Made by a program: the position numbers and the translations under genes
Notes under the pieces: model-generated
Databases searched by the model: none
Told to the model about the DNA's origin: nothing
The model's input: the letters and a program-made list of their open reading frames with translations, nothing else
In this document: one piece after another, positions 1-64,000 of the stretch
Numbering within the stretch: the first letter of the stretch is position 1
Layout of the letters: every line of letters starts with the position of its first letter
DNA from: Ascidia mentula
Taxonomy: Eukaryota; Chordata; Ascidiacea; Phlebobranchia; Ascidiidae
Direction of reading: 5' to 3'
NCBI GenBank assembly: GCA_947561715.1
Contig: OX387203.1
Span: 5,208,001-5,272,000 of the forward strand
Length of the DNA stretch: 64,000 nucleotides

Positions 1-61
1 AGCTAAAAGTAAACTAAAGTTGCGTTGAATTGTACTTAAAAAGTCTAAATTTGTTGACCAG

Positions 62-1472
62 GAAAGTCTTCAATTACAATTCAGTTCGTGGAAAATCAGT
101 TTGTTGAATCTTATGACCCAACTATTGAAAACAGTAAGTCATATAAAAACACGAGGATGCTACTTTGCTGTATCAGTAGTCATATAAATAAAAAATATCA
201 GTAATGTTACTTTGCATGGTATTGCATTGCAAGCAGTATTCCATAGGTATTAACAGTGTCATGTAAACATGTTTTTAGCTTTTACAAGAAATCTGCGATT
301 AGGGAACCAGGACTACACCCTTCATATTGTTGATACTGCAGGCCAGGTAAACATACTACATTGGAATTTTTTATTTGAGAGGAGGATTGTTTCTGGCGAT
401 GGTTGATTGCGTGGACCTTCACACTGTTTTTCAAATGCTAATGCATTAGCTAATCTTTACTGCTCGGATTATCGGTAAATTTTTGCAAACATGTGTGGAG
501 GAATTTTTAATCTGCTGAATATATTCCATGAAGTGTTTCACCTTTTATAGTTTTGATTGTTATTCCTGAATAAGCCTATGATAGCAAACTATTTGTGCTA
601 AATTGATGTGCTGTATTTCAGGATGAATATTCATTGTTTCCTGACTCCTATGCTCTTGACATACATGGGTACATTCTTGTGTACTCAGTGACATCAACTA
701 AAAGGTATCAGTTAAATATACTTTCACCAGATTTGGCAACTGTATATGTTTTTTTGTTAGACTTCATGGGCGATCATAAGATTTTTTGGTATTACATTCT
801 ACTATGTCCAAAATCTAGACACCTAGTATTTCATGGCTGATTGTAGACCTGTTTACTTTTTTTTATGTGTATATTTCTTTAAATAGTTTTGAAGTAGTGA
901 AAGTGATTCACGAGAAGTTGTTGGATATGATTGGACGAATCAAGTAAGTTCTCTCCGTGGATTTACATATTGTGATAATTAAACTTGTTCTGTGAGATAA
1001 AATTGTACAAATTCTTTTTAGAATTCCCATTGTTTTGGTGGGAAATAAGACAGATCTCCACATGGAAAGGAAAGTCAGCACAGAAATGGGAAAAAATCTT
1101 GCCAAAAATTGGGAGGCAACTTTTTATGAGACCTCGGCAAAACACAATTTGGTGACTATGAAAAATGTTATTTTTTTCACCTTTAATTATAGCAAAAAAA
1201 CCAATAGATTGAATTTTATCTGAGCTGAAACCCGATTAAAATATCATACCTGGTATTGGTAATTGGGTAATATGGCATGTAAATAATGGATTTTGAATTA
1301 TAACAGGCTTTTAAAGTTTTTTTGATTTGTAAGTCATAAGCTGTATTCTATTTCTTTAAAGGTGTGTGTTTTGTTTTTGCAGGATGTGTTATCAATTTTC
1401 AAAGGCATCATTACAGAGGTGGAAAAACAAGATGGAAATGTTCCAGAGGAAAAGAAATGTTTTATTTCCTGA
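62..1472 (+). CDS. RHEB: RHEB small GTPase, 3' six exons (5' end outside window)
   Basis: Ras-superfamily GTPase Rheb, which activates mTORC1 at lysosomal membranes. Exons read as 62-133, 279-346, 622-704, 887-943, 1022-1151 and 1383-1472, joined in frame with GT-AG introns. The translation holds the end of the P-loop (GKSS), the effector region (YDPTIEN), the G3 motif (VDTAGQ), G4 (VGNKTDLHMERKVS, very close to vertebrate Rheb), G5 (ETSAK) and a C-terminal CaaX box, CFIS, for farnesylation. The first exon, with the start and the beginning of the P-loop, lies upstream of the window. A polyadenylation signal AATAAA sits at 1514-1519. I am confident of Rheb rather than Ras because of the LHMER segment and the CaaX context. 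Confidence 0.93.
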
Positions 1473-2137
1473 GGAAGTGTGAGGTTTGATCTGGCTTAAG
1501 TTTCCCTTCAAGGAATAAACATTGGATCAAGTCAGGCATGTGTTGGTCAGTAAAGCAGGTGCTATTCTCCCTATAAGCGCAATGCCCCTGATAGGGTTGA
1601 AATTGTAACACTCCTCAATTAAACTTTGTGTTTGCTTGTAAATATGACTGTAGTAGTAAATTATTGGTTCTTTTGTTGTTATGTATGTGTTTGCTGCCTT
1701 TAAACCAAAACCACCGGTTTGCTTATTTTACTGGTGTAAACATAATGCAATTTTGGTGACACTCTATGTAAAACATATTCCTACTTAATATGGTTGTAAT
1801 GGTTCTAATCTTTGTTTAACTGGACACACTATTATGTTGCAAATATGTTGTCTTGATATACTTAGACATATCAAAACTATGTCCAATTGTTTAAACCTGA
1901 TAAATTAGCAAATGTTTTTAGTATGGTAGTACTTTGGTTTAAGTTTTGTAGGCAATGAGGTAATTTAAGCATATCTGATTAATGTGGTCTCTTGCTAAAT
2001 TTGTTTTCGAGTACTTTTCAAATCAAAGATTGACTACTGCTTATTTTAGTAGCAAGATTTATTGCAATTTGCTCAGTATGAAGGCATAAGCACTCAATCA
2101 ATAAAAAAATACAAAAATGCTGGAAAATCAAACGATA
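1473..2137. other. RHEB 3' UTR and convergent intergenic space
   Basis: AT-rich sequence with no coding frame that I can support. It holds the RHEB 3' UTR. Near 2058-2063 lies TTTATT, which read on the minus strand is an AATAAA signal for the convergent protease gene. Confidence 0.5.
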
Positions 2138-6184
<4,047 letters not shown>

Positions 6185-7200
6185 CGTCAATATCGCCAAA
6201 CTTTCCTTGAGTGCAAATGCGAAGAACCTGTAGCATGTCTCTGGCTTATAAAGTGCCACAGGGATTAAAAAGAAATACATGTGTGACGTCATAATTGATT
6301 CTTTGAGGTAACGGAATGAGAGCCATTGTTTATATAATTGCTAAGTAGTCTGTCAAGACAGGCATTCTATAATGTTAATCGGGGAATTCGTCGCGCAATT
6401 CGCTTTCATTCACAACATCTTCATCCATGTAATTCATTATTAACAGCCTTTTTATTGTATGCAGTGACGCGATAACAAGATTGATTATAAACAAATATCT
6501 GCTGGAGTCAAACAATTCGGCATATCTGACAAAAGCTTGGAGGTAAATGTGGAATACTAACGCAAAACATGGCCTCGCCGATTACAAAGAACAATAACGC
6601 TACAAAACATATATAGACCGAATGTAAAGCAATGCGCCAATGGCATCCAGTTTGAACAAAATGAATCGAAATCGTAACATGCGTGTTTGCGAATATTTCG
6701 TTTTGCCAGCTGATTCGTTGGTATTTTGCTGTGAAACAAACATTTTCCAGCCTTTTGCTTTGCAGCATTTTTTCGCAAAACTTCAATCCACATTCAAGTT
6801 TGTTTTTTTTTCTGAAAAGATTGTGGTTTTTCTGTAATGTGTAAGTCTCGATAGATTGCAAACCAATAGTATAATCGTTATAATATGGGCTAATGTTACA
6901 GCACCAATATATGCAGATTCCCAACATCGCCTTGATTGTTTCGAGGTGGCCAAAGTAAACAATTGAAACATTTAATGACTTTATGTCCGGAGAGTTACAA
7001 CAACTCGTACTGTTAGTAGCTTGTCAACCTCTACCAATAGGAAACAATAGAATAACGACAGAGCAATACAGAAATAGATAAAGGACAGAAGCCAGCAATA
7101 TGACTGCAAATACCCTAACATACGTTCATAGAGTGTAATTCTCAGCGTCCAGATTTTAAGAATTTTAAGCACAGCATAGCAAAGTTTTAAGAGTCTGACC
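6185..7200. other. Intergenic, no gene recognised
   Basis: AT-rich spacer between the protease promoter and the ODC-like cluster. Several open frames here lack family similarity, splice support or a convincing start. It presumably holds the protease promoter just above 6184. Confidence 0.4.
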
Positions 7201-7340
7201 CAAACGACATTGCATTTCAGAGATGAGTACTATGTGACAGAAATAATAGACACCCACTGCGTTCCTTCCATAAAATACTTTCTGACATTTATTAAAGTTA
7301 ACATTTTGTGCTTGTAAGTGTTCAGATATTTAAACGCAAC

Positions 7341-7861
7341 ATGGAAAAAACTGACAACGACAACTTCTTGCCGCTTCCCATTCACACGGCGCTACAACAA
7401 GAAGTTGCTTTTGTTCCGGATGGTACAACTTTCAACGATGAAAAATTCAAGCAATAGGCTACAGACGGGAACCCCACGGGATGGAAATGTTTTATGCAAT
7501 AAAGGCAAACGCTCTTCATCCATTGCTAAGCACATCACAATTCGTGTCAAAACAAAAATTTCGTCGTCATCACAGAGTGCAAAAGGGAATCCCCGACCAT
7601 GTGCTATATTTGGATGTTCGCTCGACGGAAGTGACGTAATTGTGAGATCTGAAAGTTTTTGAAGCGTTGGAGACTGGATCACGTGGAAAGGTGCAGAGAA
7701 ACTCCAGTTTCATGAAAAAATTTGATGTTTGTGTTTCAAATAACCACACATCCACCCCGTTTGTTTGTTACAGATATGGGAGCTTATTCATGTTACTGCA
7801 GATTCGGTTTTAACGGTTTCACCACCCACAAAGCCTGTTATTACATCACAAAGTCTAAATT
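7341..7861 (+). pseudogene. ODC-like pseudogene, internally deleted copy
   Basis: Host gene relic. Exon 1 of the ODC-like gene (MEKTDNDNFLPLPIHTAL...) is recognisable from 7341. It then fuses directly to a stop-containing remnant of exon 2 (about 7440-7530; the KANAL coding stretch is recognisable), and next to the end of intron 7 and exon 8 (7576-7690; a short deletion replaces the LPE segment). Exon 9 follows at 7774-7861 (DMGAYS...FNGFTTHKACYYI). Exons 3-7 and the terminal exon are absent. The 100-odd bases upstream (CACCCACTGCGTTC and following) match the promoters of the two longer copies, so the copy arose by segmental duplication and not by retroposition. Confidence 0.85.
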
Positions 7862-8424
7862 GTAAGTGTTAGTACAATTACACATGGAATTTGTTCTTGA
7901 CAACAATGGTGGGAAGACTTCAAAGTTTTTTGTGGCCCTTACAGGTAAATCATAAATTGCGGGGTACCATCTCATATTTATAACTAACCTAGTCCGATAC
8001 CCCTGACTTGGAGGCATGCGAGTTGATGAAGTAGTTCATGCTCTAAAATTGCTATACGTCCGGGACTCAGCTGCGTCAAAAAGAAAGGTTGAAAGTGCCA
8101 AGTGTTTGCATTTACCCATTGAAATTCCAGTGCTTACATAATAAGGAGGGTTGGTAATCAAAATAGATCGCATATAGTTAGGCACGTTAGGTCACTAAAA
8201 TTTTGATATAGCGTCGATCGCTCAAAACGTTGCTGATCCCAGAGAGCGTTCCGGTCCAGATTTAACTAAGCTTCCTGAAACAACAACGCACACGTCAGAC
8301 TTAAGATCGTGTTATCCAATGAATAGAAAACAAACAGTTATCAACTCAGTCGCATGGTGGCACTCATGGGCTAAACGTTTATACATGGGATATCGATGAA
8401 ACACAAATCATGGTTCATCATGGT

Positions 8425-8535
8425 TAAATTGGCAGCATTAACCAAGCGCCCGACCCGTATACCAAGAATAAAACCTGATCGGGTTTCCTGCCCAGGACAT
8501 CCTGGGTTCAAATCCCGGTGTGGTAAAAAAAAAAT
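8425..8535 (+). repeat. tRNA-derived SINE copy 2
   Basis: Matches 4958-5066: TTGGCAGCATTAACCAAGCG, then CCGACCCGTATACCAAGAA, a B-box-like CTGGGTTCAAATCCC and an A-rich tail at about 8525-8536. A nearby short direct repeat (CGATGAAACACAAA, at about 8393 and 8548) flanks it and may be the target-site duplication. Confidence 0.65.
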
Positions 8536-8547
8536 ATATATAAAAAT

Positions 8548-8985
8548 CGATGAAACACAAACACTACATTGACCACCACGCATGTTTTCTGATCGTAAAC
8601 GCCGGAACACCAGATGGAAAGGATGCAGGCGGAGTTAGGCTTTCCTGTAGAGCTTTCTGACACCCTGCTGGACAACATATGTGTTTGCTGACACGTCGCC
8701 ATAAAACGCCCACGTAATTGTTTTTGCCAGATTCATATTATTCTCGTCATCGCGCTCTTACGCACACACATTCTTTTCAGTTAGTTCGTTGTAATTCAGT
8801 CACGTGTTTTAATTCTATCAAATAAAATCACTAACGCGCTTGGAACGATTAAAACTTTACGCCGCCTGATTTGCAAACGTGTTTTTCAATTAATCAACAA
8901 GCCTAATGCTCAAGGAGTCGAATTTAATATCAACATCAAGAACAAGCAAGCAGACTTAGTTTTAGTCATAGCAGCCGGCCGAAAT
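8548..8985. repeat. Duplicated segment, related to 29505-29990
   Basis: About 430 bases that match 29505-29990 in the same orientation with many substitutions and small indels. Shared landmarks are CATCCTGCTGGACAACATAT-like and ATAAAACGCCCA motifs, CAGTCACGTG, CGCTTGGAAC, a GCAAACGTG motif and AAGCAGACTT. On the minus strand both copies share a peptide-like stretch (TWAFYGDVSANTYVVQQ here), but this copy is frameshifted and stops soon after. I do not recognise it. It may be a first exon plus promoter of an unknown gene, or an old repeat. Confidence 0.55.
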
Positions 8986-9830
8986 CGTTTTGGAGTCTCT
9001 AGATCTGTTTGGAATCCTTCTGCCTCTTTTGGTAAAGTAAGCAGACCTTTGCGAATCCTCTGGGTATTCGCTAAAGTCATTCGGTTTGTCAAAACTGTAC
9101 ATAACGAAATCTTCGGTTGAAATAATTGTTGCTGTTATAACTTAAAAGCAAACGTTGATTCTACCCAAATTTATAAGTAGCTCAGAATAATTGGAATTGT
9201 AGTAGAATAGTAGAATGGTTTACAAAGGTACATACTGGGCTTTTTAAGCTCTCCTTACTGAGAGCTGATTGGTCAGTAATGTCAAGTGATGTCATAAACC
9301 GCTTGAAAATAATATAATCTTAGAACAAAGATACAGGATACTGTAAATTACTTGGAATGGAAAAGCCAAAGGTAATTTATTCATGTTAACTAGAGCAGAC
9401 GTTTGAACACTGACTGCGTTCATCATCAGTACTTTAATTGAATGAGCTGCATACAGAAGAGCACCAAGGTAGCCATGCAACTGAACGGGCAGAAAAAAAA
9501 CAACACAAAGCAACACGCCAGAGACACATTACGTGACAACAGCATCAACAACACAGCAGCCACGTCATCAGTTGAGATATGTCAAGCTGCAGTGAAGACC
9601 GGATGCAGATTATTCACATGTGTTGGGGGCGGCAGGTGCTTTGAGATTTTTTTTCGAAAACTTCTTATAAACGTGATATTATTTCATACACGTTAACGAG
9701 GAAATATAGATAATTATTGAATCATCCAGGGCATCTTTTTGGGTTATGTTTACATTTAGGCATTACGTCACAATGTTTATGGTTGGCAATGGGCGGGTTT
9801 TACACAACAAACTCGTTGCATGAGCGTGAA
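8986..9830. other. Intergenic spacer upstream of ODC-like copy A
   Basis: No gene is recognised. On the minus strand at about 9395-9430 lies a hammerhead-core-like motif (CTGATGATGAAC, a hairpin, then AACGTCTGC), described in the findings. Two short open frames have no family similarity. Confidence 0.4.
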
Positions 9831-10424
9831 AAAGAAGGCTTGTGAACTATATTATCGCACAGCAACGCACAGGCTATGTCTACTGTTGCGGAACTGTGTA
9901 ATTACCCGATATTTAAATGGAATATGTCACACACGAAAGAATACGTTTTGTGCAACAATTTGCTGAAATGCGATTGCAAACATAAGCAATCAGCTGCGTT
10001 GGTTACATTGCGAAGTTACAGGCTAGTGTGATGCAGGTCAGTGCGCAGTGCAGTGATGTTGCAGCAGTTATATAGTTTTGGTGACTGGTAATTTTCGGTA
10101 CTTAGGTGTTATGGTGATGACTATAGGGCCACTATTTTTTGACTTAACCCAAATAAGGTCAAAAACAAAGGTTGGGTTAAATTTGATGAACAAAAGTATT
10201 TTTAGGTCAAACGTTGTTATTTTTGTATGTTTTTGGCCAAACTTGTTTTTTTATGATTGTTTGGATCACTGTCCCTACTGATGACAGAATGCAATCTAAC
10301 CGTAATATTTATGAGCAGGAATATACAACCCACTGCGTTCTTCCCTCCCTAAAACATTGGCATTTATTTATTTCAGGAAGTTAGAATTTTGTGCTTTGCT
10401 ACTGAAAAGATATTTAAACGCAGC
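9831..10424 (+). promoter_or_regulatory. Duplicated upstream region of ODC-like copy A
   Basis: This 5' flank matches 15795-16898 upstream of copy B in blocks: GCAACAATTTGCTGAAAT, GTTGGTTACATTGCGAAGTT, GCAGTGATGTTGCAGC, and GGTGTTATGGTGATGACTA. The most promoter-proximal block (CCCACTGCGTTC to ATATTTAAACGCA) recurs before every ODC-like copy, so the promoter and first exon were duplicated together. Exact promoter elements are not identified. A variable GGTCAAA-rich stretch separates the blocks. Confidence 0.6.
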
Positions 10425-13400
10425 ATGGAAAAAACTGACAACGACAACTTCTTGCCCCTTCCCATTCACACGGCGCTACAACAAGAAGTTGCTGTTGTTC
10501 CGGATGGTACAACTTTTAACGATGTTGCCAGGAAAATTGTGGAACGAAACGGGGGAAAGAAGGTCAGTTTAACAAATAATAGTAATACATAGATTAGCAA
10601 TAGGCGCAAGATACCACTTTTATAAAAGTGACTTGCAGCTCACCTTTCAGTCTAAAATGGTAGTATCAGTGGGTTTGAACGAACATTGGCGTTGATCGCT
10701 ATTATTTCTATTATTCTCTTCTAAATTTTGAGGACTTCGACGAAAGCTTTCTTCTTGGAGATTTGGGAATTTTGGTCGAACAATTCAAACTATTCAAACA
10801 GGAACTGCCCGGGGTGGAAATTTTTTATGCAATAAAGGCAAACGCTCTTCAACCCGTACTAAGTACATTTGCAGCTTTAGGATGTGGATTTGATGCAGCC
10901 AGCAAGGTAGGTACCACTTATTTTAAAATACAATTTTCTACGCAAAAAATAAGCAAACAAATGCGATTTCTTGAATATTCCTCAAATCTTAATCTTTCAG
11001 TTCAGTTTATTCCGCAAAACAAAATTAAAAGCGTACAAATAGTTACCAATTCGATTTAAGATCGTTTTGTTTGGTTTCATGGCCCACATCTTTCATGTCC
11101 TGACTCATTTACAACCGTCTGTCTTGGTATGTCAGTGCGAAATAGACATGGCTCTTAAAACTGGAGTCCAGCGGGATAAGATCATCTACGCAAATCCCTG
11201 CAAGTTCGCATCGCATATTTTACACGCACGTGAGAATGACGTCACAATGACAGTGTTCGACAACGAAGAGGAATTGTTGAAAATGAAGAAGTTGTTTCCG
11301 AACTCAAAGTAAGTTGTACTTCATCTGTTCGATCGTTTCATTCAAAGATGTACTGAAGAACACAACAACGAATCTTTATTGTAAAGTAAATTAGAAAACT
11401 GTTGCACATTTAATACATAATCAACACCCACACCAATTGTTTCTTATAAACAAACAAGAAATGCACGATTAGTGATATGCCACATATCTGACATGTCTTC
11501 TTAGTGGAGTTAAACAAGAAGGCTGGATGGCAAATTTTGTTTTAAGTACAAGAGCTATATTGCGGTCAAAGTGACTTATATTCACTGTAGACTTGTTCTG
11601 AGAATCGAGACCGATGACGCAACCGCAAGATCACAGTTTAAAGGAAAGTTTGGAGTTGAACTTGACACAGGAAAGAAATTAATCAAGAAAGCAAGAGAAC
11701 TGGACCTTGACGTCATTGGGATAAGGTAAAATTAAGACATGGTGATTAAACAACCTTCTGTGTCCATTTTCAAACAATTGACTAGCTGGATAGACACAGA
11801 AATAAGCAATATACCCAATGATATTTTAGTGATCTACATCATTGTTTCGACCTTGTGAGTTTCACCAGTGTAGCTTTGGTGAGACTTCCAACCATCTTGC
11901 ATACCAAAGAGTCTATTCTTGCTTGCCTATTTAGTCGAAAAGATCATTGAAAGCCACACCAAAGCAGCACATTGGAATGTTTGAATCGTCAAGCCTCAAC
12001 ATGTCAGCATTCCTGGCATATTTTGCCCTTCAATTTCTTCCATTTCTGCTGAGATAGATTCTCGCCAAATGTTAAAAATCTATTTTCTCCAGTTTCCACG
12101 TCGGTAGCGGTTGTCCAAGTGATGATTCCTACAGAAAGGCGATAGAGGATTCGAAACAACTTTTTGACTTTGCTCAGGAAGTTGGTTTTGAGTTTAAACT
12201 TCTCGATATTGGTGGGGGATTTCCCGGAAGCGAGGAGGCCGAAAACATTATGCCGTTTGAAAAGGTTTCTGATTATGATTTCTATTTCTATTTCGATTAA
12301 CAGTGAAGCTAGTCATGTTTTTCCCGGTTTCAGTCGATTTTCCCATACCACTGCAGCGTGTTTATCTTCTATAGCAGTAGTTCTCAATCTTTTTGTGGTC
12401 GGAGACCTTTTTTTGTTTGCGGATCTCCACTAAAATTTACCCCTTTGCAAAACATAGTGTTTGTAACGAAGCAAGTTCTGTATTCAAAAAATGGTGCCAG
12501 ACAGTGGTAAGGAAAAATCAGTAATCAAAATTAATTTTAAATATGAATAGAAGGGAGATAACAACACCTGCGTTTTCACTGACCCCGGTTTGGGGACCAC
12601 AACATCTCTATTTCTTTTTTATATCGCAAGACGGCGGCAGTCATACGCGGGAATCTCAAAAAACATTTTCCCGCATCAAGCGGTGTGAGGATAATATCGG
12701 AGCCGGGGAGATACCTCCCAGGACCAGCGTTCGAGGCTGTCACAAACATTTTCGCCAAGAAAATTGAGCAAGGTGTCTAGTTCTTGGGGCAACAAGATTA
12801 ATATTTATTTGTCCAACAGTTCTTAGCTTCAAAAGTTCTTAGCGCAAAATGCTTGGCGTACATAACCTTGCATTAGAAGGCCAAAGCTTGGATGGTGGCG
12901 TGTTTAAGCGGACTATTTAAACACACCAGTTGTGTTTATCATCAGTGCTATTACAGTCTATTCAGCCAGTTTAGTAACATCACTGATGATGAACACAGCG
13001 GTCTATTTGAAACGTCTGTTTAATTGCGTCCCTAGTATCCCAGCTTTCTGTTTCAAATTGCTTAGCCTTTTTTTATTCGTTATTTGAAAATGTAATCATA
13101 AATTGGAATTATTTATGTTTGCTTAACTATTAACTTGCTGACAGCAACTATGCTCTTGTGTTTCTGTGATTGTTGAAATCTGTTGTTTTTTTGTTTTTTA
13201 AAACATATGTTTGTCTCCAGATCACGTTTATTATTACGTTGGGGAAAGTATTTACATGAGTTTTACTTACACTTTTATGGAAAATTTTTCCGCCTTTCCA
13301 CAACCATTGCAGGTGCGTTGCGGTTTTATGAAAACAAAATTAAAACAAAAATTACTATAAATATACTTTAAATAAAATGTGCAAAAAATAATCCAACAAG

Positions 13401-14300
13401 TTTCAAGTTTTGATTCTTGCCGTTCCACTAATTCCAATAGTAATTTTACAATTCGTGTTACAATAAAAAATTACGTTGTCATCACAGAGTGCAAAAGGGA
13501 ATCCCCGACCATGTACCATATTTGGATGTTCGCTCGACGGAAGTGACGTAATTGCGAGATCTGAAATTTTGCCGGAAATGGACGTTGGAGACTGGATCAC
13601 GTGGAAAGGTGCAGATAAACTCCAGTTTCAAAAAAAAATTTGATGTTTGTGTTTCAAAACATCCACCCCGTTTGTTTGTTTGTTACAGATATGGGAGGTT
13701 ATTCGTCTTATTGCAGATTCGGTTTTAACGGCTTCACCACCCACAAAGCCTGTTATTACATCACAAAGTCTAAATTGTAAGTGTTAGTACAATTACACAT
13801 GGAATTTACAAGAGGTATTTACAACAATGGTGGGAAGACTTCGGCTCTTCGAAGTTTTTTGTGGCTCTCACAGTTAAATCATAAATTGCAAGTTATCATC
13901 TCATATTTATAACTAACCTAGTCCTATACCCCTGACTTGGGGGCCAAGTTTAGCATGCGAGGTGATAATTCATAGAAAGAAAAATGATGTAGTAGTTCAT
14001 GCTCCAATACTTTGCCACATGTCCGGAACTCAGTTGCGTCAAAAAGAAATGTTTAAAGTGCCTATATGTTTGCATTTACTCATTACAATTCCTTTGTTCG
14101 CATAATGAGGCAGCCTGGTCATCAAATTAGGTCGGTTTGCGCATATAGGTAGGCACGAAAAGTCACTAAAATTTTGATAGAGCGTCGTTCGAAACGTTGC
14201 CAATCCCAAAAATAATTAGTATTGTTTTATTTGAAGCCAGGAGTTGAAAGACTTGTGTGCCCATCCGGAGCTGCTACCTTCAACCAAGAACGAAATATAA
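10425..14300 (+). CDS. ODC-like PLP decarboxylase, copy A (apparently intact)
   Basis: Ten exons: 10425-10562, 10733-10906, 11136-11308, 11591-11725, 12093-12264, 12631-12772, 13221-13312, 13488-13608, 13689-13776 and 14237-14300. They give 432 codons with no internal stop. It belongs to the fold III alanine racemase/ornithine decarboxylase family, with an N-terminal TIM barrel and a C-terminal beta domain. Present: the PLP-lysine motif FYAIKAN (human FYAVKCN), IIYANPCK, FHVGSGC, LDIGGGFPGSEE, EPGRY, the Asp of GCSLDGSD and the Tyr of DMGGYS. Unusual: the ornithine-binding Asp of human VNDGVY is Glu (VGESIY), and the catalytic Cys of GPTCDG is Leu (GCSLDG). The C-terminal PEST degron of vertebrate ODC is absent. 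Exon 7 is diverged compared with copy B, so mild decay is possible. Substrate is unknown: ornithine, arginine or another amino acid, or an antizyme-inhibitor-like inactive role. Confidence 0.82.
11829..11985 (-). repeat. Hammerhead-like repeat, ODC-like A intron 4
   Basis: Minus-strand reading: GCTACA, CTGGTGA, a hairpin ending AAGGTC, GAAA, CAATGA, then TGTAGATC, where CTACA and TGTAG can pair as an outer stem. It is homologous to 18038-18205 in the same intron of copy B, so the insertion predates the duplication. It is degraded relative to the family consensus. Confidence 0.55.
12374..12605. mobile_element. hAT-like MITE in ODC-like A intron 5
   Basis: Begins CAGTAGTTCTCAATCTTTTT, matching the common hAT terminal pattern CAGTGGTTCTCAA. 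It ends near GGTTTGGGGACCACAAC, the inverted form of such ends. The same insertion lies at the same place in copy B (18561-18805), where the left end reads CAGTGGTTCTGAACG. It is non-coding and a target-site duplication is not certain. Confidence 0.55.
12930..13030. repeat. Inverted pair of hammerhead-core-like motifs
   Basis: On the plus strand at about 12980: CTGATGATGAACACAGC, a short hairpin, then GAAACGTCTG. About 40 bases upstream, on the opposite strand, a diverged version reads CTGATGATAAACACAAC, then GTGTGTTTAAATAGTC. The two form an imperfect palindrome inside intron 6 of copy A. No matching pair was seen in intron 6 of copy B, so this insertion is probably later. Confidence 0.5.
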
Positions 14301-14426
14301 AATTTTGCAGGAGCAAACGACAAAAATGGTGCAAAAGGAGACTCATGCTGTGTTTTTGTTAACCTATAAGAGATTTGCAACAGAAGAATATTCTTACAAG
14401 TACTATAAAACCGGGCCTTTCATGTG

Positions 14427-14495
14427 TCGCTATATGTGCAACTATGTGGAGCTATGTGCAACTATTCTAAGCTATGTGCAACTACATGCTGCTAT
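14427..14495 (-). repeat. Short minisatellite, inverse of 15165-15425
   Basis: Units of AGCTATGTGCAACTATGTG type. On the reverse strand they are the same CACATAG-based repeat as 15165-15425, so the two arrays face each other across about 670 bases. Confidence 0.7.
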
Positions 14496-15164
14496 ATATA
14501 CAGCAAATGTTACGAAAAACTGAATTGACCGCACCTTTGTCAAAATACGTTTTGACAGTCACAATGTATCTGGCCTAGGAGGTAAGCATCGTGACCGATT
14601 CATGAGAAATAAAATGAAAAACAGTCCAAACATGTCAAATTACCAGTTGCTTACAACTTTTATGCCATCAATGCATTGTGGAACAAAGCCAAACCAAGCA
14701 AAATACGGCGTATGGCATTAACAAGTTGGAAAGTTGGTTTTATTCCCCATGTTTCTCAGCTATAAATCTACAATAAAGCTTCTTGTATTGTCGCTTTCAT
14801 GTTCGTTTAACCGACATATGTGTTGACTGTGGCTTACTGTAGAAGAATAGAGGTTTGCATACGTGCATCTCCCATTCAAAAAGTCCCGGTCAATGGCTGC
14901 GGGTTTATACTTTTTTAATTCTGTCGGTGAGACGGCCTCAGATGTTGAACTCGGTCGGATACTTCTGTCATATTGTGTGTATGGCCCAAACAATATTGTG
15001 AATAGAGGTTTTGAATAGGTAGCCCATATTGGCCCTTTCTATAGGTGGCTGCTTTGTGAGCTATGAAGTATACAGTTAATTATACAACGATGGCGTCTTT
15101 CTGGCAAAAAAACATGCTTCCATGCTTCCTTCCATAAAGCTACACATAATAGCTCCGCATAGTT
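14496..15164. other. Spacer between inverted minisatellites
   Basis: Between ODC-like copies A and B. A 77-codon minus-strand open frame (14760-14993) has ordinary composition but no recognised similarity. Together with the inverted flanking arrays this could be a foldback-type insertion, but no target duplication was found. Confidence 0.35.
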
Positions 15165-15425
15165 ACCCATAGATTCACGCACTTGCACTTTTACATAGTC
15201 GCACATAGCTTCACATAGTTGCACATAGCTTTACATAGTCGCACATAGTTGCACATAGCTTTACATAGCTTCACATAGCTTCACATAGTTGCACATAGCT
15301 TCACATAGCTGCACATAGCTTCACATAGTTGCACATAGCTTCACATAGTTGCACATAGCTTCACATAGTTGCACATAGCTTCACATAGTTGCACATAGCT
15401 TCACATATCTACACATAGTTGCACG
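15165..15425 (+). repeat. CACATAG minisatellite array
   Basis: About 25 tandem 10-bp units alternating CACATAGCTT and CACATAGTTG, with a few variants (CACATAGTCG, TACATAGCTT). Higher-order unit about 20 bp. The homogeneous part is about 15180-15400. Confidence 0.9.
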
Positions 15426-16194
15426 AGCACAATTTACAAGCACCCCTTTAAAACAATCAGCGTTTCCTCCAGTCGGGGCAAAACCCCCGAGTTTCAAAAT
15501 GGATCCCAAATAGAGACTTGTCAGCAAAACAACCAATTATCCTACGCATGACGACACACTAAACGATAACGTAAGTTATTCAAATGGTCTGTATAATTTA
15601 TGATAAAAGTTCGCACTGACAATGATTGTGTCTTTGTGAGTAATTTTGGATAACTGACCAGAGAGGGCCGATTCGTCGGTACCACCAAGCAGAACAGGCT
15701 GACTCCAATGGTCTGATATTTTCCCTTTCTTAAAATTACCTGAAGTAAGAAGACCTACTTGTGAACTGTTTATCGTCAAGCAAAGCACGGGCTGTAACTT
15801 CTGTTCCGGAACGGTGCAAATACCTTATTTAACAATACTTCGACGCCTGTAAATTCCACAAGGTTACTGGCCTGGATATGAATACGTTATACGCACGAAA
15901 GGACACGTTTTGTGCAGGCTTCACGACAGTTTGTTCGAAGCGAGACAACAATTTGCTGAAATTGCGATTGCAAACAATCCGCAGCGTTAAAGCAGTCGCA
16001 TACGCGATATAAGAATATTTATGTCACAATTTGTGCAGCAGGGTTTGTTGGTTACATTACGAAGTTACGGGCTATAGTGTGATGCAGCCAAATGCACAGT
16101 CCAGTGATGTTGCAGCGGTTATACAGTGTTGGTGTCTGGTCATTTTCGGTACTGAGGTGTTATGGTGATGACTAGGGCCATACAAAATTCAAAG

Positions 16195-16345
16195 GTTTGG
16201 TCAAAATTGATCAAAAAAGTATCTTAGGGTCAAACTTTGTCAATTTTTTCATTTTTTAGGTCAAACTTTGTCATTTTTTTTTATTTTTAAGTCAAACTTT
16301 TTTTTTATTTTTTTATTTTTTAGGTCAAGCTTTTTTTTGTTATTG
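16195..16345 (+). repeat. Imperfect GGTCAAA tandem repeat
   Basis: Four to five diverged units of roughly 30-40 bases, each TTTAGGTCAAACTTTG plus a T-rich tract. Two or three more diverged units lie at the matching position upstream of copy A (about 10140-10270), which shows expansion after duplication. Confidence 0.7.
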
Positions 16346-16501
16346 TTTGGGTCAATGACCCTATTGATGACTGACAATTTAAAAAGGGACAATTTAAAAG
16401 GTTTAGCTTGTTCCTGTTATCTGTAATGTGCAACTATTCAAAAACAAATATTTGGCAATATCATACTCTGAACAAAAGTATCACTTAAATTGTGAACAAG
16501 T

Positions 16502-16672
16502 CAGTGGTGGGGTTTAGCCGGTTCGCACCGAATTGGTATTTAATGACCCACGCAAACCGGTTATTCTAGTCGTTATCAACCGTTTAGGCGGGCTTATGTT
16601 TCACTTCTAGTATTCTAGGGAGACAGGAAGAGAAACGGATGCTAAAGTATTTGAATCCCACCACTGAAACAA
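16502..16672. mobile_element. hAT-type MITE with terminal inverted repeats
   Basis: Ends are CAGTGGTGGGGTTTAGCCGG on the left and TTGAATCCCACCACTG on the right, an inverted pair of about 11-16 bases typical of hAT elements. The flanking octamers GAACAAGT and AAACAAGA agree at six of eight positions, the size expected of a hAT target duplication. It is about 170 bases, non-coding, and absent from the corresponding region of copy A, so it inserted after the ODC-like duplication. Confidence 0.75.
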
Positions 16673-18037
16673 GAAGATATGTTTATAATCTGGGACAGTG
16701 GACAACGATTTGACAAATTGCTCATTAAGGGGAAATTCAAGAGCTTGACCGGAACGTTATTGCAGTACAGAGATGGGTGTTATTTATAAGCAGGAATAAA
16801 CAACCCACTGCGTTCTTCCCTCCCTAAAACATTTGGATTTATTTATTTCGGAAAGTTAAAATTTTGTGCTTGTAAGTGTTCAGATATTTAAACGCAACAT
16901 GGAAAAAACTGACAACGACAACTTCTTGCCTCTTCCCATTCACACGGCGCTACAACAAGAAGTTGCTGTTGTTCCGGATGGTACAACTTTTAACGATGTT
17001 GCCAGGAAAATTGTGCAACGTAACGGGGGCAAGAAGGTCAGTTGAACAAATTATAGTTGTGCAAAATTGGTAGTTTAATTGGGTATGGACGGACATGGAT
17101 GTTGATCTCTATTACTTTGTAAAAATTGTCTTTTATTTTTTGAGGACTTCGACGAAAGCTTTTTTCTGGGAGATTTGGGAATTTTGCTCGAACAATTCAA
17201 GCGATTCAGACAGGAACTGCCAAGAGTGGAATTGTTTTATGCAATAAAGGCGAACGCCCTTCAGCCTGTAATAAGTACATTTGCCGCTTTAGGATGTGGA
17301 TTTGATGTAGCCAGCAAGGTAAGACAGTACCAGTTATTTATATTTTTTCTGGGCATAAAATAAGTCAACAAATGCGATGTCTTGAATATTCTCTCAAATC
17401 TCAATCAGTTTTTTTTCCGAAAAACAAAACTAATAGTTACCAATTCGATACAAGATCGTTTTATTTGGTTTTATGGCCACACCTTTCATTTCATTTACAA
17501 CCGTCTGCCTTGGCATGACAGTGCGAAATGGACATGGCTCTTAAATCAGGCGTCAAGCGAGACAAGATCATCTACACAAATCCCTGCAAGTTCGCATCAC
17601 ATATTACACGCACGTGAGAATGACGTCACAATGACAGTGTTCGACAACGAAGAGGAATTGTTGAAAATGAAGAAGTTGTTTCCAAACTCACAGTAAGTTG
17701 TGTTTCATGTATTCGATCGTTTCATTCAAAGATGTACTAAAGAACACAACATCGAATCTTTATTGTAAAGTAAATTAAAAAAACTGTTATTCATTGTAGA
17801 CTTGTTCTGAGAATCGAGACCGATGACGCAACCGCAAGAACACATTTTAAAGAAAAGTTTGGAGTTGAAGTTGACACAGGAAAGAAATTAATCGAAAAAG
17901 CAAGAGAACTGGACGTTGACGTCATTGGGATAAGGTAAAATTAAGACATGATGATTAAACAACCTTCTGTGTCCATTTACAAACATTTGACTAGCTGGTT
18001 AGACGCAGGAATACGCAATATAGAAAATGATGTTTTA

Positions 18038-18205
18038 GTGACCTGCAGATATAGGATCACTGTTTCGACCTTGTGAGAGTCAACAGTGTAGCTTTAGTTC
18101 GACTTCCAACAATCTTCTATCATCTATCAAATAGCCTATAGTCTTGCTTGGCTAATCATCCGGGAAGATCGCTGAAAGTCACACCAAAGCGCGGAATGTT
18201 TGAAT
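18038..18205 (-). repeat. Hammerhead-like repeat, ODC-like B intron 4
   Basis: Minus strand: GCTACA, CTGTTGA, a loop, CAAGGTC, GAAACAGTG, then a CTGCAGGTCACTAAAAC flank, the same flank seen in the 28.2-kb copy. It corresponds to 11829-11985 in copy A. Confidence 0.6.
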
Positions 18206-18560
18206 CTCAAGTTTCAACGTGTCAGCATTCCTGGCATATTTTGTACTTCAATTTCTTCGATTTTGTGCTGAGATAGATTCCCGCCAAATGTTAAAAATCT
18301 ATTTTCTCCAGTTTCCACGTCGGTAGCGGTTGTCCAAGTGATGATTCCTACAGAAAAGCAATAGAGGATTCGAAACAACTTTTTGACTTTGCTCAGGAAG
18401 TTGGTTTTGAGTTTAAACTCCTCGATATTGGTGGGGGATTTCCCGGAAGCGAGGAGGCCGAAAATTAGGCCGTTTGAAAAGGTTTCCGTTATTGTGTTTT
18501 TTTATTACGATTAGCGTTGGAGCGAGTTTTGTTTTATGTCACTGCAGCGTGTTTATCCTC

Positions 18561-18805
18561 TAGCAGTGGTTCTGAACGTTTTTTTAGTCGGGCAACTCTT
18601 TTGTAAAAAAAGTCTGCGAATCTCTCTAAAATTTTACCCCTTGTGCAAAACATAGTGTTTGTAACGAAGCAAGTTCTGTATTCAAAAAATGAGATGCCAG
18701 ACAGTGGTAAGGAAAAGATCAAAAACCAAAATTAATTTTTTTATGAATGGAAGTGAGAAAACACATTCCTTTTTCATGGAACTGGTTTGGGGACCACAAC
18801 AGCTC
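18561..18805. mobile_element. hAT-like MITE in ODC-like B intron 5
   Basis: Left end CAGTGGTTCTGAACG, right end near GGTTTGGGGACCACAACAG. Same position as 12374-12605 in copy A, so inserted before the two copies separated. Confidence 0.55.
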
Positions 18806-19689
18806 TAAAAGTTTCGTTTTTATATTTAAAGACGGCGGTTGTCATACGCGAGAATCTCGAAAAACATTTTCCCGCATCAAGCGGCGTGAGAATAATATCG
18901 GAGACGGGAAGATACCTCCCAGGACCAGCGTTCGTCGTGGCAACAAACATTTTCGGCAAGAAAACTGAGCAAGGTTGTATTCGGCTTTTTTTCCAGTCGT
19001 ATTGTGAAGGACGGTGCCGCATCGTAACTGTTAAGGCTGTTTCATATTTGAGCAAAATTTAACTTTTTTTTTTTTCTCAGATCGTGTTTACTATTACGTT
19101 GGGGAGAGCGTCTACAACAGTTTTATTGCAGTTAGTCTATACAAGTTCAACGCATTTCCCCAACCGTTGCAGGTGTGTTACGGTTTTGTTTCTTTGGTAA
19201 CTTCAAGTTTTTGGTAGGAAAACAAAAAATAATCAATAGAAAAAATTATTTCGAATCTTGAAAAAACTCACCATCTTCACAGAGCAAGGAGGAAAATCCC
19301 CGACCATGTACCATATTTGGATGTTCTCTCGACGGTTCTGACGTCATTGCAACGTCTGAAGTCCTGCCAGAATTGGACGTCGGAGACTGGATCACCTGGA
19401 AAGGTGCGGAGGGACTACATTATGTTCATGTTTTATTCGGCTGCGTAAATATGATGTTAATTTTGTTGACAGATATGGGAGGTTACTCAGCGTTGAGCAG
19501 ATTCGGGTTTAACGGCTTTGCCACCTACAAAGCCTGTTATCACATCAAAAAGTCCAAGTTGTAAGTGTTATAGGTAGAACAACATTTAGTATTTTCTTCC
19601 TAAAATTAACCTTTTTCCAACGCCTTTTGTTCTTCGTAAAACAGGTGGAATCATCACATTTAGAATTATAATATAAAATGACAATAAAA

Positions 19690-19775
19690 AAAAATATCAA
19701 AATGCAGTTTTATTTTAAGGAAAACAAGTTTCGCTAAACTGCATCATCAGATCTTTTTCAACTAGAAATAATATA
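19690..19775 (-). repeat. Hammerhead-core-like repeat near ODC-like B 3' end
   Basis: Minus strand: AAGATCTGATGATGCAGTTT, then AGCGAAACTTGTTTTCC and AAAATAAAACTGC. The CTGATGA, a 2-bp GC stem and GAAA are all present, and GTTTT/AAAAC can form the next helix. It lies in the last intron of copy B and resembles the 33.95-kb copy. Confidence 0.55.
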
Positions 19776-20587
19776 GCAAAAACGAGAAGCTTTACAACCT
19801 CAATCGAAGCTCGATTGGTTGCTTATTTGTTCGACTTGTTTGTAATAAACCTCATATTATTTCAACGTTTTATTTGCAGCCAGGAGTTGAAGGGTTTATG
19901 TGTCCACCCGGAGCTGCTACCTTCAACCAAGAACGAAATATAAAACTTTGCAGCAAACCCAACTCTTTTTTCTTAAAAAACATAACCTGTTGCACCATTT
20001 ACGTCATCAGAAAGTGCTAACTTTGTCAATATACCTTAACACCTCAAATTAATGTGTTCAGCGGTAATACAAAACCATAAAAGTTGTAACATTCGTCACA
20101 GAAACCAGCACTTGTATTGCGTAATGTCTTGGGTGCAGCAATGCACAAGTGTTGCACAATCCATTTCGTTTGCAGCATTGCACAAGCATTTGCAAGCTCC
20201 GTTGAGGCTCACAATTAAAATCTTGAAATTTGAGCTTTAGAGGTCATCTGCTTCATGCACCTGGTGACAGTTTATCTTGTTTGCTACAAACAATTGCCGG
20301 GTCTGATGACTCATGAAGGGGGACTACTATTGCTTAACAGAAAAAGCTGCATTAAGACAGCACATGGGGGATTTTGCAAAGGCTTACCGCCAAACTGCCA
20401 GTCTTAGGGGGAGTGCAAACAGCCCCGGGTGGCCCCATAAACAGTTATTTGACATCTAATCCTTAATGAATTGTGTAGATGAGGGTTGGTGACTTTATTT
20501 TGTTGCAAATGGAGGGTACTTTCTGTGATTCATTTTTTCACAAAACAAACCTACACTTTTTTAGCCAAAATAATGTCCAACAGGGGA

Positions 20588-20880
20588 GCAAAATGCCCCT
20601 GGGGGAGCGGGTAAAGTAGTTATCTCGAATATAATTTTGACCAGAAATCTGGTCAGGCCAGGGGTCGTGAGTTCAATCTCACCGGGAGCTTGATTTTTCA
20701 TATCTCGTTCCGACTTGTCGGGAAAAGTGGCTGCTCCAGCTAGGCTGCAATACTTGGGCTGCGGATGAAAACCTCATGACCTCGATACGATAGCTTTGAT
20801 CTCCAAGTTAAGACCTGCGCAGTGGGGCGATCCTGCCAGTCATGCCATAGCATGAAACATTACTACACTTGCAAGTGGAA
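20588..20880 (+). repeat. tRNA-derived SINE, second family
   Basis: GGGGGAGCGGGTAAAGTAGT opens a tRNA-like part. A clear T-arm follows at about 20665-20685 (stem GTGAG/CTCAC around TTCAATC). The tail with CCTCATGACCTCGATACG is unrelated to tRNA. It differs from the SINE at 4958 and 8425. The 3' boundary is uncertain and it is not a functional tRNA. Confidence 0.6.
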
Positions 20881-21158
20881 ATGTTTTTAACATAGTGCAG
20901 TAGCCAACCATTTGCACAACAACATTACAGTTTATTGCCCCCAAATCACCCGGAAAAGCAACGTCATTTCCTACATGCAACGCAAACCGCGAACAGTGTG
21001 CAGACAATACACTATTGCTAAGTTGAACTGCAGTCCAGAGATGGGTAATATTCGTCGAAAACAATAGCCATCTCTACATATAATATTTTCTGAAGTATAA
21101 TTCACCCGATTCCAGAAAGTCAAACGTTTGTGTTTGTGTTCAGATTTTAAAGCTCGAC

Positions 21159-21451
21159 ATGAAAAACACTAACAAAGTCTTTGCCACAGAGCACAAAGGG
21201 GATTTCCCAACCATAACATGTTATGATGTTCACTCGACGGAACTGACGTCATTGCAACGTCTGACAGCCTGTCGGAAATTTAAGTAGGAGATCATGTGGA
21301 AAGGTACATAGCATCTTTACTATAATATATTTAGTTGCGTACTGATAGTAACAGATATGGGAGGTTATTCATGCGTGTGCAGTTTAGTTACAGTTTTAAC
21401 GGTTTCACCACCCACATAGCCTGTCATTGCATCACAATGTCCACAGTTGTA
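21159..21451 (+). pseudogene. ODC-like relic D
   Basis: Exon 1 start (ATGAAAAACACTAACAAAG) is fused within about 30 bases to the start of exon 8 (CACAAAGGGGATTTCCCAAC), followed by an intron-like gap and exon 9 (ATATGGGAGGTTATTC to CACATAGCCTGTCATTGC). The 130 bases upstream resemble the ODC-like promoters. The internal-deletion pattern is like that of the 7341 copy. It has stops and is old. Confidence 0.7.
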
Positions 21452-21489
21452 AGTGGTTCGTTGATGACTAATTATAATCAGATGTTTTT

Positions 21490-21680
21490 GTTGATGACTT
21501 CAACATATTTGGAAAAAGAATTGTGTAGTAGAAGACTGGATAAAGTGGAAAGTTATATAGCATCTTTCATATAATAGGCTATATTCCGTCGCGTACTTGT
21601 AGTAACAGATATGGGAGGTTAATCATGCCCATGCAGACGGTTAGTTCTGTCAAAGGCAAATGTTTTGTTTTACCACGCTT
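21490..21680 (+). pseudogene. ODC-like relic E (exons 8-9 fragment)
   Basis: Partial repeat of the preceding relic: AGACTGGATAAAGTGGAAAG matches the GDWITWK region, and a spacer with ATATAGCATCTTTCATATAA and CAGATATGGGAGGTTA of exon 9 follow. Heavily eroded; a local tandem duplication of relic D. Confidence 0.6.
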
Positions 21681-22307
21681 ACACTGTGGTCATCGCATGG
21701 CACTGCTCAAATACAGGAAACACCCGTCGCTAATAAGGGGTTTATCCAGGAAAAGTTACATGTGTTTATAGGATCGTGACATGTCTCCCAAAAGTCAGGA
21801 AACTTGGGTTACAAAGGATGGATACAGCATTAGATTCATATGGGCAAAACTGTAGTGCAAGCGCCAAATCAGGGCGGAGTTTGATTGTCTGCATGAACTA
21901 ATGACAAAAACGCCACCAGTTTTTATAGTTTCGATGATCAGTAATAGAGATTGCCAGTGGTTTTGTTGCGATGCATGAGAAATGGAGTTCTCTTCTCTAT
22001 GAATCATTCAACTAATCACGACTAAAAGGGCATAATTTAGTGCTTTCGAGCATGTTTTATGACTCAGAGCTAGTTTTAAATTTGAAATAATTAATTATTA
22101 AAACAAGTTGAATGGAAGATTTGTTCAAATACTTGATAAAAAGCAAAAACGCGCGAACGACGTAATGAAAAAAGGCCAACTAACGACAAGGGGTTTACAT
22201 ACCGGTGACATATTTGTGCAATTTAACATATGTATCAGTTTTTTTAGATTAGGTCAGGATTTTGTAATTTTATACTTTGGGTGACGTAGAGATCTGAAAC
22301 GTTAAAC

Positions 22308-24060
22308 ATGGAAATAATCGAAGAAGATCAAGGCTTTATCGCAAGCATTCCCTTTCACTACAAAGTGATCTTCACGGTTTTCTCGTTTTGCCAAATCCTT
22401 GCGTTGGTGATCAGCCGAGTAATACTCTCGCGTTTTCCATCGTACCAGAACGCTACTAAGACGACCAAACGCAACTGGCATATAAGGTAAGTTGGATAAA
22501 ACATTAAAAACTGGACATCGTGTCACCCGAAATTTGGTTGGTATAACATGGTTTTAATGTCCGTAAACTCGTGGACCGTGTTACGATGGAATGAATACCA
22601 AAACTGTTCACTAGTAGGTTAGTTAAATATTGAATATTAATTTAGGCTAGGTTGTTTTTATTTTGACATAAGCTTGGGAGCACTTTGGTTGGCGAGCTGT
22701 TGTCGAAAAGGTCACTAATGTGATGCAGTTATATTTTAAAAACTTTCAGGCTCGTTGCTGCTATTCACGCTGCAATCATCGCACTTTTATCTTTGACAAT
22801 TATCATACGAAATCGACATCTGCTTTTTACGGACCCCATTTGGTAAGTACGATATTTAGCTAATTCGCACACGTACTTTGGACAACACAAAGTAGTTGTT
22901 CACCTTACAGGAATTCCCTTTTTTTAAATCTAGGTCAAAAGCTGAAGGAACACAACTTCTTTTATCTGTCGTGATCGGCTATATGCTGTCAGGTAGTTTT
23001 CTAAAACATTCAAACACAAGCAATGAATCTTAAATAAAACTATTTTAACACCATAAAAATATCACCCAATTTTTATTGTTTAATTACTACCATAATTTCA
23101 ACTACAAATCTATGATTCATAAAAAATAAAAAAATATTCGCAAGGGCCTAGCAGTCTTGGACATTTTTTAGCTATTTTTTTAGACTTAGTGCTGATAACA
23201 CTGTACAACTGGGAAGGATGGAAAATTGGCATTCCAGATATTATACATCATGTTGGAACAATGATAGTATCTTTTACAGTTCTGGTAAGACACCGATGGT
23301 ATCACTTCTATACTTTGTATTGATTTTAACAGAAATAATAACATTAATTCAAAACAGAATTCTATGTTTCTGCACATTTAATACAATTTAACTTTTCTGT
23401 AATAGAAATACGAATACATTGAAATCGTTAGTGTAGTTCGTGCCTTCGCAGAACTGTCTACACCCTTTATTCATATTAGGTAAGTTCTACAGACAACTGT
23501 TGCAGACGTGTAGATATTGACATAAAAGGTAATTTTTGAAGCAAATTTGAACAGAAGTACATTGTACCCTTGGCTGAACTTAAATTAGATCAGCATAATT
23601 CAATATAGCATATAGGACTGTAATAATTTGTGGAAGTGACCAATGACAACCTGTTCAAAACATTTCAGATGGTATATGCTTAAGAGTGATTTAACAGACA
23701 AGTGGTATTACTTGGGCAATGGAATCATCATTTTGCTGATGTTTACATTCTGTAGAATCATTCCTATGCCGTATCTATACTATACATACTTTGCCCATTA
23801 TTCAGAAGTCAACAAGTAAGTATAATTTTTTCAGTCACACATTTTTTTTATTTAATTTTAAAAATGATATAATTGTTTTTGCTTTACAAATGATAATAAA
23901 CTGTACTCATAGTAAACAAACAAACATTTTACTTTTTAGGTTAGGATTTTTGAAAGCTTTAATGGTATTTGGAATGGCAACAGATTTTCTAAACCTGATG
24001 TGGTTTACTAAGATTGTTAAGTTGCTGACCAGATATATAGGAAAACCAAAACCTGAGTAA
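22308..24060 (+). CDS. TLC-domain membrane protein, TLCD4/TMEM56-like (copy 1)
   Basis: Seven exons: 22308-22486, 22750-22842, 22934-22992, 23184-23284, 23406-23479, 23669-23815 and 23940-24060, giving 257 residues with all phases consistent. There are several hydrophobic helices, including FTVFSFCQILALVISRVIL, LVAAIHAAIIALLSLTIII and IIILLMFTFC. The signature TLC element is DIIHHVGTMIVS, with the paired His, followed by the STPFIHIRWYML segment conserved in TLCD4. TLC proteins are multi-pass membrane proteins, and some members act in ceramide or phospholipid homeostasis. The precise function here is not inferable. The C-terminus ends GKPKPE. AATAAA at 24321-24326 is a likely polyadenylation signal. 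It is convergent with a paralogue at 25708-29118. Confidence 0.9.
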
Positions 24061-25480
24061 CATGAGGACTGTGGATTAATGCGCAAAATCATTTTGTAAT
24101 TCAAAATACTGGCCTGTTTGGATTGAATGTATTTTATGTTTTGTGCAGAAAATTAAAACAAAACAGTGCTGCTAACCATTAACACAAAAAATCCCATTTT
24201 TAAAAACACTGACTTAATCTAATAATTTTGAATGACGTGTATTTTCAATATTTAAACCTTTTTGTGTCTTTTGTATTGTATATAACAAACAGATTTTATC
24301 CTGACTTGTATTTTCTTGCTAATAAAGAACCTGTTTTATGTTACCAGCTATCCGTACACTTATTCGGATTCATACGCTTTGGTCAATCTGAATGTTACTG
24401 AAGTTAAGTATATCGACTATCTTGCTGTCAACATTTTGTAATAGTATCTTTATATGCAAGACATTGGTTTTATGAGTTTAACCTCAGTAAGTTTTTCGAA
24501 ATATAACACATGCAACAGAGAATATGACTTACTTCATAACATAAAAACCGTTCTTCTAATCCAGCAAATCGTCTGTCACGATTTCAAACGACAGCATGAC
24601 CAAGAAGTGTTCCGCGCGACTGCGTAATCTAAGCGACGTAATATTTGTACATCTTTTTCAGGAATGTCCAATTTTATTGTTATTTAGGTAATTTTATTGC
24701 TGACAAAATTGCCACAGCATGTTAATATATACCAAACGCATATCCAGCAGAATTTCGCTGCCAAGTGTATTTTCCAATTCCTGGTGAAGAGTTGTTCAAA
24801 TTTTCTGGTAACATTTTTCAGCACTAAAGTTTTTATGCGCCTGTGCCACAAAATGTAACTACACCAACTTGAATATATACGGTTTTTAAAGCAAAAGATG
24901 TCAAGCTGTGACAAATTTCGGCAACATATATGGTATCCGGCCATATTTGTTTTGTGTTTTCATGCAAAAAGACGTTTTTTATTTCAACGGGGCTGCTGCT
25001 TTTCGAAACATAGCTAGTTGGCCCCCGGTACTTTTGGGTTTGAGGCCTGCTTCGCACCGGGACTTTCAAAAGTGTCGGTACCTTCACTTAAATTACGTCA
25101 CTTCCTGTCTAGAGTCACATTTGCTGAAAGACCCAATCACGTAAACAGACCAATTGCAACACGAAGAGTCTAAATTAATTTTTGCGCCTAGGCAATTTTT
25201 CGTCCGTTAAATTCTAAGCTCCATTGCTCGCAGGACCCCAAAGCTTTGGAAAATTTTATTTTGTGGTCTTTATTCCCTTCCTAAATGTCATGCCCAAAGA
25301 TAAGAGTCCGGAATACCATCAACATTTTCACTGTCTTTCATTCAACCAAAGATGTGAAAAAGAAAATAAACGACAATTGACAGTGGCGCTAAAAAAACAA
25401 CTTCATTGTTTTTTTGTGGTTGTGTGTTATTTTATATATTATGGCTTTCACCTAGGTATTGTAATAACAGATAAAAACTT
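24061..25480. other. Space between convergent TLC-domain genes
   Basis: Holds the 3' ends of both genes, with a minus-strand polyadenylation signal (TTTATT on plus) at about 25489-25494. Small open frames on both strands show no family similarity. Confidence 0.45.
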
Positions 25481-25707
25481 TATTGGCATTGGAAAGCAAA
25501 GGCACAAGGCATGAATTGAATATGTTTAATGAACCAAACATGATCAGAATGTCAATCAAAATGAGGGAAAACGAAAACAGTAACAGATTGGCGCTGTTTA
25601 AACACACTGACTTGTGATAATGTTTCCAAGCAGTTATCATTGCTTTGTTATATTCCAGTAAACATTTCCAGAAATATATTAATAAAGTCATTTTTTTAAC
25701 AAGCACA

Positions 25708-28700
25708 TTAATTAAGGCAACAGAATAAAAACACATCAAAAATGGCATAATGCTTGAATGCAATCAACCAAGCTAACAGGGTGCACAGCATGGTGAATAC
25801 CAAACAAATGAAACAAGAATAGCCAAACACTACAATTTGAAGACATGCTTTATGAAAGAAACAAATATGACAACACAAGCTAAAACTGTAATTTCTATAC
25901 AGCAGAAGTGTTTACTAAGAATATTGTTACCAGACCACGGTGCACAACATTGTGTTGGAATTTACGTCACTTGCTTTGTCTATTTGATTTGTAGAGGTAG
26001 TTTGTCATAAGTATAAACATTACTCAGAAGTTGTTGTGTATCATTAATTCAGTACCATATACAATAGCATGGAGTCAAGAATATAAATTCTGTGAGTTGC
26101 ACACAGATGGCCACTGTTTTGACCTATAAGGTCGCATCAGTGCAGCATGGTGTGAATTTAAGGTCAAAACAGTTGGCAATCTGTATGCAGCTCAAAGAAT
26201 GAATCAGTACCAATAGACAGTTGGCCAAAAACCAGAAATAATGCCAAATTTTCAGGCCACTCATTTCTTTACCCATGGCATTATGCAATACAAGATGAAT
26301 TAACAATACCAGCAATAAAAAAATGTTACAATGTCACAATTTTACTTGCATAAAGTTACAAGTGAACAAGTCATGATATTTTATAAACAATTTTTACTGA
26401 ACAAAATCTTTACGAAGACTGATTAAATGGAACATCATTGCAAGTGGGGTCTTAGTTAATGCTGTAACACACTGACATACTTATTTAGATGTGATTTATA
26501 AAAAGCCAACATACAATTACACCAAGTTGATGACCTTCCCCCGTTGTAGCGTTGTCCAAAATCTGGCTTAGTTGTTTTTGTTCTTTTTGAAAAATTTCAA
26601 TGTCGAACGCACAATTTTGGTAAACCAGAAAATGTTTAAACAGTCCATCGCCATTCCACACAGGATGAGGTACTGCAAGTTTCCAGTCCTGATGATTAAA
26701 AGTACATGTGTAAAAATATTTTTTTTTTAATTTTAAGGTTTTAAAAACACACAAATAGTATTTCGTCATGTTAGGAGAGGAGTGTGCAATATTAGGCGGG
26801 ACAAAAATACCAAACCAGAGTAGACCCTGGGTTATATTCACATTTGGAATGACAGGAATAAGAATATAACTCTTACGATTTTTAGGCAAACTAAGTGATG
26901 AAAAGCAGGGAGTAAATTCTTTTTTTGAATATGAGATTATGTTGCAAAAACGATAGTCTTTCACAGTCTACAAAATTATGTTCTGCAGGTTACACATTGA
27001 TGTGTAAAGGAGAGAAACACAATCCCTAAACACACAAGACACAAGAGCTAGTATGGCAATGGTGGCATATAAACTGCAAATCACACTAAAGCAATACACA
27101 TCATTAGCAATTTAAGAAGTTCTATGGCAAACTGTTGCAAAAATATTGCATAGATTATATTCTACAAGCTTAATCAATTCTATTTACATATGTGTATATA
27201 CTTACTTTTGTACCTCACCATAGTAGGTGATAAAAATGAAATACATATATGGTAGTACAGCTATCCTTGACAAGAAAAACATCGCAATAAGCAATATTCC
27301 ATTGGTGACATAGGTAACACCACTATTCACTTTAGCTTGAACCATAAACCACCTAAAATAAAAACAAACATGGTTAAACAGCAAATCACTACTATCTATT
27401 TTGTAATATTGTCCAGTTTAACTTGTTTACAAACGTAATTTGCATTGACCAAGGGCCAAAGTCCACTAATGTTTATTGCCAATAAATGAAGTGTGTAATT
27501 AAGAAACATTGGACAAGATATAAACCTAAAAAACTTAAGACGGTTCCAACACAAAACACAAATTAAAGCTTACCTCATGTTAACAAATGGAGTTGACCAT
27601 TCCGATAAATATCGGACCATCACCAGATGCAAAAATACACTGTATTTCTAAACATAACGTTGGGATAGAGTTCAATATGTGGATAAGAACAGATTTTTTG
27701 TTATTGTGAGGTACAAATACAAAATAACAGGTTTAAACTTCTACATTCAAGAGCCATCAGGTTATAAAGTTACAAAAGAACACCCAACATAGTACCCTGC
27801 TCCTTTAGAATATTATATATGTTATTGAATTTGCTTCATATCTCAGCTGTTTGACAATGCTTTCCATTTATAAAGGAAGAATACATCTACCATGGTGAAC
27901 ATATTATTGGCTCATAATGTTTTTGTAACGTTAAAAAAACCAACAAACATGCAGATAAAATTGCAATAGAAATAATAGAAAATCAAACTTCAAATAAAAT
28001 GCCTTACCAAGCAAGCCATCACAACTATTGAGTTGCCGATATGATGAAAAATATCAAACCAGTAACCATTGTATTTTTGTGAAAGGTAAAACACCATCAA
28101 ACATGTGTCTGTAAACAATACGGGGAAGAACATGTAAATACAGTGTATGCATACACAATTATTTGATAGCATTGGAGTCAATATTATGTTTTGAGTGACC
28201 TGCATAGAGGACCACTATTTCGACCTAATAAATTTTTTTAGTGCAGCATTATTGACTATACGACAATATTGCCTGCCAAACAGCAAGGCAAAGACTCCCA
28301 CTTTGTGGTGACTTTTAAATACTTATATTTATACTGCTCACTTAAGAAAAATTTTCATATCATGACTCAAATCAATATTATGCTTTTTAAGTGGTTCCAA
28401 AAAAGAGTTTAAAAGAAACAACTAAAAAAAACGCAAAAACAACTTTCGTAGACAAAAAAAAATAATACCTGCAACAAAATACCCTGTGTTAATTGAAGCA
28501 ACGGCCTCTGCTCCCCAAAAATGGCTCCTAAAACAATCAGTGGTTACCATTCACAAATATTAAATAGCATAATAATGTGGAGGGTATATATAGAATTGAA
28601 AAAAATGTCCAGATTTGAAAAAAGACATATACTGTTCACTTTTGTAAAAATTAATTGGCAATCCAATTTATTGAAAAAAATTATACAGAAAACATTTGCT

Positions 28701-29118
28701 AATCTGCACTATCAAAGATCGCCCCAACACAAATTTATCCAAGCAAATTCTTTCCAATCTGGGATAACATTAGATGCAGCACACATATATAAACGAACTT
28801 ACCATATTGGATTTCCAAAACTTTCTTGGTTAACCAACAAAACGACAGTGCTTAAAATTGCAACAAGTGCTGCATGAATTGTTGAAACAAACCTGTACCA
28901 AAAGAAAACCTTTTACTATAAATCTGAACCCAATAATTTGCTTATCAGCATAAATCTTACCTTGTGTCCCATTCTTGTTGCTTTACTCTTGGTGCCTGGC
29001 TGTAGGCTTTAAAGTTATGCGAGACGACATTGCTTAGAATAACTCCGAATACTGAGCAAAACACAAAGCTGCCGAAGGCAATCCAAAAGTTAAAAGGGAT
29101 TACACTAAGAATGTCCAT
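25708..29118 (-). CDS. TLC-domain membrane protein, TLCD4/TMEM56-like (copy 2)
   Basis: Exons 28961-29118, 28803-28892, 28469-28527, 28008-28108, 27574-27647, 27206-27352 and a proposed last exon 25708-25879, giving 266 residues. Internal exon lengths 59, 101, 74 and 147 are identical to copy 1 at 22308-24060, proving common descent. It starts MDILSVIPFNFWIAFG. The TLC motif is FDIFHHIGNSIVV and the downstream segment is STPFVNMRWFMV. The last exon (hydrophobic, QIVVFGYSCFICLVF) is chosen because it keeps frame and is positionally similar to copy 1, but its first residues are diverged, so its acceptor is less certain. The long last intron contains a hammerhead-like repeat. The same cautious function applies as for copy 1. 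Confidence 0.85.
26090..26245 (-). repeat. Hammerhead-like repeat, best-preserved three-stem copy
   Basis: Minus strand, in order: CCATGCTGCA, CTGATGC, GACC-TTATA-GGTC, AAAA, CAGTGGCCATCTGTG, then TGCAAC. The two GACC/GGTC arms form stem II and the CAG...CTG near-palindrome forms stem III. GCTGCA before the core can pair partly with TGCA after it, giving a type I hammerhead layout. Two core bases deviate (CTGATGC; AAAA for GAAA). It is located in the last intron of TLC copy 2. Confidence 0.6.
28195..28330 (-). repeat. Hammerhead-like repeat copy in TLC copy 2 intron
   Basis: Minus strand: AATGCTGCACT, an A-rich decayed CTGATGA region, ATTAGGTCGAAATAGTGG, TCCTCTATGCAGGTCAC. The GAAA, the outer pair CTGCA/TGCAG and the GTCACT flank are conserved; the 5' core is decayed. 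Confidence 0.55.
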
Positions 29119-29504
29119 TGCTCTTTGTGACAACTGTAATGCAATAAAATGCTACACAATGTTAAGAAAAAAATGGTTATACTATTACTAAGAAAAAAAT
29201 GATCAATTTGAAAATACCCCAAGAACCTTGCATTTTATTGTTTATTTTTTAACCGTTAGCACAGCAAAAACTTAAAACCTGCAAAAAATGACAATTTTCA
29301 AACGTAGTCCAACTAAAAGCAAATTTTACATTCGTCCAATTTCTGCTACGTTTCCTGGCGATTATTTCGCAGGCCATGTGACTCTGTACGCAATGGGGCA
29401 TGACTATACGCTAAAAAACAAACAAATAGAAAAATAGAACGTATAATTTTTCCAAAAGAACATCTTAAACCAAGTATAATGTACAAGTTGCTTTATCTTA
29501 GGAG
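29119..29504. other. Upstream region of TLC copy 2
   Basis: AT-rich; presumably promoter and 5' UTR. No further motif is identified. Confidence 0.35.
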
Positions 29505-29990
29505 AATTGTTCAACGAAAAAAGCATAAGCCTTGTGGCAACACGCATGTTTTCCCTGGCCTAGCTCTGACCACGACGCATATTTCCTGAAACTCATCACT
29601 GGAACAACAGACAGAAAGAACGCAAGCGGTGTTAAGCTTTCTTGCAAGATTTTCCACAAGCTTTCTGGCATCCTGCTGGACAACATATTTTTTTGACACT
29701 TCGTTATAAAACGCCCATTTTGTAATCCTTGGACAGTCTCTCGAGCCTGCTATTTCTAGCCATCGCGCTGTGACGTTCGCACGTTCTTTTCATAGTAATT
29801 CACTGCAATCCAGTCACGTGATAAACTCTACTTAAACACGCTTGGAACAAATTTAACTTTACACCGCCTGGCATTGCAAACGTGTGTTTCCATTGATAAA
29901 AAAGTCTGGTCACGGAGTTTTAAAAACAGTAGTCTTGTACAGCAAGAACACGCAAGCAGACTTTAGTTTCAGCACAGCAGCAAGCGGAAT
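29505..29990 (-). repeat. Duplicated segment with possible coding remnant
   Basis: Partner of 8548-8985. On the minus strand a frame runs from about 29735 to 29511 and contains TKWAFYNEVSKKYVVQQDAR, then KLNTACVLSVCCSS and ICVVVRARPG. In the other copy the first part is conserved (TWAFYGDVSANTYVVQQ), but the frame is lost. A splice-acceptor-like AATAGCAG precedes it. I recognise no family. It may be an exon of an unknown gene or a repeat-borne peptide. Confidence 0.45.
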
Positions 29991-30514
29991 CAATTGGTAC
30001 GCTGCAGCCTCTTAGTGTCGCAAAAAACATGTAGGGGAAGGTCGTTCACAGCTTTTGGGACACTTCAACACATTTAAACAATAGTACTAAATTAAAACAG
30101 CTGGGTGGTCCCTTCAGAGACATCAGCTTAAACCAATCTACAGTCCTTTGGCTTCTTGTGAGAAAGATATTTTCGCCGAAGCGTTGTACAATTTCAAAAT
30201 GAGTTCAGAGTATTTCGGTAAACGCACTGCAAGTTCTCGTAAAAACGTCATAAAATCAATCATCCATAATGTAAAAGTGCGATATATGAAAACCAACTAC
30301 TTAATTATAAAATGGTCCACGCCCCGATTACCCAAATAAGGCATACAACTGTTTCTTCGTTGCAATGACCAACCACATGGACGATAGACCAAATATAGCC
30401 TACAAGCTCCTTTTTCCCTTCCATTTTGTACGCCCGGTATTTGTTTCATACTAACTATACCTCTAGCTATAGTGAGTACGGTAAAGTATTTGGGTCATTC
30501 GTGCAGCATAATTA

Positions 30515-30640
30515 TGTAGCTCAGTTCATATAAGTGAACGTGGAGGCAATAACATGAAGTCGGCCGTTAGGTCAGTCAAAATCTTGTGGGTCGAAACAAT
30601 GGCCATCTGTATGCAGCTCACAAAAAAGCCTACTTGTTTA
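30515..30640 (+). repeat. Hammerhead-like repeat copy, 3' half preserved
   Basis: Plus strand: GTGGGTCGAAACAATGGCCA, then TCTGTATGCAGCTC. This copy keeps GAAA, the stem III arms around TGGCCA and the GTA|TGCAGC strand that would contain the cleavage site. The CTGATGA half is not recognisable. Confidence 0.5.
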
Positions 30641-31033
30641 ATTACCCTCACATAAATTTTAAGCCTCGTATGAGGTCGGATAAGCCATCGAAACGAATGC
30701 ACGCCGTTCAATAAACGTCAAACAAATACGGCAGTACAGGGAAATTGCATAATTTCATTTTTATTACTGCCTCGTGGCTACCTGGAATGACGTCAAGCGG
30801 GAACATTTCCACAAGAAATGACGCATGAAAAAGCAAAGTGAATAAATTCCAATATATTACATACGGTATTGCTGCGTAAAACATATTATCCAACATTCCT
30901 AGAACATATATATGTTCTGATAGGGGTATGTCATGCATGCCTACTGTATGCTCGTTAATAATAAGCACAAGGTGTAAATATCAGCTTAACCTGTACAGAC
31001 GCTTCCAAACAGGAAGCATACTTAACAGTTAAT

Positions 31034-31206
31034 ATGAAATTCCTGTTGCTGCCAGGCATATTGCAATTTAAAAATGTACCGCTCTTCTGGCATAAAATAT
31101 AAGTGCTGTATTTCTTCGGCCTTTCCTGATGAAGTCTCGCCGCATGGCAGACGAAACGTCGAATTAATACAGCACGTATACTTTATGCCAGAAGAGCGGT
31201 ACATTT
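31034..31206. mobile_element. Palindromic (foldback) element with hammerhead-like centre
   Basis: Arms 31068-31112 and 31165-31209 are inverse complements over about 45 bases with about three mismatches (GTACCGCTCTTCTGGCATAA and its complement). The centre reads CCTGATGAAGTCTC, CGCCGCATGGC, AGACGAAACGTCG: CTGATGA, a GTCT/AGAC helix and GAAAC. A perfect 12-base direct repeat TTAACAGTTAAT lies at 31022-31033 and 31207-31218 and may be a target-site duplication enclosing the whole element. A diverged relative of the arm (CTTCTGGCATAAAATTAACG) lies near 62752. Confidence 0.75.
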
Positions 31207-33196
31207 TTAACAGTTAATGTTACACGCAAGAGAGAAGTTAGCAAGTAAACTCCATTTCATGTTGTACTTTTCAAAAGTTTCCCATCTGTTTCAATATAGT
31301 TGGAGCAGGGTAAACGCGACTCCGTTGTTCGTAAGGTTTATTTTAAGATGAGAAAGGCGGCGATTACAAAGGATAAAATGTACGCGAAAGTTGACGCTTA
31401 CCTTTAACGCGCAAAAGTTATTGACGCTTACCTTTAACACGGAAAAGAACAGGCTCTCAATGGTTTCACTGGTTCGAAACCACGGAAATGGCCTCGCAAA
31501 AGAGTAATAAGCGATTGGATTTATGTTGTCTAAGTCCATTACTCAACAATACCTATAATTTTCGTTGTAGTTTACAAACATTTAAATTTTAACTTCAAAA
31601 GTTTGTGAAAATTTGTGTGGTTTTGCATGGTGGGGGACAAGACTGACGCATAGGATAATACTTAATTTATACGATCCATACACTATGGCATGTCGTTAAC
31701 ATGCAACAAATACGTTACAATACTGCAGGTGAAATGGTAGCACATGATCGCCTACAGCTTCACGCTTAAGCTAAACACCTATAGCAACGTACGGGTTGTT
31801 TGTATGTGTTTTGTTCCGGAACGGTGAAATTCACTGAATCGACAAGACTGTAGCTTGCGGAAAAAGCACAGTAATAGCTTAGTCCGATATCTTACCTGCA
31901 CCGCGTGGAATTTCTTTCAACGGCAAGGATACTTTTAAACCTAATTTTGTTACGTATTTAGCCAAGCAATTTTACATTCAGAGAGCATATACCTTTTTAT
32001 TTCCGAAACTTGCTTAGCCGTGTACCACGCAGACAAATTGTCAGTATTGCAAAAGAGTTTTGTAAACGTAAATGCCACTAGATTAGTGTCTATGTTTGGC
32101 TGAATTATTGCGCAACATTTTACTACGCAAGTGACAAAATTATGCCGTGGTGACAAAATTTTGTGAGTTGACAAACACACCTGCCTGATTTCAAATGAAA
32201 CCACAGGTTGTTTGTTTGTGATGCTTTATTGTAAATTTGCGAATCATTTGTAATTTGTAGCAAAAATATTCCGTACATCATAAATGAATCTAAACAACAT
32301 GTTTTGCTAAAGGGGAAGTGGCGTTTAAATCGCTGTAAATGTTACAAGTCTGTGTTGGCAACCCGTAAACTTACGGGTATCAATTTCTTCGTCATCTTTG
32401 TGTAATTCTGAACGAACCAACAGGCCACCCGATATCTGCTGGTCTGAAAACAACTTTTGTTTGGGCCATAGGGCAGTTTGTATTGAGCACAAATATAGAT
32501 TTCAATTTGCTAAGCTATTGTTCGCAACCACCTCCGCGCAGAAAAAATCTGCTACGTCACAGAGTAGTCACATGAGCGTTCTATTGTTGGATTCACGGTC
32601 CATGCATCATGGTTGGTTTGTTGCACTGCGGAGTTAAGTGCGGACGCGATACAGCTCGGTGTTGTGCAGAGGTGTTGCAGCAGTTATATTAATGCATTAA
32701 TGTTTGTGACGTGCCTGCTGGTTATGTGCGTCACAATAAAAGGTGTCGTTGCAATGGCAAGAATTAAAAAGGTAGAGCTCGTTATTTTTGGGAGTAATTA
32801 CGTTTTGGCTGCAGCTAGCACAAGCAGATAGGAAGAATATCCCTTAAAATATCATATATCATAGTTTCAGAAGTAACTCATACAAGTGATCGTTCCGCTT
32901 TTATACAGTCTGTTATATATTAGAGACCTAAATTATTATAACAACGTTGTGCCGTTGTAATGAGCAACGTTGTAATGAGGTTATGTTAACTGATATTTGT
33001 GTAAAGTAACCTTATTGGACGGTGTTTTTCGATAATTGACCTTTCGTTCACGTTCTTTCGCATCCGTTTTAGGCTTACAACCTTGCTGGGTTTGTTATTC
33101 TATATTCGACAAAGCTTTATACATTTGAACTATTCCGCAGATCTTAAGTTTAAACAGTATTTTTAAATAAGTTGTTTTAACTGAGAAGTCGACAGC

Positions 33197-35115
33197 ATGG
33201 TTGTGGAAACAGCAGGAGGAAAAAAGGATACTGAGAAGCAGAAGGAGGAGGATGTTGAATCGCATCTTCCCGGATACGCAGAAACCCCAGCGCCACCAAA
33301 TCCATGCTGGCAGGTATTGTAGAGTGTCGTTTGACGCCAACTTTCAGTAACACCAGGGGCGGATCCAGGAGGGTGCGTATGGGACAATCCCTCCACCTCC
33401 AAGTAAAAAACCCTTTAATATACGCTGTAATACTGTAAAAGTGCAGATGGCAGACAAAAGAGTGTTACAACAAGTTTTGGAAAGTATAATTATACCCCAC
33501 CAAAAGTATTTTTGAACCCGTCTCATGATTCCAATCCCCCGGCTTTTTGTTAATAACAATCCGTTCTTTCGTATGGTAACGAAAGTAAACACTGTGGGGC
33601 ATTATAATTAACACCATAATATAAAGGAGGATTAATAATGTTTCAGGCACAGAACGTTCGGGTAAAGGAAAGCAGATCGGGTGCAAGATGTTTTTTCTGT
33701 GTAGTCAACATGCTGGTGTTTGTGGCTCTTCTGGCACTCGTCATCTACATGGGGGTGATGCATCACAGATACAAACATGAACTTCGCCGTTGCCGCGAAA
33801 AACCGGTTAGTGATAAGTTAAGTGTTTCGTAATCCCATCCAAGTAATTTTGAATAATTTATTTTATTAATTAATAAATTTATAACCACTTTGTTCGCAAA
33901 ATTACAATATAAATATCTTCGTGTCAAACCCAGTTTATTGCAAGAAAACATGCTTCGATAAAAAGCATCGTCAGTTCTTGTTCAAATTGATGGGAAGTTT
34001 CCACCTGCGTCAGGCACAACAAGTGGCGTTGGAATAGGCTGATTTCAGGAAACAAATATTAAATGTTTTTACTTTTTTCGCAGGACGAAATGATGGAAGA
34101 CTTTGTGTTCCCGGATCCAGGCAGCCTTGACGGCGTAAGTGCGCTAAAGTCACAAAATGACAATAATCAATATTTTCTCTTTCTAGTTACATGACGCATA
34201 CAAATTTTAAGAAAATTAAAATATTTGTGAAATATAATCTTACACTGATCCAGTAATGAAGATCCAAGTTTAATGACGATGGATTTTCTTGCAGAATCCA
34301 CCTGGAAATAATAACGGAGGCGTGACCCCAACTCCATCCATGATGTCAACCACAACCAAAAGAAATGGAGGGGTAAACATGTTGTGTCAAAATATTTTGC
34401 ATTTGGATCCATGCCATAGATAAATTAGAGCTACTGAAGTCATGTTGAATTCTAGTTGGTTTATGACAACTTTCGGTACAACATATGACTCTTGGTGTTT
34501 TACCTGTACATATTTGTATTGTGAACCTGAACCAAATCCAAATTTCTAATGCAAAAAAAATCGAATCGCAAACAATTCCTTTTCTAAGAACTCCATAGGA
34601 AGGATACGTCTCTTTTGACAAAATAAAAATATAATCGGATAATACGGCCCTAACCATACATGACATACTACACCAGATTTCCAACTACTACCAGGGATTA
34701 GTTACGTACAGAATCCAATTAATACATCTGTTTCTTAGCCTCCACATGGTGGTGATGACGACGATGATGACGATGATGACGACCACCATCACCGGCCAGA
34801 ATTTGTTAGTACTTAGTTTATTGGAATAAATCCGTGAAAATGTAATTTAAAAAGTTAAACTTGCTACAGCAATATTGGCTCCATATTTCCTTTGCAAGTA
34901 AACAATGCGTGCATTGTTGATAAAATATGTAATCTAAAGACACATGCTTTAAAGCAGGTAAGACTCATGCTTAAAGCAACTTATTTTTGCAATAGTGGCA
35001 GAACTTTGCGCAAACACTTGAGGATTGCGTGAATGAAAATACTGGAGTTGGTGCAGAGTTCAACATAGACCCTGTCTGTCTGCGCCGTAAAATGAAGAGA
35101 TTTTTCAAAGGATAA
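33197..35115 (+). CDS. Small type II membrane protein, paralogue 1 (unrecognised family)
   Basis: Six exons, all phase 0: 33197-33313, 33647-33805, 34084-34134, 34295-34372, 34739-34804 and 34996-35115, giving 196 residues. Order: charged N-terminus (about 1-55); a single transmembrane helix at about 58-75 (NMLVFVALLALVIYMGVM) preceded by basic residues, predicting N-in/C-out; a short stalk; a low-complexity Asn/Pro/Ser/Thr exon; an exon encoding a run of ten Asp followed by HHH; and a C-terminal module WQNFAQTLEDC...DPVCLRRKMKRFF with two Cys. That module and the overall layout match the next gene (LAEKVEKC...ATCLKDKIGKRM). I do not recognise the family. An acidic stalk with a basic amphipathic tail could suit a surface or shed peptide; this is inference only. 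Confidence 0.82.
33354..33600. mobile_element. Possible MITE in intron 1 of the type II gene
   Basis: CAGGGGCGGATCCAGGAGGG-like sequence (CCAGGGGCGGATCCAGGAGG at 33353) resembles the widespread CAGGGGCGGATCCAG terminus of DNA-transposon derivatives. No matching right end was found, so it may be a truncated copy. Confidence 0.35.
33940..34010 (-). repeat. Hammerhead-core-like repeat in type II gene intron
   Basis: Minus strand: ATTTGAACAAGAACTGACGA, then TGCTTTTTATCGAAGCATG and TTTTCTTGCAATAAACTGG. It has CTGACGA followed by a hairpin and CGAA; GTTT/AAAC can form the following helix. Closest to the 19.7-kb copy. Confidence 0.5.
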
Positions 35116-36702
35116 ATGAGAAAATGGGGCCTTCTGCATTGCATATATTTACCTTCTTCTTCATGGATTATTTCTTTAACTTTCTTCGCATTCCTTGCAT
35201 TGAAAATGTTTCCTATGTGTTAAAATCACCAGTTTCATAATGCTAAGTCTCTTTCCCCCCAAGAAATACATGCAATTATATACAAAAGAATAACCCACAA
35301 GTAAAATTAATTTTGTTGTTTTCTAGGGTGTGTTTTATATTGAATCTCTAAAGCACATGTTATATGTCTTTATTGCATCAACCTGCACTTCTAAAAACTG
35401 TGTACATTTGTAAAGCCGTGTGTTCCTATAAAGTTCATAAAAAAGCGAGTCCAACATGATCATCCATACATTTAATCCATTATAAACAAAACAAGCTCAA
35501 CTGTGTTAAAACAACGATTATTGTTGGCAAGTTTGCCAACCCTGCTGGTGTAAATAAAACATTGAATAGCGAAATGATTTCGTTAAAGGTTTACATAAAG
35601 TTATGGAGAATATTTTACATGACACTTGTATTAATTTTGTGCTAAACATCCAGATTGTCCAATAATCACTCAGCCATGTCTACTATATCTTATATCTTAT
35701 GAAGCAAGAATTCTACACACTAACGGCGTATATTATTAAGGATTTTTCAATAATAGTTGCTTGAAATGACCCGGAGCCTGATGCATTATTGCTGCTGAGA
35801 GCTGAAAGTTACATGTATTTGATCAAATATAAAAATTTAACCATTAGATCGGACTAGGTGTGGGTTTGGATGAAAATCCAAATTGTCTGCTATATGAAAA
35901 TACAACAACATTTTTAAATTCTAAACAAACCGAACCTTTAACAATAGGAGCTACAAGGAGCAATTTATTAAATAAAGTTTAGTGCTTTAAACCATCAGAC
36001 TTCTATACATTCACTGTAACACACACAGCGCTGTTCTGTTTGAAGTATATATAATTTTTTTAGTATTAAACAAGGATCTGTTATGTGTCAGGTGTTTGGA
36101 ATCCTGCTAAAAAGTGTTTCTTTTGTGAGTTCGACCATCATAAAACACAAACACAAAACGCATGTGCAGCTAAACGTAGTTCTATAAGCAGAAGCTACCA
36201 TGTTAGGTGTGTGTAATGCTGACGTAACAATATGCTACAGAGGTTCACAGAAGCAGCAGTGGATTGAAAAACAACCGATTGCGCAATCATTGACGCATGG
36301 TTTTACATTTTCGTAGGAAAGGAACACACCACACACGAGACCAACAAAGGAACGGTTCATGTTTTTTCTCGCAGCTACAACGCAGAACTGTCGCATTGCA
36401 GCGAAAATTCCCTCCTTTGACGTAAATGAACATAATTTCTTTGAACAGGGTATATTTTAAGCCATAAAGGTATGCAAAATGGAAATTTTTCAGCATAGCT
36501 AATCATATGGATCCCGCAAGAGTTATAGTAGGTGCGATTTCGGTGTGTAGTGATACGTGAATGTTGAGAGGGCAACGTATGGGTTTTGCACATCCACGTC
36601 TTAAGATCTTCAACAAATGTTTGCAAGTACATTAAAAGTAGGTATTCAAAAATTATTTTATTTCAGGTAACTTTAGATAACTTAAAAATATCCGTTACTC
36701 GT
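35116..36702. other. Spacer between the two type II paralogues
   Basis: AT-rich, no gene recognised. A splice acceptor (TTTCAG at 36661-36666) precedes the second gene, so its 5' UTR is probably split by an intron or trans-spliced to a spliced leader, which ascidians are known to use. Confidence 0.45.
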
Positions 36703-37820
36703 ATGAGCAAAATGGTTATCGAAGTTAAACCAGCAGACAAGGATCAGCTTGGTTGCGAAGGTGCTTTGGTTACCATAACAACCGAAGAAACAATTGAAAA
36801 AGATGAATTGGTAAGAAAAGCACTATATTTTGATATGGCTGTAAACATATACTGTAATTACAGATTTGTTTACAAATAAAAAGATAAACAAAAGATATTG
36901 CATCATAATCGATTTAACAACAAATATGACAATGTGATAATACTTCGGCGTCTTTTTTCTTTTTGCAGGACGAGAAACCTTCTCCGCATCCAAAGTGGAA
37001 AGGCAAGTGGTTTGGGTGCTCGCTCTACATCGTGTTGTTGGTGTTTGCCATCTACATGACTGTTGTTGTTACTCAACATGCTGTCATGAAGCAGTGTGAA
37101 AATGAATTGTGCTCTCGTCCCAAACACCAACTTCCATATGAAGTAAGTTTAATGTTTAAAACCACTGTATTAGGGTGGAAATTTGCTGTTCACTACGTCA
37201 GTAAAAGTTGCATGCAGCAACTTTTATATTGTTTTGTACTTTTGTTGTTGTTGTATTCAATGGTTGCTTAATACTTTCTTTACTTATTTGTTTTTTGTTG
37301 GTAGATAAAAGAAAACGACCCTATTTATGGAATCAAGCTTGAGGTCTATCTTGTTCAGCCAAGAAATGCTAAAAAGGTAAAACGTTGTAAAGTTTTCTAG
37401 CTCTGTTTGTGCTGGTGCATTGGAAATATTGGTAATATTTTACGGTAGTTAAGCCAACAACACACCCAAATTCGCTTCTGTATTAACCCCATTGTATGAT
37501 TAACTAACGATTTTAGCTTGAACCTATCTCTCAGTTTTCTGCATCCAAAAATACACTTGAGAAAAAACCCAAAATGTTGCAAAAACTTGAGGCTACATTG
37601 TATCTGAACATAGGATGTTTGGGACACCTTGGCTGAAAAAGTGGAGAAATGTGTAGAGGTTTCTGGGAAGAATCATGACGTCAATGTCAACGCTACATGC
37701 CTTAAGGACAAGATTGGAAAACGGATGAAAAGCATGGTCGGTGGCAACAAAAAGGGGCCACGGAAGGATGGAGTTGTACAGAATGGTGCCAAGAAAGGCG
37801 GGACCAAGAAAGAAGAATAA
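36703..37820 (+). CDS. Small type II membrane protein, paralogue 2 (unrecognised family)
   Basis: Four exons, all phase 0: 36703-36810, 36969-37142, 37305-37376 and 37614-37820, giving 186 residues. Cytoplasmic N-terminus (about 1-52) ending in basic KWKGKW; one helix at about 53-72 (CSLYIVLLVFAIYMTVVV); a short segment with CENELC; an exon rich in charged and hydrophobic residues (IYGIKLEVYLVQP); then the shared two-Cys module WDTLAEKVEKC...NATCLKDKIGKR, with a potential N-glycosylation site NAT, and a very basic Lys/Gly tail. It parallels the gene at 33197-35115 in orientation, topology, phase-0 introns and terminal module, so they are tandem duplicates with divergent middles. Start ATG 36703 was chosen as the first in frame after the acceptor; ATG 36712 is an alternative. 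AATAAA lies at about 38134. Confidence 0.82.
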
Positions 37821-38624
37821 AAACAAAAACATGGTCAATGTAAATAAGGGAGTGAAGCACAATACGTGACTCTTCTGCAATGAATAACTTGCGTTCACAC
37901 AATTTGGAAAAAAATGTATGAATCTGTGCTTAATGTTAATGTTTAATGTTGTTGACAAAATAGGAATTTTTCTGTTTATAAATTAGGGAAATGTAAAACA
38001 GAGCCTAAAGTTCAATTTTACACTTTGTAGTCTACGCGCCACTGGATAAGCTTGTGGAACGCTGCACTACTTAGTGTGTCGTAAAATATAATGAACACTG
38101 AAGATTTATATGTGGTGGTTTTAACCTGTTGTAAATAAACCAATTTTAACTGGCAAAGTTCATTTCAACATTTTATTGACAAGGATGTAAGTGAAGCGAT
38201 CAAATTATTCAGAGAGGACAATTGAGGCGACCAATAACATGTCTAGCACTAAAAAATGCTGCAGTGTGGCAAACAAAAGAGTTGTGGTAAAGTTTAATTC
38301 TGTTTGTGAAGCGTGTTGCAGCGTGGTCACTCCCTTGCTCATTTTGTTTTGGTATTTAATTTAACTATACGTAGTAGCATGACAACAAAAATGCGTGACG
38401 TAAATTTTCTGAGAACTTAAGCCAAGCGTGATTGGACCTAAATATGTAAATGGTAACCGGCTTATTTTGCCGTCAAGGGGAAGTGAAGCCATCAACAATT
38501 TGAGAAACGTTTTGGCAAATTTGCTGGTGTACGTGCCATTATCTGCCACGAACTTTACTGTTCTGTCGGTGTTGGAGCGTAGCACACATAAATAAAGTTT
38601 ATTGTCGGCTTTGTCCTAAAAATA

Positions 38625-39431
38625 ATGGCACAAGATTCTGTAGGCATTGATTTGGGTTGTTTTAAATCCAGGGACGGTCTGTACTGTACGATACTTTTCG
38701 TAAGTATGGAAATATTTATGCCATTTTTAATTACTTTGTATAATAAAGTTTTGTGCAGATACTCAGCCTTATACTTGTCATCTTGTGTTCTGCCAGCAAC
38801 TATTGGCAATATGGTGAATCCTATAAGATGGGCTATGTGAGCTTTTCCAGTGCATACAGTTGTGTAACCCTACTGTTCATTGGATTCATGTACATTTTCA
38901 AGCTCTACAATGCATCAATATGTGCTTGCCTGCCATGGAAACTACTGGTTGGTGATAAAAGTCAGAAAAATTAAATGGACTACAATAAAAAACTAAGTAA
39001 ACCTGTATGTCATAAAAACTCACATTAATTTGGGCTACATTTGTTTGTTTGTAAATTTAACTTATTTTTTTAGGAGATTGGAAATTGCTTTCTATCTGCA
39101 ATTTTTCATTTCATTGGTATGGCCATCTCTGCAGCTGTAGCAGCAAAATTTTTGAATTATCACATGTATGGCACATTTGTGGCTTGTGCGGTAAGAAAGT
39201 GACGACTAAAATTGATGTGAAACAGTGCTACAACATGACATGTTCCGACGAAATTTTGTCTACTTTAGTATTTGTCACAGCAATTTGCAAGTATGATCGA
39301 ACACATGTAATGCTTTACAGATTTTTAGCACCATTATCATGCTAGTGTATTTGGCACATGCAGTGATGATAATTCGGTCGGGTGAAGTCAGAATGGTGAA
39401 GGAAAGAGACACCACAAATGTTCCAACCTAG
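38625..39431 (+). CDS. Four-helix MARVEL/CMTM-like membrane protein, copy A
   Basis: Exons 38625-38699, 38759-38947, 39074-39190 and 39321-39431, all phase 0, 163 residues. The start is MAQDSVGIDLGCFKSRDGLY. Four hydrophobic stretches follow: LILVILCSAS, AYSCVTLLFIGFMYIFKLY, FHFIGMAISAAVAAKF and IIMLVYLAHAVMII. The size and four-helix layout with a short N-terminus are typical of MARVEL-domain proteins (MAL, plasmolipin, CMTM families), which act in membrane apposition and vesicle trafficking. Family assignment is by topology and general pattern, not a diagnostic motif. A read-through of exon 2 into VGDKSQKN and stop is an alternative 3' end conserved in copy B. Confidence 0.75.
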
Positions 39432-39983
39432 TTTCCCAAAGCTTCATTTTAAAGCATAGTTTTCATGAGCATGACTTTTTACATTTTATTGTATATTTCA
39501 AAAGTACTAAACTTGTCAACATATTATTTACAACAGGTTGCATTTCCAAAACTTGTCTGCTTTGTTTTTGTTTGTAATTTTACAACTTTTCGCAGTGCAT
39601 TTAATTTTTTACCTAATGTATGTTGTTTCTTTACAATTATGTAATTACATATAACAATTTTATATCAATGGTTTGTTATTGTTTAAAAATTATGTAATTT
39701 TTTTTAAAACTGCAAATCCTGTAGTTGAATGTTCTGTGTTATTCGTTTTTTAGTACTTTTTGTTGGATTGTCATTCTACTTGCCTACACAACAAACCAAC
39801 TAAACAACTTTTGTAGCACAAATGCAATTGTCTTTTATATTGTTTGCACTACAGGTTTAAACCTATTGGAATTCACAATAAACCATCCTATGCACAGAGA
39901 ACTATTATAATAAGCATGACAAAAAAAGAGTCACGGACAAAACAGTTCCCAAATTGCAACAAATCGCCAACAGTACATGCAAG

Positions 39984-40463
39984 TTAAAAAATGTCAAATG
40001 TATGTGTAAATGGGCCGTTCGTATCCACTTTCAAAACTTGCAGGTTACCGTAAGTTCCACTTTTTACAGTCCCACTATTAGAATTCAAGGCATTTGACAA
40101 CGAGGTTATCAGTTTTTGATATAACTTATAACCAAGTTGCTTGTCAATGTTATTATGATACTGCATGGTTTTTCCTTTTAACTTTCCACCTAAAGTTGCT
40201 TGGGGCACTAGAAGAATGTCACCGTCTATATCCCTTAATGACACGAGTTTTCCTTCGACATTGCGACTAAGTTTAACGTTGGTGATAACATTGCTAATTT
40301 TTTCCACGGTTTCTTGGCTGGCTTCTTTTAGAAAGCACACATACGCCACGATCCCACGTCCGATATCCACGAATTCGGCATCTGATACAACGTCTGCTGG
40401 TTTAGTTTGCAAACGTGCAGACAAACACTGCTGCAAAATTAGTTTTACAGTTGCCTGTGCCAT
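39984..40463 (-). CDS. DTD2: D-aminoacyl-tRNA deacylase 2 (DTD2/ATD), copy A
   Basis: Intronless, 159 residues from MAQATVKLILQQC. Aligned by eye with human DTD2: LLQQCLxARLQ, GxVxYVCFxK, NVKLS, PQATLGGxLKG, MQYHxN, and the C-terminal GTYGNxQVLKxDTNGPFTH. DTD2 (animal tRNA deacylase) hydrolyses mischarged aminoacyl-tRNAs, such as L-Ala on tRNA-Thr. The PQATL and NGPFTH motifs set it apart from DTD1. An in-frame upstream ATG at 40535 would add 24 mostly hydrophobic residues (SFLGCFILLLFPWG); the shorter start fits the family better. Convergent with the MARVEL gene. The MULE insertion begins about 280 bases upstream of its start. Confidence 0.92.
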   Translation of the reverse strand: MAQATVKLILQQCLSARLQTKPADVVSDAEFVDIGRGIVAYVCFLKEASQETVEKISNVITNVKLSRNVEGKLVSLRDIDGDILLVPQATLGGKLKGKTMQYHNNIDKQLGYKLYQKLITSLSNALNSNSGTVKSGTYGNLQVLKVDTNGPFTHTFDIF

Positions 40464-40754
40464 TTTATCACAAAATGTGCCCCAGGGAAAGAGCAGCAAA
40501 ATAAAACAGCCTAAAAATGAGGAACTATCAAACAATTACTCTGTTAACAGATCGATCCTTTGAAATAAAATATAATTTACGAAAAAAATAATTTTAGGAG
40601 GGTTTATGAAACTTATTTGTTAATTTTCTAATTCGAATATTTTTTGCTGTAGAAATACTTTTTTGACAACATTTGAATCGTTGTGAACGATATTTATTGT
40701 TTTCACGTTATTTTTTGCTGGTATTGGTGCAAAATTTCCGGTTCCTCTAAATAT

Positions 40755-40850
40755 ACCGGGTTGTCAGGGTTGTCAGGGTCGGCAGGGTCGGCAGGGTTGG
40801 CCGGGTCGGCCGGGTCGGTCGGGTCGGCAGGGTTGGCCACGTATTAGCTG
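40755..40850 (+). repeat. GC-rich subterminal minisatellite, left end of MULE
   Basis: Tandem 9-10-bp units: GGGTTGTCA, GGGTCGGCA, GGGTTGGCC, GGGTCGGCC. It is repeated in inverse orientation at 45388-45520, so the element ends in long imperfect inverted repeats made of satellite. Confidence 0.9.
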
Positions 40851-41512
40851 GGTTATAGGCAGTGTTAGTGGTTTTTGCAGTTTAGATAAGTAAATAATTT
40901 TCGTTTGTCAAGTGAATACCTTTGAACTAGTATGTTTTTGTATAAGTCGTGCTTTATGTATTTTACTAACATTAATCCACGAAAACTTATACTGGATTCC
41001 TCAAAAAATTATGTATATACAGCCCACAGGTAAGGTTTATTACATCCATGGTTTTGTAGGGTGTAGTTGCTATCAATGCTACTGGTCCAGTACTAACTTG
41101 AAAGTGATGTTTCCAGCCCCAAGTTATCCAAGTAGGCTATTGATAGTTTTTTATCACTTTTATGCCTCTTATACTCTTTAATCACTCTTAAATATGTAGA
41201 TATTATTTTTGCTTTTATTAGGAAAAGAAGCAAAAGAAGAAATGAAGTCTGAACTAAAAATTCTCAAAGTTTCATTTTTTTGTGGAAGGTCACCTTTTCA
41301 GCCCTCCTTCGCTTTCTCTGGTGTGGCTTTTTTCCACAACAGCTTGCTGGAGGTATTGTATGCACATTGAAAATATTTTTGCTGTTAAGATTGTGTTTCA
41401 TGTATTTCAGAAAGCATTTTCCTCTTTCTTCCTTAGATAGTTCGCACCAATCTGAGTATGGTATTTCATGTTCTTTGTATTTTGGTCTTAAACTAAACGG
41501 TCCTAATTTTAT

Positions 41513-44500
41513 TTATGCTTTTTCTGCTTCTGTGTACTGGCACTTTACCACTCCATAAATCATTGTAACTAGTTCTGGGAGCTTCAATTGTTTCCGTTCA
41601 GATTTTATCTTTAAAACATGGTTTATGCTTTCTGCATAGTTGTTGGACCATCCTAAGTCAACTTTTAACCTTGGTTCCCAAACTTTTTCTTTTAGAAGTG
41701 GCAAGAATCTGCAACTCAGATAGGTGTGAAGAGTTGATGGATATTTTTCCATAAATCCATGCAGCATTCTTGTTTTTTCTTCCTCGAACTCTATTTCATC
41801 AACGGATAAAAGTAAGTTAAACACTTCATCAATTATTTTGTTTCTTTCTGTATTATTTAGGCCAATTTTGTCGGACATGTAATGCTGTAAGTTTTGCTTT
41901 AAATGCCTTGTACACAAAACATGCACTGCATTTGGAAAAGCTTCCATGATGGCATGGTGCAAGGCCTTCTCGTCATCTGTTCCGAAGATAATGTTGTCGT
42001 TTTTTAATGCAAACTTTAGCGTTTGGAAAAATTCCAGGTAAGTTTGAGTGTCAGACCTTGTGTGGAGAAAAACTGGTCCAAGAAATAGTGGATGCTTTTG
42101 GGTTGAATTCCGAGTTAATGAAAGATTTTGGTGCACAGTTGTTGTAAGAAATGTTTTCCCTAAATTAAATGTTTTATCCACACACAGGACAGCTTTGGAA
42201 TTACAGCAAAACCTATTTATATCTAAAATTTGTTCTTCTGTGTAACAAATTATTGAAATTGGGCGTCCCTTGTAATTTTAAACCTTCTGAACAAATTCAT
42301 GTGTCTGGGCCATGTCAATTATTTTCATCACCTCCTCACTGTAATTGCTAGTTTTAACTGAAGTTGGGTCTTTTTGCTTTATTAGATTGTACTTTGTATT
42401 ATATATTTGCTGCAAATTCCTTGGCATTGATGTTAGATGATCTGTATTTTGCATTTTTTCATCGTATATATTTTTGGCAGTTTTCAGTGGAACTTCTTTG
42501 CGGAGCTCATCAACAACTTCTGGACAAGTCCGAATGTAGTTGCTCTGATTTGTTTTGCTATTTCCATGGGGTATTTGGAACGGTTGATTTCCTTTGTATT
42601 CAACCAGGTATAATGGTATCACTTCGTCATTTCCATAATATTCCAAAAATGATATTCTGCGCTTGTAGTTAGTATTATTGCAATGGGAGCCAATAAACTT
42701 GTTCAGTTTTATCAAGTTTGATTTCATTGGCTGTGGTTCTAACTGGTGATATTTGTATTCGGGTGTGGTTTGTTTGGTGCACATTTTGTTTCTATATTGA
42801 TACAGCTGCTTGAAACCATTCCTTTCAAAATAAGATGAGAAATAGGATTTTTTTTTCCATGCTCCACAGTCATCCCAAAACTTGTTTTTGAACCCTAGTT
42901 TCTTTCGCTGAATGTTTTCTGTGTTTTGTATGACTAAATAACAATTTTCTTTTTTTCCGAAAGGTATGCTTGCAAGTCCAGTTGTTGTTTTGTTTGTCAA
43001 AAATTGTAGAACCTTATGGGTGGGCAGAAATTCATTGCATTCCAGTTTGCCTTCGTTAGTTTTTGAAATTGTTTCTTCAAAAGAATCAGATGTTGACTTT
43101 TTAGGATTTGAATTTTCCTCATTTGCTTTTAGATCACCAGGAGTAAAAGAGTCTTGATTTGCTTCATTTTCTGTTGAATCAAACCAAACTGATTTCGAAT
43201 TTTCCTTTTTTATGCAATTGGGTAAAATGTTAAGACCAGATTTATTTTTATTTATTTTTTTATTTTTGTCCATTATTTCTTCTGTGTCTGTTGTATCCGA
43301 TTCTGAATTTTCTCTTTTGTTTGCAGTTGATGAATTATGCGAAATGTTAAGATCAGATTTATTTTCATTTGTTGACTCTAAGGGATCTGGAATATCTGTA
43401 GTAGAATCGAAGCAAACAGAAGAAGGTGGTTCTGGTATAATTTTTTCTGACTGAGTTTTACAAGGAGATATTAAGTTTACATTGCTTTCTGAACCTTCCT
43501 GTTTAATTGGTTTCAGACAGTATCCTGTTTTGGGGTTTACTTGCTCAGAATCTACATCATATTCTATTTCAAGATCGTATTGATTGACCACTGCACAAAA
43601 ATGATTTGGAGTCCAAATTTTTCCTTTTGTTTCTTGTGCAATTCTTGTCCACATTATATAAATTATTCCATTTGAACATTGACCAATTGGTGAGAATGTT
43701 TTATTTAACATGGTATACACTTCATCCTCTGGTCCATTGCATTTGGGGTAAATGGAACGTATATCCATTGCTATTGCATCACAAAGTGCCATTATGGTCC
43801 AGGTAGAAGAGTAGCCACCATCTACAATACAGTCCTTAACGGACTCCCAGTATTCTGGAGATATAAATTTCCAGTTTTGTGCTAAAATGTTTGTTTCATA
43901 TTTTTCTGCATTACAGATCATATTTATGGCACTCCTTAATCGAAGTTCAGTTGCTAAAGACTCATCACCTGCAAGTCCTACAGAAACTGCATTGAATAAG
44001 CAGTTTCCATCTGGAGTTGTTCTTGCTGCAACTTTGGATTTATAATTTGGTAAGTCTTTTAACAGAACATTTGAGTGATTATCCAAATTTATGCTGTTTA
44101 TCGCCAACTGTTTGTTTGTAAATGTATGATTGAAGTTTTTCAGAAGCAAATCCTCTCCCTGTGCTTTTTTGATCAATACATCTTCACTGAAACCACACTG
44201 AAACATAAAAAAACTAAATAAATAACTCTCCTAAGATTGTCAAGATGTTGTTTTATGACCTTTTTCTGCACATCTGCCAAAGTGTATACTTATGTATCAT
44301 GCTATGCTAAAAGTCTTCACTTATTTTTTAGTGCATTCTGGTACTTTTCTTTAAAACTGTTATGTCTGCTGCTAACCTTTATGCTAATTCACTAAAATAG
44401 CTTACAGTGACAAACATGTGATTTTAAAACACAAATATCATGTTGTTACAGTGCCAAGTCTTCTAAGTGACTGTTTGTAATTGAATCCTCTACTTCCTGC

Positions 44501-44671
44501 TGTACAACACATCTGGCACAAAAATGCTTCCTGTGTCAAATCCTTCCAGTCATTCAGATCAACATTCTCACATTTCCAGTGAAACCATTTTTTGCAATTT
44601 TCACAATAAATGCAATCTGTTTGGCAATTTTTTCTACATCTCCCACAGGGCCAATATTTTCTTCGAGGCAT
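41513..44671 (-). CDS. PHD-OTU-MULE transposase fusion with one in-frame stop
   Basis: Exon 1 44450-44671 encodes a PHD-type zinc finger (CGRCRKNC, CIYCENC, WFHWKCENV, FLCQMCC). GT-AG splicing to exon 2 (41513-44197) keeps frame. Exon 2 starts with an OTU cysteine-protease domain (DGNCLFNAVS with the catalytic Cys, and HFCAVVN with the His), then a charged Asn/Ser/Lys-rich linker with many acidic residues, then the MULE transposase (VDKTFNLGK, GTDDEKALHHAI, HVLCTRHLKQNL, WSNNYAESINHVLK), with Asp, Asp and Glu candidates for the DDE triad. A single TAA at 42278-42280 interrupts an otherwise continuous frame of about 890 codons just before VDKTF; 32 open codons follow it before the next Met. 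Either a recent inactivating change or two separately translated parts. Confidence 0.85.
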
Positions 44672-45387
44672 TTTTATTTGCAAAAACCAATTTGTATGAA
44701 CTAAAATAATTTACTGTAAAAAGATATCATGTCACTTTGAAGCTGGTTTACAACAACCTACTAATATTTTCCTCAGGTTAACTAGCTGTTTAGTTCTTTT
44801 AGTACACTTTTTTTTTAGATGTTGTGTTGTTCATGTATTTATCAAATTTTGTTTCAATTCGCAAGACATTACATATTTGTTGCAAATGTCTCGTGTTTTT
44901 CTAAGGTACACTTTCAGATGCAGTGTTTTCAGTTACAGGTTTACAGATTTCTTTAAACTTTGGTTCTCCTATCAACTTGCAAGACATTACACAAGTTTTT
45001 TTCTAGCAGTTACAGAATAGTAAAGGATAAAAATAGCAGTAATAGGGGTGCGTTTTCGTTTGTGTTGCGTGTATTTGCAGTAATACAAATTAACATTTTT
45101 CCTGGCATGTCTGTTTAATGCACTTGGCAAACCTCCAAAACCCACCAAATGCTGAAAGATGTACAAGACTTGGCCTTACTTTTATGTATTTTTTAATACA
45201 TAACGGGCAAAGAAACTGCATTTCACAATAAAGTTAAAAACATCGATAAACAGTATATCACAATACTTTTGACTGAATGCACAAGTAGGCTACTGCATTT
45301 TTTCATAAAAGGACTTGTCATGTTGTGGGATGCAAGTCTCTGATGATATGGCCTCTCTCAACACAACCTGCAGACAAAGTTCCCTGT
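44672..45387. other. Non-coding right part of MULE
   Basis: AT-rich promoter-side sequence of the transposon gene. No other coding region is recognised. Confidence 0.4.
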
Positions 45388-45520
45388 TAACCCTGCCGAC
45401 CCGGCATACCCTGCCAACCCGGCATACCCTGCCGACCCGGCCAACCCGGCATACCCTGCCAACCCTGCCGACCCTGCCGACCCGGCCAACCCTGTCGACC
45501 CGGACAGCCCTGCCAACCCG
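45388..45520 (-). repeat. GC-rich subterminal minisatellite, right end of MULE
   Basis: CCCTGCCGACCCGGCATACC-type units with CCAACCCGG variants, the inverse of 40755-40850. A 71-codon open frame through it is an artefact of the repeat. Confidence 0.9.
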
Positions 45521-45537
45521 GTATATTTAGGAGAAGG

Positions 45538-46873
45538 GGCTGTAACGTTACGGCTAACATAGGTAAGCGTCCAAGATCAGTAAACTGGACAAAATCGGTA
45601 ACCTAAACACGTGACTGCAGCGGCAAACAGGGAGGGTACATATTTTCATCTAAGGGGGGTAATTGAAATCATTTACTTTAAACATTGCACTGTGTCCACG
45701 ATAGGTAACTTTGTTATACGTTAGAGTAGTCACGCTATACCTTGTACTATGCCCATGATAGGTAAGTTTGTTAAACGTTAAGGTAGTCACGCTATACCTT
45801 GCACTATGTCCATGATAGGTAAGTTTGTTAAACGTTAAGGTAGTCACGTTATACCTTGCACTATGTCCATGATAGGTAAGTTTGTTAAACGTTAAGGTAG
45901 TCACGCTATACCTTGCACTATGTCCATGATGGGTAAGTTTGTTAAACGTTAGAGTAGTCACGCTATACCTTGCACTATGTCCATGATAGGTAAGTTTCTT
46001 AATTGTTAGGGTAGTCACGCTATACCTTGCACTATGTCCATGATGGGTAAGTTTGTTAAACGTTAGAGTAGTCACGCTATACCTTGTACTATGTCCATGA
46101 TAGGTAAGTTTGTTAAACGTTAAGGTAGTCACGCTATACCTTGCACTATGTCCATGATGGGTAAGTTTGTTAAACGTTAGAGTAGTCACGCTATACCTTG
46201 CACTATGTCCATGATAGGTAAGTTTCTTAATTGTTAGGGTAGTCACGCTATACCTTGCACTATGTCCATGATGGGTAAGTTTGTTAAACGTTAGAGTAGT
46301 CACGCTATACCTTGCACTGTGTCCATGATAGGTAAGTTTGTTATACGTCCAGGTAGTCACACTATACCTTGCACTATGTCCGTGATGGGTAACTTTGTTA
46401 AACGTTGAATAATTAACGAACTTACCTATGATGGACATAGTGCAAGGTATAGCGTGACTACTCTAACGTTTAACAAACTTACCTATCATGGACATAGTGC
46501 AAGGTATAGCGTGACTACCCTAACAATTAAGAAACTTACCTATCATGGACATAGTGCAAGGTATAGCGTGACTACTCCAACGTTTAACAAACTTACCTAT
46601 CATGGACATACTGCAAGGTATAGCGTGACTACTCTTACGTTTAACAAACTTGCCTATCATGGACACAGTGCAAGGTATAGCGTGATTCCCGTAACAATTA
46701 ATGAAGTTACCTATCGATGACGCAGTACAGGTTAAATGATTTCAATTACTCCCCTTGGATGAAAATATGTACCCTCCCTGTTTGCCGCTGCAGTCACGTG
46801 TTTAGGTTACCGATTTTGTCCAGTTTACTGATCTTGGACGCTTACCTATGTTAGCCGTAACGTTACAGCCCTA
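45538..46873. mobile_element. Foldback element with 57-bp tandem repeats in its arms
   Basis: Outer inverted repeats of about 115 bases (45538-45655 and 46756-46873; GGGCTGTAACGTTACGGC and its complement) are nearly perfect. Inside, about 12 tandem copies of a 57-bp unit (GGTAAGTTTGTTAAACGTTA to CTATGTCCATGATA) fill the left arm (about 45690-46400), and about five copies in opposite orientation fill the right arm (about 46420-46720). The whole forms a long palindrome. Because 57 is divisible by three, it yields a spurious 262-codon open frame. It lies directly beside the MULE right end. Confidence 0.9.
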
Positions 46874-47028
46874 TATGATATTTAGAGCAGGGTTGCCACT
46901 TGCCAGATTGGCGCTTTCGGCGCCAAATTCCCTGAATTTGGCTTTTTTCCATTTTGTCTGGCGCCCAAAATTTGGTTTGGCTTATTTGGCCCTTTTCTGG
47001 CGTTTTCCTGTTAGCTAGAGCAACCCAT
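46874..47028. other. Linker between foldback element and block B
   Basis: Contains GCAGGGTTGCCACTTGCCAG and TTGGCGCTTTCGGCGCCAAA, the latter a short palindrome. Part of it faintly resembles 52530-52600 (GCAGGATTGCCAAACTGCGC), perhaps a repeat remnant. Confidence 0.35.
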
Positions 47029-47113
47029 TATCTGCCACGAACTTTACTGTTCTGTCGGTGTTGGAGCGTAGCACACATTAATAAAGTTTATTGTCGGCTT
47101 TGTCCTAAGAATA

Positions 47114-47925
47114 ATGGCACAAGATTCTGTAGGCATTGATTTGGGTTGTTTTACATCCAGAGACGGTCTGTACTGTACGATACTTTTCGTAAGTATGGAA
47201 ATATTTATGCCATTTTTAATTACTTTGTATAATAAAGTTTTGTGCAGATACTCAACCTAATACTTGTCATCTTGTGTTCTGCCAGCAACTATTGGCAATA
47301 TGGTGCAACCTATAGGATGGGCATTGTGATCTTTTCCAGTGCATACAGTTGTGTAACCCTACTGTTCATTGGATTTATGTACATTTGCAAGCTCTACAAT
47401 GCATCAATTTGTGCTTGCCTGCCATGGGAACGACTGGTTGGTGATAAAAACCAGAAAAATTAAATGGACTAGAATAAAAAACTACTAGTAGGCCTAAATC
47501 TGTATGTCATAGAAACTCCCATTAATTTGGGCTACATTTGTTTGTTTGTAAATTTAACTTATTTTTTTAGGAGATTGGAAATTGCTTTCTATCTGCAATT
47601 TTTCATTTCATGGGTATGGCCACCTCTACAGTTGCAGCACAGGAATATGTGAATCATTACTTATATGGGACATCTGTGGCTTGTGTGGTAAGAAAGTGAC
47701 GAATAAAATTGATGTAAAACAGTGCTACAACATGTCATGTTCCGATGAAATTTTATCAACTTCAGTATTTGTCACAGCAATTTGCAAGTATGATCGAACA
47801 CATGTAATGCTTTACAGATTTTGAGCATCATTATCATGCTAGTGTATTTTGTACATGGATTGGTGATAGCTAGGTGGGGTGTCACAATGGTGAAGGAAAG
47901 AGACACCACAAATGTTCCAACCTAG
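47114..47925 (+). CDS. Four-helix MARVEL/CMTM-like membrane protein, copy B
   Basis: Exons 47114-47188, 47248-47436, 47571-47687 and 47818-47925, 162 residues, intact. The first two exons differ little from copy A (SRDGLYCTILF, NYWQYG, SAYSCVTLLFIGFMYICKLY). Exons 3-4 have diverged: MATSTVAAQEYVNHYLYGTS, and YFVHGLVIARWGVTM in place of YLAHAVMIIRSGEVRM. The tail MVKERDTTNVPT is identical. This suggests relaxed or diversifying change in the last two helices. Confidence 0.75.
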
Positions 47926-47944
47926 TTTCCCAAAGCTTCAGTTG

Positions 47945-48775
47945 AAGGACGCATATTGGTATTTCTATGAAAATTGGTTTTGGTGCTGGGAAATGCCCAC
48001 CGTGTAGACCTGTGTCACAATGCAAAGTCATGCATCACCAAGCAAAGCAGTGACGCAATTAAGTTAAATTTACAGTTGAATGGGCGCACATGTGCGTGCT
48101 GTTGTCATGGCGAATTTTAAGGTGTTTGGGGCAGTTTTAGTGTGGTTTTGAGCTATTCCAATTAGGTAGTAACTTGGTGGTGGGTGCTGCTGAAATTTAT
48201 GTTGAAAATGGAGCAAAAAAATCAGGCTGTGTTTGTGGCAAAATGAATCGTTTAAGTGTCCAATCATTTGTGATTTTATGAAAGATCCATTTCATATCTA
48301 CAAATTTTGATCAAAATTAGTCTCCGAAAAAATGGTTTAGCCACCCCCCTAGGGCCATTTGCCCCCCTGGTTACTCAATATTTTGGTTAAAAGAGCAACC
48401 AAAAATGGAACTGGATTTTGCAGAAAAATGAATCGTTCAACTACCCACTCATTTGCATTTTTTTGTAAGTTCCAACTCTTCTCTATGCGATGGCATCAAA
48501 TTTAGTTGCTGAAAAAGTGTCAATGCCCTCCCCCAAGGGCTGGGTATACCCCCCTGTTGGTCATATGATCTTCCAGGAGGCCCAAAAAGTCCTTGCTCTG
48601 TACAGTCTCATCCAGGAGCAATTTTTTTTTTTTCAACTTTGTAGAATTCCAGGTCCCTATGTAAGTCACAAGACCCATCAACGGTCATTGGGAAACAAGC
48701 GGAACAGTCGCTAGATGCATTACAGCCGAGGGCCTTGAACACAGGATTTCTCCTATCTAATACCCATATAGGTCC
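47945..48775. other. Block-B-specific segment (insertion, or deletion in A)
   Basis: About 830 bases missing from block A, where CCCAAAGCTTCATTTTAAAG replaces it. No terminal inverted repeats, coding frame or target duplication recognised. Internal phrases such as GCCCCCCTGG / CCACCCCCCTAGGG and repeated AAATGAATCGTT (about 48242 and 48427) hint at an internal duplication of about 180 bases. Confidence 0.5.
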
Positions 48776-49295
48776 TTAAAGCATAGTTTTCATGAGCATG
48801 CCTTTTGCATTTTATTGTATATTTCAAAAGTACTAAACTTGTCAACATATTATTAACAACAGGTTGCATTTCCAAAACTTGTCTGCTTTGTTTTTGTTTG
48901 TAATTTTATAACTTTTCGCAGTGCATTTAATTTTTTACCTAATGTATGTTGTTTCTTTACAATTATGTAATTACATATAACAATTTTATATCAATGGTTT
49001 GTTATTTAAAAATTATGTAATTTTTTATAAAACTACAAATCCTGTAGTTGAATGTTCTGTGTTATTCGTTTTTTAGTACTTTTTGTTGGATTGTCATTCT
49101 ACTTGCCTACACAACAAACCAACTAAACAACTTTTGTAGCACAAATACAATTGTCTTTTGTATTGTTTGCACTACGGGTTTAAACCTATTGGAATTCACA
49201 ATAAACCATCCTATGCACAGAGAACTATTATAATAAGCATGACAAAAAAGAGTCACGGACAAAACAGTTCCCAAATCGCCAACAGTACATGCAAG

Positions 49296-49775
49296 TTAAA
49301 AAATGTCAAATGTATGTGTAAATGGGCCGTTCGTATCCACTTTCAAAACTTGCAGGTTACCGTAAGTTCCACTTTTTACAGTCCCACTATTAGAATTCAA
49401 GGCATTTGACAACGAGGTTATCAGTTTTTGATATAACTTATAACCAAGTTGCTTGTCAATGTTATTATGATACTGCATAGTTTTTCCTTTTAACTTTCCA
49501 CCTAAAGTTGCTTGGGGCACTAGAAGAATGTCACCGTCTATATCCCTTAATGACACGAGTTTTCCATCGTCATTGCGACTAAGTTTAACGTTGGTGATAA
49601 CATTGCTAAGTTTTTCCACGGTTTCTTGGCTGGCTTCTTTTAGAAAGCAAACATACGCCACGATCCCACGTCCTATATCCACAAATTCGGCATCTGATAC
49701 AACATCTGCTGGTTTAGTTTGCAAACGTGCAGATAAACACTGCTGCAAAATCAGTTTTGCAGTTGCCTGCGCCAT
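49296..49775 (-). CDS. DTD2: D-aminoacyl-tRNA deacylase 2 (DTD2/ATD), copy B
   Basis: Intronless, 159 residues, differing from copy A at only a few positions (MAQATAKL for MAQATVKL, EKLSNV for EKISNV, RNDDGK for RNVEGK). All family motifs are intact (PQATLGGKLKG, NGPFTHTFDIF). The same upstream in-frame ATG exists (49847). It is divergently paired with LSM12, with about 520 bases between starts, and so may keep the original shared promoter. Confidence 0.92.
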   Translation of the reverse strand: MAQATAKLILQQCLSARLQTKPADVVSDAEFVDIGRGIVAYVCFLKEASQETVEKLSNVITNVKLSRNDDGKLVSLRDIDGDILLVPQATLGGKLKGKTMQYHNNIDKQLGYKLYQKLITSLSNALNSNSGTVKSGTYGNLQVLKVDTNGPFTHTFDIF

Positions 49776-50297
49776 TTTATCACAAAATGTTCCCCAGGGA
49801 AAGAGCAGCAAAATAAAACAGCCTAAAAATGAGGAACTATCAAACAATTACTCTGTTAACAGATCGATCCTTTGAAATAAAATATAATTTACGAAAAAAA
49901 TAATTTTAGGAGGGTTTATGAAACTTATTTGTCAATTTTCTAATTCGAATATTTTTTGTTGTAGAAATACTTTTTTGACAACATTTGAATCGTTGTGAAC
50001 GATATTTATTGTTTTCACGTTATTTTCTGCCGGTATTGGTGCAAAATTTCTGTTGACCCAGTTACAGGTAGAAGCGAAACTTTCGTTAAAACATACTTTT
50101 TTTTACAGACTTTTAGCAGCACAAACTAGCATTAACTGATGCTAAGCTGGTATAGCTGTGGCTACGGGTTTTATATTACACGTGGCCGTCACATCTTTGG
50201 CGTTCTGAAAAATTGAGACCAACTTCTGATGTAAATCAATGCAAGTTTGCTAACGGAGTAATTGCTGTCGTAAAAAATTCGAATGCAGGATACGGCG

Positions 50298-52701
50298 ATG
50301 GCGGCTCCAGCCCCGTCAAACAACAGTGATGACTATTTTTATCCAGGAAGCATCGTAAAGTGCACGAGTTGCCATGATGATGTCTTTCAAGGAGAAGTTC
50401 TAGCATTTGACCATGAAACTAAAATTCTCATGCTCAGTAAGTGATTCAAACTTAGCCTTTTTTGGTAAAAGATAATAAAAAACATCAATATAATAGTCAC
50501 CAATAGTTTTTATGCAACAAACAAAAAATTGCTGCAACAATTAACTCAAAATTTGTCTCAGCATAAATCAAATTATACCAGAATAAAAAGTGTTATTTCA
50601 TCTTTAAGGACATTTACCAATAATCCAAGCAAAAACAGGCTGATGCATTAAAAAAATGTTATGATATTCCGCGCATTGTCTACAAAATCACTGTGTGTCG
50701 AAAAATCCTTTACGCAAATTAAATACTTTCCAATTTGGTATATATAGACATTATATTTGTTTATAATGAAGTTGTTTACATGCTAAGTTAAACTTTAGTA
50801 ATCTATTTTTTATAACTACACCAAGTTCAGAAGAACTTCCTTTTGCATTTAGTTTTTTTCTAGAGATAATGAACAATTTAATGAATGACAGTTTTTGTTA
50901 CAGAGCAACCTGCTACTGGGGGGAAACCTGACCAGAACAATGTTTGCATGCTTAACATGGAGTGGATTAAGAATGTTGAAGTGGTTAAAGATTTGACAGA
51001 TAGTCCAATTACTCCACTGTCTTCACTGAATCAGTCAAAGGTCCATTTGCTATGTGTTATTGTATAAGTAGTACCAAGTTTGCTCATTTACAGTCAAGTT
51101 AGTGAACTTGCTAAAATGTGAATGACTCTATTGTACAACATATGTGTTTGTAGTGGTATATACATAATGAATATACGAAATCTAAAAAAAATAACTGTTT
51201 TAAGTTGTGTTATTTTAAATTTTTCCATCTCAATAAGTGCATTTTGTCATTGCAGCTTTTGAAAAGATACAAAAGTGAATTTGATATGAAGATGAAGCTG
51301 ACGTCAGCCCTCAAGGCCGGATTCAGTCGAGAAGGATTGCAGCTCTATTTATATGTGAAAAAAGTGTAAGTCCACACATGTTATATGTGAATCATTAGTG
51401 TGCAAATACTTCTTAGTGATCATTTTGTGGTAAGATACACGTCCCATGGTGCTCAGATGGATTTTTTAATGAGAAAAATATATTCCGCCTAAAAAGGCAT
51501 CGTCAGTTTCTCCAACTTATTCAAATAATCTGAGCTGTCCACAGATTGCTTTGTGAAATTTAATATATAATTATATCAATACGGTGAGTGATCGACAGCC
51601 TGCCAGGGGCCGTTGGTTTCAAATTGTTCCAGTTTTCATTTATTAATCACATCCCATGATGTTTTTTTTTTGTTAATTAAAATTTTTATGCACTGGTGCT
51701 ATTTGAAATTTCCTTGTCTTTGTCAAGTATTATTCTGAATAAGTCATTTCTGTCTTGCTAGAGCACTTCTTAAGACTATATAATTGAGCTACTGGTGTCC
51801 ACAATACCTCATGGGCGGTTAAGTGTGACCCCTTTCTGTCTGTATATACCTAAAACTCCAAAGTCCTTTGTGCATTCTAAACTTTAACATTGTTGGTATG
51901 TGCTTACAGTTGTTGGTACAATCTGATATAGAAGTTGGTCTTGTGTGAAAAGAAAGATTTCATAGGTTAAGCCATGTCTACATTGCCACTATATTTTTAA
52001 CCTGTCATACCATGTACAAAACGAGCCTTTTATGTATTCTTAACTTCAACATTATCAGTATCGTACTTACAGTAAGATATGTTGTAGAATTGACGAATGT
52101 TCTTTGGTTGAACAAAACATAAATGTGATGGATGAAGTTTTAATTAAACCCCCATACAAAGCAGAAAATTGTCAGGAAAAAAGTTCCGCTTCGTCAAAAC
52201 AATGTCTTGAATATGTACAAGGAATTGTGAGTATTGCTGATTTGGATAGAACTCTTAAAATATTTATAGGAATCTCCCGACAGTCTTATATTTCAACAAG
52301 TGATGCTGATGATGCAAAATTGTAGACAAAATATATATATATATATGTATATAATTATATTATATATATCAGAAACAACATAAAGACAAAGGTTTTTTTT
52401 AACATATTGCTGCCTTGTATTTATATGTAGACAATATACAACAAGTGTTCTTTTTTGTATTTTGTTATGATAGAAAGGAGTATAAACCAAATTAACCAAC
52501 GCAATAATATTTCATGCAATGGCATCATAGGCAGGATTGCCAAACTGCGCTAAATCAACCAATTACTTGTTTACGTTTGCTTGATTTGTTTAAAATTGCG
52601 TTATTTTTGGCGTATTTTGAGGACAATTTATCTTTCAGGTTGAAAAGTTTCATAAAGAAGAAAGGTTGAAAACACAGACAAAAGGAAAAGAGACAACATA
52701 G
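50298..52701 (+). CDS. LSM12: LSM12 homologue
   Basis: Exons 50298-50436, 50904-51040, 51256-51365, 52073-52226 and 52639-52701, 200 residues. It starts MAAPAPSNNSDDYFYPGS, then an LSm domain (VKCTSCHDDVFQGEVLAFD, KILMLKQP, NVCMLNMEWIKNVEV) and the anticodon-binding-like AD domain (LKRYKSEFD, GLQLYLYVKK, NVMDEVLIKPPYKAENC, YVQGIVEKFHKEE). It matches human LSM12 in order and key phrases (GEVVAFD, VMEEVVITPPYQVENC). LSM12 is an RNA-associated cytoplasmic protein of the ataxin-2 complex and a NAADP-binding protein in vertebrates. Intron 3 (51366-52072) carries a hammerhead-core-like repeat. Confidence 0.93.
51470..51545 (-). repeat. Hammerhead-core-like repeat in LSM12 intron 3
   Basis: Minus strand: TATTTGAATAAGTTGGAGAA, then ACTGACGATGCC-TTTTTA-GGCGGAATAT and ATTTTTCTCATTAAAAAAT. 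CTGACGA, a GCC/GGC stem and GAA are present, and AUUUUU/AAAAAAU can form the next helix. It shares flanks with the copies at 2520 and 62690. Confidence 0.6.
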
Positions 52702-55700
52702 CATTTATTGCATTTTTTTGTTTTAACTGTGGAAAATTGAAAGACAGAAGTATGAAAATTGGCAAATTCAATTTGTAGAACCACAAAAAATGTTTGAACA
52801 CTTATCATTGCATATTAAACTAACTGGCTTGCTCTTGGCAATGCAATGCTTGTATGTTCCTTAAACTTACAAGCTTAATTATATTTACGATAACCACAGG
52901 ATCTTTTTGTCCATTATAGTAAAAAAAAATTGTAGTGTGTTATTGATAAAAAACATTTTTTGGATTCTGTCAGCAGTCATACTGCTGACAAGCCTCAAAC
53001 TCAGAAACAACAACAATTTTCAAGGATTTGTTTTTTGTTTTTACTCTTTTTCGGGCAGAAATAATTATAAATTTTTGATGTATTGCTGCTACAACTGTAT
53101 GTCATTGAAACGGACACACCCTAGATTAAATTTCCTTGCTTTGTTTCAATACGTCACAATGAAAATTGTTTGTAATATTGTGATGTCATAGTTAATAAGT
53201 TTTTATGCAATTAAACTTTGCCAAACCAGTGAAAGTGTGCTGCCAAGTGTTTTATTTAAAGAATTTTAGCGATGAAATTTACGGAATGAAAGATTTGTTT
53301 GTTAAGTCCGATTTTTTTTATTTCTTACATAACAAGCAACGCAAAAAGAACACACAAATCATGCTTATGCAACACAAAATTGACAGAAATCCAGTTTTGG
53401 CCTTGTCCTTGATTTATGCGTCAATTGCTAAAAAACGATAAGACATCGCTCTTTAGTGGTTGTACAAACAAATTTAACTCTCCAGCAGTTGGGGTCAGAG
53501 AGCATCTTCACTCTAGAATCGATCAGGATGTAATTAAACTGTTGCGAGCAACCAAGTCCTCAATATTGATTCATGGAACTTTTTGTGTATCAAGCTTCGC
53601 AGCTGATTAGGATATCTTATCGGATATTGTTAAATTAAGTGCCGTCTATTGTTCATGCAAAAAATCGACTGTCGGTTAATTTTTGTTGCTGACCCACGAA
53701 TGTCAGCTTGTGGTAAACCTACCAATATCATCTGCCAACATTCCGCATTCCATTTCTGTTACACGTCAACCTCATCTGACAACGCCGAACCTTTTTCTTG
53801 CAGCAGACACTGCAGCCTGCTAATTTTCACGCCTGTTGGTGCGCCACTTTAACCTTTCTTTCTTTAACCCCGTCCAATCTTTGTGAACCGAAGGAGATAA
53901 TTGCCTTCTGTTGTTGTTATCGATTACAGAAACTGTTGCTAATCTCTCAATGTCAAGACAATTAGCTTTCAAGTTTGGACTAGGATAGGACAGTACGACC
54001 TGCAGTTACTGCTTGTCAAGAATACAAAAAATCAGTTTTACATAAAGGAGCCTATTATAACTTGACCCCTTTAGTGCTTTCACTGTTACTATTGATGTAA
54101 AAACGTGGCGTAGAGAGCACATGCTTTTCTTTGATCAATTATACAAGTACGAGCAAGTAAATAGAAACCGTATAGCGTCAACAGCATTATTGCGTGTTGT
54201 AGTTATTTGGACAAGTTGTATACAGCAGACAGGCTGGCGCGTACATTTCCCAATCGTTTCCAAGCACCCACATGAAAAAGTTATATAGATGACCAGGAAA
54301 CCTTTTGCTAGAGGATGTGCTTCTAAATTTCATAGACCGGGTTAATGACCTGCTATATTATTCACGCATAACGCAGTGGTCGTTTTTGTACACGTTAGGT
54401 GTGGAAGGGTTTGTTGACGTACTTGTTTTTTATTTAACAAAATGTATTTGTTTAACAAATCACAATCAGTGAAGTGACCATTGTAATTAAGGCTCCGGGT
54501 CGTTGTCTTTTATGCTAATATTAGGCTACTCGACTCAATATTATCGTTCTGTTTATTGTTAGTGTCAAACAAGCGTTAGAAGCAAGGCAAATTCGACGCC
54601 TGTTGTCGTTCTGTGTCTGGCCCCAGTGAAATTCGTCTTTGTTCAAAACGATCTGGACCCATTGATGAATTTGCAGTGAAACTTCATAGCTCTTCAGTGA
54701 TTGAATGTTTGTTAATAATGCAAGAAGTTACTGAATCGCTTGGACTGAAATATTCGGCGTCCGACAGGGACTGCATGCGAGAAAACGCGAAAAAAACCCG
54801 CTCTCTTCCAACCGTTTAAATTTTCATCTTCGCCTGGCCTAGTCGCCATGGCAACGGAAATGGTGTTGTGTTGTGGCTCGGAAATTGACGCTTCTCCGTG
54901 ACCAGCGAAACTGCGCTTCGGTTTGTCACAACTTATATCCTGTCTACGTCATTAACCGGATTAAGTTGTGACGTGAGTGTAAAACGAATTTTTACATCAC
55001 GTTTGTTGTTGATAATTTTGGATGATTGTGAACGGAAGACGGGGTGAATATGCCCACCGTGCAATGACACGTGTCATGCTTTTCGTTGGCAATGGACCCA
55101 ATTGTCTCATGTCGTCCTACAGAATGACAACAGTGCAAATGTATGGGTAAGCTCAAAGGCCCACGCATGTAATTCAGTAATAAAAAATATTCTTTAAAGC
55201 TATATCTAAGAGAGAAATTTTCTGGAACTACTGTGTCCATTTTACGTAACTTTGCATATCGTAAGTTGTTTTGTGAATGTACATCAATGGTAAATTTGTC
55301 GCAAAAGGAAGGCAAGTTCCCTGTAACATAAGTAAAAGGCGACCTGATCAGGCGGCTCTATAAAAGGATGTGTGTTCCACAGTTTTATGAAACAGATAAG
55401 CGGTCCGCAAATCCACAAAGCCTAATCTCATTTCCCGTGTCAAACACACATATATCGCTTTTGCCGGTTGTCAACATCACGCATGCCGGTCTAACATTCA
55501 CTCCTACTCACGCCTGCCAACAAACCACAATCGCCAATCGTCGTGGCGTTAAGACGAGCCTGGGGCGGCTCCCTATCAAGTCAGGAAACTCGCAGCAACG
55601 GTTTGTGACATCACAAAGCGCCGTTTGTCGCGAGATAATAAAAGAGAATAGAAGTAGAAGGCTTCCATTGAGGAAGGAGCAGGCATTGCATTGGTGGCTG

Positions 55701-58700
55701 TGTGCTACAGCAACAGGCGTTACAATGCACGTGGTGTGTCTGTTTTAGCATTTAGTTAATTACTGACTAATTAAAGCCCAGGTCGTGACGTTGCTCATCA
55801 TTTCAAGTGCAGAACTTTTCCATGCAGTTAAGATTACATCAATTGTGAGGATTGTGCTTCGTATTTTTTATATTTCTTACCGCCATACGCTTTTGTATCT
55901 CATGTCGATGTATTATCCAAGACTATGAAGACAGTGAGAAAGCAAATATACATCAGGCTACTCTTTTCGAAGGCAAGTTGGGAAATGTAAACAGAACCAC
56001 AAGTTGTTGTTGTTGTAGGGTTGCTTCCTCTCCCTTGAGAATTCTCCACTGTCGCAAATATAAGTTTTAAGATCGTAGTATGCTGCCTTGGTACATGCTG
56101 ATTACCAACATGTGCTTTTGTTTGATAAAATATATGTGCTAAATTACATTTGTCACTGCTGTACGTTGCAAGAAACAGCAACAAAAAAACAGTTGAAGGT
56201 TAGGCTATGTGTTATAAGTTTGTCAGAAAAATACCTTCCTCGTGGTATATGTGCAAGGGGTCAGCGCTGACAGGTGACGTAAGTGTAACCATGACCTTAA
56301 TTGCATTCTTTGATAGTTGTGTGGTAAGTAATACCACATTGGATATATGTATCATACTTTGCGATATTTTCCAAGTGCTTCGCTTTTTGGTCCTGATTAT
56401 AGATTTTACCTCGACTTTTTAGGTTTATTAGGGTCCAGAGAAACGAACGAAGTGCTATGCAGCAAATGTGAAAAATAAACGTAGTTTTGACTGTGGTATG
56501 AAGTTTAGAATCATACATTAATTTTTTGCAAATGTAGAAGAACCGCTTATTTGGATTTAAACTTGCATCTTTGCACCTAAAGTAGCCGAATCGACTGTAA
56601 AAGTGCTCGTGTTTAAGGCATCAGAGAATCGCATTTCCAGCATAAATTATTTAAGTTTTGCTTGGCGCACTCTCAGGAGCGAAGTGGTGACCTCACTGGA
56701 ATTGCCATTATGTTAGTTGTGCTTTCATCCCCCAGAGTGCAGTTTAGCGTTTAATTTGCTTGTGCGGCGATGGGCGTGTGTCTGTGGAAATCTTTACAAG
56801 CTGTCGTAGCTTTTTCCTTTGTACAGTTACGGTCGTTACGTTTCGCAAGCTGACTATATATTTGTTTTTTACGCAAGAAGTTGACGTGACAACTTGTCAA
56901 AGGCATTAGTTAATGTTCCAGATGGTAAGTTGTACAATGACAGTACTTAACTTGAGCGTGTTTAAACTTCAGTTAACAAACCACAAAGTAAATGTCTGGT
57001 CCTAGCATGGACTGGGAAATTTGACAAGGATGCACTATCGAGAATATGCAAATATTAATCTTGAGATAATTAGATTTTTTGCTGTAGGTTTCAGCCTCCT
57101 ACAACAGAACGTAGGTCTTAGCAATTTCCTCATTCCTCATTGTACCGTTGTCGGTTGCCGCCCCACTGGGAAACACCAGGCTACTTCCTTGACCGAAATC
57201 GAAAAACCGCCTTAAAAGGCGACTTGCAAGAGGAAACCGATTCCCTGTCGTCCCAAAGGTGTATTGGACCAATATTCTGACATGGGCACAGTTACGAAGT
57301 TAAGTCGGGTCGTGTTTACTCTAAAAGTCAGTTCTCGGTGTACTGAAAGATCTTTTGTATTTTTTGGAAATAGTGAAAGGAATTTTGCTGTAAATACTAT
57401 TTGATGCGATAGATGAAGATTCAAATATGTAACAATATGCAGCCATGTTTACAATAAGTTATTTGTGTATGCATCAGATAACCTAAATGGAATTCAAAAC
57501 GCATTTTCTAAAGTATTTAAATTCCACCTCAGAGCAGTAAAACGTGTACAATATTTTTCCATGCCTTTTGATTTTTCTTGTTCCCTTGCATTTCCATGAA
57601 CGGTTTGGTTGAGTTCCTGCTGTCGACTGGAAGGAAGCGATTATTAAATATAAACGTTCCTTGGAAACGATTTCCGTGTGTGGATTCAATTAGCGCGACA
57701 GTCTCCTTTATCTTGCTGGTCGTGCCGTAAAATCGTTATTATTTTCCGAAGCCACTGGCACAGCTTTGGTTGCTAATGTAAATGCATGTATTTTAAATAG
57801 CTTCAAAACTGGATTCAAATTATCGTATGGCTGTTTTACTGCAGTTGTTGACGCCATACAGTTTCTGAGGAACTAGCTGTTAATTAAACGTTGGATTTAT
57901 TCTTCTGACGTCTGACCTGATATACACCCATAGGCTGCAGGAATGACAATATGCCTGGTAGCAACACAATGTTGCACAATTTGGTTGTGTGTAATGATCA
58001 CACACAGCGTAAACCTTGTACATAGAAATTGTCTGTATTATTCTTCCTCTCCCTAGCTGTCACCTAAAAACGAATTGCAGCATATCTAAATGCATTTATA
58101 ATTGCCGCACAATAACTTGGCCACAATTGTGTTGTTTGGGCCGCGTGCCGCTAATTACATGTACACCTGCCAACCACGTGATAGATGGTCCGCTGATGGC
58201 TTTCCCGCCAATTAGGAAGTTGCGTCATGTCCCTGTTGTGCATGACATGCCGACTACCCTCTCTCTAGTATCACAGCTTTTTTGGAGTTAATAGTGTACG
58301 AGTTTTTCAAGGGTGTGTCTGTTTTGTCGTCGTTCTAGCAAATCTTGAAGACGATTTTAGTATGGGATCAAGTGGTGTTGAAGTTAAAGGTGTACGAAGC
58401 TAAACACGACAAAAATGTTAGTTTTGTGTAGATAATTTTACAAATTAATTTAAGCAACAGACAAGGCAATTTTCGGGCAAAAAACTTAACATTCAAGACT
58501 TTAGTGTATACGTCATGTTGTCAAACAAAGTTGTCAAACTCTTTACAGTTTATTGTGAAAATAGCAGGAACAGATCAATCATATTCCAGCTATGCTTAAA
58601 GTTTGACTTTCAAGTGACCCAAATCACCGTAATACTATAGAGCGGGATTTTTCGATTTCGGACTGAAAAAAAGGAATCAAACTGGCTTGGCACCTTTGAT

Positions 58701-61145
58701 GGGGAAGAGCCCTTCAAAAACGTTATGCCCTTATTTGGTTGCAGCGTGCTCAAATGTGGTTTCGATTTAATGCCAAAATTGTGGCCTAATGTCGAATGGT
58801 GATGGCCTGTGTGTCTGACTGATTATCGCGCACAATTGTTGCCCACTTTTATTGTCTATTGTTGGACTTCAACGTTTTCTTTCCGCCGCCAATCACAACC
58901 CAGAACTAAGTTGTTCCGTTTATAAGTATCGTTTTTGCCAACTTTAGTACCCTGTACAAGCACATGCGGTACATTTGCGGCGCATAACTACACATGTTCC
59001 ATCTGGTCGGGTTGTAGTACAAGCTACGTAAGTTTGCATAGAACATCTGACGTGGTGCGTTACGCTGGTTGACCTGACGTGTGATTGGTGAATAAAACGA
59101 AATTTGTTGATAACCGATGTCGTGCCCTCCTTTCATGTAAATTGATTTGGGTTGAGTGTAGTGGGTAGTATTCTGTTTTACACTCAGTGAACGTTGTCAG
59201 TCAGCGTTTTGTACACAACCACGTGCATGAACAGTGGTTTAAAAGCCCAACATTGAAAGCAGGGTGAAGATGCTGTCTTAGGTATAGTATTGGTCATGTA
59301 CTCTTAAAATGTTTTTACATTTGTTGTCACAACATGTTCTTTCCTTTAACCTTATCTAACCATGGTTGGTGCAGGATGTAGTGGGCCTCGGTTGGTGTTA
59401 GTACAGCCTTCGAGAGACCAACTTGTTGCACGTAATGTCAAGTTGCATTTAATGCTCTATATACAAGGTTGTATTTGACCTAGGAACTTACGGTGCCCAT
59501 TGGATGCATTGCACAGGGCTAATCAGGGTTAAGCAAGTGCTTTGTGTGCTTGTAGTTACTTATAGGGCAGTGATCGCCAGGTTATCAATGGTGTGCAGTT
59601 GTGGTTTATACCCACGCATTCAATATCAGAAGACATATTTGATAAATGTACGTTAATGTTTATGCAGAAATTTATTGATATTTTTCAACAAGGCTATGAG
59701 GAAGGTATAATGCGAGCGAAGAAACCTAAGTGGTCACAAATAAGTGGATTTGTCAGGCAAAAGTCTTAAAAATTCCTGATGTGGTTCCTTGGTAATAGAA
59801 GGTTTGACAGGTGTCGTAGTTGATTTTATGCACCCATTATTGACCGTTTGGTCAGCAAAGTCGTCTGAAAGTCACACCAGCTGCACCGATGAGACCTTTT
59901 TAGGTCGAGGTCAGTGGACCCTATTGTACCATTTGCGATTTCATTTTTAAGCTTCGGAGGGAGGCTGTTTTAATTGAACATTGCCCATGGATGACCAGAA
60001 ACGTCCTCACGAGTCGCTTCGGCGGCAATATCTGCTGTCTTTAAATAAAGTTTTGATTTTGATTGTTTTTTTTTACCTAATTATAAATAAATTTGGTTTT
60101 ATTCCTCCTGGAAAAGGTTGTTGCTCACTTTCAAGGTTTTGTGATTATTTAAAGTTGGTTGGTGTAGCACTTTACTTTATACAACGCATTCAATCCAGCT
60201 TTTTTCGTTTTCCTACGCATAACCGTTGACTCTGACAGTTATAAACTGCATCTATATTGAGTTGCTTACTTGCTGTTTCGGTTCCCGTGCTTTACTTGGT
60301 GAATCAGTTAGTTTCCTTTCAAGATAAGCAAAGTCGGGTATTGAATCATCTTCCTCCTGGTAAATGAGAATGGTCAGTAACTGAAACTCACAAAGACAAT
60401 TAGGATTTCTTAAGCCTCGGTTAGTTATGATTCTCCACCTAATACGACAGGTGTGTGTATTTTCGTAAAATAACTTGTATGCTTACAGAGTGGAATAGTA
60501 GCTACAATTTAACTATACTCACCAGCAGACTAGCATTCAGTTAGAACAGCAACCAACGCATTGAATCATTACCAGGAGCACTTGTGTGGTCTAGTTTCTA
60601 TTCCTAAATTCTCGCGCCAAATGTACAGCTAAGGTGCAGCCAGTTTGTTATGCAACAGGTTGGCAGGGGTGTTGATCCGTGCATTTGCAAAGATTTAACC
60701 AATTTTTGTCTATTAAGCTGTTAATTTAATTAGACAAATGGATTTTTTGTGCAATGCTGCCCACATTGCAACCACGGTGGTATAAAGTGTTCCGGATATA
60801 GTGTTTGCTCCTCGATCGGCTATGCTTTAAAACTGGTTGACGGTTTTTGTGTTTGAAAAGTGATGTTGAAGTCAATTGTACTAGTGATTGCCTTTAGCAT
60901 TCAATTATGTTGCAATTTTTGAATCGTGGTAAATTTGCAAGCATTCTTTGCGTGACGAGACGTCCCTGGTCGACTGCCAGTGACAGTAGTGCTACGTATT
61001 TCCGTCTACACGCGAGTCACGGTTGATCTAAACAGAGGCTTTGTTTTCTAGACACAAAGATAAGGTATAGGCCGGTAACAACTTGAATCACACTCATATA
61101 GGACACGACATACCTGCACCATGACAGTCTAAACTAAACCGAAAC
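52702..61145. other. 8.4-kb stretch without a recognised gene
   Basis: The first few hundred bases are LSM12 3' flank. The rest contains scattered open frames up to 126 codons with no recognised similarity, one (TA)n tract near 52335-52370 in the LSM12 intron side, and a hammerhead-like repeat at 59835-59940. It may contain distal regulatory sequence or 5' UTR exons for the 61146 gene. Confidence 0.4.
59835..59940 (+). repeat. Hammerhead-like repeat copy, core preserved
   Basis: Plus strand: AAAGTCACACCAGCTGCA, CCGATGA, GACC-TTTTTA-GGTC, GAGG, TCAGTGGACCC. Stem II is perfect and the 5' flank AGCTGCA is the family's stem I strand. Core deviations are CCGATGA and GAGG for CTGATGA and GAAA. Confidence 0.6.
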
Positions 61146-63863
61146 ATGGGTCAAAAGAGCTCCAAAAAGACAGACCTTTACGTCACCGACAACGTCACGC
61201 ATTGCAAACTTCCGGAAAGTGACGTCAATAAGTATGTCGGAAGGGCCCGGGAGTATAGCGCGGTGGACGTCGTGGTGGAGAAACCGACTGACGGAGGTGA
61301 GTAATATATGTGATGGGTGGCTTAGCAATGTATAACTGACCGGTCATATGCTCCACAGTCATGTTGTGATTCAAATTGCCGCGGGATATCTAATATACGG
61401 AACACTTCATTATTTCCATAAATTCCTCCGTGGTTCGGGTTTACTAAACTAAGTTTCGAGTATCAAAAATTTAAACAGCGATCACAGGAGACAGTTTACA
61501 GTCTACAAATAATCGCTGTTTGAGAATTCCTCGGTTAAATTGATCTAGTTTTTCCCCGCATTACACTTACTTACATATAAGTAATTTCGAGTTTTTGTTT
61601 CATGAAAGATGCGGCGCAAAAACAAAAAGTCAAGGATGAAAATCAGAAGAAGAGAAGTTCGACCATTGAGAATCCGCATTCAATCATCCAGCTCCTCCAC
61701 AGAGCGCACAGGAAGAGTTACCAACTCGCATTCATTGTTCCAAAAGTAAAAGGGAGTCGGCCTTCAAACTTGAACAGAAATTCACTGGTAGAAGAGGTAA
61801 GTCACTTTAATAATGCTATTCTTGCCAACAGACATAGTAGATTAATAAGAATTGTTCTTCTGGCACATAAGTTACGAGAGTTTTTTTTATTGCAACCAAC
61901 GATTCGTCCACCATCCTGCGAGGCTTCCTGAGGTTTCTGTAGCAACACTTTTAATATGCGTTCCTACAGTGCCTTTCCCGTCAAAAATAGATAATTAGTG
62001 CAGTTTTGGAGTAACTTATACGTCAATCTTGTCAACTAAATAGCCAAGCAAGACTTTGTGTTAAGCCGACAGACTGTCCCTGTTACAGCCCCCTAAAAAC
62101 ATTATTGGCTTTATATTACGTGTAGAAAATTAGGTTTATGTACGAATCAAACTGGTCATGATTTAGTTGAATTGTGACCATAGGTGTTTTTTTGCGCCGA
62201 GCCAATTGTCAATATCAGTAAGTGGGTTACAGTGCCTGATTTGCACTGCGGTGAATTGAGTGTTTTGGCCCCAAATAACAAAACTTCAACTTTATGCAGG
62301 ACGCAGAAAATGATGACCTGGCAAAAGATAACGAACAAATGACCCATACCGTGTTTCTATGGCGACCGAAAGTTAAAGCGAGGCTGAAAAAGGAATTGTC
62401 GTTGAAAAAGATGGAGGCTAAGAAGACCTTCCTTAACATGATGTAAAATATACAGTAAAATACTTATCAGGTCATAGGCCTTGAATAGTAAATCTTACCA
62501 ACTTGCGATAATTTTTTATATATGGCTCATAAATGCGCACGCGTAATGTATTGCAGTATATAAAACACACAGGGTATTTTAGTACCAAGGCACCCTGGCA
62601 GACTGCTGATTATGCTCCATATAACAAGTAGTATTACTATATAAGTTCGAAAACACGATCATAGGGACAGCTTCCCTGTTGTTATTCAGAAAAGTGTATT
62701 TCGCCAAATAAGGCGTCATTAGTTTCTGCAACTTATTCAAATAGACTGATCTTCTGGCATAAAATTAACGTACCGACGCTTCGTATGATACAGCCAGCAG
62801 GGTTTTGTACCGCATTACAAACGTGAACCACACAACAACATTCAGAAGCGCAATAATAGTACAATACATTATTCAAATAGATTCACTCTGTTCCGTTTCT
62901 TCACAGGATGGACATTCAACACAAATGGATTTTCTCAGTGAAAGAATTTGAAAGCGACCTGACGAAGATAGAGTCGGGCGAATACGTTGAAAAGCTGCAT
63001 GAGATGGTACGAACCTAATTTGGCGGCGCTTTGTGTCGTAACAAAAACATCGATAAAGTCTCACTGCATGGCAGATAAGGTGTTGGAAGTTTTGTCCCAG
63101 GGGGAAAGTTATATTAAAAATTGCATTACGCCTGACAAAAAGCACTGAAAAAAATATCGATGTCTATTATCTGTGAACACTGGTCAAAATACCCCTACAA
63201 ATCTATGGAAACAAATGATTGGTTCTTTTTGTATAGATTTCGAACGAGGCGTCGAAGGGCGGAAGGTTGCTGTCGGTCATGCGAGTAGACCATGAGGTTT
63301 CAAATAAAAAAGGAGTTTCAAACGGAACAAGCGGGACTGAGGAGGAAGAAAACCCCAAAAAGGATTTGAACAAAGAAGGGAAATTAACTCTGAGAATGGT
63401 TTTCCTTCACAAGAATAGTGACAAAGCAAAACGACGATATATGTATGACGTGAAATGCGTCAGCATGAATTGCACAGGCGAGTCAACGTTTGTTCTTAAT
63501 TTTCGCCTTGCCATCCTAATCTTAGAACTCAAAAATCAAAAAACAAATTCTTGAATTTATAATGATGTTTGTAGATGACTAGATATAATTATAATTTCGT
63601 TTTGATACTTTTACGTGTAACGTATGTACTTAAGGTCCTGTCTATTTCGTCCGAAACTCAAATACCACTTTCACAACAAAATTTCAATGTCGAAAAATGT
63701 TTTTTTGTTTTCACAGAGGAAAAAATAAAGGTGAAGAAACAGAAGGTAAAATTGTCACGTGACACAAACATCACGTGGTCCGAGAATTGGCTTGAACTTC
63801 TCGAAGAAGATTCTCGAATAACTGAAGTCATAAACGTTGGTGAATTACACAGACCTGCCGAAG
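61146..63863 (+). CDS. Unrecognised gene, N-myristoylation-type start (partial, runs off window)
   Basis: Exons 61146-61296, 61609-61796, 62300-62442, 62907-63006, 63237-63477 and 63717-63863, joined in frame (323 complete codons so far); continues beyond 64000. It starts MGQKSSKK, a consensus N-myristoylation start (Gly2, Ser6, basic). The rest is highly charged, Lys- and Glu-rich, without transmembrane helices or Cys pairs: KKRSSTIENPHSIIQLLHRA, FLWRPKVKARLKKELSLKKM, HKWIFSVKEFESDLTKIESG, LTLRMVFLHKNSDKAKRRYM, ITWSENWLELLEEDSRITEV. Intron 5 appears to use a GC donor (CAG|GCGAGT at 63478), because only that joins exons 5 and 6 in frame. It is probably a membrane-tethered cytoplasmic protein. 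I do not recognise the family. Confidence 0.72.
62680..62800 (-). repeat. Hammerhead-core-like repeat in intron 3 of 61146 gene
   Basis: Minus strand: TATTTGAATAAGTTGCAGAA, then ACTAATGACGCC-TTATTT-GGCGAAATACAC. The GCC/GGC stem and GAAA are intact; CTAATGA deviates by one base from CTGANGA. Adjacent on the plus strand is CTTCTGGCATAAAATTAACG, a relative of the palindrome arm at 31074. Confidence 0.6.
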
Positions 63864-64000
63864 GTTCGTGCCTTTTTTTTACAGGAGTCCTTTATACTTT
63901 AGTTTTTATAATGCAATGCGGAATACAGTATTATATATCAACAATACAAATTTGTTTGTCCTTCATGTGGCAAATTTACGTAAAACTAAGAATTACTGAA

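Follow-up and report, generated by a model that had tools for sequence, protein, structure and literature searches.

The six dispersed repeats in the window (the whole 64-kb stretch of DNA analysed here) are, judging from their sequence, worn remains of a small mobile RNA element bearing an RNA-cutting motif. Less degraded copies elsewhere in this genome suggest that, at each new insertion, both cut DNA ends may serve as starting points for copying the element into the chromosome. We consider it probable that the worn repeats represent a metazoan-type non-LTR retrozyme whose insertion relies on a Penelope-type enzyme: both strands of the target would be cut, and a single RNA, probably circular, would be reverse-transcribed from the two ends, beginning at a pair of neighbouring start sites. 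Retrozymes are already a known kind of element; the novelty lies in the insertion anatomy.

Window copies and the hammerhead motif

All six repeats (11829, 18038, 26090, 28195, 30515, and 59835), described as related in the first-pass annotation, matched one family at E ≤ 0.05, and the letter-reversed window gave no matches. The letters also bear out the motif order proposed there and the remark that no window copy is complete: none carries an intact hammerhead. The following features were recognized.

11840..11908, − strand: worn fragment that retains upstream body plus core (E 4e-5)
18043..18093, − strand: worn fragment with core and stem III (E 7e-4)
26061..26069, no strand: possible worn target-site duplication, left copy ACAATAGCA, found by eye and one base shorter than the right copy
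26070..26175, − strand: inverted arm belonging to an old, small retrozyme insertion of the head-to-head type (match 26036-26162 on the − strand, letters checked; inner limit approximate)
26096..26146, − strand: near-complete hammerhead, with CTGATGC for CTGATGA and AAAA for GAAA
26160..26209, + strand: direct arm of the same insertion as 26070..26175, carrying the hammerhead 3′ half, one strand of stem I, and an end of the shorter type
26210..26219, no strand: possible worn target-site duplication, right copy CCAATAGACA, found by eye
28157..28313, − strand: worn retrozyme copy with upstream body (E 6e-22)
30583..30627, + strand: hammerhead 3′ half, with GAAAC, CCATCTGTA, and TGCAGC intact
59840..59917, + strand: retrozyme fragment (E 9e-20, 91% identity)

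Because a partial + copy at 26131 faces a − copy at 26082, we read this pair as a small head-to-head element, with the longer end type at the outer (left) end of its inverted arm. The copy at 28157..28313 holds a hammerhead remnant at 28197-28247 and has the longer end type, and the fragment at 59840..59917 holds upstream body, stem I, core (CCGATGA), and stem II, and is truncated in stem III. The fragment at 18043..18093 adjoins sequence duplicated with the 11.6-11.8 kb region.

Across the genome, the 35-nt hammerhead core (≤ 3 mismatches) occurs at 1,634 sites versus none for the backwards control, and an open core pattern gave 497 matches versus 31 with the pattern backwards. The core is present in the genome-wide consensus, and this check thus does not refute the proposed ribozyme family. 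Intact copies elsewhere in the genome read GCTGCA / CTGATGA / GACCT-AGGTC / GAAA / ACAG-TGGCCAT-CTGT / TGCAGC, a predicted minimal type I hammerhead, in agreement with the layout first suggested. Two of its details hold in part: a palindrome is present, but as the loop of a 4-bp stem III rather than as a long stem, and the GUA cleavage site is found as GTA in some intact copies, but most have GTC. At least 13 of 15 pairs form in 176 of 209 core parses, counted in loci preselected for the motif, and in no parse of reversed letters. Stems differ in other hammerhead families.

Rfam listed no hammerhead in a scan of the 64-kb window, and in a scan of 11 loci outside it the gathering threshold was never reached. 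Copies elsewhere scored 18.7-26.7 bits, with maxima of 26.7 bits for Hammerhead_1 (RF00163; gathering 34) and 24.7 bits for Hammerhead_3 (RF00008; gathering 48.5), and sub-threshold matches were also present in 11 of 14 control genomes, so that the Rfam scores speak neither for nor against the motif. A type III assignment was rejected: its Rfam model slightly outscores that of type I in the 11 loci, yet the open helix is stem I, and the type I assignment was therefore kept. For the ribozyme sequences folded in isolation, the hammerhead was not the best fold (z −0.8 to −1.3).

Units of family A are non-coding, ∼284 nt long, and also arranged in head-to-tail arrays (tandem units of 283-287 nt; 64 complete units in 35 loci). 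Unit spacing, 284 nt in family A and 291 nt in family D, falls within the retrozyme range of about 150-450 nt, and target-site duplications exceed 4 bp, as in retrozymes. Segmentation gave no LTR pair; the arms end inside the unit. An NUH site, three stems, and a type I core, the sequence-level criterion for metazoan non-LTR retrozymes, are all present, which places the family among the non-LTR retrozymes, a type already described (PMC7229834). The original conjecture that the repeats descend from a mobile element carrying a ribozyme is supported by the 284-nt tandem units, the target-site duplications, the intact motif, and near-identical recent insertions in the same genome.

Head-to-head insertions and their outer ends

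Among the 39 family A loci analysed, which were chosen for long matches (C1:354146, one of 40 scored places, was left out), 30 are head-to-head, with an inverted arm facing a direct arm; six have one arm only (L065, L073, L086, L094, L102, and L106) and three have a complex structure (L084, L100, and L101). Arm length ranges from 0.1 to 5.9 units, tandem units included. Target-site duplications are mostly perfect and 12-13 bp long, and the longest shared flank word reached ≥ 12 nt at 29/39 loci versus 1/1,482 mismatched flank pairs in a flank-swap control covering family A. Within the first 100 exact cores listed, 21 neighbour pairs lie within 1.5 kb (10 −/+, 0 +/−, and 11 same-strand). Only 10 of 79 exact-core clusters contain a −/+ pair and 66 are single, which counts against our preferred reading. 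An interpretation of family B as a fixed-end element was dropped because its letters show head-to-head arms too.

The outer ends of family A lie either 15.4 ± 2.2 nt (short) or 44.4 ± 2.4 nt (long) past the cleavage site, and 28 of 29 scorable elements have one of each: 14 are short/long, 14 long/short, none same-kind, and one other (Fisher p = 5e-8). This count excludes the six single-arm and three complex loci, as well as L105, which is head-to-head with no target-site duplication found and whose raw ends of 14 and 50 fit. The same pairing was found in 7/8 elements of family D (L019 and L062 excluded, no target-site duplication), 6/8 of family B (L041, L043, and L054 excluded as not head-to-head or not scored), and 3/3 Penelope-like elements (PLEs), these being three elements out of 150 scored endonuclease matches. 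Pooled, 44/48 elements show the pairing and 0/48 have two ends of one kind; L120 is counted despite a 7-bp target-site duplication, and the total without it is 43/47. The four exceptions (L097, L118, L110, and L114) each combine one long end with another that falls within the hammerhead, 3-18 nt ahead of the cleavage site. By eye, the tails of families A, B, and D have a common look, TTATNNNCTCC...TTTGCAC.

Variant sharing between an element's own arms reached a Jaccard value of 0.417 against a mean of 0.074 (0/2,000 permutations reached 0.417), and for recurrent variants the own-arm value was 0.884 versus 0.141, in favour of our preferred reading. Element-private variants occurred 51 times in one arm and twice in both; those in one arm would be expected from later mutation and give our preferred reading no support. 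L079 has no variant common to both arms, and in multi-unit arms the units differ at 68/121 variant sites; both observations count against that reading.

Proposed mechanism of insertion and alternative readings

We propose that tandem copies would be transcribed and that their hammerheads would cut the transcript into monomers, presumably then closed into circles; linear multimers could stand in for circles. A PLE protein with reverse transcriptase and GIY-YIG endonuclease would bind the RNA immediately beyond the position of cleavage and make a staggered cut (12-13 bp) through the two strands of an AT-rich target. Both target 3′ ends would then serve as primers on this one RNA, at neighbouring start sites separated by ∼29 nt. 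Each reverse transcriptase would travel round the template, in many cases repeatedly, and each target end would thereby acquire a part-unit or tandem-unit arm. Joining of the two cDNA ends at a short microhomology would then yield an insertion with its arms head-to-head, short at one outer end and long at the other. Here we infer catalysis, circularity, a native PLE as driver, and one RNA molecule serving both ends. An Anolis PLE reportedly does not need its hammerhead for insertion in vitro, which counts against this mechanism.

For a more specific version we see even chances: in retrozymes and endonuclease-bearing PLEs, each insertion would be the work of two reverse transcriptases, one per cut strand, which would start from neighbouring sites on one and the same RNA circle and chase each other round. 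A site used once would exclude reuse, and each complete insertion would therefore have exactly one short and one long end.

Three PLEs (L107, L108, and L109) have reverse transcriptase and GIY-YIG endonuclease in one frame (Pfam E-values all 0.001 or better, with Pfam's own cut-off passed only by the GIY-YIG of L108 and the GIY-YIG of L107 scored on a 162-aa piece). Like family A, they have 12-13 bp duplications and a short/long end pair, about 30 nt apart. Their hammerhead and tail sequences differ from those of family A, whose tail is absent from the three read (of 150 scored endonuclease matches); the actual driver was thus not found among them. This point counts against our preferred reading and favours a LINE or other non-PLE retrotransposon moving the retrozyme by twin priming of the L1 kind, with one or two RNAs as template, which we nevertheless regard as unlikely. 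In L1 twin priming, both target ends prime on element RNA, yielding inverted arms with microhomology at the inversion point. L1 primes at its poly(A) tail and internally, whereas here there are two fixed neighbouring sites and tandem arms. The end anatomy shared with the three PLEs argues against non-PLE machinery, as do internal start sites just past the hammerhead, reported for a PLE (PMC11167929).

The inner ends of the arms bear on self-priming, in which a palindrome arises when one cDNA folds back and serves as its own template, or when an antisense RNA primes its own copying. In unit position, the two inner ends lie 0-139 nt apart (median 60), a spread that cannot be told from a uniform one (KS p = 0.21), and overlap at the junction averages 3.0 versus 1.5 in simulated blunt joins (p = 2e-5). 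Self-priming has been proposed for head-to-head rotifer Penelope elements (PMC3846280), and the inner ends of L078 coincide in unit position, with a 21-nt overlap. However, fold-back predicts near-identical inner end positions, and only 1/30 pairs lie within 10 nt of each other; nor does it give a reason for the far end to stop at the other start site in 28/29 elements. Self-priming is already disfavoured, and we judge it distinctly improbable.

We hold it very improbable that the motif order arose by chance in an ordinary palindromic repeat that does not function as a ribozyme. Stems are near-invariant between families A and D across 53 distinct parses, with a rare compensatory case (GACCC/GGGTC), so covariation carries almost no test, and the folding z-scores are weak; against chance, the core parts are all retained in most intact copies, and the core adjoins the same insertion sites in three families (A/D, B, and PLE) whose stems and bodies differ. 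A DNA transposon (foldback or MITE-like) with terminal inverted repeats holding hammerhead-like sequence by chance is scarcely credible, since it would fit the inverted symmetry and constant target-site duplications but not the variable arms with tandem units, the left and right ends at a fixed pair of different positions instead of one sequence position, or the single arms at 6/39 loci.

End pairing bears on the unsettled question of how PLEs produce tandem and inverted insertions. Present in three retrozyme-like families, and likewise in three PLEs from a single genome shared with them, it is a genomic signature favouring both-end priming on one RNA over self-priming, and any animal genome can be scored for it. 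Insertion anatomy may also tie non-autonomous retrozymes to PLE-type machinery, beyond mere coexistence.

Comparison with known systems

Circular RNAs are known for animal retrozymes elsewhere, and a search of the tunicate literature gave no retrozyme report. Animal non-LTR retrozymes, as described by Cervera & de la Pena (2020, PMC7229834), likewise have a type I hammerhead, tandem units that are non-coding and a few hundred nt long, target-site duplications > 4 bp, and coexisting PLEs, and the weak stem III with palindromic loop seen here resembles the axolotl form said there to act as dimers. In contrast to that account, whose available main text does not contain the word “inverted”, most insertions analysed here have arms set head-to-head and end types in a fixed pairing.

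The Penelope elements of the rotifer Adineta vaga, in the accessible portion of PMC3846280 (2013), likewise combine an inverted pLTR, a target-site duplication, and a head-to-head arrangement, with a 31-bp tail that is optional at one inverted pLTR. That portion quotes target-site duplications of 8-10 bp, mentions no hammerhead, and attributes the structure to self-priming, for which an antisense template is considered probable.

In vitro work with a purified PLE protein showed cutting and extension of both strands, with internal starts at two adjacent sites (PMC11167929, 2024); the available part of the paper mentions neither circular RNA nor retrozymes. The PLE described there, Poseidon_Ac, resembles the elements reported here in its hammerhead (near the ORF start in that case), a “tail” between start sites, and AT-rich targets. 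Its start sites are described in vitro without per-insertion pairing, whereas here each site is used once per insertion.

Hammerhead repeats in the window and the genome

An open hammerhead-core pattern gave 497 matches across the 195.8-Mb genome containing the window, against 31 with the pattern backwards. Among the matches shown, the dominant family (family A, a retrozyme family with a unit of ∼284 nt) carries stem I GCTGCA/TGCAGC, stem II GACCT/AGGTC, and stem III ACAG/CTGT, which closes a TGGCCAT loop. Its 35-nt core, allowing up to three mismatches, occurs at 1634 sites, with none in the backwards control. The unit assembled from genome copies matches all six of the dispersed window repeats in which the first-pass annotation had noticed a type I hammerhead layout, and matches nothing in the reversed window. 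Because core counts exceed controls and the six repeats match the unit, that observation is confirmed: the repeats belong to one family, represented in the window by worn copies. An Rfam scan of the window returned no hammerhead at the gathering threshold or at E ≤ 10.

Other features of the window are as follows:

10408-19591: several segments recurring at ∼6-kb spacing, 71–98% alike; the worn retrozyme copies at 11840 and 18043 occupy matching places in them
38536-40535 and 47025-49847: duplicated stretch, 91–99% alike, with an ORF in each copy; the ORF at 39984-40535 matches D-Tyr-tRNA deacylase
41513-44206: between the duplicated stretches, ORFs matching MULE/Mutator transposase and OTU protease, possibly one DNA transposon
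45685-46734: 57-bp satellite (∼13 + 5 copies) flipping orientation near 46410, giving a long inverted repeat; its hairpin accounts for a sub-threshold Rfam MIR6135 match

Genome-wide, 64 complete units running from cleavage site to cleavage site (283–287 nt) were found in 35 loci. Queried with 1.2 units, the genome gave best matches that are 92–100% identical across most of their length, and insertion was therefore recent. In family D the unit measures 291 nt and its body is unlike that of family A, and family B differs in both hammerhead and body; one family B insertion (L043) is absent from nine paralogous copies of its flanking repeat. A further hammerhead family (L030–L036; stem II GACCC/AGGTC, hammerhead near 1493-1545) lies inside a >2-kb repeat; six of its seven copies are located distally on contig C69.

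Of 209 core parses drawn from loci fetched for the hammerhead motif, 176 (53 distinct sequences) form 13 or more of the 15 stem pairs, and none does so with reversed letters; the cleavage-site base is C in most parses and A in some. Genome copies score at most 26.7 bits with two Rfam hammerhead models, under gathering, and sub-threshold matches also occur in 11 of 14 control genomes. Covariation is weak because the stems are nearly constant between families A and D. The predicted fold of the first isolated ribozyme keeps stems I and II and loses stem III, and folding z-scores of isolated ribozymes were −1.15, −1.25, and −0.79. The accessible text of PMC7229834 describes amphibian retrozymes with a short stem III and palindromic loop that cut better as dimers, and that of PMC11167929 a protein-assisted hammerhead in a Penelope-like element (PLE). 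Judged from sequence, these copies may be active ribozymes.

Head-to-head arms and their paired ends

We analyzed 39 of 40 scored family A places (38 fetched loci plus L065), a set selected by long matches. Thirty are built of an inverted and then a direct arm, six have a single arm, and three are complex. Target-site duplications (TSDs) were most often perfect, of 12 bp (19 loci) or 13 bp (8); five had other perfect lengths, four contained a mismatch, and three loci had none. In a stricter scan, 29 of the 39 loci had a longest common flank word of 12 nt or more, versus 1 of 1482 mismatched flank pairs. The first 100 exact cores listed formed 79 clusters (neighbours within 1.5 kb), comprising 66 singles, 10 with a −/+ pair, three with same-strand neighbours only, and none with a +/− pair; same-strand spacing was 284–286 nt, and 570 nt once.

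With outer ends positioned by TSDs in 29 head-to-head family A elements, ends fell 15.4 ± 2.2 (short) or 44.4 ± 2.4 nt (long) beyond the cleavage site, apart from one exception. Fourteen elements were short-left/long-right, 14 long-left/short-right, and none had two ends of the same kind (Fisher p = 5e-8); both ends of one element lie 24–35 nt apart in unit position. The same pairing holds in seven of eight scored family D elements (ends 6–12 and 38–45 nt; one of the seven, L120, has a weak 7-bp TSD), six of eight in family B (22–37 and 60–63 nt; TSDs of 12–14 bp in all eight) and, counted by eye, three of three PLEs (TSDs 13, 13, and 12 bp), whose long end lies 27, 33, and 35 nt past the short one. 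Overall, 44 of 48 elements conform. The exceptions (L097, L118, L110, and L114) have one long end and a second within the hammerhead, 3–18 nt ahead of the cleavage site; a third start site might account for this.

Between both end sites, families A, B, and D and locus L031 look similar by eye (TTAT..., CTCC, TTTGCAC), and this stretch may serve as a signal for binding or priming.

Arm joints and template

Arms meet at unit positions 0–139 nt apart (median 60), fitting a uniform distribution (KS p = 0.21). Twenty-four joints overlap by 0–15 nt and average 3.0, against 1.5 for blunt joins simulated 300 times (p = 2e-5). Of the other six, five contain filler that does not align and one overlaps by 21 nt. 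These data fit a route in which each target end would be extended independently and the products then joined by microhomology. Self-priming was put forward in PMC3846280, which also reports that one inverted pLTR carries a tail. It would likewise yield a head-to-head element by fold-back, but is disfavoured because fold-back should join like positions, and only 1 of 30 elements joins within 10 nt.

In the 27 two-armed elements whose arms cover 30 or more common nt, 40 of 96 variants (0.417) are shared between the arms of one element, against a permuted-arm mean of 0.074 (0 of 2000 permutations reach the value observed). When only the 15 variants found in two or more elements are counted, sharing is 38 of 43 (0.884) versus 0.141. 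Such sharing favours a single template for the two arms. Single-element variants occur twice in both arms and 51 times in one only, the arms of L079 have no variant in common, and units within multi-unit arms differ at 68 of 121 variant sites. We read one-arm and between-unit variants as later mutations, which lend no support to a single template. From the paired end types, we infer that a pair of enzymes may act on one RNA circle.

Penelope-like elements and known retrozymes

One hammerhead-adjacent locus encodes a GIY-YIG piece, and a protein search gave 150 scored matches, several arranged as −/+ pairs. Three PLEs taken from these (755, 811, and 841 codons between stops) match RT and GIY-YIG domains (E ≤ 0.001, with most matches under Pfam's own cut-offs) and carry hammerhead-like cores near their ends; all three are head-to-head, the extremes being an inverted arm of 46 bp and a palindrome of 4.6 kb. 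The tails of all three differ from the family A tail, so the driver of family A was not found among them.

Among the records listed on retrozyme or hammerhead inverted repeats, PLE head-to-head arrangements, and both-strand priming, mostly from outside subscription journals, none reported that each insertion regularly pairs one short with one long end, and we found no earlier description of this insertion anatomy; a term search of the main text of PMC7229834, as accessible, did not return the word “inverted”. PMC11167929 describes cutting and extension of both strands by a PLE, which starts at two adjacent internal sites. The element itself is a retrozyme, a known kind, and animal retrozymes are defined in PMC7229834, where PLEs are named as the likely drivers.
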